Positions 1 through 64,000 of a stretch of DNA of 64,000 nucleotides are shown piece by piece. Both the position numbers and the translations under genes were made by a program. Location of the stretch: NCBI GenBank assembly GCA_038363925.1, contig JAQQWL010000006.1, positions 4,444,501-4,508,500 of the forward strand, read 5' to 3'. This DNA comes from Apiospora phragmitis (Eukaryota > Ascomycota > Sordariomycetes > Amphisphaeriales > Apiosporaceae). The stretch's first letter is position 1. Each line of letters begins with the position of its first letter. The notes under the pieces are model-generated. The model saw only the letters and a program-made list of their open reading frames with translations, was not told the DNA's origin and searched no databases.

Positions 1-427
1 GAGTGTGCTCACCTATTCTCACGACATCTCCGTACTTTGCGTGGAGTTCCTGCAACCTGACGTGGAATCGGTAGTCCCCAGAGGCCTTGCGGGCGGTCCA
101 GAAGGTGCTGAGCCGCGCCAAGTATGGCCCAGGGATGTGCTTCAGGCGGTGGAAGTGGGCACGGTACAGCAGGATGGAGGCGGTAGTGTTCAAGGCGAAA
201 GTACCCGTGAACACGAAGAGGTAGTACCAAACTGTGGTGGCCGGCAGGTGCAGCCACGAGACCCCAAAGTACAAGGCCAAGAAGCAGACGGCCCCGAAGA
301 CGAGGAATATAGGCACGAGGATGAAGTCAATCTCGACGTGGCGGGTGTAGAGGTGGTGGAACGCAAGGCCCGCGGCTGCTCCTGCCAGGCTCAACGCCGC
401 TGGAGTCGGCACCGTTGCGTCCTTCAT
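1..427 (-). CDS. Cytochrome P450, N-terminal exon (runs off the left edge)
   Basis: This is the 5' exon of a membrane-anchored, haem-thiolate monooxygenase of the fungal microsomal type. Translation from the ATG at 427 runs 138 codons without a stop. It has several hydrophobic segments (about residues 10-35, 38-58 and 65-90), then the P450 proline hinge (HIPGPYLARLS, about residues 98-108) and the A-helix region (LHAKYGDVVRI) just before the exon end. A donor GTGAGC follows at position 12, so only the anchor and hinge are inside the window. The long hydrophobic lead before the hinge is more than the single helix of most P450s and suggests a multi-pass N terminus. Substrate cannot be told from this part. 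Two other P450 loci lie in the window (10579 and 31700). Seen: ORF, hinge motif, donor. Inferred: the rest of the gene lies to the left. Confidence 0.85.
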   Translation of the reverse strand, partial: MKDATVPTPAALSLAGAAAGLAFHHLYTRHVEIDFILVPIFLVFGAVCFLALYFGVSWLHLPATTVWYYLFVFTGTFALNTTASILLYRAHFHRLKHIPGPYLARLSTFWTARKASGDYRFHVRLQELHAKYGDVVRIGEHT

Positions 428-2354
428 TTTCTTAAGCTGATCACGAGTAATATATTCTCTGTGGGTGTAATACTTGTGTCTTTGAATTCTTTCGTGAAGG
501 TCAAATAGATTAGACCAGAAGAGGACCACTGAGTTAGCCCTACTAATAGATGGGGCCCGTGAGACCGGAAACACGGCTGCGAAGCAACACCATGTCACAC
601 TTTCGCATCTTTTGACTCCCGATGACTTTACTACAACAGAGCAAATGCAAGGTCAGCAAGATAGTGGGGGTCGAACCGCCCCCTTCCTTCCTGGGTCTTG
701 GTCGTATTCGCTGCCTCTTTGGGAACTCTTATCGTCGTGTACTTCGTTCCTATTTCTAATCTACGGTAGCGATGGTAGTCTTGAACCGTGTCGGGCCAAG
801 ACATGATATGCTGTTGGTTGCCTGAAGGATTCCCCAACCCAATACATGTCAGGGTTAAGCGAACAAAACCCCCAGATGGCAATGTCATTTTCCGACGAAT
901 CTGCCGGGCCGTACGGAGTGGATCGCCCTAATCCTAATATCACGGGATCTAGGCCACGGCCTCCACGGGGCCAGTCGTACGCCTTCCCGTCTTCGGTGTA
1001 TGTCACACGTATACCAGCAGAGGCATGCATATCGGCCCAACGAATAACTGCATTCCTGAAGGATACGGCGGCTAAGGGGTAAAAGGACGTCTGAAGGATA
1101 CCAGACAAGGTGTATATAGGCCTGACGAATCACCCTCCCGAAAAGAAAGAAGGGACAGACAGACCAGAGCCCCAAGAAGTGCCATAGTCAATTATTAGCT
1201 GAATCAGAACCAAGCCCTTACTGCCCTTGTCACAGTGTAGAAGGGCGGCGCTTGTGGAAATGGATAGCCAATCAAACGTGATGCAAGACAAACTACCTAC
1301 ACACCCAACTGTATGGAAATCCCTCGGGATCCGCGTCTTGTGGGGGTGTGTAAGCGGGTAGAGCCCGACCAGTGGAGATAGGAGACGGGGTCACTAGGTC
1401 GGGGCGGGTGCGGTGCGGTACTCTGGAAAATTCATGCATGCAGGAAGCGGGGTGGCTTTCACACCGGTCTGTGCCACTCTCCTGCATGGTGGTTGATATG
1501 TAATTCCGAAATCACTGGACGGAAAAATGTGTGGGTTGCGTTCTGGGAGCGACATGTATGTGTATGCAGGGCGGGGTGTCACGATGTGACAGGTTTGCAG
1601 ATATGCAGCCCTGTACATGTTATTTCATGGAGAGAACGTCGCCTCTGTCTTTGCCCAGACATAGCACGTACTATAATCAGGAGGTTGCACCGAAGCCAAT
1701 GCCAGCCAGTATTTGCTTTTTGGGCCCATAGCTGCATACTTGGATCCAAGGATCGCGATCCCTGATCAGGCGGCTCCACGCCGGATTTTAATGACGGTTC
1801 TAGGGTGGTTTCTATCATATCTATGGATAGTTCTTTGATGTACATCGAGGCTCTTGTGGGCTGTGATATGTAGTTTATGTTCCAGGGATTTGTGGTTATG
1901 TAAGTATATATTTGTAATGGTCCAATGCCCCTCCGAGAGTTAGACACGCCGAGCTCCCACAACTGTGGTTCTACACAACAGTCAGGAATATAGTCAAGGT
2001 AATATAGGTCGATTTGAGTAGTAAGGGATCTCTGTTTGGTCAAAGTGGTTCCTGGGTAAGCTCCCCTTTCCCCATCACCGTATATATGTATGCAAGGAGA
2101 TTCGAACACCTCGTATGTGACGTGACATACAAAAGAAGGGCAAAGCATCTTGAGCCATTGACTATTTCCCAACCTTACCTCCCTGGTTGGTTCTAACATG
2201 TGCTAGCCGAGGAGAATTCCCAGAAGGTCAGGTAAGCGGTCACACTAAAATCCCAAACTAACAAGTGGTAGTCCACGGGCCTGCACTAGATGTTCTGTCG
2301 CCTGCTTCCTCCCTCTCCTACAAACTCCCTTGCTTAGAACCGAAATCCCCCGTT
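428..2354. other. Intergenic stretch with weak ORFs only
   Basis: No recognised gene. On the minus strand, overlapping frames at about 1108-761 and 888-631 give protein-like text (for example WADMHASAGIRVTYTEDG), with a frame change between them. They could be remains of a gene, but I recognise no family. A 206-codon minus-strand ORF at 2199-1579 has no recognisable motif and no good ATG context. A B-box-like GGTTCGACCCCC lies near 664-680 on the minus strand without a tRNA fold around it. Confidence 0.4.
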
Positions 2355-3736
2355 CTACCAGTGGATTGTGCAGTTCGTAGGTCCGAGGTGCTCGCTCAGG
2401 ACCCGGACGACCTTGACGTGCCTACTCAGGCTCACGTCAGGCCGGGAGCCGCCGAAGACCCGAGCGAGCGTATTGATGGCCACCGGTTGGCTGTTGGGCA
2501 TGCGGTGGGCGCACGCCACATTCTCACCGGGCACCAACATAGAGTTTCCTCGCCCGAAATTGCGTGCTTGGGTGATGATGGTGGCGTACTGACTGTGCGT
2601 GGTGAAGAATGGAAAAATAAACATCAGTGTCATATTCCCATTTTTTTTCTATGCTGATCAAAGTACGTTTTGTGTGTGGGAGGAAAACAAGAAGAAATCC
2701 GAAGAAAAAGGGGTGGAGGAAGGGCTAGTAGATCGCTGCTCACTGAAAAACCGCGGGCCAGTTGGGCTCGACGGTGGCGAACCCACCGTAGGGCCCCTCG
2801 ACGTTCTCGTTGAGGACGGCGACGACGGTGTCTGCGCAATGTCCTCGACCGTGTCGGTCCTGGAGTAGTCGTCGGGCACGTGCGTGTCCTGCGCGTAGTT
2901 GGCGGCCCAGAGCGCGCTGCCCGACAGCGCGGCGCCGCCGTAGCCGCCGTTGAGGTCCACCGCGTGCGCCGTCTCGTGCACCATGGTCGTCTGCATCGCG
3001 TCGCTCGGCCGCATGTACACCGTGTTGCCCTTATCCATGTACGCCCAGCCCATCGTGTCGGGGATCGTGACGACGTGCTTGACCTGTGAGGAGAGGGCGC
3101 GGACCGTGTGCTGATTAGCCGAAGGAGCGTGAAAAAGACATGAAGGACGCTTAGGCAGCGGTCTGAAAAGTCCAAGCAAACGCAAAGACTGGGGTGATTT
3201 TGCTCTTTATAAACTTACCCATTCCCTCATCTGGATTGGAATCCTCCCAAACTGTTTGGCAATGTTTTGGATGGACGTTTCCGAGTCCTTGTGGTAACAC
3301 AGGATCCAGGGGTCACTGCAGTCGCTGTACTGGACCTGATAGATGATGAAGTCTGCCGCGCTGACGTTGTGGTCGCTGGCGTAACCGTTGCAGTCCGACG
3401 GGATCCAGCCACTCGCCCTACATTACGTCCCACAGTGGTAAATACACAGATGGCCATATAACATGGACAGTATGAACGTACTGGATGGAATAAGGAAGAA
3501 TTTGGGCTGGGACGAAGGTAACCCAAAGCAACTTAGGTAAACAACACATTCTCTTACCATACGGATATATTATACTGTCTCTCGGGAAGATTGGCTGCCA
3601 GCAAGGGCTCGAAACCATTGAAGCTGCTGCGCACAGCGGGTTTGGTGAGCCTGGACCAAATGTCCACCTTGGTTGCGGCCGCCTTCGTGGCAGCTACAGC
3701 CAGACCGAGAGGAATGAGGGTCTTGAGGAAGGACAT
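2355..3736 (-). CDS. CON-13-like secreted HExxH protein (4 exons, one frame break)
   Basis: Four exons are supported by GT-AG borders and phases: 3736-3558, 3417-3219, 3083-2744 and 2592-2355. The product starts with a signal-peptide-like MSFLKTLIPLGLAVAATKA. It carries cysteines in exon 2 and, in exon 3, a zincin-like motif VHETAHAVDLNGGYG (HExxH with an Asp a few residues on). Length, about 318 residues, suits fungal conidiation-specific CON-13-like proteins, which are related to the Asp f 2/HRxxH putative peptidases. That family name comes from memory of the pattern and is not proven. Oddity: in exon 3 near 2837 the frame shifts inside CAGACACCG. Downstream codons (VVAVLNENVEG) are clearly coding in another frame, so there is either an extra AC (or one missing base) or a sequencing error. 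With the shift the exon phases fit perfectly. Confidence 0.7.
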
Positions 3737-3920
3737 GGTGAGTTCAAGAAGTCGAACGATAAGGCAGAGAAACGAAAAGAAATAAGTCACTTATCGCAGC
3801 GACGATGGACGTCACTAGAAAAGTAAAACGAGAGAAAGAAAGAAAGAAAGAAACGAAGGCGCAGCCCACTTGTCGTGTCTATCAAAAGCGATGCCATTGT
3901 ATGGTGTCGTGGGAGCTACT

Positions 3921-3928
3921 TATTTATA
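3921..3928 (-). promoter_or_regulatory. TATA-like box upstream of the CON-13-like gene
   Basis: TATAAATA on the minus strand, about 185 nt upstream of the ATG at 3736. A CT-rich tract (GAAA repeats on the plus strand, about 3833-3852) lies between. Its role is inferred from sequence and position only. Confidence 0.4.
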
Positions 3929-4856
3929 TGAGATCTCCCAGAGTATATCTCATTAACAACAATATGCGGCCGACCACCCAGCATCCTATGCCCCTTCTTC
4001 CGTCTGAACCGGCGGAGCCAACAGATATGAGGATCCCAGATACTAATCGCCAGGCTCGTGCTATGGACGATGGAGTTGAAGGATTGTCTTGGTACCTGCA
4101 ATTGGTTTATTTGACAGCAAGGAATGATGCCACCCACTCCAGCAGAACTCCTTCGAGGCCACTCCCACTTCAGGGGCCTACCTCAAAGTTGAGCACGACC
4201 CGCTAGAAGCACAGGATTCTTGACTAGGCATGTCAACGCACAAGCGGACATGGCGGAGCGGCTCTAACATCTAGTGTCAACTTGTTTTCCCCGGAACCTG
4301 CCTCTGAGGAGTTGAAGTGCTCAGAGGCATTGCTTGAGTGCAAACACCTCGTTATCTATATCATGACGGGGTATTAACTCCTCGATGCATGTTTTGTCTT
4401 CAAGCTTGCCACATTTGATGTAGATTGGATAACCTGGCAGTATAATAATGGGTGATAAGTCAGCAACGTGGGTGGATAGGTAAGTTTGATACTTGATCTT
4501 TCCATCCCGTGGTCAGATGCTGACTACAGCTGTTTACTCGGTCGAGGTAATGTCACCAGGCAAGAATTGTAGAGTCAAGGCGGTTTGGTTTATATCCGAA
4601 TAGATAGATGTATTTATTCCCTTGGCTGGCAGACACAAGCTGTGTTATAGGTACGTCTTTAATGAAACCCTTTCTCCGAACCAATCAATTCGCCCTTGAT
4701 ATCGAATGAATAATTACATCACGCTGCGAAAACCAGCGTCAATTGCCCCTACCGACTCTAATTAGTAGAAATAGTGGGCCTAGATATCAGCTGTATTGTT
4801 AGCCGATAACGGCAAAATTTGGCAACTAAGAATAGCTTCAGCTGCTTTCGCAAGAA
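3929..4856. other. Intergenic, nothing recognised
   Basis: Moderately AT-rich, with only short ORFs without motifs or splice logic. No repeat or RNA gene seen before the tRNA that begins at 4857. Confidence 0.5.
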
Positions 4857-4942
4857 GCCCTTATAGCTCAGTGGTAGAGCGTTGCACTTGTACGGCCAAT
4901 CAGGTTATGCAAAGGTCCGTCGTTCAATCCGGCGTGGGGGCA
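4857..4942 (+). tRNA. tRNA-Thr (anticodon TGT) with a 14-nt intron
   Basis: A full cloverleaf can be folded. The acceptor stem GCCCTTA pairs with TGGGGGC using two G-T pairs. The D arm is GCTCAGTGGTAGAGC, the anticodon stem TTGCA/TGCAA, and the T arm CGTCG-TTCAATC-CGGCG. The anticodon loop reads C-T-TGT-A, then 14 nt (4886-4899) sit after position 37, the canonical place for a nuclear tRNA intron, before the closing A. Discriminator base is A. A short T run (4952-4955) follows and could stop Pol III. Confidence 0.9.
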
Positions 4943-5209
4943 CACCGAAAACCTTTTGTGATCTTGTTCTGATCTCTTTTTGCTATATATTCTTTTTGTG
5001 GCTGATTGTTCTCGTCCGATGTAGACCTATTCAGTTCACAGACTATGGATTGTTCAATGCTGTTGTTGAGTGCATCCGTAGCTGACGCTGAATTACCGGG
5101 CGAAGGTCTACCGGGCGCCGCTTGTTCCTTCAGTTGACGTTGGCTGGTGGCAGTTGAATCAAATATGATCTAGAATGCGAGAATTGGCTGTAATCGTATG
5201 GGTTCGTTT

Positions 5210-5210
<1 letters not shown>

Positions 5211-5244
<34 letters not shown>
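5211..5244 (+). repeat. Poly-A tract (34 A)
   Basis: Uninterrupted run of 34 A. Directly upstream is GGGTTCGTTTC, which resembles a Pol III B box (GGTTCGANTCC). A degenerate tRNA-derived SINE tail is possible, but no convincing A box or target duplication was found. A second run of 18 A is at 6270-6287. Confidence 0.6.
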
Positions 5245-5246
<2 letters not shown>

Positions 5247-5504
5247 CCTGGGCTTTGGCAGGAGCAGCCGAACATTTCCAACCTCATTTTTATGGCCGGG
5301 AGTTGCATTGAGAAGGGCGGATTGCTACCCCAACAACTGGAAGATAGCGCCCATTCGCATGCAAGCACCACTAAAGAGAATGCGCTAATCAGCAAATACA
5401 CCACCAATTGAATTGGCCTGGTACAATCGCTTCCTTCTTCACTATTACTTGAAGCATCGTGATATCATATCTGTCATCCCAAGAAAGTGATCAATACAGC
5501 GTTT

Positions 5505-6083
5505 ATGGCCAGGACCACCACCATGGCGGTCTGGCAGCCACTGACCCCCGACGACAACGAAGCCGTAATGCGCATTGCCGACGTGATTCACTCCGAGCTC
5601 CCAGAAGGCGCGCATGTCTTCGCCGAACGTGTCAAGCTCTTCCCCGAGGGCTGTCTGGCCCTTGTAAAACAGGAGGAGCACGGCAGTGGCGGCAGTGGCA
5701 GAAGAGAGCTCTGCGGCTACGCCATTTCGCATCCCATCCGACACCGCCAGCCGCCGGTGCTGGACGCGGCGCTGGGGGCCATCGCGCCCGACGCCAGCCA
5801 GTACTACATCCATGACTTCTGCGTCCTCCCCGCCTTCCGGGGCCAGGGTCTCGCGGACCAAGGCGTCCAGAGGCTCCTCTCGGCCGCTGCCGACACCGAG
5901 CGCTTCCCCGACGGCGCTTGTCTCGTGTCGGTTTATAATACTAAACCGTTCTGGGCCCGTTACGGGTTTGTCCCGCCCGAGCCCTCTTCCATCGACGCGG
6001 CGCTGGTGGAAAAGGTGAGTGTCTACGGCGAGGACGCCAGGTATCTTGAGCGGCGACCTCCTACATCATCATCCAAATCATGA
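5505..6083 (+). CDS. GNAT-family N-acetyltransferase
   Basis: Single-exon protein of 192 residues that should transfer an acetyl group from acetyl-CoA to an amine; the substrate is unknown. The acetyl-CoA pocket motif A is visible around residues 100-120: strand YYIHDFCVLPAF followed by the pyrophosphate loop RGQGLADQGVQRLL (Q/R-x-x-G-x-G/A). A later segment, KPFWARYGFVPPEP, matches the usual C-terminal GNAT motif B, F-Y-x-x-x-GF. Two in-frame ATGs compete: 5505, used here, and 5523, which has the better context (CCACCATGG). If translation starts at 5523 the protein is 186 residues. No introns are needed. Neighbours are tRNA genes, so context says nothing about its pathway. Confidence 0.85.
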   Translation: MARTTTMAVWQPLTPDDNEAVMRIADVIHSELPEGAHVFAERVKLFPEGCLALVKQEEHGSGGSGRRELCGYAISHPIRHRQPPVLDAALGAIAPDASQYYIHDFCVLPAFRGQGLADQGVQRLLSAAADTERFPDGACLVSVYNTKPFWARYGFVPPEPSSIDAALVEKVSVYGEDARYLERRPPTSSSKS

Positions 6084-6432
6084 CAGATAATAAAAGTTAA
6101 GTCGGACGGCGGGATGAGGAAAACATGCAGCCTCTAGGAACAAGATAATACTGAGGTGCTACATATTGACAGTGTTTCGAAGGTTAGATGGAGTACCTGA
6201 CTAATTGAATGACTTGGGCCGAACATGTGCTGGTTGTGGCTTGAGTGAAAATGAAAAGAAATTGATGCCAAAAAAAAAAAAAAAAAAGAGAATGAGCAAA
6301 CAATGCCGGCCTACTCGCCGGAACGAACGCCGGACCTCGCGGTTGATCGGTCGCAGCTTCCTTCGATTTTTCAGCGAACCTTCCAAAATTGTAAAAGATT
6401 TTATCCCGCTGGGCGGGATGCATCAGGAATTG

Positions 6433-6552
6433 AGCCCGATGCGGGGGTCGAACCCGCAGCCTTGAGATAACCTCTCGTAAACGCCTGGGATGCCGGAACC
6501 GGATCCGACATCACTTAAGAGTCTCACGCTCTACCGATTGAGCTAACCAGGC
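6433..6552 (-). tRNA. tRNA-Lys (anticodon CTT) with an intron of about 47 nt
   Basis: Read on the minus strand, the acceptor arm GCCTGGT pairs with ATCGGGC. The D arm is GCTCAATCGGTAGAGC, the anticodon stem TGAGA/TCTCA, and the T arm carries GGTTCGACCCCC. The loop is C-T-CTT-A, and the intron sits after position 37. The intron is much longer than that of the tRNA-Thr nearby but is in the canonical place. Confidence 0.88.
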
Positions 6553-7339
6553 GATGGTTCGTATTTGATAGAAGAGAAGGCTGTTAACAGGGTATAGAAT
6601 GATAAGGTGAGTTTGCTGATCGGCTGACTTATGTTGGAGACGTGGGCGGCTTGGCGGGTTGGAGTTTGCTGCTGAGTGGAGCAAGCCCCGCGAAGAGCCA
6701 GGTTAGATCCCGAGCTACCGAACCTCTAGGGCTAATAGGAGTTACAGGACGAAGGGTCCTTGAACCACAAGCACGTCTTGCTACGGCATACTTGCGTCTC
6801 ATATCACATCTCGAATATTCAAAAATGGCTTCATACTTGCTGTAAAGGATATAAGAGTGGGTGCGATGCGTTTTACGAACCCAATGGCGCTTTAGGGGGA
6901 AGAGACTACTTCCTCATGGTAAGCATTTGTTTCTGCTCGGCTGTCTTGGCATCAATTGACAGAATTCAAGTTGGAGGACAACAGGTGAACAAACCTCTTC
7001 GTCATCGAACAGGAACTCGATTACAACCATATATTGGGAGAGGCATGGAACAGCCAGAAGATGTTTCTTGTTTCGATGAAAACCTTCCGCAAATCTTGTG
7101 GCTAACATGAATGATGCTATGATTGTACGCTATCTCCGATCGAGATTTCGAAATAGACTTCCGATCAATCCAGCACCTTGGGATCTATCTCCGTTACTGT
7201 TCATTTCTAAACTGGCATATATCAACGATTGGTCATTCGCTGTATGGTTTCTATCTTCGCAAATTATTAATCTAGTTATAGTGACATTATTGAGAACAAT
7301 TCAGACCGTCGTTGATTGTTTTGAACCAACGAGGATACC
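6553..7339. other. Intergenic, nothing recognised
   Basis: Short ORFs only, no domain text. It probably contains the promoter and 5' UTR of the RNase H-type gene that starts at 7340. Confidence 0.5.
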
Positions 7340-10169
7340 ATGGACCAACCGATACAATACACAGGCTTCGCAGCCACGATACAGAGCTTGTTTGATAAAC
7401 AATCTATTTGCAACACTTCGGTCGGTCTCTTGACTGGTCTCCCGAAGCCAGGGCAGGTACTTCATCTTAGCAGACAGGTGCCTGACAATCAGTCTCTCGA
7501 CAAAGCAAATGAAAACAACGATTCGGGTGAGAACAGTGTGCACACGACATCTGGCCAGGTGACCAATACTCTTGCAACGACCACCAACACGACACCTATC
7601 CCACCACCTCCAACTGCAGCCAGCCCAGCGGTCCCAGCAAGCCATATCAATACCGATTCCACCGCCAAGGCACCAAAAGACGCCAAGCTGCCAACCAGTA
7701 CGTCGACAGCCGTGATCTGCACCGAAGCCCGCCAAGCTCGGCCCAGGTCATTCAGTGAGGTCACGGCCGACATCAAGAGCTGTATGGCGGGTGTTGATGC
7801 GGCTCCTCAGTCTCCTCAAACTGTGACCGAAAGTCCTCCACCTATGGGCGGGATTTTGGGAACGATACAGGCCGTGACCTCCCAACCTCGCAATAACCCA
7901 CCCACGGGACCCCAAAACGGAAACACTACATCAACCATGAAGCCCCAGCAGCAGAAGCAGCTCCCAAAGAAGACGAAACTGCAAGCCAGCAGGGCGCAGC
8001 AGGTCCGTGACTGGGTGGCCGCTGATGCTCGCAAATTCTTCCCGAACCCAAGATTCGTGCACCGAGGCCTGCCATATTACTCAGTTATCTTCGCGAACGA
8101 ATATTTCAGGGTAACTGGTAACTCGGTATTCGGCAGAAGACTTGTGTTGTTCTCCGACGGCGGCCTCTGTTATGCAACCCGTGCGGCATCCGCTGCCGTG
8201 GTATACAGAAGATTCTACAATGTGAACACGACCGCGGAGCCACCGTGGATGAAAGAGTCGCACGGCATCATCCGGCTTGCTGTCGAGAAGTTCGAGACCA
8301 TAGCGCTGATGGCCGCGCTGGAGATCGTGCAGAAGGAAGTCAACGCATTCTTCGCCACGCCTCAGTACGGTGCGTCAAGTGGCGATCTGGAGCCGCTGCA
8401 CGTCTACATCTTTACCGATGCCCCGCATGCGATGACCGATCTGGAGCAAGTTGTGACGCGCACGATCAAGGATCCAAAGCAAAAGAAATGCCCTCATATG
8501 CTGCATCTCACCAACGTCTGGAGGGCCCTTCAGAACGACTCAAACAACGGCAAATTAAAACTCGAGGTCCACTGGGTGAAAGGGCACAATGGAGCAGAAG
8601 GCAATGAATTAGCAGACAGCCTGGCTACCAAGATCCTTGATGTTGCCAGAAGGCTTCATTTTGCGCGTCCTGCATCTTCATCCCTGGGGCAAGGCTTTGA
8701 GGTGTTCCCGCTTGGGCAGATGGAGCAATATATACTGTCACAGTCGATCGCACGGAAATCCGGGGCAGCCATCGCCTACCAGCCCAGTCCCGCTGCTAAA
8801 GAGTTCAAGGAAAAATATGAAGAATTCAGCACAAGGAACGGTAACATGACGAAGGAAGTCTTCCAGCAAGATTATCCGAGCCAGATTCGGAAGCTTTTGG
8901 TTGAATTCTTCAACGAGACGCGGGAGGTCTCCGAGAAGCAAAACGAACTCGTCTTGAACGAGCTGAGGAAAGCATTTACAAAACAACTGTCCAAACCATC
9001 TGCCGCCCAGCTGGAGGTCCTAACCGCCCAAAAGGATAGCCGACTAGACTTCAGCAAGCTTAGCATGGAGCTCAGCAACCAAAACCGCCGGCAAGAAGCC
9101 CAGGACGCCCAAATCGAGTCCGTGATGATGGCCCTCGAAGAGACGACGAGCGAGTGGCGTAAAAGCTCGGCCGCGCACAGCCGCGAGATCAAAGCGTTCC
9201 GAAAGCAAGGCGAGGAGATGCAACGGACGCTACGGGAGGAGACTCAGGAAGCAGTTCAGGCGATTTTCCAGGCCGTGGTCGATGGTGCCAAGCAGACTGG
9301 CGGCGAGACCAAACAAGACTGCTTGGCTAAGGAAGAGGCGATGAACGAGTGGAGGAACGCCTTGACTGCGCAGAGCCTCGAGATAAAGGCTCTCCGAAAG
9401 CACAACCAACAGATGCTACGTACGCTGCGGGGAGGAATCTCAGGCGATGATCCAGGCCGTGGCCAGTAGTGCCAACCAAACTGGCAGCGGAATGAAGGGT
9501 TTCGGAGAGGACGGCGAAGAAGTACTACGGCAGCTGCGAGAAGAAACCCAGGAGGCAGTCCAAGCTATGATCCAGGCCGTGGCCGATAGTGTCAAGCAGA
9601 CTCACGCCGAGACCAGGAAAGATGGGTTGGTTGAGGAAGAGGAGCCAAGTGACGATGCTTCTTCCACCTCCACTTCAGGCAGCGAGCAGTCGGTGGCGGT
9701 ACCGGTGCAAGTGGCAGAAATGGCGGCTGATCCGGAGCAATCAGACGATAAGGTCACATCTTGCGCCAGTTCGAAGGGATCTCGGGATACGGTCGAGACG
9801 GTAATCAGGGTCGCGGTCAGCAATTTCGCACACAGCGACTCCCAAACCGTGGAACCTACTGTTGTCGAGGAAGAGGAACAATGGGATGCTGTTGATTCTA
9901 AATCAACTGGACCGGCGGCGGCGTCGGTGGAAGAAACAGGCTTGGTGGTTGACTCGGGACGACCAGAAGAATACATGGTTACACCTTGCTCAAGTTCGGG
10001 TGCAACTGCTCTCGGGGAAACAGAGGCGCAGGCTGCAGGATCAGATGTTCGGGAGGCGAATGGAGACAAGTTGCCGGGGAAATTGCGACGGCGAGAAAGG
10101 TTGTTGCGGAAGCTGCATCTGCGCTGGTTGGGCCGAAAGTCCAACGTGATTGCTGACAGCCACTCCTGA
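7340..10169 (+). CDS. RNase H-fold protein with a long coiled-coil tail (one frame break)
   Basis: The ATG at 7340 (context ATACCATGG) opens a 709-codon frame. Residues 1-220 are low-complexity, rich in Thr, Pro, Ser and Gln. About 225-440 is an RNase H domain: LVLFSDGG (Asp near 273), VEKFETIALMAALE (Glu), YIFTDAPHAM (Asp near 360) and HWVKGHNGAEGNELAD (His and the last Asp near 425). The DEDD set looks complete, so RNA-DNA hybrid cleavage is possible. Residues 480 onward are a charged coiled coil with an internal repeat. Near 9431 the run CGGGGAGG carries one G too many relative to its sister repeats. The frame ends soon after (9467), while the coding text continues in the next frame to a stop at 10169. 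With the G removed the product would be about 942 residues. No retroelement RT or integrase lies beside it, so this is a stand-alone RNase H gene. Confidence 0.75.
9215..9605 (+). repeat. Coiled-coil coding repeat, three units
   Basis: Three related units encode LREETQEAVQAIFQAVVDGA (about 9229-9290), LREESQAMIQAVASSANQ (about 9428-9483, past the frame break) and LREETQEAVQAMIQAVADSV (about 9535-9594). DNA identity between units is obvious (CAGGCCGTGG...CAAG). The comparison is what locates the extra G in unit 2. Confidence 0.7.
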
Positions 10170-10578
10170 AGATCAGATCACTTCTCAACTCGCAGTTGCC
10201 GTCTACGGCGTATTGCTACTGCCTATGATGCAGCTAGACATGCACTTCATAATTCACCTATTACCTACCTACCTACAATAAAACAGGTTCACAACCAACA
10301 CATGCGCCGTTTCACGCCAAGTGAAGGGTATTATTATTAAGATGTAAGCCGGGTGCATACCTCCCCGCCAACGTGAAGCTGTATCCAATCAGTCGCTAAT
10401 AGTGCTTGCGGTAAAATCCCTGCGACACCCCCAACTGCGTCCCACTGCATACAAATCCAAGATGCGCCTCCTTCACTTAAGTATATATAGCTGTATTGCC
10501 CGGTAGCCACCGGACGACCATCAAGCCTGGGTTCTCTGCAAACGAGCCTTCTCCCGTCTTTCTTACCCGCCGGAATCA
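10170..10578. other. Intergenic, with a short ACCT microsatellite
   Basis: Nothing coding recognised. A small CCTA/ACCT repeat is at about 10260-10276, followed by AATAAA at about 10276-10281, a possible poly(A) signal for the upstream gene. Confidence 0.5.
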
Positions 10579-11876
10579 ATGGAGGGTATTTTAGCACGCC
10601 CAGTGCAGGCGATCGCCGTCACGGCACTGTTGGCAGCTGCCACGTACCTATACCGGAAGCTGTACCGCCAGCGTCTCTTAGCCTTCGCCCATCTGCCGCA
10701 GCATCCCTCGTCGCTGTTCTGGGGCCACCTGAGGGTGTTCGACGAATTCACCCAAATCGAGGTCAGTGGGCCGTATCGTGACACTGATTGGATCAAAGTC
10801 CATCTTGTTCAAGCAAGTATGAGTCGAGCATCCTTCTCTATTCACTGCCTTCTTGCACACTGCTGCTGCTTCTAAGGTGGCTAATCTTGACATTGAAGAA
10901 CGACAAGTGAAAAGCTGTGCGCAGGAGATACAACCTCGGTTTTCCGCCAAAACACCTGATGTCTCTCCTGCCCGTCCTCGTCGACAAAGCGGGCCCCTTT
11001 TTGGACATCCTGGATAACTTTCGTACGGACAAGAGAGGTGTTTTCATTCGACGAAATTGCCACGAACCTCACGTTCGACGTGATTGGGGCGGCGACTTTG
11101 GGCGAAGACATGCAGAGACGTGGTCAACCGCAAGCTTCTGGAGCCCGGCACCGGCGAAGACCTCATCCGCCGCATGACGTACATCTCGGCCATCATCAAG
11201 GAGATGCTGCGGCTGTACCCGCCCACCGGTTCCGTGTGCGCAGTCGCGCCCGGCTCGGGGTTCGTCGTCTCGACCTCACAGGGCGACGAGTACAACCTCG
11301 ACGGCACATGGGTTTACCTCAACAATTACCTGATCCAGCGCGACTGCACCGTGTTCGGCGAGACGGCCGACGAGTTCGTGCCGGAGCGCTGGCTGCAGAA
11401 GCAGTCGTCGCCTGATCTCAGTGGCGGTGGCAACGACGGCGATGACGACTGGAGCGGGAGCAGGTCCACGCCGGTCAGTGCTTGGCGGGCTTTTGAGCGC
11501 GGGCCCCGGAACTGCATCGGGCAGGAGCTGGCCAATATCGAGGCGCGCGTCATCTTGGCTTCCGTGGCCCGCCGGTACGACTTCACCAAATTCGGCATCG
11601 GGGCGCTGGATTTGGATGGCAGCGGCGGGCCGGTGCTAGACGATAAGGGCCGCTAGTACAAGGTTAAATCGGAACTGTACAGCGTGAGTTACACAATCCT
11701 GGCCCCGAGGGAACTCTTGTCCTGTGCTTTGAGCAAGCTAACACAATATGCACCAGACTATACGCATTACCGGGAAGCCTGTGGACGGGATGATGATGAA
11801 AGTAGGCTGTGCTTTTATGAAGCATGACCCTGTACACTGTATGCAAGAGTTGGTTTGGCCGGTAAGTAGAGGGTAA
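10579..11876 (+). pseudogene. Cytochrome P450 pseudogene
   Basis: Pieces of one P450 lie in order on the plus strand with parts missing. The N-terminal anchor (MEGILARPVQAIAVTALLAA) is followed by FWGHLRVFDEF. Near 10910-11010 comes RRYNLGFPPKHLMSLLP and FLDILDNF, then in a different frame FDEIATNLTFDVIGAATLGE. After that the I helix is absent and the text resumes at the K helix (IIKEMLRLYPP, the ExxR motif), then FVPERW and the haem loop FERGPRNCIGQ. An in-frame TAG at 11654-11656 precedes YKVKSELYS. A donor GTGAGT and a last exon (KPVDGMMMKV, ending at 11876) complete the tail. The internal deletions, frame change and stop make an active enzyme very unlikely. TAG may derive from CAG by a C-to-T change. 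Confidence 0.85.
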
Positions 11877-14209
11877 TTAGCATACTTACCTATTTGAAAC
11901 CCCCAATCGTCACCAATAAACGAGACACCTGCAAGTCCGTGGTAAGTATGGGGTTAGGATGGCATCCCTGAATTCCTTTATGAGGTGTTCTGCGCTACCC
12001 TGATTCGGTCTGTGTGTAATTGCCCCTGTACACGATTCAAATCTAGATAGGAGATACAGCAATGGGTCTTCTCCATATAGCCAGTAGCCCTCAAAGTTGT
12101 ATATCCACTGCTTCCAGTGGTCCGATCTAGATCAGACTGGAGCATCTACGGAGGGTCATCCGGGAAATAGTATATTTCCCATAGTCAAAAAGACCTCATG
12201 CAAATGCCGATGGGATTCTTGAGCCTGGTCCCAATATCGGTGTTTGGGGGATTGGGACGTGAGATGTAATCCTATTTTGGTCTTTAACTAGCCAATTTCT
12301 ATCTAGATAGATATATCGCAGGCAATACAAATCCCGCATTCTGTGGCAACGTGCTTAAGCACTTAATGGTGCACGTGGGCCAACCAATCATGATCAGGTA
12401 TTGCGGTCCCCAGTCTATTGAGGAGTTGGCAATAGTGGGAAAGGACAGAGGCTTCCGCGAGCCAATAGAACAGAACATCTTGGCGCTGCGGAAAAAGGAC
12501 CGCAGATTGTGTCCCAATTTAGCGGAAGAAGAAAATAGTCAAGGTTCTCCGGATCTGGAAATCTTCATGGAGATTGCTCTAGTGTGGGATTGCCCTTCCT
12601 CTGTCCCAAAAACGGTGAACGAATTGCGATAGGAGTCTTCTAGCCGTTCACTTGAAGCCAATAGAGTTCGTAGTCGCGACTGAACACCGTTGATCGGTAT
12701 CTGCGAGATGAATGAGCTAAACATTAAAATGGAATGTGTGAGAGAGATTGACAGATTGAGGCACTGATGGAAAACGTGCAAGCTAGGATGGATGGTGTCG
12801 CTGTCGAAATGCCGATCTGCCAGGGATGGCGGATCGTGATCGACGGATTTTCAGGACCAAAAAGCTTAATGGAGGGTGATGGACACACAAAACGACGACG
12901 ACCACGTGGATCAGCATGGTCCACCAGATCACACCTGTCAGCCTGTCGCCCGGCTGTCCGGGAGAGACATGCGTCATGTGTCGGGCGCCACCACTAGAAT
13001 CTGACTTTCAGACGAACGCCTCTGTGTATTTGTTTGTGTGCGAGAAGGTAAATGTGTGCGTGAAAGTGGTTGCCAAGTCCCAAGAATGAAATGGGGACAT
13101 CCGTGCCATGCTGTATTGCGGACGCCACGACAGCCAACCAACATCACAAACAATCACAACGGAGGAAAGAGAACGGGACATAAGCGAGAACGTGCTATCG
13201 ATCTGCACCCGCCTTCGTGCCCACGCCAAAGCCCACTCTATTGTATGGGGTGATTGATTCTGCACCGAGCGTCACTTTTCTGTCAATTGCATATTGCCTC
13301 TCACTTCTGCCTCGAGAACTCCCGCAGATCATGGCAGAAAAATAAGCAAGACAAATGCCGTGGGTGCATTTTATTGTGGTCCATTTGCTTTGCGAATTGA
13401 CGGCTTCCGGGTTTTCCAATAGCCTATCCCCTAGCAGCTTAGCAGGAGCGACGGCGCTGACTCGGCACCCACAGAACCAGGACAGGCTCAGCTGAAGGGA
13501 ACCCGTCCGCCCCAGGCTAGCACTGATTCAGCCCGTTTACCCCTTGGCCGAGTGCCTGAGCGCATGGGAATGGAGGGTTGAACGGCGGCAAGACTTTTCA
13601 GCTGTCAGGATTGGAGCGAGAAGGGGGGAAAAGCAACGACATTGCGTTCGATTCGATTTGGGAAATGAATAGCCTGCAGGCCTTTCCCGTGCATCATCGC
13701 AAATATCATGAATCGGGAATGCCATGCCAGGTGTCAGCAGCTCCCATTGGGCGTCTCTTCCTTTTGCTCTTGCCGTTCTGCATTCGGTGGCTTGTTGGCG
13801 ATAACAGGAAGAACGAAACCCCCCAAAGTCCACGTGGTTCCCCAGCGCTCGCATCATGGCTCTCTCATTACGCAGCGCCAACTCCGTCCAGGCTTCTTGC
13901 ACAGGTACACGAACAGGACCCGACTGATGGGTGGGGAGGCGTGGACGCCTTCTTTAGCTCGGACGGCAGATGGGATCGAAATGGGGATGGTCGTGCGCCA
14001 TTCGATACTCACAGTACAGAACGCGCCCGTCGGAGCTGTCAATTTCATAAAGAACGAGAGCCCTCCCCGCATTTGCCTACTTCGTTGCTCACTTCACTGC
14101 ATACCTCGCTGGCTACCCGATTTCCTTATACAGCCCCTCGCCAATAATCGATATCGACTTCACCTACGGCACTTCATTATAGGCTACCACACAATACCAA
14201 GTCACCACA
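11877..14209. other. Long intergenic stretch
   Basis: About 2.3 kb with no gene I can support. ORFs near 12351-12632 and 13578-14147 lack motifs and look like chance frames. The GC-richer end, 13400-14209, is probably the promoter and 5' UTR of the RGS gene at 14210. A tRNA-like fragment, TTGGCCGAGTG, near 13542 has no matching arms. Confidence 0.45.
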
Positions 14210-15718
14210 ATGCGGTTGCCATCGAGCCTTCAGTGGTATAAGAAGCCCGAGTACAGAGATATCAAGGAGTACTCGAGTGCCATCGTCAGCGGGAGGAGAT
14301 CGCTTAGTCCAGATGGCAGGGGGAAGGTTTCCATACCCAGGAGTCTCACCCTCGATAGGGTGCTGGCAAACAAGACTTGTAAGGCTATTCATCGCACATA
14401 GGAACACACGGGTCACGTACTGATAGCCAGATGCAGGCAGTCCACTGTCCCTCTACGACTTTTACATGTACCTGAAGTACATTGAATACTCGCCCGAGAA
14501 TCTGGAATTTTACATCTGGTGAGTCCGGCTGCTTTCCCCTCTTCCCAATATCGTAGTCAGCCATTGACATGTGACAAAAGGTTCAAGAACTACGAGAAGA
14601 ACTATTCGCATGGCGCCACGGGCAGGAGCGATGGCGGCTTATATTTGACCGACTCAGCCACGACGCTCGCAGAAGAGAAGTCATTTAAGGACGACGATTC
14701 GTCGATGGACATAAAGGAGCCGAACTACGACCCGGAAATAGGTACGAACCCCTGAACTAAACCTTTGCTTTTGTTGCCATATACTGTCTCGGATTACTAA
14801 CCGCCGAGTCTCACTCCTGCAGCCGACGAAACTGTGGAGAAGATCGCACAGCTCATCAGCCCCGAGGCCAGGTGTGTCCGTGGTAAGGCCTGCAAACACT
14901 CCATCAAGGCCCGAGCCATCGATCATGAGGACGACGAGGAAGAACAGGACACGCACGCCAGCGCGCGCGTCACCAAGGGCCTCAGCTTGCATCAAGCGAT
15001 GCGTCCGACCACGGAGGGCGGCATCATCCCCGAAGCTGACCGAAACCACCGCGCCGAGCTCAGCGCCGTCGTCCACACCTTCCTGCTGCCCGGGGCCCGT
15101 AGCGAGCTGAACATCCCGCCGGCGATGCGAGAGCAGGTGGTGCAGGCGCTGCGGACCTCGTCCGACCCGGCCGTCCTGCGGCCCGTCGCCGACCACGTCT
15201 ACGGCCTGCTGCGCAACTGCTCGCACCGCAACTTCATCCGGCTCGGCGTGTCCAACGGCACGTTCGAGACGGTCTGCATGGCGACCTCGGCGGGCATCGT
15301 GCTGACCCTCGCGGGGCTCCTGTGCGCCCTGCTGCTGGCCTTTGCGCCGCACGAGCACGCCCACAGCCGCGCCGACGTCCTGGCCGCCTGGCCGCTCTGG
15401 TGGGTTGGTATTAGTTTGATCCTGTCCGGCCTTCGTGGTAGTTGCTTCTTCCTGCTCCTCTTCTCGCGCCGCCAGCCTTTGCCGTGGGAGCGCTACGACG
15501 ACAGCCCGGCCATCCTGTCCGAGCATGCGCGCAAGTCGCGCTTCATGCGCTTCGTGTCCCGCATGATGATCTTCGACCGCAAGTGGAAGGTCCAGGACCA
15601 GCACCTCCGCAACCTGCAGCGCAAGATCGTCACGCAGAGTCTCATAGGCGGTGCCATCTTCGCCAGCCTCGGGGTCTTGATATTCGTTTTCCTACCCGTT
15701 TGGGCGGAGCCTCTGTAG
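14210..15718 (+). CDS. RGS-domain protein with three C-terminal membrane helices (Rax1/RgsB-like)
   Basis: Four exons with exact GT-AG borders and phases, 14210-14378, 14437-14518, 14581-14741 and 14823-15718, give 435 residues. The N-terminal half resembles a regulator of G-protein signalling: SLTLDRVLANKTC, then YDFYMYLKYIEYSPENLEFY and FKNYEKNY (RGS helices), and after an acidic insert HTFLLPGARSELNIPPAMRE. RGS domains speed GTP hydrolysis by G-alpha subunits. The C-terminal third has three hydrophobic segments (about 290-318, 330-360 and 410-432). RGS plus three C-terminal helices is the architecture of yeast Rax1 and Aspergillus RgsB, which are linked to polarity and development. The family is inferred from architecture, not from alignment. 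A long acidic/charged linker (HEDDEEEQDTHAS) splits the RGS part. No damage seen. Confidence 0.85.
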
Positions 15719-16276
15719 TGCTTTCATCCACCCTCACATTGCCGACACTAATCGCTTTTTCTTTTGTTTTGACCTTGCCCGTTGGTCTTGTACATATGCC
15801 GGGATAATGGATGGAAGGGTACTTGGTAGTACTGCTGCTCCTGGAAACTTAGTCTTTTAACCTATGATACCCTGTAAAGAATGTCAAAAGATATCATCAA
15901 CATCGTCTTCGCCCCTTTTCTTCTGTAAGCCTTTCTCCGCTTGGATTTGACACCATTGAACATTCGCCTTTCTTTCTTTTTTCTTTCTTTCTTCACATCA
16001 CGTACAATGAAGCTTTGCATTCTATTCCGGCGACATCGATTCCCAAAATGAAGGGGCACGGATGATATAAGCCAGGGGCCAATATCGCTTACTGGGAACT
16101 AAGGGCCACCAATGGCGTCTTGGCGATGAGGCGCAGAAGTGGATCACAACAAAGTCGATTCTGTCTGCAACAACTTTTGGGATGCGTTTTTCCCCCTTTT
16201 GCTAACCTAAGCTAAAGGTCTGCAATCCGTCAATCGCGCGCGGCTCCTAAGGTGACTGCTGACCAATACCCCCAAA
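15719..16276. other. Intergenic, nothing recognised
   Basis: Contains a pyrimidine tract (about 15967-15992) and presumably the 3' UTR of the RGS gene and the promoter of the secreted-protein gene at 16277. No ORF of note. Confidence 0.5.
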
Positions 16277-17098
16277 ATGCGCCTAGCCATGCTGCCACAC
16301 GCGCTTCTGGCACTTGTGCTGCCAGTGGCCCTCGTCCAGGCCCAATTCACCTACCCACCGCCCTTGGATAGGCCGTTGACCGACTACACGTCGGGCCTGG
16401 CGCAGTCCCCCCTCAACTTCTCCGCGGGCGACAACATGTTCGGCGGCTGGACCACACCCGGCCGGCTCAAGTCGTTCCTGCTGTACCGGTGCACCCACAC
16501 CCCGTCCTCGACGCCCATCCGCCCCTCTAACCGCACCTTCATCGACACCCAGGGCCGCGTCTCCAAGGCGCCGGGCGACGGCACGTGGGAGCAGATGCCG
16601 CTCTTCGACGGCGGCTCCGGCTTCGAGCCGGGCTTCAACCCGGGCCGCAACCCGATCTGGTTCCACGGCGACTTCTTCGCGCCCCAACGCGACGACGGGC
16701 CGCCTCTGCTGGTTCGAGCTCTACCCGGGCACGTCGGCGTACGACAACCCGCCCGAGGCCTTCAACCGGACCGAGGGCGGCCGTGTGAATGGCGGCTACG
16801 TCCCCGCCGTCACCGTCGACGGCGCGTCGGAGTGGTACTTCGCCACCGTGCCCTTCGAGGTCCGGCCGCGCCGGCGAGCGGGCTGACCGTCACGTGGAAG
16901 GGCGGGACGCCGCGCCCGGATATCTTTAGCAATTCGACCGAGTCGGCGGCGGCCTTTGCGCGGGAGTTTCCGCAGTACGCGAAGTCTTCTTCTTCTTCTT
17001 TTTCCAAGGAGTCGGCTGCTGCGGAAGACACCAGACCCTCCGGTGCTGCTACGCTTTTGGGGATTATGGTGTTGTCATTGGTGGCAGTGATCAGTTAG
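16277..17098 (+). CDS. Secreted, probably GPI-anchored protein of unknown function (two compensating frame breaks)
   Basis: The 273-codon frame begins with a signal peptide (MRLAMLPHALLALVLPVALV, cleavage likely near QAQF). It ends in a Ser-rich stretch and a hydrophobic tail (ATLLGIMVLSLVAVIS) with no charged residues after it, the pattern of a GPI-attachment signal. Between about 16686 and 16868 the annotated frame is Arg-rich and implausible, while the next frame reads WFELYPGTSAYDN, GGYVPAVTVDGA and EWYFATVPFEV, with N-glycosylation sites. One C too many in GCGCCCCAACG (about 16683) and one C too few after GAGGTCC (about 16866) would make the whole gene continuous. Two opposite one-base slips in C runs suggest sequence errors more than decay. 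No family is recognised; a cell-surface role is inferred. Confidence 0.75.
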   Translation: MRLAMLPHALLALVLPVALVQAQFTYPPPLDRPLTDYTSGLAQSPLNFSAGDNMFGGWTTPGRLKSFLLYRCTHTPSSTPIRPSNRTFIDTQGRVSKAPGDGTWEQMPLFDGGSGFEPGFNPGRNPIWFHGDFFAPQRDDGPPLLVRALPGHVGVRQPARGLQPDRGRPCEWRLRPRRHRRRRVGVVLRHRALRGPAAPASGLTVTWKGGTPRPDIFSNSTESAAAFAREFPQYAKSSSSSFSKESAAAEDTRPSGAATLLGIMVLSLVAVIS

Positions 17099-17278
17099 CG
17101 TTTCGATTATAGGACTGGCTTGGCTTGTGATGTGTAATAGATTGCATATAGATTTACTAATGATAGACGATTAAGCCTCACCGTTTCTCATTAGTCGATC
17201 TAGGTACTGTTGATGTGGAGTTCTAATCTGCTTCCTCTTTTGTCCTGCTTCCACGACGCAAGGAATTGACAAGTATCT

Positions 17279-17286
17279 TTATAAGG
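17279..17286 (+). promoter_or_regulatory. TATA-like element before the 5S rRNA gene
   Basis: TTATAAGG lies about 29 nt upstream of the 5S start. An upstream TATA element in this position is known for Neurospora 5S genes; here it is seen by sequence only. Confidence 0.4.
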
Positions 17287-17308
17287 CTTCAAAACAAGTT
17301 TGTTTTCC

Positions 17309-17427
17309 ACATACGACCATATCCTGCTGAATACTAGGGATCCCGTCCGCTCTCCCATATATAAGCAGCAGAGAGCCGAATTAGTACTAGGGTCGGTGAC
17401 GACCTGGGAATCCTCGGTGTTGTATGT
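17309..17427 (+). rRNA. 5S ribosomal RNA gene (dispersed, divergent type)
   Basis: A 119-nt segment begins ACATACGACCATA and ends GTTGTATGT, whose ends pair as helix I, and is followed by TTTT, a Pol III stop. The middle holds GATCCCGTCCGCTCT (loop A/helix II area) and the internal control region TTAGTACTAGGGTCGGTGA, then GACCTGGGAATCC. Length and ends fit fungal 5S rRNA. The centre differs from the common ascomycete sequence, so this may be a minor 5S type or a pseudogene. Single dispersed 5S genes of several types are typical of Sordariomycetes such as Neurospora. Confidence 0.82.
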
Positions 17428-18006
17428 TTTGTTCTTGGACCAAGTTTGCCTTCTTTTTTTAACTCTTCCGAGGTGCTCATTTTGTTTTTACATGTGCCGT
17501 CTTAGTGAGGACCAACCCACCTTCTCGTGGATATTGTTTCTATTCTAGACTATGGTTCTTGGTTCGATCGACGCAGCCACACATGGTGTCGGCCGGCCAT
17601 ATGGCTGTGTCTACACAACCCCCTTTCTAAGGTAATCTGTTATGGTGTTTGTTGCATCGAAGTCAAACATGACACTGAGGTGTGGGCTACATACTTGGTC
17701 GCAGATACCAAATGACAAAGGAGTACCGATGTGCCATGTCCCCTTGTGCAGGGTGGAATCTCAGGGTCGTTATTACGCTGCACCTTGCTTGTTTCGCTCT
17801 ACCTTGTTCTCGCAGGCTATTATGAAGTTTTTAACATTGTGAATGGTATTATTTATTAATGTGGAGTAAGAAACGTCTTTCATAAGATTGTATGAGTGTC
17901 CATTTAAGACAGACGCTTGTCAGGTCTTTGAAGAGAAAGTGATCAAGGCCCACTCATTGAGCCATAACCGGAGAAAAAACGAGAAACAAAGCACAAAAGA
18001 GAAAGA
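17428..18006. other. Intergenic, nothing recognised
   Basis: AT-rich DNA between the 5S gene and the broken gene at 18007, with short ORFs only. Confidence 0.5.
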
Positions 18007-19289
18007 ATGTCTTATAAACCTAAAACCTCGTTTGCCTCGGAACAGGCCATCCACGCCCTCACGGACGTGGCCCATCCCCGACGCTCCGTCAACGCTCTGG
18101 TCCACCGAGACTACGAGCGCTTCGACGCCCCCATCGGCGATGCCTCCTGTCAAGCCCGCACCACCGTCGTGAGTGACGCGGCTAAGGTCGTTGAGGACTA
18201 CCTCGAGGGCTACATGGACAACAGTGGTGGTCCCGAAAAGCAGAAGAATCACGAAGCCGTCCTCGCCCTCGTCGAGGCCTACAACACCCTTCACGCCAAC
18301 GACCCCGCCGATGGCCGCGTCAAGGAGCCGAGCGACCTCAAGAACGAGGGCCGCGGGTCAGAAGAATACGAGAGATTCTTCGCCGAAATCGAGGCGCTCC
18401 TCGGCAGCGAGCACCTGGCGCTGCTTTCCGCCTTCTACTCCAAGACGGCAGACTACACCAGAACCTTCACCGTTTTCGACACCGCCATCGCCCAACAAGA
18501 CCACCTAATCTATTACGGCACTACCGCGGAGGCTGAGGCCACTAAAAACCCACGCCTGCGGACCGACCTGGATTCTACCTTAAAGGCGGCCGTCGGTCAG
18601 GGGAACGTCAACTACATCTACCGCCGCTTTAATGACGACATTGTTATATTGGGACTAACCGACGACAGCGATAGCATAAAACGGCAAACTAGTAGGTGGT
18701 TGGCCGAGGAATACCGTGCCAAGATTACGTTGCCCAACAAGCAGACCTACGAGGTCGGCTAGGTTTTCGCCCTGTTCCTGGCCGTCTTCTACCTGGATTG
18801 GAGAGCCCGCCGCCGTTGATAGTCTCGGTGCGCCGCATCCAGCTCGGCGAGGGCCTCCATTTCAAGTCATCCGAAATGGTGCTCGGCGGCGGCCAGAAGA
18901 GCCGCCGTCTCGACCCCGAGACTCTCTGGGCGGTCCTGTACCAAGCAGGACTGAACATCAAAGACGGCCTCGAGTACCAGATAGCGCCGCGCCAGCTCGA
19001 CGTCCGCCTCTACACGGACCAGATCGTCAGCCTGGCGGTCAACCACGTGCGTTGCGACAACTTCGCCAACATCCGGCGGCGGACCGACATGCTCTGGGGC
19101 AAGTACGCGGCGGCGGGGCGGCCCAAACTAGGGCGCTTCATGGTCCGCTACGGGTCGCAGGCCGTGCATTTCGACAGCATGGCCGAGGCCACCGCTTTCA
19201 GCAAGCTCAAGTCCAACAAGCAGAAAGCCGAGGTGGCCAAAATGGACATCGCAGGCCTTTACGAGAAGTCGGCGATAAGCACCAAAGTG
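18007..19289 (+). pseudogene. Broken gene of unknown family
   Basis: The ATG at 18007 opens 251 clean codons (MSYKPKTSFASEQAIHALTD...), mostly helical and charged, and stops at TAG 18760-18762. The same frame reads on as VFALFLAVFYLDWRA. Near 18800, in GCCCGCCGCCG, coding moves to another frame with convincing text: PLIVSVRRIQLGEGLHFKSS, LDVRLYTDQIVSLAVNHVR and MLWGKYAAAGRPKLGRFMV. That continues to a plausible donor GTAAGT at 19290. Thus at least one nonsense codon (perhaps CAG to TAG) and one indel interrupt a reading frame of more than 420 codons. The 3' end is not found. I recognise no domain; base use is like the neighbouring genes. An integrated mycovirus structural gene is one idea to test, but nothing here proves it. 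Confidence 0.6.
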
Positions 19290-19406
19290 GTAAGTAAACA
19301 AAGGTGAGCAGTATACCTAGAAAAGGTAAGAAGTATATATGAATTAAGGTAAGTAAATCATTTTGGTAGGGGCGCAGCAGATACAAGTCAGCAAGCTCCA
19401 TCGTGT

Positions 19407-20110
19407 CTAAATATGTGTTCGTTTCGCCAAGCCTGAAGTCTGAACGATATGGACGTATTCTTTGCGCGGACGACGCCCCTGTTCGATCTGGAAATAATTC
19501 CGCCATTCAAGACCGCGGGCTAGAGACGGCTCTATCCACATCCCCATAGATACGACGGCGCCGGGCTATCCCTTTCATGCGCCATATCGCTCTGGGACAC
19601 CTGGCACAGACCATCGAGTGCCGGGAACTTGTCGTGGGTAAAGGTCAACTCGCGCCGTGAGAAGGCCGTGACGAGATAGCGCCAGAAACCCTCGTCGGCG
19701 TGCTCTGAAGAGACGGCTGAGATGGTCAAGTGCGCGCTGGCGTACACGTCGCCCATCCGCAAGACCTGCAGAGTCCAATCCTTGATCGTCTCCTTATCCC
19801 GTCCTTGGATTATAGTATTATTATAGATATAAGAAATGGTTGAGTTAGTACGTGACCCTTAGAAGGGTCCTCTACCCCTGTATTTCCCGCAATACTATGA
19901 CAGTACTCCAGGTTCCGGAACAGCCGTATCAGATTCGCCGCAATGCACCGTCCTGCATTGGGAGACCCTGGTCGCCACCAACTTATCTTGCTGTGCATCT
20001 TGTGGGCCTTGGGAATCAAGTCCAATTGTCCTTATCTCTAGTACCCGAACCGACGTCCGAGGACGACCTCCTATATTTGGCAATGCTGCCGTCTCGGTGT
20101 GGTACACACA
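19407..20110 (-). pseudogene. HET-domain gene relic
   Basis: Minus-strand pieces match the heterokaryon-incompatibility (HET) domain in order. First is RPRTSVRVLEIRTIGL with DKLVATRVSQ (about 20060-19970), the usual start of the domain. Then come DWTLQVLRMGDVYASAHLTI and SAVSSEHADEGF (about 19785-19690), then LTFTHDKFPALDGL (about 19640-19600), and in a shifted frame SLARGLEWRNYF (about 19530-19490). The core motif around the catalytic-like WID/CIIQ segment is mostly lost, and frames change twice. HET domains trigger incompatibility cell death in filamentous ascomycetes and are often decayed. No functional product is expected. Confidence 0.7.
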
Positions 20111-21662
20111 TAAATCACTAACAACACCATCGTTCGGTGTCTCACTTTCTTGCCCTGACATCTGCAGTTTCACACTGTGTTTTTGTTTCCTTGCAGAATT
20201 ATCTGTTTCTATACAGACCACGGCTATTTTTAACCAAAGCTAACGAAGTATGGTGGAAACTTAGGCGAGAATACATACCGTATCGCCACATTTGCGTTTT
20301 TCTTTTCTTTTGGTTTTGGTGAGCTTTTCGGCAAACTCGGGCAGAATGTAATACGCAAATGAACGAACATGAAGTTCTGCCATGGTTGGCCGGACCTGCC
20401 TCTCGAGTATCGGCGTCTTCCTGGAAGGGGCCAAGGCTGGTTTATAATCGCAAAGTGGGCATACGGGTTGGGCCTTTATTGGTCGTTTACTGGCCTTCGA
20501 TCCTTTCGATATCCTTATGATCGGAGTTGATTCCATGTTTTGCTGCCATATGGCTCGCCCAGTTGGCCATGTTATCATACGAAAGAACCTTCCGTCTCGA
20601 TTTCGATCCACATGGCACGCACCGCACCGCCATTCGTAAACATCGTGATCTCCGCTCAGCAGATGGCGAATCTATCTCGGCCTAGTATTGTACAACCTAA
20701 TATCTGGAAGCGGACAGTCGTCAAGACAGACGAAATATCGAAGTACTTGCTAATGGGGGTTTGAGCGATGTCAAAACAATTGCTGTTGGAAATGACTTGG
20801 AGAAAGTGGTTTTCGTTATCAGCGGGCAGAATGGCTTCAAGCCATCAATGTGAGCTAGTGTGTATATGTTCTCAGGAAATGAGCTCAACCTTAGCCAGCA
20901 TGTCCCAAGTCGCGGCTGTCGACGGGTCATAGCTTCCCCCCTTCACCTCGGGCCGGATTGGGGTGTTATCAAGGATGGACCGAAGGCGGGTCATATTCTT
21001 GACTTTGCCAACCACAATGCGAACAAGCAGAATGTTAGTGGAAAGCATGCCAGTATCCTTAGCCTCGTATTGCCAAACTGATTGCGGCTTCGGTGGATTG
21101 CCAACTAAATTGATCTTCTCCTTCGCATGGAAGCGATGCCCTCGGCTGTCGCTATCTTCCGTTTTGGGGCCAACTATGATAGCCCAGTGATACCTTTATG
21201 GATGTTAGCAGGTGATCAGTACTGACATATGACCCATGAGCAATGAGTTGATTGAAGAGAGAAAGACGAGAGCTCTGAGATGTGACTATATGTATGTACA
21301 GGCAAGGCACGTGACTACCACCTCAATAATCAGGGTGAGACGGGGGAAACGGACCTGTCTTCTTGACCGGGCATGGTTGGAGAACCGCCTTGAGCATAAA
21401 AAGCAACGTAGATTCGGTCCTTATCCGAAGGCATATTGTGTGTTTGCAGGGTGATAAGGGCGTTGTTTCCAGTTTTTAACAGCTATTCAAGCGTTGATTC
21501 CATGGTAAGTACACGTTAAAGACTTAAGCAGGCCTCTATTCCAGTGTATATACACATGTATGATTAGAAATCACCGAATTATTTCTTTCTGATCTCTTCC
21601 ATCTTCAGCTCATGAGGCATCGGCTCCAAGAACTTGTCTATTCCCTCTCCCCAAAAGGGGTT
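20111..21662. other. Intergenic, nothing recognised
   Basis: About 1.5 kb with only short frames. The 3' end next to the APH-type gene still carries its lost coding tail: after the stop at 21663-21665 the minus strand reads NPFWGEGIDKFLEPMPHEL and, after another stop, FGDF (about 21660-21570). Confidence 0.5.
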
Positions 21663-22406
21663 CTAGGGATTGACATATTTGGCACAAGTATACTCCCAAT
21701 ACGGCGGAAACCAGTCGGCCGTTTCCCAGTCCAGGATGCCCATCACCTCGTCCCCTTCCACCATGGTATTGAGGCTGCTCAGGTCTCCGTGCGTCAGAAC
21801 AAGCTTGGTATCTGCTTGTCGATAAAACCGAAAGAGCTCGACGGCGTCGTCAGGCAGCTCTGGATAGTCCGTAACGATATCTACGTCGCCTACCAGGGCT
21901 TGGTGGAAGTCGCGCGTCGTGGCGAATGGCCCCCAAAACTCTTTCGAGGGCAACCGACCGTCGTAGAAGGGACCTCCGTCAATTGCACTAACGCTTGCCC
22001 CGTTGGGCGGAGGCACGGAGCGAAGCTCTGTAACGATGGCGCGAAGCTGGGCAAGGACTTTCGATTTCGACTCCTCAGTACGGTTTGTCCACCCATACCA
22101 TGCCATTTTCCCCCTGATCCTGCTCATCACAATATACGTGCGGCCCTTGTGAATGAAAGCGCAATGCACCTTCGGCACCGGAATAGAGGTGTGCTCAGCA
22201 ACGTATCGCATGGCATCGGCTTCCGCCAAGGTCGGGAACGGCTTCACCTTGATGCACATGTTGGACACGGACAGTAAGCCAGGAGAGGGTTTCCATAGTC
22301 TGTTCCACAGCCGCCGGACATATTTCTGATTCCTTATGGTGACGAAGAGGACAACAAGGAGCCGAGTGATGAGCCCAGGACTGGGGTGCTGGGAGTTTGG
22401 TTGCAT
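21663..22406 (-). CDS. APH-type phosphotransferase-fold protein, C-terminally shortened
   Basis: Minus-strand frame from ATG 22406 (MQPNSQHPSPGLITRLL) gives 247 residues with a hydrophobic N-terminal stretch. It has the aminoglycoside-phosphotransferase/choline-kinase fold marks: the Brenner-type loop LVLTHGDLSSLNTMV (HxDxxxxN, about residues 205-219) and the metal-binding ILDWETADWFPPYWEY. An earlier segment, SIPVPKVHCAFIHKGRTYIV, matches the hinge. Fungal homologues are numerous and their substrates are mostly unknown. The frame stops at a TAG (21663-21665) where the minus strand then reads NPFWGEGIDKFLEPMP and, past a second stop (TAA), FGDF, the usual end of these proteins. So about 30 residues of the tail appear lost by two nonsense codons. 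The catalytic core is complete; activity is uncertain. Confidence 0.75.
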   Translation of the reverse strand: MQPNSQHPSPGLITRLLVVLFVTIRNQKYVRRLWNRLWKPSPGLLSVSNMCIKVKPFPTLAEADAMRYVAEHTSIPVPKVHCAFIHKGRTYIVMSRIRGKMAWYGWTNRTEESKSKVLAQLRAIVTELRSVPPPNGASVSAIDGGPFYDGRLPSKEFWGPFATTRDFHQALVGDVDIVTDYPELPDDAVELFRFYRQADTKLVLTHGDLSSLNTMVEGDEVMGILDWETADWFPPYWEYTCAKYVNP

Positions 22407-23221
22407 GTTCGTGGTTTGGTCTGCAAACACGACGAGATTCGAGATAATAGTCGAGTCGGGTCCGTACTAGCAATCTGATGAGGCCAACTCCCGATGTTCG
22501 TTTCGGAGATTAAGAACGGAGCGGACGGGCAAACGCTAGATGGGGGCGGGAAAGCTTTGATCCGATCAGCATGTCCCACTATAAAGACATGGGCTTAGGT
22601 ACCTCCCGGGTTGTATCACTTGGGAGGTGAACATTTCCAATGCATCACCGAAATGAAAATATATTCTGAGTAACAGTGCATTAGCCAGGAACTGAACTTG
22701 AATCCCAACTAACTACTTCAATGAGTTACATCTTGACCAACATTTAAAAGCAGTGATGCTGACATATCAAGTGCGATGTCAAGGTGAGTGAGCGCTTACC
22801 TACTAGCAACACAAACCATCACCCAGTTATGTCCTCGCCGTATCATCAGAAAATGGGCTCTTTCGTTCAATTGGCACGAGACACATAGTTGCACACGTCG
22901 CCCATATGAGTTAATGACTATTGATCTGGTTGAATAATTTCTTAAAGCTCAGATAATCGAAGAGTTCCCGGCTAATTGGGAATGTTCAAATGAACGTGAC
23001 AGTACTGGGATATGTGTTCCCTTCAACCTTACACCGCATCAAGATCCCGGAGGGTTGTATACCGAAAAGTACGTCGGCTAAACTCTGGTCTGGCTCTTGA
23101 ACGTATTTACTCGTAGCGGTATATACATCCTACTTTATTATCTCGAAGCAGTATCACCTAATCACGCCCATCCCAAGGCGTTTATGAGCTGGCCATAAGT
23201 GCCCCTCGCAAGACCATCGCG
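22407..23221. other. Divergent intergenic region
   Basis: Lies between two divergently transcribed genes (APH-type minus, GH43 plus), so it holds both promoters. A TATATA element at about 23120 is near the GH43 start. No ORF of note. Confidence 0.5.
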
Positions 23222-24487
23222 ATGTTAGCGACATCCTTGTTCCGGTTTCTTACAGCGTTGGGGACAGTCCAGCTAGTCTCCGCGGACCCGGGTAGCCTGC
23301 GCGGGTTGCCTGTCATGGCGGCCAAGCGAGCTGACTCCAGGTTGGCCGGGTACTTAGGCGCGTTCTTCTTGGGTGCCGACCCCTATGTGTATTTCTACCA
23401 AAGCAATGGCAACGACGCGACCTCTTTCCGAGCCCTCAACAGAGGCCAGCCCGTTATCAGGCCAGCGCGAGGCACCGGTGGAGTTCGTGATCCCGCTATC
23501 GTCCAGGGAGGCGGCGAAGAAGAAGGCAGGAAGTGGTATATCGTGGGCACAGACTTGAACATTGGCAGAGTGAGGGATCTTGCCATCCAACAAGGTTACA
23601 GCGAAACATGGCTTGCTAATTGTAACAGACGGACTGGGATGCAGCCCAGCGAGCGGGATCTCGTGGTATATTCGTCTGGGAAAGCACCGACCTGGTCAAT
23701 TGGAGCAATGAAAGGCTGGTTGTCGTCGAAGATAGCACAGCCGGCATGGTGTGGGCCCCCGAGGCCCTTTGGGATGCATCTCAAGGTAAACGCCGGCTTC
23801 TTCCAAGGCTGTCCTATCTCCTCTATTGGGAGGAAAGTCACTGAATAATAGCAGAACAATACCTGGTCCATTGGGCGTCTAAATTCGTAAGATCACGATA
23901 TAACTTGGTATTAGAGTCACGTGAGCATGCTTAGGCTAAGTAAGGGATTATCACTTGCAGTACTCAGCGTCCGACACCAGACACACTGGGACCCCTCCAG
24001 CATCCGCATCCGCTACGCCCACACGCGCGACTTCCGCACCTTCACGGCGCCGCAGACCTACATCGACCGCAGCCCGACCAGCATCATCGACCTTAACATC
24101 CTGCCGCTGTACACGGACGCCGACAACCAGCAGTACGTGCGCTTCATGAAGAACGAGACCCGCAAGACCGTCTTCATGGAGTACAGCACGACGGGGCTTT
24201 TCGGCAACTGGACGCGGGCGGGCGGCGGCGGTAGCTCGGGGACCATCGCCTCGCAGGTCGAGGGCCCCGCGGCGTACCGCGACAACCTGGTCGACGGCAA
24301 GGTGCACGTCTTGCTTGACTTCTACGGCGGCGACGGGTACCAGCCCTACGAGAGTACTGGCGATCTGCGGGACAACCGGTGGGTGGCCAGTAATCGGAGC
24401 GGGTTTCCAAGCAACTTGCGGCATGGCAGCGTTTTGCCGGTCAACCAGACGTCATTTGATGCGCTGAGTGAGAAGTGGGGTTCGTAG
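23222..24487 (+). CDS. Secreted glycoside hydrolase family 43 enzyme (one frame break)
   Basis: Exons 23222-23569, 23629-23785, 23855-23886 and 23961-24487 join in phase. The product has a signal peptide (MLATSLFRFLTALGTVQLVS) and the five-bladed-propeller marks of GH43: FFLGADPYVYFYQSNGND, GGVRDPAIV, IFVWESTDLVNWSNE, MVWAPEALWD (its Glu the likely acid) and YAHTRDFRTFTAPQ (a typical GH43 blade). These enzymes cut arabinose- or xylose-containing plant polymers outside the cell; the exact bond is not predictable. In the last exon near 23990 (GGGACCCCTCC) the frame shifts from HTGTP to SSIRIRYAHT. One added C restores it, and the exon length (527 nt) is one short of a multiple of three, as that predicts. 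As given, the product is truncated early in exon 4. Confidence 0.78.
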
Positions 24488-25067
24488 GCAGGGAGGTGCC
24501 TGTTATTTTTGTTGAAGTAATCAAAAAGGGATGCCAGACATCCCAGCATGTCGTCCTCAAAGGTACCGAAAACATTAAAGGAACACAACTAAAACCGGCC
24601 ATCGTAGTAGTCATGGATCTTTAACGGGTTAATAAGAGCTCCGATAGAACGGCGAATGCGAAATATCATTTCTCTTTATTTTTTTCTGTCCGTGGTGACT
24701 TAGGGTGGCCTCTAATCAGTGGGTGTGATGAGTTCTTCTCAACAGCGCTAATTTATGTATTGTAGGGGCTCATATCGATAAGGGCGTACAAGTATGTGTC
24801 TGTAGGTGGGTCTTAGCCCTTCTTCTGGCTGGACAGGGATAAAAGACAGGCGAATAGTCTGCCGGAACGCTGAACTAGTTTTCCCGTCTAATCAGTTCGG
24901 AAGTCATCGTCATGCCTAAATCTTTCTAGCGATATTAGTTTGAACCGCGAAAAGATCCTGTCTCGTCTCACTCAATCTGGTTGATCGCATCGCCGTTCCG
25001 TTCGCCCCGCGACTGTTGCCCCTCCCCCCCCCTCCAAAGCAGCTTCAGCCGTCAAACAAAGCAAAAA
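24488..25067. other. Intergenic, nothing recognised
   Basis: 3' UTR of the GH43 gene and promoter of the methyltransferase gene. A C run (about 25021-25031) and pyrimidine-rich DNA sit just before the start at 25068. Confidence 0.5.
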
Positions 25068-25828
25068 ATGGCCGCTACGGAGTCAGCAGAGATGAACAAG
25101 GCCGAGTACTGGGATAAGAGATATCAGAGCGCAGACAATCAACCGCCCCGGGAATGGCACATGGGGTACGACGAGCTGGAGGACTACCTCAAGGAGGACG
25201 TTTACCCCCACTGGCCTGCCGACGCGAAGATCATGCACCCGGGCGCGGGCTCCAGCCATTTGCCCCTCGAAATGCGCAAGAGGGGAGGGTATACCAACAT
25301 TACCTGCGCCGAATTCTCGCCCGCCGTGATCGCACAGATGCAGCCCCTGGATCCGGAGATCAAATGGGTCGAGTGCGATGTGCGCGGCATGTCTGACTTC
25401 GCGAGTGACTCGTATGATGTGTTATTTGACAAGGCCTGTCTCGAGGCCCTCTGTGGCTGGGGCCCCAAGCACCTCCTTAAAGAGATCCCGGACATCATCG
25501 TGTCCGATAGCCGACTTTACAGCCAGGAGGTAAATCTCAATTTCGTTTCAAACTCCTTGTGATTGTTTATATTAATCTTACCTGCCGTCGACTGGAAACA
25601 ATACAACAACTAAATCCTCATCAGGCGTACCGAGTTCTGAAGCCAGGCGGCTGGTTCATTATCATCTCCGTCTTCGAACCACGCTACGTGCATCACCTAC
25701 TCAAGTGCGAGGGCACCAATTGGGAGGACGTTCACCCGCCGAAAGCCCTGACCGCCAGCGGCTGGATGCAGACACGAGCGTACTGCCTGAAGAAGCCGGA
25801 GCCCAACGCGGCCGTGGCCCACATGTAA
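25068..25828 (+). CDS. Class I SAM-dependent methyltransferase (METTL13/EEF1AKMT4-like)
   Basis: Two exons, 25068-25529 and 25625-25828, join in phase 0 to give 221 residues. The start is the first in-frame ATG (AAAAAATGGCC). Family marks are the early YWDKRY motif, a SAM-binding motif I variant (IMHPGAGSSHLPLEM in place of the usual LDxGCGNS), ITCAEFSPAVI, the motif IV region YDVLFDKACLEALCG, and RVLKPGGWFIIISVFEP. This order is that of METTL13-type methyltransferases, several of which methylate elongation factor 1A. The target here is inferred only by family. Odd point: motif I has HPGAG where DxGCG is usual, so SAM binding may be altered. The intron (95 nt) has a plausible branch sequence (CTAAATC) near its 3' end. 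Confidence 0.85.
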
Positions 25829-26430
25829 CCCATGATCAAATCAGGTATATCTTGTCTGTTATGCTATGTGCATGGAATATGCAGCGATAATGGAGTTTGG
25901 AGTTAGCCGGTTCGAAGAACGGATTCAAATGATGGAATAGAGCGTCAGCTATCAGGCATCCGTGAAACTTTTTCGTCGTTCGCAACCAACGCTGACGGCC
26001 AAGCCGCTTGGAACCATGCTTACATCTTGCTCTGTGAGTGGTGATGCATTGCATTCCTGTCCCACTTTTCGATTCATCACAGTTCATCACGCAGCGTTGC
26101 AGAAGCGCGCTTCGCGCAGCCAGCCATCGGGCCGGTGACAAATTCTCTCATGTAAGCACAAGCCACCTCGACGGCTCACTTTCTGAGAGACCTCCAACAA
26201 ATGCGAGAAGTGGCCAATAACATCGGAGGTGACAGGGGTCTGTACGGCGCAGCAGTTACAAACCAACAGCTCATCCCGGAGGATCTCTGGGCTTTCGTTT
26301 TTTATCTTTGTACAACCATAACACCAACAAACAGGATTGGCGTAGAAGAACGCGGGGACATTAATATCATTATAACGTTCCTCTTCAAAATCAGTGTACA
26401 TGTGTTTATTCAAGTGGACCGTGGATTAAG
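25829..26430. other. Intergenic, nothing recognised
   Basis: Promoter region of the NLR gene and 3' UTR of the methyltransferase. Only short ORFs. Confidence 0.5.
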
Positions 26431-29400
26431 ATGAAATACTTTAGACGATCTCCGCGTCCGGACCCATCCAAGGAACGAGTGTCCTTCTTTGACCGACTCC
26501 GCTCTAAGAGGAGCCACTCCCGCCATGGAGAAGATAGAGCTGAGTCCAGTTCAACGCCAGTATCGTCAGCTGTGAGTCAGGAAGTCGGTGATGAGAGACG
26601 CGCCCTGCCTCGTGACGATTCGGATGAGGATGTTACCCTCGAAGAGACAGCAGTGGACGAGCTGGCAGCCGTCGACTCGGACTCTGCACCTAAGCCATTG
26701 ATCATCGTTGCTGTGTGCACCCGCCCATCGTCACCCCAACAAGGGCAAGAGACGGGTCTCTGGAGCGCTGCGTACCGCGAGGCCGTGGAAAGCCAGGATG
26801 CGGTGGACCAGACCATCCTCAAGTTCGAGAAGATCCAGGACCTATTTGTACAGCTCGAAGCGACCGAAAGTGGGAGACCGGATGACTCCCTCTTCCGGAA
26901 AGGGCTCAAGCTCCTCGAGAAGATCAAGGGGCCGCTCAAACAGATGAAGCTGGTCCTCGACGTGACCAGCCCTCTTGCCAGCGCCGAGCCGGCGGTGGCA
27001 ACCGTCATTGGTGTCGTTCAAGGTGTTACAGCTGTAAGAAACACGGTCGAGTGGTTTTAGTCCCTAAGATAATGAACTGACAATTCACGACTAGCTCGCG
27101 ATATCCTTGGCTACAGCAAGAGAAACGTTAACCGCGAATATTGGCGAAATGCTGGACCAAATACAGATTATTGACGAGTGTGATACCGTTGGGCAACAGA
27201 TGGATCCTCGTAGCAAGGATCATCGCAGCGCAATTCACAAGGTGAGTTCCAAGGCATACCCGAACTACCAACGTTTGCCTGCTACTAATATGCGTTGGTT
27301 CAACAGGCCCTTGTAAAAGTGTACAGCACGATGCTCGAGTTCTACAGTGTCGCTTACACTCTACTGAATATGCGCACTGGGAAATTAACATTCAAGCTGG
27401 TACAAGACGACACGCAGCTCCCGGGAATTATCAGCCGATTCATTGAGCTTACCAGGCAGCTCAAGAACTATATTGATATCGCCACATCGGAGATGGTCGA
27501 AGAAATCCACACTAACATGATATCCAACAATGGTAAGCATGTGGACATGGGGATGCTACAATTCATCAACACTAGTCGCCTATCACAATGCCTATTACCT
27601 AACTCCCTATACTATTGCCTACTGTCCGACCAGCTATCTCATTGCTAATTGTGTCACCTCCAACCCACCACCAAGAACTGAGACTAGGTGAACGCGCTTT
27701 CGGCGTTGGGTTTCACATGTTATAAGAGAGGGTCGCTAACTCGTCCAAACCGTGTATAGTAAAACAATGGTGAGGGTTCGACAGGATCTTGGACCGCGAT
27801 CGCTTTCATACCACGACCGAGGAGATAAGGAGCGATGTCGCCTGCGAGTGGCTGCTGGAGGATGAAACTTTCCGAAAGTGGTACAGCGAGCCCGGGTCAG
27901 CACAACTTGTCTTGGCAGGAGAGATGGGTTGCGGCAAAACCGTCATGGTCACGTATGTGACCAAAAGAATCCTGCTCCGGAGCGACCATCAGGTTCCGCG
28001 ATCTCTCGTATGCTACCACTACTGCCGGGATGATGAATCCGGTAACGGCCTTTGCATCGCCCAAAGCCTTGTGTTGCAACTTCTTCATCAACATGCAAAG
28101 CCCTTGCAGAAGAACTTTTATGACTGGTACAACGCAATCTGTGCTCAGAATAAACCTGCTCCGACGACAGATATAGTTGCTCTCCTGGAATACTTCCTGG
28201 ACCGTGTGCGCGAGATTGGTAGGGATCGTGAGGTTGTCGTGATCCTCGACGGGCTGGATGAGTGCGATACAAAGATGGCCAGCTTTGTGGACGGCTTCAA
28301 GGGGCTATCCAATGAGGTCCCTCATCTCAAGGTGCTGTACAGCACTCGCCCGCACACAAGGATTCTGAACATGCTCAGCCATGTTCCTCAGCTGTCTATC
28401 AGCTCGAAACTGAACCAAAGTCGAGACGAGGCGCTTGCAAGGCATCTTGTCAAGAAACTAGAGCCGAAGCTGGGGGAAGAAGAAGAGGGCAAGGAACTCA
28501 TGAGTCTACTGGTGGAACACCTTGCCCATTCTGCGAAAGGGAGTGCAATCTGGATCAGAGTTATGATTGACCTGGTTAACGACCAGGATATTGTCGATAT
28601 CAACGACATGAAGGATTTCCTCCAGGACACCCCACAGCCTCAAGAGCTTAACGAAGTATACGTCAAGTTATTCAAGCATAGAGTTAAAGGAAATCCGAAG
28701 GTGAGTGCTACCGCCAACAGCAGTTTACCAATTCAAATCAACACTAACAGGATTCGCGATACAGCTTATTGCGACTGCATCAAGAGCTCTAGAGATTCTC
28801 GCAGTGTCCCGCCGCCCTTTGAGCATCCGCGAATTAGCATACGCCGTAGCTCTGACCGGGTGCGAAGAGAATCCTGTACGACTCCATGATATTGAAGCTA
28901 TACTGGCCCCGAACAGAATCAAGCAACTCATTGAGCCGTTCGTCACGCAGTACGACCCCAAGGAGGAAGCGCTGCCCCAGATCAAACTCCTTCATCGATC
29001 TCTTCAGGAGTTCATCCTTCGATATCAGCCCTCAGAATGGACGACCGCCCCACTGCCAACATCGGTGCAGCACGAGGCACCGGACGTGACGCAGAAACGC
29101 AGAGCAACAATGGAAGTCCAACTATTCCAGGCTTGCGCATCATACCTTCTGCTGGACGAGATCAACGACCACTCATTCCTTTCCCAAAACGAGGTGGGGT
29201 TCAGCTCGCTCACCAGTGGCGACGACCTGTTTGCCGACGAGATCATTGACGTGTGGGAGGAACCGGATGAGATTGCCCGTTTTGATCCCGTTGCGCTAGG
29301 AATGGGCCCGTTCTTCGTCTATGCCGCGTGCTACTGGCTCGATCACTTTGGCAAACTAATCGAGCCGTCCCAAGAAATTGTCGAGCAGGTTATCCGTCTT

Positions 29401-30706
29401 GGCAAGCCGGGGTCTGTGAGATTGCGCAACTGGGCCGACCAGCACTGCCGCCCCGAGTGCACCGTCTCCCCTAAGTGGTGGTTCGCACCCGAGGAGCTCG
29501 ATCCGCTCAGTCTCGCGGCCCTCTATGGATCCGAGGACATGTTCAGAACCATGCTCACGCGCGCGGAGCGCTTCGAAGGCCCCGAATTCCAGCCGCGCAC
29601 TGTGTTTCGCACAGCGCAGATGATACTCGTCCGCGGAGACCTGGCAAGGCTTCGGATGCTGTTCCTCGACGACCGGACGGGGCCCAGCCTCCGCGTCTTC
29701 GACTTCTTCCGGGCCGTCATCAACTCATGGCGCCGGTCCGACAAGACCGAGACCCCGGTCCGCCGGTGGCGCGACATTTTCGACCTGGTCCGGTACGCCA
29801 CCGGGGACATGGTGGGTCACACAACAAGTCAATTTAAAGACCCTTACATGGTGCGGGAAGACTGGGCCAACGAGCTCCTATGCGAGTCGGCCCGCTCCGG
29901 GTGCCTCCCCATGTTGCAGCGCCTCTTCGATGAGGCCTCGAACAACGCAGCGCTGCGTTCGCGGCTGCTCGTCGATTCCAAGCGCGACTACCAGTACAAG
30001 GACAACAACCTGTTCTGGCAGTTCCACCAGTCGGTCGGCGAAGCCGTCCTGAGCAACTCGATCGCGGCGGTCCGTTACCTCCTGGACCAGCCGGGCATCG
30101 GATCGCACTTCCGGCACCGCAACCACCGCGACTACACCGTCTTCCACACGGTGGCCCGGGCGTGCGACCCGGACATCCTGGCGCTCCTGCTCTCGCGACT
30201 GCCCTCCTTGTGCGACGACGCCGGCGCCGTGCTCCTCATCAACCAGGCCAACAGCAGCGAAGACACGGCGCTGAACCAAATCATCTTTTCGCCGCGGAAA
30301 ACGCCCGGGCGGCTCCGGTGCATCGAGCTCCTGCTCGCGAGCGGGGCGGACCCGAACATACCCTGGGACGATATTTGGAACCGCCCTGACCCGGGCCGCC
30401 GTTCGGGGCGACCTCGACCTGATCCGGCTGCTGGCCCAATACGGCGGCGACGCCCTGGACCCCGGAACCATATTGGTTCTCGTTCCAGCCGAGGACGACG
30501 CTCATAGACCTGATCCTTCTTTGCCTTTTGGGGACAAGATTGATGGTGACGAAGTCGCCGGCCCTGGCGATGGGGGAAAGAAAATGAGGCTCAAGTACTC
30601 CATGCTGGAGAGAGCGGAAATGCTCCCTGATGTCGTCGATCTTCTAACCGAACTTCTGGTTGCTAGACAAGAAAGGCTCAAGGCCAAAGAAGTTTCAGCC
30701 GCTTGA
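26431..30706 (+). CDS. NLR-like STAND protein: helical N domain, NACHT, ankyrin-like C-terminus (one frame break)
   Basis: Five exons fit by phase: 26431-27033, 27095-27241, 27307-27532, 27775-28700 and 28765-30706. The N-terminal 300 residues are helical and resemble fungal STAND N-terminal (Goodbye-like) modules. The NACHT core is clear in exon 4: P-loop GEMGCGKTVMVT, Walker B VVILDGLDECD, then VLYSTRPHTRI (sensor 1). A winged-helix-like part (SRPLSIRELAYAVAL type) and LLHRSLQEFIL follow. The C-terminus has ankyrin-like text (AVLSNSIAAVRYLLDQP, CIELLLASGADPNIPW). Such proteins act in fungal self/non-self recognition and cell death. Near 30375, in GATATTTGG, the frame slips; with one T fewer it continues GTALTRAAVRGDLDLIRLLA to a stop at 30706, about 1,280 residues. 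Unchanged, it stops at 30507, about 1,214 residues. The fourth exon start is the least sure: AG at 27773-27774 is used because it keeps phase. Confidence 0.8.
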
Positions 30707-31699
30707 GCGCCTCAAAACAAGATGCACACCGGCTATGAACAGTCCATTGAGGTTTCGTAAGTTCGTAAGTATTCAAAAGTCATAATTTGGTTTTCATGGA
30801 CTATGTTGAGGCCCAAGTATTTATAAACATCATACCTTGGACTGGATCAATGACGTGTATCTTGTCACGGAGAACGCAAGGGATGAGATAACGCAAGGAA
30901 TGGATAGCCAAGAGATGCGAATTAAGAGATTGGGTAGAGTAGTCTAGGAGTCGACTAGTGAGCGCAGGATAGACGATAGGTGAAACGACAGGAGTTAGCA
31001 GCTTCTCAAGCCCGCTCGAGTCTGATCTGAGCAAATCCGTAGAAGAGGTGTGCAAAACCCGCGAGAGGTTAGGTGATTCAAAGTGTCCAGGTTGACGTAT
31101 TATGGTAGGCTTCTCTATGTTCCAATTTGATGCGTACTTCCAACCAGGGTTTAATGCGGTGTTTGCCTGATGCCTTCCCTTGTGACGTGTTTTGCGTCCG
31201 GCTCCGTAATAAAGAGCGACCAGGGGTTGCCACAGACAGGGAACCAATCAGAATCATATGTTGGTGAGCAGCACAAAATTCCAAGAGGCCCAACTGCATA
31301 TGCAACACAGCCCAAAGTCCCCGTCGTAGTTGATGGGCCCTGCTCCAACCTATGACTTCGACCTATGACTTCGAGCATTCCAAGCTGCTTTTGTCCGGCT
31401 GAGCTGACGCGATTATCCGGTCATCACATGGCTGTGTAACGAAAACACTAAGCAACGGATGAACTACCCTAACCGAACCCCCTCGTTATGTTCAATATCC
31501 TGGTGTGATACGGAATTAGCTGGATCACGTTAGCTATATATTCTCCGCTATTAAGAACTGCCCCCACGGTCACTCATTCCAGCCACCCTTGTCATATCAT
31601 TCCTCGTAATTTTGAGTTCCTGGACGACCCCTGAAAGCCATTCTTCATCACAAACATAACAATTTATCACCACCACGTCATTTCAGCTTGGGTGAAAAA
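30707..31699. other. Intergenic, nothing recognised
   Basis: Promoter side of the split P450. A short tandem duplication of CCTATGACTTCGA is at about 31348-31374. No gene supported. Confidence 0.5.
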
Positions 31700-31913
31700 A
31701 TGACATATTTTCACCTCACTCTGCTGGTAGTAAGCTGGGTCATATACTTTTATCGTACTCGCCTCAGGCTCACCCATGATCTGCCTAGCTGGTGACCTTC
31801 ACCGCTGGAAGCTACTTCTACAACCTCTACCTGCACCCTCTCCAGAAGTTCCCGAGACCATGGACGCACCGGGCATCGCGTCTCCCTTGGGTCTATCATT
31901 CGCTCCGGGGCGA

Positions 31914-31921
31914 TCTCCACG
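31914..31921 (+). repeat. Left copy of 8-bp target-site duplication (TCTCCACG)
   Basis: TCTCCACG immediately before the insert end CAAGGCTGT. The identical copy is at 56429-56436. It lies inside the P450 codons for D-L-H. Confidence 0.9.
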
Positions 31922-34342
31922 CAAGGCTGTCAATGCACCAACCGAAACCACCATGATTGGCAACCAACCAACCATACAGCCTTGGTGAGCCACCTGGTGG
32001 TTTAAGTGTATTAGGTTAATATGAGGCTTTTTTTATTAAATTCAGTTATATATCGTAATGATTTTTAGTATTATTATTTTATATTAATTAATAAGTCGAA
32101 TTAAAAGCCGCTCTTTATAAAAACATAATATTATAATCTTTATTATTAATATTAATATTAATATTAATATTATATTTCGTTATTCTTAAGTTAATTAAAT
32201 TATAAACGTAAACTTTCTTTAATAAATACTTTAGTTAAATCTTAACGACTACGATTAAACCGCACGAAGCTTAAGTTTAAAAGTTTATATTCGATTTTAA
32301 ATTTATTAATTAGAGATATAAGTTTATAGGATTTATATTATTAATTAAAACTTATAATATATAATAAATTATCTCTTTAAAAAAGTATTATATTATTACG
32401 TTTATTAAAAAGAAAGTTAAAAAAATAATATAAATATAATATTAATAATAATTATTAAAATATAACCTCTTATATAAAACTTAACGTACCTTATAAGCGA
32501 GCTACGTATATAAGCGAGCTGCGCACTTTTAATTAATTTTCTCATAATTAATTTTATATTAATTTTTCTTTTTTTAATAAGTATAGAATTAAAAAATAAA
32601 GAAAGAGGGTTTAATTTAACGTTTTAAGCGCTTAAAAATAACTCGAAATTAAGTGTACGAAAAGTTATAACGATATATTATATCTTAAAGTCGACGTTAT
32701 GTAGTTAACGACGCGGAATTCGATTACGATTCGAAATCTCTATAAACTTGGAAAAACTTTCTAATTTTAAAAAGGAATTAATTATTCGATATATTATTAA
32801 TCTAAATACGCGATCGTTTTTCCCCGGCTAAATAATATAAAAAATATAGCGAATTAATTACTTAGTTTACGCGACGCGAGACGCGTCGGCATTAATTAGG
32901 CCTCTAATTTCGTACGATAATAACTAGACCTCTAAACGCGTTTTAATCGAAGAATCGATTATTAAAAAGTTTTTTATAAAGATTTTAACGCGTATCGTAC
33001 GTAATTTACTTTTATATAGAATATAATTAATATATATATAAGATATAAAAAAAGGATATATATAATTTTAACGAGACTAGGTTTTTTATAAATTAAATCT
33101 CGTTCGAAATAATCGTAACCACCTCCGATTAACGCGGAAAGCTTAAAATAATATAATAAAAGAACCGTAAATAAGTTATAATTATTTAAAGCGTCGAATT
33201 AAACGGTTATACTATCCCTTTATATATTATTTTTACTAAGAAAACGTACCTTTTTTCTTAATATAAAAACAGCTTATTATTAAAAATAACTAAATTATAA
33301 ATAAAAGAGGCGAGGATTAAATTCGATATTTTTATTAATATACTAAGTCTCGTATAAAGGATCGTTATCGCCTCTTAGTTTTAAACGGCTATAAAAACTA
33401 TTACTCGATAATTTTTAAGCTTTATTATAAAAAGAACTTAATTATTATATTTTATATATTTTCTTATTCGTTATATAAACTTTAACCTTTTAATATCAGC
33501 TATTTTTATATATTAAAAAGGTTATATAAAAAAGAAATCAAGCGTTTTATACGGGCACATATTATTTATATCTTAAAGGAGGACTTTTTACCAGCGTTCT
33601 TAAAAGCGTTCTAAGCGACTTTTACTGTTTCGAATATATAAAAACGCTTTCGAAAGATAGGACTTATCTCGTATAATCCGGAATATATTATTTTATAGTT
33701 AGATATAAAGCTACGTATTTTAATACCTCCGGGGATATTTTTCGGCCTATTTATCCTTTTAAAAGTTAAAGATTTTAAATAACTTAATTAAGATTTAATT
33801 TTAAACTTAATACGTTTAAAACCGTATTATATAATATTAAAATAACTCTTTAATATTTATTTTAATTAGTTTTAATTAAATCGTAAAGGCTATAACGTAA
33901 ATCATATACCGAGTTACTCTTTTAAAAGGTAAAAACGCGACATTTTAAAAAATAAATTAAATAAGCTAAAGCACCCCTTTACGGACTACCCCTTTACGGA
34001 TTACCGCGTTTCGCTTTATAAACGCGTTAAATTTTTAAATAATAATATAGATTTTTTTTATTATCTTTACTTTTTAATTATATATATTATTATTATTTTA
34101 TTCGTTTTTTTTAGTTATTTCTTTATATCGTCGTTTAATACTTAAAAACGCGCGTAGGCTACGATACGTAACGTAAAGTTCGAATTAAGTGTTCGCGAAG
34201 CCGTTTATAAATAGGATGCCGACCGATCTTATATTATACGGCGCCTAGCCGGTATATCGACGCGATAAGAGCTAAATAAAGACCGGCAGGTATTGTTATT
34301 ATTTTTCAAGACCTAATTAACGAATTAGGTTATTAGTTAAGT

Positions 34343-34517
34343 ATTACGATCGGCGGGTTAGTCCCCCGCGGGGTAGCACTTAAGGCGTAGAATTAGATAG
34401 AAATAACCCGAAGAGTTATTTTTAAAGCTTTTACTTTATAACGTAATAATTAATTTATACGTATTATAATATAATAACTCTTCGCCTTTACTAAATAGGA
34501 AACGTAGGTTCGATTCC
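34343..34517 (+). repeat. tRNA-like repeat, copy 1 (heavily RIP-mutated)
   Basis: The first 130 bp match the segment at 34708. The A-box position (34439-34449) now reads TAACGTAATAA. A good B box, GGTTCGATTCC, is at 34507-34517, about 68 nt on. Possibly a tRNA-derived SINE or a RIP-damaged tRNA gene. Confidence 0.55.
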
Positions 34518-34707
34518 TATATTTATTAAATAAGAGCTCTCTTTAACTATTTAAGCAAGATCGTTAATAAGTAAGTAAAGCTTTATACGGATTAGTTACT
34601 CGTATAAAAGCTTTAGAGTTTCTTTATACCGAGCTTAAATAAATTATGTAATACTAGGGGTTTATCGCCTTAGGTATAAGGGTATACCTTTAGAGAAAGG
34701 GTATAAT

Positions 34708-34845
34708 ATTACGATCGGCGGGTTGGTCCCCCGCGGGGTAGCACTTAAGGCGTAGAATTAGATAGAAATAACCCGAAGAGTTATTTCCGAAGCTTTTGCT
34801 TTGTGGCGTAGTGGTTAGACTATACGTACTGTAACATTAAGCTAA
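34708..34845 (+). repeat. tRNA-like repeat, copy 2 (better preserved)
   Basis: Direct repeat of 34343-34475, 365 bp apart. Here the A box is intact: TGGCGTAGTGG at 34804-34814, followed by TTAGAC. Differences from copy 1 are mostly G to A (for example TTGC to TTAC), the mark of RIP on one strand. Confidence 0.6.
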
Positions 34846-37800
34846 ACTAGGCTTCGCGTTAATGCTTATTAAGTTTAAATATATAGCTTAACGGATATTA
34901 AACGTTTCCGGGGCGTTTTATACGCTAGGGTAATATTAGTATACCCGATTTTTAATTAAAAACGAGTCCGTTAAGATTATTAGGTTTAAAATAATTAATT
35001 ATAGCAGCGTTAATAGGGTAATTATTATTAATATTAACGTTTTTTTAATAAATTTAATACCTCGGAGCTGGTTAATATCCTTTTTAAACGCTTTTATAAT
35101 ACTAACGAAATAAGTATTAGCTAAGGCGTTAGCGGTAATTATTAGGCGGTTACCGAAGCTATTAGTTATCTAGCTTTTAAAAAAGACGTCGAGAAAGGGG
35201 AATATATTATTACTTTAGAGTATATAGGCTATAATAAGGTAGCCCTCCCGCCGCTAGTTATTTTTAAAGGGGCCGAAGTCTAAAGTTAGTAGTTTCTAGA
35301 CTAAGATAGCTATTTTTAAGATGACTGGCGGTTTAAAGTATCGCTTAGAAGGTGGATTAATAATCCTATAGTATTAGATTAGATTTAGGATATTTTTATT
35401 CCTTATATTCGGTCTCGTCACGGTAATAAATAAGTCGTTTTAATTTATAACGACTATAATTTATATATAAACGGAAACTTTTTATAACTTTATCTTATTA
35501 ATAAGATATGGCTCGTTTTTTACGAGCTATATTATAATTATATCGTATAGGTTTTAAATATAAGAGTTTTTAAGTTATTAAAAAAAGGCTAAGAATCTTT
35601 TTAAAGGTATACTTAAACGCGGTTTTTAAATTTAAGCCTATTAAATTAGATATATTAAAGGTATACCGCCAGGCCAGGATTAACGTTTTAATTTTTTCGA
35701 CGATTTAAAATATTTAAAAAATAACTAGGATTTATCCGCGGGATTAATCGAAACCTTTATTATCGAAATATATTATCCTAAAGGATAAAGGTATTGCCCG
35801 ATTATATCTAGAGCTACCCCTAATAATTGATAAAGAATTAACGGCCGATTTCGTCGCCGAATTAACTTTAACGCTTATTAAAACACCCTTTAATAATTAA
35901 AAACTAACCGCTATAAACCTTACTTTTAATCTCCCTTCTTAAAAATTCTTTACTCGTAAGGCTAGTAAGGCCTTTAATAAATAAATTAATAAAATCGCGA
36001 GCTTTAAAGTTTAAATTAATTATTTTTAAATTAAACTTAGTAAAAAGATTATTAAAATATATTAAAAGGTAAGAATCGTACTGGGATAGCGATTTATTCG
36101 TATAGTTAATATACGACGGGCTAAGCGGAGGCTAAGGGGTAGGGTTATATTTAAGGACGAATCTATCGATATTAAGGTGCTAAGTAGGCCGTAAAATAAT
36201 ATAAAAGGAATAAAAAACGATAGAACGGAGATAAAGGATTATATTATTATTAAGAATATTAGAAAATAACATGTCCTGACTAATTTTAATTATAGAAATG
36301 ACTTTAAATTAAAAGGGTGTGTTTAATGGGTTTTTTAGTCCGCGAAGGGGTAGTTCGTGGAGGGGTGCTTTAGTTTATTTAACCGGCGCCGCTGTATAAA
36401 AGAAACGGCTATAAAATAAAGGATTACTTTATATATAAACTAAAAAACTTATAATCTTAAAAACTTATTAATAAATAATTATAAAACGAATCGCGTTAAA
36501 AAATTTAATTATATTAAAACGTTTAAAACACGCTTATAACGTTATAAAGTCTACGAGAGCCCGGGTATAATACGCGTACTTAGTAAAATAATATAAAAAC
36601 CTTTAAAAATAATAATTATTAATATATTTAATTAGTTATAAACGTTATAATTAACGTAATCCACGGTTTAATTAAATATATGGTTTAATTAAACACTTTT
36701 TAAAACCTTATATAATAAAATATAAATTTATTTAATTATTACGTTTAAAATTAATTAAAACTATTGAGAATTATTTTCGTTAAACGCTTTTATATTATTC
36801 TAATAGGTACGAGTATTATACCCGGGCTCTCGTAGATTTTATAGCGTTATAAACGCGTCCTAGACGTCTTTATATAATTGCTCCTTCGACGCGATTCATT
36901 TTATAATTATTTATTAATATCCTTTTAAAACTATAGGTTTTTTTTAATTTATATACGAAATGATCCTTTATTTTATAGCCGTTTTTTTATACGGCGGCGC
37001 CGGCTAAATATTTTATTTACCTCTCGTAATACGGTTACCTCACTTTTTAAAAAAGCGAGCCGATATATAACCTGCGTTATATTTTTTATAATTTAATTAA
37101 ATTTAATAAGAGTTAATATCGAGGAGTTATTTAAATATTACGCGATTTAATATTTTATATATTAGGTTTAAAACTAAGCTTTAATTAAATTATTTAAAAT
37201 CTTTAATTCTTAAAGTATAAATAGGCCGAAAAAGGTTACTAAAAGCGTTAACGTACGTAGTTTTATATCTAATTATAAAATAATATACTCCGGATTATAC
37301 GATATAAGTCCTACTTTTTAAAAACCTTTTTAAATATTTAAAACGATAAAATTCGCTTAAAACGCTTTTAAGAATATTAATAAGAAGTCCTCCTTTAAAA
37401 TATAAATAATATATGCCTATATAAAACCTTCGATTTCTTTCTTGTATAACCTTTTTAATATATAAAAATAGCCGATATTAAAAGGTTAAATTAAAACTTA
37501 ACGTATCCTATAAGCGAATATTTCACACAAGCGAATGTCTCACTTTTATAGATTTCCTTATAGCTTTAACCTTTTTTTATATTTTTTTACGTCCGAAAAT
37601 ATTATAACTTTAAAAAGAGAGTAATATAATTCTAGTGTTTTAAGCGCTTTAGAAAAACTTAATTTTAAACGTATAAAAAGCTACATTAATTTATTACGTT
37701 TTATCGAAAACCTTATAGCGTAAACGAAATAGCTAACCTATACGACGCGAAATATTTACGAATTCTCGAAAGCTTTTAAATTTTAAAAAAGATACGATTA

Positions 37801-38962
37801 TTCGATATATTATTAATTTAAATAAGCGATCGTTTTTTTCCCGATTAAGTAATATAAAAAATATAGCGAATTAATTTTTTAATTTACGTAACGCGGGACG
37901 CGTCGGCGTTAATTAGGCCTTTAATTTTATACGATAATAATTAAACCTCCGGACGCGTTTTAACTAAAAAATTAATTATTAAAAAATCCTTTATAAAAAT
38001 CCTAACGCGTATCGTGCGTAATTTACCCTCGTACGGAATATAATTTATAAATACGGGATTTAAAAGGAGGATATTTATAATTTTAACGAAACCGGCTTTT
38101 TTATAAGTTAAATCTCGTTCGAAATAATCGTAACCACCTCCGATCAACGCGGAAAATCTAAGGTAATATAATAAAAGAACCGGGAATAGGTTATAATTAT
38201 TTAAAGCGTCGGATTATACGGTTACGCCATCCCTCCGTATATTATCTTTACTAGGAAAACGTACCTCTCTTCTTAATACGAAAACAGCTTATTACCGAAG
38301 GACTAGGTAATTATAGTTACTAAAAATGGCTAAACTACGAATAAAAAAAGCGAGGACTAAATTTAATACTTTAATTAATATACTAGGTTTTATACGAAAA
38401 GTTATTATTGCCTCTTAGTTTTAAACGGCTATAAAAGCTATTACTCGATAACTTTCGAGCTTTATTATAAAAAGAACTCGATTATTATACTTTATATACC
38501 TTCTTATTCGTCGTATAAGTTCTAGCCTTTTAATATCGGCTATTTTCGTATATTAAAAAAGGCGTACGAAAAAGAAATTAAATATTTTATACGGGCCTAT
38601 ATTATTTATATTTTAAAGGAGGACTTCTTATTAATATTTTTAAAAACGTTTTAAGCGATTTTTATTGTTTCGAATATATAAAAAGGCTTTTAAAAAACAG
38701 GACTCGTCCCGTATAATTTAAAATATATTATTTTATAATTAGATATAAAGCTACATATTTTAATACTTTTAAAGACGTTTTCCGGCCTATTTATTCCTTA
38801 AGAATTAAAAACTTTAAATAACTCGATTAAAGTTTAATTTTAAACCGAATATGTTCGAAACCGTATTATACGGTATTAAAATAACTTTTCGATATTTATT
38901 TTAATTAGCTTTAACTAGATCGTAAAAGCTATAACGTATATTATATACCGAGTTACTCTTTT

Positions 38963-39169
38963 TATTAAAATAATTAGAACTGAAGCTATTTATATTATTT
39001 TAAAAAAAGTATTACGTATTTACGCGTATAAACCCTTTTCTTATTTTATTAAGAGGGGTATACGATACCCCTCGTAGCTCGTATTAAAAATAGATATAAA
39101 TAATAGAATAAGAATAATTAAACCCCGATTAAAACCGGAACTATTGTATATACGAGAGCTTATTTAATA
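38963..39169 (+). repeat. 5' LTR of Copia 1 (207 bp)
   Basis: Starts TATTAAAATAATTAG and ends TTTAATA (RIP-altered TG...CA ends). It is preceded by CTTTT, the same 5 bp that follows the 3' LTR. The 3' LTR at 45740 has the same length. Confidence 0.85.
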
Positions 39170-42100
39170 CTGATTAGTGGTTACCCGTGGCGATTATAGA
39201 TTAGTAAGAGTGAAGAAACGGTTTTACGCTTTTACCGATGTAAGGGCGATCGTGCTAAGGAGCTTTGAGAATTTCCGCCCGTTAAAAATTCGGAGGAAGA
39301 GCCGAACTGAATTAACTGTACGAGGAGGAACCCCTTTTTTTAAGTATATATTATAAGGAGGAGACCAGGTTCCGAATTATATGCGAAACTAGTTAGGCTA
39401 TATATAATTATATATTTAAATAAATTTATTATATAATTTATAAAATAATAACCCTTGTTAAATAGAATTAATCGCGGTCGGCGAATCGGGATCGAGCCTG
39501 GACGTACCGAACCTAGATAGACCGATAATTTTAAACCCCAAACCGTTTATGTATAAAGAAGTATCTTAAAATACCGGAATTTTTTTAATAGTTTAAAAAA
39601 GAAACGTTAACCTCGCTTTTTAAGAATTCGAACTTTTAAATATACTTTTTAAAGAGATAATACCCGAATTATTTATAATATACTTTATATAATACTTTTT
39701 AAAATATTATATATTAAAAATAAAAAGAACTTCTTTTAAAAAGTTATTTATTATAAAGTTTAATAGATAAACCGAATACTAATTCGGCTAAATTAACCGT
39801 ATATTTTAAAAAGAGCTCTTTAATTATTTTAAAAAATACGGAATCGATATATTAACGGACGGATCTTTTAAAATTAAACTTATAAGTTTAGTATTACCGG
39901 CCGATCTTATATATTAATAAGACCGACCGGCAGAACCGACTTCGGAAACCCGAAAAGAGGATGTTCTACACTTTTCCCGAGAATAGATAGTCGAAGAACC
40001 GCCGCCTAAGCGAGAGATACCCGGTTTTTATACGGAGTAATTATTCGCGATATTATAAGGCACTTTAAGACCGACGTTTAATCCCGGAGTTTTAAATATT
40101 CTAGGCCCGACGTCTAACCCTAAATTCCTAAATACCTGAGCGTCGTAAAACGTTATCCTTTTTCCTTTTCCGACTCCGATACCGCCGGATTAGACGGCAC
40201 GATTATTTAGTTTAGCGTATATTACGGAATACGATATCCTTTTAAGCCGAGCTATTTATAACGGCAAAATCGATCAGAATAAGGTCGTTATTTTTTCGAA
40301 GGTGTGGAGGAAGGAAAAGAACTATACCGGTAAGCCGTACGATATCTTTTACGATAAAGTACGGATATTTATTAGAATATACCGACGGCTAGATATATTA
40401 AAAGACTAATATTATGCAGTTTTTTTAAATATTTTTTCCGGCCGTGCGGAAACATTCTATTTTAATTATATCGGACTTAAAAAGAAATAGAACAAGATAT
40501 ATTATTTAATAAATTCGTATTTTAATACGATAATAAATTATATATAATATTTTACGGATTAAATAATAATTTCTTTCGTATAAATAAAAAATAAAAACGT
40601 TAAGAAATAATTTATCGAAGTTTTAAAAATCTTACTAAATAAGCTCTAGCTCGTATAACGAGCTTTTAAAAAAGGATTTAAAAAAAAGATCGCTTTTTAT
40701 ATCTCCGTCGTAAAAGCTTATTAAAAAGTTTTAGAACTTTTACCAACCTTTATTTATTAAAAACTAATATATAAAGCGTTATTTTTGAACTTTCGCGTAT
40801 TATTAAATATAATAATAAACTAGATATTATTAAAATAATATTTAATAAAGAAATTATATCGAAACCCGGTTATAAATACGTACCTAATTAATAAACGGTT
40901 TATAAATAACCGTATAAAAAGAAACCGACTAGCCTATAGTAACAAATTACTATATAATAGCCGACTACTAGGATAGGAAAGGATCCAGCGACCCGCCGGC
41001 ACCTTCCGACCAAAATTACTATATAGGAATTAGAAGTTTAAACGAAGAACCTACCGAATCTATTATAAGTAAAATTATTAATTAATAAACCACCTAGCCG
41101 AAGAATAGTTTTAAATAAAAAACTAATATTTTTAAACGTATAATAATATTGGATAAGGCCTTTTTTTTAAGATAAGTACGAAACGTTCGTCTAAAACTAA
41201 AAAGAGGATAAAAAAAGCTAGAAAATAACGAAAAAAAGTACGAATACCTCGATTTAAAAAATATATAATAAAATATTACTCACTTAATAGACGCCGCGTT
41301 TTACTACCAGTTTATTAATAAAAATATTTATTCGGAAGTTATTATATAAGCCGATTAATTTAATTTTAATAGTTTATATAATTAAACTTATTAAGGAAAG
41401 CTTTAAAATACCGGCGCTGCTTTATTTTTAATAATCGGAAAGCTTTAAATAAAAGTTTACGCATAAAAGAATTTAAACGTATAAATCGATTAGACCCCGA
41501 GAAGCGTCGAAATTAAGTTTAAAAGTTTAAAATTTATTTCGTTAATTAAAATAATTAATATATAAAACTTATTAAAAATAATAAGGTATTATATTTTAAA
41601 TATTATAACTCTTTTTTTATTTTTATTATATAACGCCGACCGGTTTAAAACGTATTATAATAATATCTTTAATTTTATTATATAAAAGGATAACGAAATA
41701 CTTTTTATAATTAAAAAATAAGGATACCTGTTCTTTAATACCGGCCGTATAAAAATAACGTTATATTTTATTAAAAAATAGTTTCGATACTTTTATTAAC
41801 GTTTTAAATACCTTTATATAGAGAAGCTTTATACTTTTTTAAAAAACGCCGGCTACGATAACATTGATCTTATTATTCTCGACGAGATCTAAAAGTTCTG
41901 CTTTTAATACTAAATATACGATCCGGTATTATAAAGATTTAAATTCTCGTTATAAAATAAATACGATTTTAATTACGAAATTATTATAAACGTTATTTAC
42001 GTTAATAAATAAAATATATTTTATATAATTAATTTAAATATATCTTTTTAAACGGTTATATTCTTATATTCGCTTAATATACGAAATATTTAAAATATCC

Positions 42101-43104
42101 TTTATAAATGCTAAATATACGTATATTAGGGACCCTTTAATTGTATCTTATATAATCCGGGTATATACTTTTAAAAAAAGTTTCGTAATTATATATAAAT
42201 AATAGGAATTATTTATAAATAAACGCTTATTAAAGCCTATTAAGTAATAAGTAAGGTTAAATAAGTATATATTCCGTTACGTAGGGCCTTCGATATTTTA
42301 TAAAAGGATTTCGGTTATTATATAAATACCAAAATAGTACTCTAGATAATAATTAAAGCTTTAAACGATACGGCTGGCTTTAACGGCTTAATATTTATTT
42401 TATTTATATTCGGAGTATACCTTTATATCGATAAGAATTTATTACCGTTACTAGAGATCTAAATATAAGGAGAAACTATACGGAAAGTAATAAAGATACT
42501 TCGGAAAATACGTGTAAATATCGATATTTACCGAGCTCTAAACACTTAAAATAGACCAGCTATTCAAAATATTTTAATACTCCCGCTTGAGAATAAAGTC
42601 TTGGTTTAGCGGGAAAAAAAAATAAACCGGACCATATAAGATAATAGTTATTAAAAACCGTATAATCCGAATAGATACCTTAAACGGCTTAAAAGCTTTT
42701 CGAATAATTTAAATCAAGCCGTATTACCAGGAAAAGGCCGAAGAACCGCGTAACGAGCCGGATACATAACTAGATTTAAAATAGCCGGCAGATACCCCAG
42801 ATACTGAACCGATAGCCGAAGAAATTACGGTAGTTCCTATACGACGCGGCCGAGGACGACCTAAAAAATACCTACTCCGAAACGTTCGAGCCACTATATT
42901 CCTTACTTAAAAAGAATAAGAGAATTACGAGCTAGTAATTAAACTCCGATAGGACAAGGTTATTACCTCGTCTAGATACCCGTTTTAAAAGTCTAACGTA
43001 GAGGAGATTAATAATTTCGCTGTACGAGGGGTTTTCGAATTTATTCGATTCGACCTGAATAAGTATACCGGCCGGAGAATTTTTAAATACGGCTCGTATA
43101 AGAA

Positions 43105-43400
43105 ATTAAGGGTAAAACTACGAAGCCGTATAAAAAGTTTAGGCTCGTAATATAGGGCTACGGAAATATAGAAAAAGAGGTTATTTTAATTTAATTATTA
43201 ATAATCCAGCGAATAAACTAAAGATTCTTTTTAGCTTTCAGACCGACCTTAATCCGAGACTTTAATATACAAGGCGAGCTACGCGATATTATATAAGCGT
43301 ATACTTAATTATATAATAAATTAAACCGATTAATTTATATACGCTTATTAATAAAGTTAAAAACTTAATACTCCGAAAAAATATTATTTTAAATCGTATT
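43105..43400 (+). pseudogene. Reverse-transcriptase remnant of Copia 1
   Basis: Reading plus-strand codons gives KSRLVIQGYGNIEKEVILI, a stretch with QRFFLAFRPTLI, and RDFNIQGELRDI, followed by LNRLIYA. The order of these motifs is that of the Ty1/Copia RT N-terminal part. Several stops are TAA/TAG at CAA/CAG positions, as RIP would make. It is a relic and not translated. Confidence 0.7.
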
Positions 43401-45739
43401 ACCTTTATATAAATTAATAAAATTAAAATTTTATTAATTTAAAACGTATTATAATTATTATATATAAAATTTAAAAATAATTATATTAATATATAACACT
43501 TATTTATTATTTATTACGGAAAGACTAGATATTTTCGGTATTATAATAATATAAACCGACGATACGTTTAGCTTCGTTATAACCCCTTTTTTAAAAAAAA
43601 AAAGAAGAAAAGTTAATAAAGAAATAATTTCGTATAAAATTAAAAAATATTTTAACCGAAAATACGCCGATCGAATTTAACGGAGGCAAGATTCGATTAA
43701 AATCGTACGATATTTTTTTTAAATAAAAAGGATAGGTTAACTAATTAAAGTTTATTAACCTAAAAGTTATTAATAAAGGCTAGCAGTATATCTTTTAATA
43801 TACGAGAGGAGCATATCTCGTATCTATTTATTAATTAGAAGTAGCGTACGACCTATCTGCCGCCGCTTAAGTATAAACTTTAAAGAATAAAAATATCGAA
43901 AACTTAAATATATAAATTAATTAATAAATCTAGAATTAGATACGCGGCTTAAAATATATCCCGCTTAACTTTTATTATATAAAAATATATATTTTTATTA
44001 ACGGCTCGTTTATAAATAATAAAGACTTAACTTCTTAACTCGGATATTTAATTTTATTAAGCTAAAAAATTCATTATACGAAAGATAAATTTTAAATCTA
44101 AGGTAATATTATTTATTAAAACTCGATTAAATATAAAAAAGTTATTAAAAGCGTACTAACTAGCGAACTATACAGTATAACTTCCGGTATAAACAGCGGC
44201 ATTATATTAAATACCATACTTAAAAGAATTATATAAATATTAAAATTCTAAAATATTCCAATAACTTTTTATACAGACTCGAAATTATTTTATAACTACT
44301 TAATTAAACTAAGTATAATAAACAAGAAAAGGCTTATAATTAATATTATATCCTTTTAAGAATCGTATAAAAAAAGGGAGATATTAAAGGTTTATTATAT
44401 TAATAATAAAGATAATCCGGCAGATACTTTTATTAAGGTATCCCTAAACAAGGCCCTCGAATAGCTAATCTCGATAAATAGCCTTACTATATACACGGAA
44501 GCGTATATCGAGAGGTTAAATTTATACGGCGAGTAATTAAAAAAGAAAAGATATAAAAAAAAAAAAGAGATTTCTTTTATTAATCCTTTTTTATATAATT
44601 ATTACCGATATATTTTATTTATTAAATATTATATAAAAATTAAAAAAAAACCGTAATATATTATAATTTAAACGGGTAATACAATAAAAATAACTATATA
44701 AAAACGTTATTTATATATATACGAAAACTATTTACTTTATTTATTACTAATTTATTATTATACGATTATTATTTTAATTTTATTATTATTACTTCTATTT
44801 TCATTATTATTAGGATTAAGGTTTACGAATCGTAAGTTATAGTACGAATACTAATTATTATACGAAGTTGAAACATACGAAATATAAGCGCCGTCTTAAT
44901 ATCTATTAAAACGAACATATTTATAAAACGAAATATAGGATTAGACGTACTAATTATTATAAACGCTATTAATATTATTACGCGACTAGACGAGAACTGT
45001 ATAAAAATAGCCCTCGTAACGAATAATACGAGCGAACAGGCGGCGAATATCGTTATTTACCGGTACGCGTATCTCGATATCGCGGTTTAATAAATTATAA
45101 ACGCGAACTTCCTTATTTTATTATACGAAATTAATAAACGTTAAAAACTAAAAAAGAAATAGGATATTATATATTAATATAAAGTATAAGTATAGCTTAC
45201 CGATTTTAAACCGAAGAAATTAATAACGTTATTTAGCATTAATTACGATTAATTATATTAATAATAATAATATTAAAAGGATTAATAACTTATTAATTAA
45301 ATATTACGTAAATATATATATATATATTTATAAATATATATATAGGTATATAATTTATTTTCGTATAATATTTTAAAAAAGAAAAATATATATATATATA
45401 AAAAAAGAGGAATTTATACTATACGAATTATTTACGTACAAAGGAATATTTATTTATAAAACTATTCTTATTAATCCCTTACGGGGTATAATGTATTAAG
45501 ATATGTAACGGTCCCTTTATTATTATTATTACTTTCGAACGAACGATTAAAATAATTAATTAAGTAAACCTGCTACTTAGTTAAAATAATATTAAAAAAG
45601 TATAATATTACTTATACAGTTTAAATAGGTACTTAATACCGAATTAAAGTAACCCAACCGTACGAGACCCTCGTAAAAAAAAACTTATATCTAAAAAAGG
45701 GAATAGGTTAATTTTATCATTAAAATAGAAAACTGTTAA

Positions 45740-45946
45740 TATTAAAATAATTAAAACTAAAGCTATCTATATTACTTTAAAAAAAGTGCTATGTATTTAC
45801 GCGTACAAACCCTTTTCTTATTTTATTAAGAGGGGTATACGATACCCCTCGTAGCTCGTATTAAAGATAGATATGAATAATAGAATAAGAACGATTAAAC
45901 CCCGATTAAAACCGGAACCACCGTACATACGAGAGCCCATTCAACA
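45740..45946 (+). repeat. 3' LTR of Copia 1 (207 bp)
   Basis: Ends TTCAACA, followed by the CTTTT duplication. Differences from the 5' LTR are transitions. Confidence 0.85.
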
Positions 45947-46429
45947 CTTTTAAAAAATAAAAACGCGATACTTTGAAAAATAAATAAAATGCTTAGCTAG
46001 CGCCGCCGTACGAAAAAAAAACGGCTACAAAATAAAAAGTTATTTCGTATATAAGCTAAAAAAGATTTATAATTTTAAAAAAACGTTAATAAATAGCTAT
46101 AAAACGAATCGCGTCGAAGAAATAATTATATAAAAATATTTAAAACACGTTTATAACGTTATAAAATTTACGGAGAGCCCGGGTATAATACGTATATTTA
46201 TTAGAATAATATAGAAGTATTTAAAAATAAGGATTCCGATTAATTTTAATATATTAAATACATTATAATAAAATTAATTTATATTTTATTAAAAAAGGTA
46301 TAAAAAAATAAGATATTCGTTTATATAGGATATTCGCTTATAAAATACGTTATATAATAAATAAAAAAGTATATAAAGTATAATAATCGAGTTCTTTTTA
46401 TAATAAAGCTTAATAATTATCAAGTAATA

Positions 46430-48339
46430 AGCCAGCTGACGGTGCTACGGTCACCCTATGTAACGGCGACCCCAAAAACTAATAATAATACTATATAATA
46501 ATAATATAAATAATTTAATTAAAAATTAATATAAAATATTATTTTAATCTTAAAACGCTTTTATAATACTTTTAATTTTAGATTTAGAGTTAGATTTAAT
46601 TATAACGGCTTCGGCGCCGATAATAAAGGAGTAACAGCTTAGGGTTCTAATATAACGTTATTTATTTCCCTCTTAATTATTATAGCATCTCGTATACGTA
46701 TAAATTTCTAGTTAGGGTTAGGTATTACTTTTTTTCCTCTTTTTATTTCTTTTTTTTTTTAAATTACTTTTTAAAACTAACTTCTCGTGCTCTAATTAGC
46801 CGATCTAGCCGTTTAAAATATCTAAACTTTTTTAGAGTTTCCGGAATAAAACCTGGCGCGTCGCGCCATCGAAAATAATATTATTATTATTAAGCGTATC
46901 CGCTAACTTTTTAATTTAGCGGTTAATTATAAATATTAATAACGCTATAAAGGAAAATTATTTATCGAAAACGTTAGAGGGAGGCTTAAATAATCCTGCC
47001 TCTACTTAATTTTTTATTCTCCGGTTCTAGTTATTAAGAGGCTTATTAATATTACGAAAAAATATATTAATTACGGCTTAACCGCTAATTATTATATACG
47101 GCTAAAAAATAAACTTTCTAGCTAGCTCGTAATATTAAAAAAAGTCTCTTTTATTTATATTTATATTATTAAACCCTATATAGTATAGGGTTACTTTTTA
47201 ATAATAAATATCTTTTAATATATTAAAAAAATTAAAATCTAAGGGTTATAATAGGTGTAACGAGTATACCGGAAAAAAAAAAAGCTATATTTTATACTTT
47301 AAACACGTTATAATAAAGTCTTCGTTTACGTGGCTAGCGTAATTATTTAAAATAATAAGCCGTTATTAATCCTCGTTTTTAAGCTTTATATAAAGGATAA
47401 AAACTTTATTTAACTATATTAAAACTAGCTCTTTATTAGTCTAACCTTTAGGGGATGCCGTAAAAACTTAATTTTTTATAATATTCGTTAACGAGTCCTC
47501 CTCTTCCAGAAACTATTATTACTAGACCTATTAACCTTTAAATATAATAAAAGGAGGTAAGGCTCGGCCTAAAACGTTATTATATTCGACTATAAAAGCC
47601 TATTTTCAATTAAAAGAGTTTATAACTAGTATTCTTTTTATTTTAATAAGTTTAATAATTATTATATTCGTTTTATAGCCAAGCTAGTTACCGATCTTAT
47701 TAATATTAAACCGAAACTTTAAAGGGATCGATTTTAAAATAGTATTATTAAACCGTTTAAAAAACTCGATAATTTTTTTCCGGAAGTTACGTTAAGTTTT
47801 AAAAAATCTATCCTTTTAAAAAAAGTAATATCGATAGATAGATAGCAAGTAATAAATCTTTTAACTTAATGTTTACCGAGGATTATATTAATCCCGTTAG
47901 CTTAAAAGATCCGTTAGGTAAATATCCGGAAGATAATATACGCCGGTAAACAGCTTAGATCATACTATATAAAATACCAAGTTACGATTTAAAACTCTTC
48001 CGCTATTATTAAGGCTTAGAAAGATTTATTCCGTTATTTTATAGCTTTACAACTATAAATCCGAGTTTTTAAAGTTATTTTAAGGATATTATACTTCTCG
48101 GCGGCTTATTTTATTAACGAGCTATTTATAATATCTTAAATCGCGCGTTATAATATTAACTCGTTAAGTTTACGGCTTATTAAAAAAAGGAAAAGAAAAG
48201 GAAAACGATGGTATTATTTAATTAATTATAAATTAAAAGCTGACTGGTTTATATACTGATTTATATATGGTACTATCAGGGGCTATTTAAATTTAGGGGT
48301 CGCCGTTGCATAGGGTGACCGTAGCACCGTCAGCTGGCT
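46430..48339. mobile_element. Element F: Fot1-like DNA transposon (1910 bp, 44-bp TIRs)
   Basis: The 44-bp terminal inverted repeats at 46430-46473 (AGCCAGCTGACGGTGCTACG...) and 48296-48339 differ at one position (C/T). TA duplications lie at 46428-46429 and 48340-48341. Size and TIR length agree with Fot1 of Fusarium (about 1.9 kb, 44-bp TIRs). The transposase is unreadable after RIP. The uninterrupted target is visible in element A copies 1, 2 and 4 (AGCTATTACTCGATAA type). Confidence 0.85.
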
Positions 48340-48401
48340 TAGCTCTTATAGCCGTTAAAGATTAATAAATAATAAATATTTTTCGTACGAAACTTCGTAT
48401 A

Positions 48402-48610
48402 TATTAAATAGGCTTTCGTATATACGTACAGGTTCCGGGTTTAATCAAGGTTTAATCGTTATATTTTATTATTTATATCTATCTCCTCTATTAGTTATGA
48501 GGGGTATCGTATACCCCTCTTTATGAAAATAAAAAAGGGGTTCGTACGCGCAGGTACGTAATACTTTTTTTAAAGTAATATAAAAAACTTTAATTCTTAT
48601 TATTTTAATA
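48402..48610 (-). repeat. 3' LTR of Copia 2
   Basis: Inverted copy of the Copia 1 LTR (AGGGGTTCGTACGCGCAGGT is shared). Preceded on the left by GTATA (48397-48401). Confidence 0.8.
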
Positions 48611-48784
48611 TTAATAGTTTTTATTTTAATAATAAACTTAAGTAGCTCTCTTTTTTAAAACGAGTCTTCCTTTTATAAGGGTTTCGTACGAATAGGTTAC
48701 GCTAATTCGGTATTTAGTACTTACTTAAGCCGTATAAGTAATATTATACTTTTTTAATATTAATTTAATTAAATAATAGGTCCT

Positions 48785-48816
<32 letters not shown>

Positions 48817-51338
48817 TATATATTAATATACATTAATTCTTTATTATTAATTAAAAATAATAATAATAATAAAAGTAATAATAATAATAAAGGCGTTATC
48901 GTATATCGCGATACGTTATACCCCGTTAAGGAAAAAAATATCTCTCTTTCTCTCTTTTCTTCTTATTCGCCGTACGAGTCCAGTCTCTTAACGTACGTTT
49001 TTACGCGTATAGTTAACCTATTAATTAATATTAGCTATTCGAAGGCTTTATTTAGAGATTTTTTAGTAAAAACGTTTATAGGATTATCTCGGCCGTCGAC
49101 CTAATAGATCTCCGAGATTTCCCTTTTTTTATATAATTTTTAAAGCGATATAATATCGATTATTAATCTTTTCTTTTTCGTCGTTCTTAGTTTAATTAAT
49201 TATTTATAAAGTAAATATCCTTATTCATAAGCTGGTAATAGAACGCGGCGTCCGTTAGGTAAATAATGCCTTATTATACGTTTTCCGGATCGAAATAGTT
49301 ATACTCCTTTTCGTTGTTTTTTAGCTCCTTTTTTTCCCTTTTTAATTTCGAATAAAATCCCTATATTCTTTTTAAATAAAGAGATCCTATTTAACGTTAT
49401 TACACGTTTAGAGGTATTAAGTTATTATATAGGTTTGTTTTTCGGTTAGGTGGTTTATTAATTAATAGCTTTATTTCTAGTAGGATTCGGCAGGTTCCTT
49501 ATTCGAACTGCCGATTCTTATATAATAGTTTTAGTTAAAAGGTAATAACGGGTTGCTAATTACTTTCTTATTCTAATGGTCGGTTATTATATAGTAATTT
49601 ATTATTATAAATTAGTCGGTTTTTTTTCGTATAATTATTTATAAACCGTTTATTAATTAAGTACGTATTTATACCTAGGTTTTAATATAGTTTCTCCGTT
49701 AAATATTATTCCGAGATCCTTTAGTTCGTTATTATATTTAATAATACGCGAAAGTTTAAAAATAACGCTTTATATATTAGTTTTTAGTAAATAAAGGCTA
49801 GTAAAAGTTCCGGAACTTTTTAACAGGCTTTAATGACGGAGGTATAAAAAGCGATCTCTTTTTCGAATCCTTTTCCGAAAGCTCGTTATACGAGCTAGAG
49901 CTTATTTAGTAAGATTTTTAAAACCTCGATAAGTTGTTTTTCGGCGTTTTTATTTTTTATTTATACGAAAAAAATTATCGTCTAGTTTGTAAAATATTAT
50001 ACGTAATTTATTATCGTATTAAAGTATAAGTTTATAAAGTAATATATCTCGTTTTATTTCTTTTCGAGTCCGATATAATTAAAATAAAATACCTCCGCAC
50101 GGTTAGAAAAAATATTCGAAAATATCGCATAATATTAATCCTTTAATATATTTAATTATCGGCATATTTTAATAAATATCTATACTTTATTATAAAAGAT
50201 ATCGTATAGCTTGCCGGTATAGTTTTTTTCTTTTTTCTATACCTTTAAAAAGGTAATAACCTTATTTTAATCGATTTTACCGTTATAAATAGCTCGGCTT
50301 AGAAAGATATCGTATTTTATAATGTACGCTAAACTAGATAATCGTACGGTCTAGTCCGGCGGTACCGGAGTTAGAAAAAAAAAAGGACGATATCTTACGA
50401 CGCTTAGGTACTTATAAATCTAGGGTTAGACGTCGGGCCTGGAGTGTCCCGTGGTATCGCGAACGATTACTCCGTATAGAGACCGGGTGTCTCTCGCTTA
50501 GGCGGCGGTTATTCGACTATCTGTTCTAGGGAAGAATATAGAACATCCTTTTTTTAAGTTTCCGAACTTGGTTTTATCGATCGGTCTTATTAGTGTATAA
50601 GAGCGGCCGGTAGTACCAGGCTTACGAGCTTAGCCTTAAAAGATCTGTTCGTTAATATATCGACTCTATATTTTTTAAAATAATTAAAGAGCTCCTTTTA
50701 AAACGTACGGTTAACTTAACTAAATTAGTACTCGATTTATCCGTTAAACTCTATAATAAAAAACTTTTAAAAGGAGGTTTACTTTATTTTTAATATATAG
50801 TATTTTAAAAAGTATCGTGCGAAGTACGTCGTAAGTAGTTCGGGTATTATCTTTTTGAAAAATACGTTTAAAGGTTCGAATTCTTAGAAAACGAGGTTAA
50901 CGTTTCTTTTTTAAATTATTAAAAAGATCTCGGTATTTAAAAAAACTTCTTCGTATATAAATAGTTTTAGGTTTAAAGTGATCGGTTTATCTTAGCTCGG
51001 TATATCCGGGCTCGGTCTCGATTCGCTAACCGTAATTAACTCTATTTTAATAAGGGTTATTATTTTATAAATTATATAATAAAATTATTTAAATATATAA
51101 TTATATATAACTTAATTAATTTCGTATATAATTCGAACCTTAGTCTCCTCTTTATAATATATACTCGAAAAAAGGGGTTCCTCCTCGTACGGTTAATTCA
51201 GTTCGACTCTTCCTCCGAATTTCTAACGGGCGGAAATTCTCGGGGCTCCTTAGCACGGTCGCCCTTACGTCGATAAGGGCGTAAAACCGTCTCTTTACTT
51301 TTATTAATTTATAATCGTTACGAGTGATTATTAATTAA

Positions 51339-51548
51339 TATTAAATAAGCTTTTATATATATATATATAAATTCCGGGTTTAATTAAGATTTAATCGTTA
51401 TATTTTATTATTTATATTTATCTCCTCTATTAATTACGAGGGGTATTATATGCCCCTTTTTATAAAATAGAAAAGGGGTTCGTGCGCGCAGGTACGTAAT
51501 ACCCTTTTTAAAGTAATATAGAAAACCTTAATTCTTATTATTCTAATA
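51339..51548 (-). repeat. 5' LTR of Copia 2
   Basis: About 210 bp, with a TA-repeat expansion near 51355-51370 relative to the other LTRs. Followed by GTATA. Confidence 0.8.
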
Positions 51549-51610
51549 GTATATTTATTAAAGTATCGAATTCGGTCCTTACTTTTTTCGTTTATAATTT
51601 AGCCGTTTTT

Positions 51611-51710
51611 AATAATTACGATTATTTAATCTTTTAATAATTACGATTATTTAATCTTTTAATAATTACGATTATTTAATCTTTTAATAATTACGATTAT
51701 TTAATCTTTT
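51611..51710 (+). repeat. Four tandem copies of a 25-bp unit
   Basis: The unit AATAATTACGATTATTTAAT plus CTTTT starts at 51611, 51636, 51661 and 51686. Copies are identical, although everything around them is RIP-mutated. Other copies of element A have a single unit at this place. Confidence 0.85.
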
Positions 51711-52569
51711 AATAATAAACTATTTTCGTATTAAAAAAAGAAGTACGTTTTCTTAATAAATATAATATACGGAGGAATAGCGTAACCGTATAATTTAACG
51801 CTTTAAATAATTATAACCTATTCCCGGTTCTTTTATTAAATTATTTTAAATTTCTCGTATCGATCGGAGGTATTTATAACTATTTCGAACGAGATTTAAT
51901 TTATAAAAAAGCCGGTCTTATTAAAGTTATAAATATTTCTTTTTAAATCTTATATTTATAAATTATATCCCGTATTAAAATAAATTACGTATAATACGCG
52001 TCGGGATCTTTATAAGAGACTTTTTAATAATCGATTTTTTAATTAAAACGCGTCCGGAGGTCTAATTATTATTATATAAAATTAAAGGCCTAATTAATAT
52101 CGACGTGTCTCGCGTCGCGTTAATAAAATAATCGATTCGCTATATCTTTAATATTATTTATTTAAAATAAAAACGATCGCGGATTTAAATCAATTATATA
52201 GTATATAATTAAAACAATTTCGAAATTCGTAAGCTTTTATATTAGTAATTATACATCCCGTCGTAGAATACCACTATAATACCGGTAATATAAGGTTATA
52301 TAAAAGAAATTATATATTTATATTACGGATCGTACGTTTAATTTAAAGTCTTTTTAAAGCGTTTAAAACGCTAATTATATATCGCTCTCTTTTTATTAAT
52401 TTCCTATTATAAATAATAAAAATATAAAGCATAAAATATAATTTATAAAGAATTATAAGAGAGTATTTAATTAAACTATAGATTACGTTAAATTAATTTA
52501 AAACTTATAGAGCTTAATAATAAAAAGCGCGTAACTGGTTTATATGTATAACTCGCTTATAAGGTATAT

Positions 52570-53517
52570 TAATTAATAAAACTTTTATAAGAACTTAATA
52601 ATTTATAAATTAATTAAATCCTTTAATAAATAATACTTTTAATAATTATTAGTTTAATAAACTATTAATAACTCTTTACTTTTAAATTAAGTTAAAGTTA
52701 AAGAATTTTATATTATTTATATATACTTAAACTTTTAAATTAAAGAATACTAAGCTTTTTAATAAGTCGAAATATTATACGAGCACGCGTTATTTTTATA
52801 TTTAAACATTATTAGTAAACTATTATTTAAGTATTATATAATATGTTTAAATAAGTTTATTTTAGTTTATTTTAGTTTAAATAATTTTATTTTAATTTAA
52901 ATAAGTTTATTTTAGTTTAAATAAATATATATAATTTTACGTACTTTTTCGTAACGTATTAATTAATTAACGTTAAAAAATTATTGTTAAATTTTTATAA
53001 ATTATTAATTACTATCTTAATAAAACTATTAATAGAGTTATAATTAAAGTTATTAATATATATAATATTTATAATAAGGTTAAATATTTTATATTTAATA
53101 ATACTAATAATATAAATATTATAATAACTTTTATTAGTTTTTAACTTAGTTTTAATAAAAGTTATTAACGCGGTCGTTACTTTACTTATATTTTATACCT
53201 AGTTATTAAATACTAGCGATAATATAATTATATACTTAAAAAAAAGTAAGAAATAACCGTTAATTATTATAAATAATAACGGAAAAAAAACTAGTTAATA
53301 AGCTTCGAAATCTTATCGTTATTTTTATTAATTAAAGTAACCTACTTAATAAGCTATTCTTTATAAATTAAAAGAATAAATAAACTAATTTTAATAACTT
53401 AATAAATCGAAATAGAAACCGTTTTTAACTTATTATAAATAATTAAACACGTTAATTAAAAAATATTTATATAATTAAACATATTATTAAATTACGTTTT
53501 TATTTTAAATATACTTA
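52570..53517. other. AT-rich RIP-mutated DNA, no gene
   Basis: Lies between element A copies 3 and 4. A degenerate tandem array of an AAGTTTATTTTAGTTTAAAT-like unit is at about 52850-52930. The original element is not identifiable. Confidence 0.5.
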
Positions 53518-55308
53518 ACGTACCCTAAGGTCTAATTTCCTACTTTCTTATATTTTCACGTAACGCTTTATTCTCACCGCGTTCTTTTATTATATTACTA
53601 TAGTTAGCTTTTAGAAAAAAAAGTCACGTTATTTTAACGTTATAAGCGCTTTAAAACGATTTAAAATTAAGTATAAGACGTGCGGCTAAAATATACGATA
53701 TTTTATAAAAAACCTTTTTAATTATTAACGTAAACGCTTACTAGTTTTAAAGAAGAATTAATTATAAAGTATATAAATAATTTAAATTCGTAATCGTTTC
53801 CACCTCGTATAAGTAGCGTTAAAGATATAACGAATCGATCATTCGATTAACGCGACGCGGGATATATCGGCGTTAATTAGGCCTCGAGCTTTATATAATA
53901 ATAATTAAACCTCCGAACGCGTTTTAATCGAAGAATCGATTATTAAAAGGTTTTTTATAAAAATCCCGAAGCGTATCGCGCGTAGTTTACCTTTATACGG
54001 AATATAATTTATAAATATAGGATTTAAAAAAAGAATATTTATAACTTTAACGAGACCGGCTTTCTTATAAGTTAAATTTCGTTCGAAATAATTATTACCA
54101 CCTTTAATCGATATAAAAAGTTTAAAGTTATATAATAAAAGAATCGGGAATAAGTTATAATTATTTAAGGCGTCGGGTTATACGGTTACGCTATCCCTCC
54201 GTATATTATCTTTATCGGAAAAACATAACTCTTTTCTTAATAGGAAAATAGCTTATTACCGAAGGATTAAGTAATCGTAATTATTAAAAACGGCTAAATT
54301 ACGAATAGAAAAAGCGAGGATTAAATTTAATATTTTAATAAATATATAAAGTTTTATACGAAAAATATTTATTATTTATTAATTTTTAATGGCTATAAAA
54401 GCTATTATTTAATAATTTTCGAGCTTTATTATAAAAAGAACTCGATTATTATATTTTATATATTTTCTTATTTATTATATAAACTTTAACCTTTTAATAT
54501 TAGCTATTTTTATATATTAAAAAGGTTATATAAAAAAGAAATCGAGCGTTTTATACGAGCACATGTTACTTATATCTTAAAGGAGGACTTTTTACCAGCG
54601 TTCTTAAACGCGTTCTAGGCCACTTTTATCGTTTTAAATATTTAAAGAAGTTTTTAAAGGGTAGGATTTATACCGTATAATTTAGAATATATTATTTTAT
54701 AATTAAATATAAAGCTACGTACGCCGATATTTTTAATAACATTTTTCGGCTTATTTATACTTTAAAAACTAAAAACTTTAAATAATTTAATTAAAGCTTA
54801 ATTTTAAACCGAGTATATTAAAAATCTAGTCGCGCGATATTAAAATAGCTCTCCGGTATTAATTTTAGCTAAGCTTAATTAAATTACGAAAGGTATAACG
54901 CAGGTTATATACCGGCTCGCTCTATTAAAAAGTGAGGTAACCGTACTACGAGAGGCGAATAAGATACTTAGCCGGCACCGCCGTACGAAAAAGAAACGAC
55001 TATAGGATGAAAGATCACTTCGTATATAAGCTAAAAAAGATTTATAGTCTTAAAAAAACGTTAATAAATAGTTATAAAACGAATCGCGTTAAAAGAGTAA
55101 TTATACGAGGACGTTTAAAACGCGCTTATAACGCTATAAAATCTGCGGAGAGCCCGGATATAATGCTCGTACCTGTTAAGATAATATAGAAGTATCTAGA
55201 GATAAGGATTCCGATTAATTTTAAAATATTAAATACGTTATAGCGGAATTAATTTATACTTTATTAAATAAAGTGTTTAAAGGTGGTTATTTAAACCGTG
55301 GGGTACGT
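53518..55308 (+). mobile_element. Element A copy 4 (Fot1/pogo type), uninterrupted
   Basis: The element is 1791 bp from ACGTACCCTAAGGTCTAATT to CCGTGGGGTACGT, with TA on each side (53516-53517, 55309-55310). At about 54580-54730 a degenerate transposase C-terminus reads EDFLPAFLNAF, then VGFIPYNLEYIIL and LNIKLRTP. Fot1/pogo transposases end with this pattern (GLxPxDPxxVLxKLxVxLRTPTPP). This copy is the best reference for the family and shows the empty targets of F, Copia 1 and D. Confidence 0.8.
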
Positions 55309-56428
55309 TAAAATAAAGGTATATTAAAGTTTAAAAATGCTTTATATACGTTATATAATAAGTATATATTTAAAAGAGATAAATTAATATACGCTTAAAT
55401 ATTAAAGACTTATATATATAATATAAAATAAACTCGGTAAATAAATACGAAACTTAAGGCTTTTAACACTCGCTTTTTAAAACTTACTATATTAATCGAT
55501 TATTTATAATTACTTTCATAAATTTAAATTTATTTTATTAAAATTAAAGCCTTTTAATATTAAGGCTATTAATAACCTCGATTTAATAAAATATTAAATT
55601 AATATTAATATTACGTAGGTTTAGTTTAAGGCGTATTATTAAAATTTAATTTATATATTTATATATTACGTCCCTTATATATTTAATTTAATTTAATAGT
55701 AAATATTAATTAAAAGAATATAACGCGAGAGTTAATAATAAATTCGTAATGTAAGGAAACATATATAAATTAATTAATATAAAAACTTAAATATAATAAA
55801 CTTTATATTATAATTTATTTTAAATAAATAACGCGTATATATTATTAGTTACTTTTAATAATAAATAATTGCGAGTTAATTAATAATAATAAAGCGCTTT
55901 ATAATAAATCGATTAAGCTTTTCGATTCGAATATATTAAATTCAATAAAATACTAGTATTAATGATATTTAAAATACACTCGGCTTTTTTTATAATATTA
56001 AACTTTTTACTATATAAACTATATTAATTAAATATAAAGAATTATTTTTTATAATTAATTATTTATTAATTATAACTAGTTATTGTTTAAATATTTTAAT
56101 TATAAAGATTTTCTTAACTTTTTAATTTTAATATAAAACTAATATTATTTATAAAATTAATTTAAGAAATTTATTAATTTTAATAAAAATAGTAAATAAA
56201 ATAAATAATAAGGTAATATATATTAATATATAGTTATAATAATAAATTTCAAAAGTTAAATAAATTACTTAATATTAAAAGATTATTACTAATGAACTAG
56301 TTAACTAACCATTAACCAACCAAACCACAGGCTCCCAAACAACCGAAAACATCAACCAACCGGCTAGACATGACTAACCAATCAACCGATGCTAGTCGGT
56401 TGGTGTGGTTGGGACATTAACAGCCTTG
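55309..56428. other. AT-rich filler and right subterminal region of the insertion
   Basis: RIP-mutated, element-free DNA to about 56290, then about 140 bp with normal base composition and repeated AACCAACC/GGTTGGT motifs. It ends at CATTAACAGCCTTG beside the right target duplication. Confidence 0.55.
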
Positions 56429-56436
56429 TCTCCACG
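56429..56436 (+). repeat. Right copy of 8-bp target-site duplication (TCTCCACG)
   Basis: Identical to 31914-31921. P450 coding resumes at 56437 in the frame left at 31921. Confidence 0.9.
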
Positions 56437-58021
56437 ACCACCTACGGCGGCTTCAGCAGCGGTATGGCACGCACGTTCGCATTGCCCCGCATGAGCTCAT
56501 GTGCAGCGGCGGTACGGTGTGGAAGGATATGTACGCCGCCCCGCGGGGCGGCAAGGAGGAGATCATGCCCACTCACCACCTCCTCTTTCCCAGCCGCCTG
56601 GATACCCTGCACTTCATCGTCGACCCGGACGCGGCCAGGCGCGGCCGGGTACGCAGCGCACTCCTTCTGAGCTTCTCGGAACGCTCGATGCGGCAGTATG
56701 AGCCCATGATCAAGCAATACCTGGATCTGCTTCTGCGAAGACTCCGAGTAAATGGCAATAGCGGCGACTTTCCGGTGAACGTGAGGGATTGGCGTAAGTG
56801 ACTCACAATTCTGTTCCTACTCTATGGTTAGCATGCTCATCAAAGTTATAGACAACTATTTTGCGTTTGACATCCTCGGGCAGCTCGCCTTCTCATCGGA
56901 TTTCCAGTGTCTCGAGAGATCGGAACTGCACCTTTGGATAAGCAGCATGTTCTCCGACTCGCTCTTTGGCCCCGTTGTTCTATCGGCTCTGGTCAACCTG
57001 GGATTCCAGGTGGTGGTAGACCTGCTCTACAAACAGCTAGGATTCCGGTTTAGGAAGTTGAGACAATCAGCGAGGTTGAAGGTGTACGAGAGACTCGACA
57101 CCGAGAAACCTCGAGATGATTTTACGGAGGTTTTACTTCGAAGACTTGGGAAGGTAATCCCCCATCCCCTGGCCTGAGTTCAGTGAGGATGAAGCGCACA
57201 GTGACTGACTCGTCAAATCTACGCAGGACACTGGCACTGAAGCGATCCTGATGACCGGCCCCACCATTATCTTCGCGGGGTCCGAGACTCAGGCAACGCT
57301 CCTTTATGGGTTGACTTACTTGCTGATCCAGAATCCGGCCGCACTCCGAAAGCTCGCCGAGGAGGTCATGGGTGCCTTTACTAAACAAGAGGACATTACC
57401 TACACCGACGTTGGGCGTTTGAAATACCTTGTTGCTTGCATAAACGAGGGAGTGAGGTGTTTCCCATCGGTCGCCAATGCATCAACAAGGCGGTCCCCCA
57501 ACGGCGGCTGCGTTATAAACGGCGCCTTCGTGCCACGTGGTGTGCGTCGGTCCCTTCCCTTCCTGGCCTTAGTTGCAGAATTATTTGTTACAAAGAGCTA
57601 ATATGGGCTCACAGAAAATCATGGGCATCTACCATTACGCCATGTACCATAACGCTGCCTATTTTCGCAACCCCGACGAGTTCCACCCAGAGCGCTGGCT
57701 CGGCGATCCGGAATACGCTGATGACCGCAGGGAGTTATTCCAGCCTTTCACGATTGGACCGCGAGACTGCCTGAGGAAGATGTGAGTTACCTGCCTTGCT
57801 TTATTTTAACCCTACTCGTCATCCGATAGGAAAAAACTAACTAAGTCTCTGGTACTAGGCTCGCCCATGCTGAGATAAGGATGGTGTTGGCTACGATGGT
57901 TCTGAACTTCGACATGGAACTCGCGGAGGACAAGCCCAATCTGCTGAAGGAAATGAGGGCATATGGCGTGTTTTGGTCGAAGCCTGATTTGAACCTACGG
58001 CTGAAGCCAGTAAAAAGATGA

Positions 58022-58556
58022 CCCTGTGTGCTGGTTGAGCTGGCATGTGGCAGAAATGCCTCTTTGAAGCTCTTTCTTGCTTGGTGGTCGACTGTCTTTG
58101 GGGATAGAGTTACAGGCTTGGCAGGTCCAGCAAAAAAGGCAGAAAAGGGGTCATAAGGTTTCAATTAGAAAGTTTACGGTGCCAGGGTCACATAAAAAAA
58201 GCGTTGTTTGAAGTCCTTAGAAACAAAAAGCCTTTGAGGAATCAGGGGTTGATTTTAGCTTTTTAGCTCCGGCCTACTGCACTGCCAATGGCCCAAGTTC
58301 AGGCCAAAATACAAGCCACAATTGCCAGCCACAGCACTTGCATCTCCACCTGGGGCATCCATTCAGCTTCAACCAAGGCAGCAACAAACAACCTACCTCC
58401 GATGCATACGGCGAAATTGTGCATTTGAGTACTTACTTAGGTTGGGAAATTCAGTCTTCTCGATCTGGCTGTCGCAGATCCCATCTCCCACATCCACCAA
58501 TCAGACCAAAAAAATCGCTGCCTGCCTGCCAAACAGAAGGCAATCGGCCAAGCAAG
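58022..58556. other. Intergenic, nothing recognised
   Basis: 3' UTR of the split P450 and promoter/leader of the OGFr-type gene. An upstream in-frame extension exists but has no ATG of its own. Confidence 0.5.
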
Positions 58557-59228
58557 ATGTCACCACAACGCCCCGCCAGACAGGCCATGCAGCGCTTGGT
58601 CGACTTCTACGACCCTGCCACCAAAGGAAAGGACGTGGGCGGACGCACTCTGGATCAGATCCTCGGCTGGCGAGACACGCGCCTCGAGTCGCAACACGAC
58701 TACATCCAGATCCTGTTTCCACTGCCCGAGGGCTCCATCTTCAACGAGTGGGCGCCCGTCATCGACGAGGAGACCTTTCTGTACCTGCGCCAAGACAACA
58801 ACAGCCACAATTTCCAGCCCAGCATGCGCCGCGTCCTGACGCGCATGCTCACCTTCTACGGCTTCGACATCACGTGGGAGGAGGACAACACTGAAGGCGC
58901 CTCCGGTAGTAAAAGATACGCCGTGGCGGTGACGGCGAAACCGGGCGCCGAGGACGACTGCTTCCCGCGCTGGGTCCGACGCCGGGACCACAACCACCTG
59001 CGCATCTCGCGCATTCTCCGCAGCCTGCGCGTGCTGGGGCTCGCGGACGAGGCCCGCGCCTTCTTCGCCGCGCTGGTCTGGGTCTTCGACACGTACGGCC
59101 GCATCAGCGATGATAGCATGATGTTCTGGCGGCGCGCCGTCGAGCTGCCGCTGCACGTGGCCCCCGACGGCACCGAGGTGGACTGGCTGGGGGAGTACGA
59201 AGAGAAGAATAAGGAGGAAAAGAACTAG
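58557..59228 (+). CDS. Opioid growth factor receptor (OGFr) conserved-region protein
   Basis: Single-exon protein of 223 residues from ATG 58557 (CAAGATGTC). The OGFr N-terminal conserved region is easily seen: LVDFYDPATKGKDVGGRTLD, ILGWRDTRLESQHDYIQILF (residues about 35-54), PLPEGSIFNEWAPVIDEETF, and later RILRSLRVLGLADEARAFF. In animals the domain belongs to the opioid growth factor receptor. In fungi it is a conserved domain of unknown role, so no receptor function should be assumed. The C-terminus is a charged tail (EYEEKNKEEKN). No damage. The gene lies about 0.5 kb from the split P450, with no sign of shared function. Confidence 0.88.
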   Translation: MSPQRPARQAMQRLVDFYDPATKGKDVGGRTLDQILGWRDTRLESQHDYIQILFPLPEGSIFNEWAPVIDEETFLYLRQDNNSHNFQPSMRRVLTRMLTFYGFDITWEEDNTEGASGSKRYAVAVTAKPGAEDDCFPRWVRRRDHNHLRISRILRSLRVLGLADEARAFFAALVWVFDTYGRISDDSMMFWRRAVELPLHVAPDGTEVDWLGEYEEKNKEEKN

Positions 59229-60295
59229 GAGGAAATAGCAATGGAAGAAGCTGCAGGTCAGGCTTGAGCCACCTGAATGAGCTACGAGTGACTTGGGAAC
59301 CGACCACTCATCATTGCTGACTTCTGCGGTTTCGCCGATGGTCATAGACGATAGAGACTACACCTAGTAATGCATAGACATCCTAAAACTAATCAGCCTG
59401 TCTAAATTCATTTGTGACAAGTAACTTCGATGCGTATCTCTCGGCTCACGAAATAACAAAAGTACCTCTTCATAATGGCGCTCCACATGCCCGAAGCCTA
59501 CTTTCGCCGTCATGTCCGGCGACCCAAGGCGGGGTAGCGTAGCCTGTACTACCCGCAGCAGATCTACCCGTTGGACGAGAAGAGCGGCACTGGAAGGACA
59601 CACGGACGTGGAGTATTTCACCACCGTGATGCGGGACGATGCGGTGGTTGGGCTTTAAGATGCCCAGCAAGAGCGGTGACTAATTCCAGGCAGAGGACCT
59701 TGAGTAGACCTTTGAGGGCCTTCGTGGCCAACATCGCCTACTGCTTCATGTGGCGGGCGAACACAATCAAATGAGTGTCGAGACGTCTAGATAGTTGGCG
59801 CAGGGTTTGTGGACAATTCGAGTAGTCTAGTTGAAATTTGCCAATGACTTGATATTGAGTTGTTCTGGAAGCATATCTGATTACTGGGGACACTAGCATC
59901 TACAAGTACAGACCAACTGTAATTAAGCCTTAACGAGTTCCTGGTTACCTCTGTCAGAGGTTCTAACACGGTCCAGCCTTAATCAGCAACAGCGGAAGGG
60001 ATGGATACATTAATGGGGTATTAATTAATCTGAGTACCCAAAGTTGAATTAGGGGCGGAGTATATAGATGAATAAGGAGGAGCCGCCAACCGGGGAGCGG
60101 ACCCGCCCTCCGCGCTACCCCTATTCTCCACGTGGTGTGCTTTCTTGGCGGAAGTGTGCCTGAACACTACACTATAACCCTCTCAACGATTTCTGGGAGT
60201 AACACCCGATCGAACCTCTGGCAAACTGTCCATAGAGTGTTTCTTCGCGAAAATGAAAAGCTAAAAAATTACGTGAGTGAAGAACGGGCCATCTC
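59229..60295. other. Intergenic with a possible decayed coding patch
   Basis: At about 59600-59660 the plus strand reads HTDVEYFTTVMRDDAVVGL, then stop codons interrupt (DAQQER follows the first). GC-rich, codon-like composition over about 59470-59770 suggests a gene relic. I recognise no family. The rest is empty. Confidence 0.35.
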
Positions 60296-61362
60296 CTAGT
60301 TCCCTCTCTGCACTGCCAGTGGGTCGTAATGTGTATCCACCCCACTCAGCCGCGGGTCCTCCTCGATCACGTTGGAGTGTCTCCTTCGCTCCGCCGCGCC
60401 ATCCGGGCTCTTGCTCCGCGAGCGCCTCTCCGCCAGCCGCCCAATCGTGCGGAAGAACCCCCGGCCCGCCATCTCGTCCGGCCCGATGACCCGGATGTGC
60501 AGCACGGCCCAGACGGCGGCAGTGACGATGCCGATCTCGGGCAGGGCGGTGAAGATGAGGTAGACGGTGGCGCTGCCGGCAATGCTGCTGTACGTCTCGT
60601 CCCCCGTGACGGCGTACAGCAGCGTGTACAGGAGGCGCAGGCCCAGCAGCGGCAGGCCGATGACGAGGCAGTGGAACAGCGGGGCCTCTTCCGGAGGCAC
60701 CGTGTCGAGGCCGCGGCGGCCGCTTTGGGGGAGCAGGAACATGTACAGGAACGTGGCCACCTCGAACACGAAGAGGAGGGCGGTGACGGCCGTCCCGGCT
60801 TGGCTGAAGGGCGTCGGGGCCAGGGGATCGTCGGCCCGGGAAATGCTGAAGAGCCCGGCGATAGTGACACCGATGCAGGCCCAGGTGATTATCTGCGGCA
60901 GCATAAAGATGAAGCCGGGGACAACTTCCGCGAAGTGATTTCTAAGTCAAAGATGTTAGCAACAGTTCATTGAGGGGTTGCCGCGATCCTGCGGGTCTTT
61001 TGCACAAGGCACCGGGGGGTTCAAAAGCGCAAGTGAAACCGGAGGCCTCGGACTTGGGGCACTAGTAGGTGTTGAACTCACAGCCTTTCCATCATCTCCA
61101 ACAGCAGGAAGAATAAAACAAGAAACCCGAAGGACTCGCATACCAGCACGCCAGCCCATAGCCCTTCGGCATCTTCTTGCGCGTTGATGGTCGCCAGCAT
61201 GCAGCCAGCACCGACCAGGCGGAAAAGCGATAGGGCCGTGACGCCGACCCAGCCCAGCCGGCCCGCGGCCTTGAACCAGACGCCGACGGGCAGGAAGGCG
61301 GCGAAGCAGACGACCTGCAGTATGGCGATGCCGTCGCGGAACTCGACCTGGCCCAGCGCCAT
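60296..61362 (-). CDS. Seven-helix membrane protein (DUF7702-like)
   Basis: Two exons, 61362-61082 and 60941-60296, join in phase 2 to give 308 residues. The start ATG 61362 gives MALGQVEFRDGIAILQVVCF. Hydrophobic helices follow throughout: FAAFLPVGVWF, VTALSLFRLVGAGCMLA, GFLVLFFLLLEMMERL, IITWACIGVTIAGLFSI, AVTALLFVFEVATFLYMFLL, LVIGLPLLGLRLLYTLLYAV and YLIFTALPEIGIVTAAVWAV, about seven in all. The cytoplasmic tail is basic and Ser/Arg-rich (RSRSKSPDGAAERRRHS). This helix pattern matches a large fungal family of unknown function (DUF7702), which looks receptor- or transporter-like. The family name is from memory of conserved text. Intact. Confidence 0.85.
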
Positions 61363-62095
61363 CCCTGCGACAATGACTGCTTCCGCTTCCCTAAAGGCGC
61401 CTTGCCGATGTAGTACTTGCGCGACCAACCGCTGCCCGGGCAGACTCCGGCGGGAAAGACGTAGATGGTGGTGGCCGTGGGGCTGCCGCGCGGTTGAGAG
61501 GGAGTCTGTCCAGGAGGCCGGCTATGCGTAGGGGATGTTGTACCCCGTGTCTGGTCTTCCTCTACCTGCATGAACACGGAGCATGAAGCTAATTTCAAGG
61601 TTGGATTGTCACTGGGATGTAAGAAGAAAAAAGAAAAGTCCAGAATCGAAAACAGCGCCTAAATAGGTTGCGATCGCAGTGGAATTCTCGGTAAGATAAG
61701 GGACCAATGGAGTAAATGAATTAGACAGCGACCGCCAGAGACGACCCTTAAGGTCTCGAATTCGACCAGACAGGAAGCAAAAGGAGTACGCAATCTAAAG
61801 GGAGATTCCCGGGGTCCCGCTGGCCAGGCACAAGCAACCCGGCGGACAGTGCTGCGGCACCTGGACGGTAGCGCGAACACTCCACCTTCCCTGATGGATA
61901 TGGCTGGGGCTTGGCATCACGGATGCGTCCGTCACCTTCGAACTGCACAGACAGTGGCTCTGCCGTCCTGAGAAATCTGTTGGCTGCTATTTCGTGATCT
62001 ACAAGTCACGCGGCCCGCGTCTGGGACGATGCTTAACAACGCACGCTCGACCACGTTGCTATGGCCCCAATACTTTTGGATGTACAGGGTCCTCA
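61363..62095. other. Intergenic, nothing recognised
   Basis: Promoter of the membrane-protein gene, then about 0.6 kb with short frames only. Confidence 0.5.
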
Positions 62096-63014
62096 TCAAA
62101 ATGGCCATAGCCAGTATTTGTCACAATCTCTAGGTTCCGCCCGTCTCCGCAACTCGGCCACACAGACCCAGCAGGCCAACAGCGCTTCTTTGAGCTGGGG
62201 CGTCATCTCCTCGCTCAGCAACCTCATCCCGTTGTCCATCTCTGAAGCGACGGCCTGTCCTTGCCCATTCTTCCAGGTGAGTACTCCCTTTCGCTGTCCA
62301 TTGGCCTGCGCGGCGGTGAACAGAATCCGCTCGTTGATTTCGTAGCTCAGGTCGTCCCCCTACCGGCGCTCGTTCCCGGGCTTCAGGAAGTCCCGGCTCG
62401 CGGTGCGGGTGACGTGGTAGAACTCGAACGGCGGCTTGATACTTTTGCTGCCGCTGCCGAGCCCGAGTCCGAACGGGAGCCTCGGGATCTTCCTTTCGAA
62501 CTTGATGTATCCCGGCAGGCACCGCGAATGCTGTCCCGGATCTCGGGTTCCTCCCCGAGCCGGATGGGCAGGTCCATCACGTACACTGTTGTTTCCGGCT
62601 CGAATCTGCCGCCCACATGGAACGGGAAGGACGAGGAGGCACTCCTCTCCACCAGGCCGGCATCTGTGTAGATGTGGGCGCTCTTGTGGGGTTGCAGGGG
62701 CCGTAGATGCGCCTTGTGCGGGGCAATATGGCCAATTTGGTATCGTGGCGTCCCGACATAGTCCTTGTCCGTGGCGAGACACGCGACGTCGCCGCGCAGT
62801 ATGAATGTACTCGCGATGGGGTCATGGCGGGCATAATCGGGCGGTCCTCCCCGCGCAGGGCTCGCGTCTGCGGCATCTGCGGTTGCACTTCCTGTGGCCG
62901 CCGCCGAGGCAGACGGCTAATCTCCAAGGGTGGCACGCTCAGCTCCCTTAACGCTTCGGCGTATTCCGGTAGCTGGGCGGTCAAGGCCCCGTCGCCTTTA
63001 CTTGACATGGTCAT
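62096..63014 (-). pseudogene. Broken gene of unknown family
   Basis: Minus-strand coding text changes frame twice and meets one stop. From ATG 63014, MTMSSKGDGALTAQLPEYAE leads to about 62915, where another frame takes over (PPDYARHDPIASTFILRGDV, IYTDAGLVERSASSSFPFHV, VYVMDLPIRLGEEPEIRDSI). Near 62530 a third frame follows (YIKFERKIPRLPF, KPPFEFYHVTRTASRDFL). A TAG at 62359-62361 interrupts it, but the same frame reads on (GDDLSYEINERILFTAAQ, KGVLTWKNGQGQAVASEMDN, EEMTPQLKEALLACWVCVAE) to a stop at 62096. The last part looks like a fungal scramblase/tubby-like fold, which is a guess. It is either decayed or affected by sequence errors. Confidence 0.55.
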
Positions 63015-63405
63015 TTCTCGTAGACGGGACCAAAATTGGGTTGGATAAAAGAGCACAGGAAGAAGAGGTAGTCGGCGCCGTCGCAAATTTGCCACTATCA
63101 GGGTTCTGGGTGAGATTTTAACCCCGCTTATGCCGGTTAGGCTAAACGGGATTTCACCCAACAGGTCGAAATACAATCTCCTTGGCATAGCAGATAGGAC
63201 TTGCGCCACAATGGCCGACCAGGTGATGTCATCTTACCCCGTGGCAAATGCTTGCTGCTCTCATAGCTCAGCAACACTAAAAGTGTAATTATGACGGGCC
63301 CTTTTGCAGATCCAGTGGTTTGTTGCGAATCGCGAATGCTTTTCCAGCGTGGAGTGCTTCCAGCGTGCATAAGTATATACTATACAGGCTGCCCTGAGGA
63401 ACACT
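63015..63405. other. Intergenic, nothing recognised
   Basis: Short stretch between the broken gene and the partial gene at the right edge. Nothing coding seen. Confidence 0.5.
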
Positions 63406-64000
63406 TTAGGTCACAATGTAGCAAGGCTCTTGAGATGCCAGCCACCCCATCTTCGCCATCCGATTATGCAAGCAAACCCAACACACATCCTTTGTATTTT
63501 CCAGTATAGCAACACGAACTCGATCACGTCCATGGTGGCTAATGAAGTCTGGCTGCCCTTCGTGCTCGTATCCCTGCTGCGCTTCTTCTTCTTTGCTAGT
63601 AGCGTCTTCCTCGTCATCATCGTCTGTGGTGAATTTTGGGCCGCGGGCCGAGTTCTGCAGAATGACCGCAAGAACTGCGAGTCGTGCCGCCCAGTTATCG
63701 CTCGCTCGAACCAACGAATGAGTAGGAGCGGCGTCAAGGACCTCTTCCCAAGTATCAATCGAAACGAATGAGTCCACTACTGCTTTCTTCTTCTCATCCG
63801 AGTGCTCATGGCCCCTCTTGGCTCGAACCCCTTTGGGGAGCTTCAAGATCTGACGTGCATCATCATGGAATGGTCTAATGATGTCCAGATCGGCGACCCA
63901 CTTGCCAGAGTCGTGGACGGAGATAACAGACTCAACAAAGAAGACCTGGTGGTCAATAAGCCCGGCAACACCGTAGTCCAGTGGGAACTCATGAGGTGTA
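63406..64000 (-). CDS. 3' part of an unknown gene (runs off the right edge)
   Basis: A minus-strand frame is open from the window edge to a stop at 63406, about 195 residues. It reads EFPLDYGVAGLIDHQVFFVE, SVHDSGKWVADLDIIRPFHD, ARQILKLPKGVRAKRG, then a helical part (NWAARLAVLAVILQNSARG) and an acidic patch (TTDDDDEEDATSKEEE). The first section has even, coding-like composition with conserved-looking Trp and Gly positions. I recognise no family. The true start lies outside the window; the last 40 residues (after HHGRDRVRVAI) may be read-through of an intron. Confidence 0.6.
   Translation of the reverse strand, partial: TPHEFPLDYGVAGLIDHQVFFVESVISVHDSGKWVADLDIIRPFHDDARQILKLPKGVRAKRGHEHSDEKKKAVVDSFVSIDTWEEVLDAAPTHSLVRASDNWAARLAVLAVILQNSARGPKFTTDDDDEEDATSKEEEAQQGYEHEGQPDFISHHGRDRVRVAILENTKDVCWVCLHNRMAKMGWLASQEPCYIVT

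What the first reader, a model, noticed from the sequence alone, without database searches (positions are those of the whole stretch)
31914..56436. A P450 gene is cut by a single 24.5-kb insertion with an 8-bp target duplication, and its frame is restored exactly on excision
Seen: TCTCCACG occurs at 31914-31921 and 56429-56436. The DNA between has inverted ends, CAAGGCTGTCAATG and CAAGGCTGTTAATG. Joining 31921 to 56437 continues the P450 codons (GDLH then DHLRRLQQRYG) with no base missing. The seven coding segments total 1464 nt with all splice phases right. Known: hAT transposons make 8-bp target duplications. Inferred: one hAT-like element entered the exon and later grew to 24.5 kb by receiving other transposons, while the P450 outside stayed almost intact.
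Basis: partly seen in the sequence, partly recalled or inferred. Interest (0 to 1): 0.95.

Follow-up and report, generated by a model that had tools for sequence, protein, structure and literature searches.

The report
Nested hAT insertion splits fungal P450
In this fungal genome a jumping gene landed inside a P450 enzyme gene, several other jumping genes then landed inside it, and the fungus's own anti-transposon mutation wore most of it down; this is an ordinary kind of event, preserved with unusual clarity.

Summary
Confirmed. The window lies in a 5.69-Mb contig of the fungus Apiospora phragmitis. A P450 exon is cut by 24,507 bp flanked by the 8-bp repeat TCTCCACG. Three orthologous proteins run straight through that point. 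The host insertion is a hAT element of the Restless-like kind: an un-mutated 3,137-bp relative carries a hAT dimerisation domain, transposase relics lie in the window, and sister copies share its ends, some with 8-bp duplications. About 2.6 kb of the insert is hAT; the rest is a 20.1-kb nest up to four insertions deep plus one 1.8-kb element. The insert is saturated with repeat-induced point mutation (RIP), except near its ends, where RIP rises inward from 10% to 85% of target sites (left, 15 copies) and 14% to 92% (right, 12 copies). The P450 frame and splice sites are open, but the FPGP hinge and heme-loop glycine are changed. No close second copy was found in the genome. The public model is a 403-residue protein lacking the 5' part. 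It is a new example of a known kind; the RIP gradient is the only mildly new observation.

The parts
31700..31921 (+). 5' part of the P450: exon 31700-31729, intron 31730-31788, exon 31789-31921
   Evidence: Frame and splice sites; aligns to the N-terminus of three orthologs; no Pfam match for this 54-residue piece alone
31914..31921 (.). Left copy of the 8-bp target duplication TCTCCACG
31922..32481 (+). hAT host element, left part; outer ~75 bp almost free of RIP
32482..52568 (.). 20.1-kb nested block inside the hAT element
   Evidence: Three sister copies (L032, L035, L036) run through this point; internal maps
32482..36650 (+). Element E copy 1 (32482-33965 and about 36374-36650), cut by element F; its last ~66 bp were not found
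33966..36373 (.). Element F, 2.4 kb, inverted ends CTAAAGCACCCC; family and target duplication not resolved
36652..52568 (-). Element E copy 5, in pieces 36652-37490, 46350-46429, 48340-48405, 51550-52568
37498..46349 (+). Element E copy 3 (37498-38962 and 45947-46349), inside E copy 5 and cut by element B
38963..45946 (+). Element B, LTR-retrotransposon-like, 6,984 bp, direct terminal repeats about 215 bp and 89% alike, 5-bp duplication CTTTT
46430..48339 (.). Element D, Fot1/pogo-like, 1,910 bp, about 50-bp inverted ends, TA duplication
48402..51548 (-). Element C, 3,147 bp, related to B, direct terminal repeats about 210 bp, 5-bp duplication GTATA; orientation inferred
52569..53514 (+). hAT host element, middle part
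53518..55308 (+). Element E copy 4, 1.8 kb, TA duplication, inside the hAT element
55310..56428 (+). hAT host element, right part, with transposase relics at 55502-55855 and 56003-56374 (26 stop codons) and the right end
56429..56436 (.). Right copy of the 8-bp target duplication
56437..58021 (+). 3' part of the P450: exons 56437-56793, 56852-57153, 57227-57541, 57615-57781, 57859-58021
   Evidence: PF00067 E 4.2e-53; public model P0001 is identical over its 403 residues

Best explanation
A single Restless-like hAT DNA transposon inserted into an exon of a P450 gene in the A. phragmitis lineage and duplicated 8 bp (shown). It has stayed there: both duplications and both ends are present (shown). 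Element E entered it at two places: copies 1 and 5 as one block, and copy 4. Elements F, D, C and a further E entered those, and the LTR-like element B entered the further E, a chain of four insertions (order read from the nesting: shown; the relation of E copies 1 and 5 is not fully resolved). RIP then saturated the insert, so the hAT transposase in it is dead (shown) and the nested elements very probably too (inferred). The insertion ended production of a normal full-length P450 (inferred), and the gene has begun to change at conserved sites (suggestive).
For: Exact duplication and ends; orthologs continuous at the cut; un-mutated family member with PF05699 E 2e-18, Hermes matches in the PDB at about 5e-9, restless-like names among relatives; window core collinear with it; relics in the window with 26 stops; of six two-ended copies three have a perfect 8-bp duplication, window included, and one 7 of 8; three sister copies empty at the block; own duplications of B, C, D and E copy 4; RIP indices of the insert 1.32 and 0.19 against 0.73 and 1.17-1.22 outside.
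Against: Two of the six two-ended copies have no duplication, one of them the un-mutated copy. The last ~66 bp of E copy 1 were not found, so the block's history has a gap. F's duplication was not resolved. No reads or other strains could be examined, so an assembly error at a border is not formally excluded.
Confidence: 0.95

Rival explanations
1. The two P450 halves belong to different genes brought together by rearrangement or misassembly.
For: Reads could not be examined; the un-mutated hAT copy does sit at a junction without duplication whose two flanks look unrelated.
Against: The halves align to adjacent segments of the same three Apiospora proteins with no residue missing, and the duplication is exact.
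Confidence: 0.02
2. The insert entered as one large 24.5-kb element (a giant composite or cargo-carrying transposon).
For: The outer ends belong to one element and no other hAT copy sits at this place.
Against: Sister copies have very different lengths (about 0.7, 4.0, 5.1 and 5.8 kb between ends) and three run through the 20.1-kb block's place; inner elements have their own duplications; the inner families occur at many other places.
Confidence: 0.02
3. The 3' half is still a working gene: a shortened P450 of 403 residues made from a start inside it, as the public model has it.
For: Open frame and good splice sites over five exons; annotated publicly.
Against: It lacks the N-terminal hydrophobic segment and the first conserved stretch; the heme-loop glycine is arginine where A. 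arundinis and A. saccharicola have glycine; 5 of 12 species-specific changes fall at sites conserved in at least 90% of the outgroups, against 2 of 18 in A. arundinis (Fisher p 0.08, so only suggestive).
Confidence: 0.08

Closest known systems
Restless-like hAT elements of fungi (Restless, Tolypocladium inflatum: its length and ends recalled, not looked up)
   Same: 8-bp duplications, short inverted ends, transposase with the hAT dimerisation region; relatives named restless-like transposase in A. marii and A. phragmitis.
   Different: The window copy is RIP-dead, reduced to about 2.6 kb of hAT sequence (3,137 bp in the un-mutated copy) and filled with other elements.
Fot1/pogo elements of the Tc1/mariner group
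   Same: Elements D and E: TA duplication and inverted ends; DDE_1 matches inside 15 other D copies and one E copy (positions compared by eye).
   Different: The window copies themselves are not in the DDE_1 list, which holds 150 scored of 376 candidates.
RIP-mutated nested transposon islands in Pezizomycotina
   Same: AT-rich, RIP-saturated nest of several families; nesting and RIP are discussed together in fungal genome papers (listings).
   Different: Here the nest can be traced to one base-exact insertion in a gene whose frame is still open.

Membership tests
hAT superfamily | 8-bp target duplication | tested here: met
   Window exact; of six two-ended copies 3 exact, 1 with 7 of 8, 2 none
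hAT superfamily | Short terminal inverted repeats shared by the copies | tested here: met
   13 of 14 bases in the window; 19 exact occurrences of CAAGGCTGTYAATG in the genome, 0 of the reversed control
hAT superfamily | Transposase with C-terminal dimerisation region | tested here: met
   PF05699 E 2e-18 in the un-mutated copy; in the window relics only, 38-40% identical with 26 stops
hAT superfamily | DDE catalytic residues in an RNase-H fold | not tested
   The intron-split transposase was not assembled or modelled
Cytochrome P450 | P450 domain with heme-binding cysteine loop, ExxR and PERW motifs | tested here: met
   PF00067 E 4.2e-53; EGVR, PERW and GPRDC read (motif names recalled); the loop glycine after the cysteine is arginine, so activity is doubtful
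Fot1/pogo (element D) | DDE_1 transposase, TA duplication, inverted ends | tested here: met
   TA and inverted ends in the window; DDE_1 at family level only, in 15 other copies
LTR retrotransposon (elements B, C) | Direct terminal repeats and a short target duplication | tested here: met
   Repeats of about 215 bp, 194 of 217 and 186 of 211 ungapped columns identical; 5-bp duplications CTTTT and GTATA
LTR retrotransposon (elements B, C) | Reverse transcriptase | tested here: inconclusive
   RVT_2 (Copia type) had 6 matches in the genome, none in the window; other reverse-transcriptase families not searched

The most novel reading that the evidence does not exclude
RIP in this fungus falls off toward the ends of inverted-repeat transposons, so even RIP-killed copies keep ends that a transposase could recognise. 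The gutted 24.5-kb hAT shell might then still be moved in trans by an un-mutated Restless-like copy, making RIP leaky by geometry.
Probability: 0.13. Interest if true: 0.6.

Novelty: new member of a known kind. Interest (0 to 1): 0.3.

Why it matters
It is a cleanly readable case of gene loss: one base-exact insertion, then a nest four insertions deep, in a gene whose frame is still open. It corrects a public gene model (PG994_006604 lacks its 5' part). The RIP gradient at the hAT ends is a simple, countable quantity that bears on how RIP recognises the edge of shared homology and on whether mutated transposons keep usable ends.

Tried and rejected
End sparing as a general rule of RIP: rejected as stated. 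It is clear for the hAT ends (15 left ends; 12 right ends). Element D shows it only over the outer 15-30 bp, in 16 of 20 ends that matched a near-intact pattern; the other 4 were not profiled, so the outermost value is biased upward. The window's own D ends carry one or two CpA-to-TpA-like changes by eye. Element E ends are mutated in 24 copies with AT-rich flanks (33 CpA+TpG to 260 TpA) and less in 3 copies with GC-rich flanks (13 to 21, 8 of the 13 from one copy); 27 of 30 loci entered the count. For element C, 8 of 10 fetched 5' repeat starts read TA and 2 read TG, by eye.

Movement after RIP, tested by shared mutated sites in ten copies: inconclusive. Copies are 74-93% saturated and the best pair (z 3.4) does not include the window.

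A C-to-T and G-to-A collapsed BLAST against the insert gave top scores of 870 and 810 against 428 and 356 for reversed controls, but many overlapping placements near the control level, so I did not rely on it. A loose BLAST was swamped by AT-rich chance matches.

A second P450 split by the un-mutated hAT copy: its upstream flank is a P450 5' fragment (PF00067 E 2e-7), there is no duplication, and the ORFs beyond it did not look like P450 to me (one of them scanned without a match). L117 was fetched and not analysed.

Dating by terminal-repeat pairs: not taken further, since 20 of 23 (B) and 24 of 25 (C) differences are transitions, as RIP would give.

Literature: eight searches; no listed title or abstract start described this insertion. 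On the RIP gradient I saw only find-passages of PMC12543289, PMC4858203, PMC10787394, PMC10294615, PMC2621366, PMC4188875, PMC10853768 and PMC11969663. PMC2621366 reports a slight rise of RIP toward the ends of one repeat family (against my reading) and central RIP in long rDNA repeats (for it). PMC4858203 says mutation covers the extent of shared homology. I therefore do not claim the gradient is unknown.

Full report
What was checked. The 8-mer occurs three times in the window, so its weight comes from abutting both inverted ends. The insert is 24,507 bp at 25.4% GC; the flanking DNA is 53.0% and 55.9% GC.

Where it comes from. The genome is 52.67 Mb in 19 contigs. The contig is 5,690,558 bases, the same as that given for P0001, PG994_006604 of Apiospora phragmitis, which is 100% identical to the 3' half over its 403 residues. 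The public model starts at MYAAPRGG and so misses the 5' part.

The gene. The seven segments sum to 1467 nt including the stop. The 3' half is a P450 (PF00067 E 4.2e-53); the 54-residue 5' half alone gives no Pfam match but aligns to the N-terminus of the same orthologs, which run on through the cut point. Some relatives carry the label trichothecene C-15 hydroxylase; that is an annotation, not a tested function. Among the 19 neighbouring ORFs scanned without error, and one 118-residue piece of this P450, Pfam showed another P450, a NACHT-ankyrin protein, an RNase H and a few others; I saw no toxin cluster, but introns were not modelled there. Against three orthologs, A. phragmitis has 12 unique changes at 196 sites, 5 at sites conserved in at least 90% of the outgroups used (ten proteins named). 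A. arundinis has 18 at 202, 2 conserved; A. marii 44 at 228, 15 conserved; A. saccharicola 29 at 213, 4 conserved. I used only A. arundinis for the test (Fisher p 0.08), because the A. marii and A. saccharicola models contain stretches that do not look homologous; with them the excess would be less clear. FPGP reads FPRP, and the glycine two residues after the heme cysteine reads arginine. The best match elsewhere in the genome is 42% identical (103 of 174 candidates scored), so no close second copy was found.

The host element. A 3,137-bp copy at C3:1243658-1246794 is not RIP-mutated (indices 0.66 and 1.21). A 372-residue ORF in it has the hAT dimerisation region (E 2e-18), matches Hermes and proteins some of which are named restless-like transposase. 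The window core matches this copy in order at 1-251, 420-551, 735-990, 1283-1879 and 2140-3137. Transposase relics lie at window 55502-55855 and 56003-56374 with 26 stop codons. Of six two-ended copies, three have a perfect 8-bp duplication (window included), one 7 of 8, two none.

The nest. Three sister copies run straight through the point that in the window is split by 32482-52568. Inside are elements E (copies 1, 3, 5), F, B, D and C; E copy 4 lies apart in the hAT element. First-look candidates in the genome were 647 for E, 561 for C and 167 for D, of which at most 40 each were scored. The deepest chain is hAT, E copy 5, E copy 3, B. Element B (CTTTT), C (GTATA), D (TA) and E copy 4 (TA) have their own duplications. 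DDE_1 matches lie inside 15 other D copies. B and C look like LTR retrotransposons by structure; a Copia-type reverse-transcriptase search found nothing in the window.

RIP and the ends. With the un-mutated copy as reference, the fraction of CpA/TpG sites read as TpA in 15 other left ends is 0.10, 0.10 and 0.13 in the outer three 25-bp bins, 0.29 at 76-100, 0.85 at 176-200 and 0.67 in the innermost thin bin; in 15 of 15 copies it is lower in the outer 75 bp than beyond 150 bp (one search had 12 copies, 0.06 rising to 0.85). At 12 right ends it rises from 0.14 through 0.40 (26-50) to 0.92 (151-175) and is 0.62 in the last thin bin. In the window no left site before reference position 142 is changed, but the right end has changes at 10, 35 and 63. 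Elements D, E and C show less or none of this. Two readings stay open: RIP acts less near the edge of shared homology, or copies with working ends kept moving. A test on shared mutated sites was inconclusive.

Verdict. The mechanism is ordinary: hAT insertion, nesting, RIP, gene loss. Novelty is low; the end gradient is worth a genome-wide count.

Noticed in passing
31922-31996 and 56291-56428; sister copies L003, L005, L027-L040 and others: RIP rises from about 10% of target sites at the hAT termini to about 85-92% some 150-200 bp inward.
   Followed up: partly
46430-48339; L077-L096: Element D (Fot1/pogo-like) keeps its outermost 15-30 bp largely free of RIP although it sits in AT-rich mutated DNA.
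   Followed up: partly
L029:559-3695 (C3:1243658-1246794): An un-RIPped hAT copy with a 372-residue transposase ORF, no target duplication, beside a P450 5' fragment.
   Followed up: partly
L016, L040, L041 (C1:2603216-2613658): A second lightly mutated hAT copy: transposase stretches 79-87% identical with 0-4 stops.
   Followed up: no
31922 left end; L003: The window copy and the copy at C10:27.6 kb share a ~60-bp deletion just inside the left end, marking a sub-lineage.
   Followed up: no
27774-30507: NACHT (NPHP3_N) and ankyrin-repeat ORFs, a fungal NLR-like gene.
   Followed up: no
7325-10169: RNase H ORF followed by diverged repeats of about 52 bp.
   Followed up: no
10960-11656: A second P450 fragment (PF00067 E 1.7e-19 in 11084-11656) in overlapping frames, gene model not worked out.
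   Followed up: no
51607-51706: A 25-bp unit repeated head to tail about four times inside E copy 5.
   Followed up: no
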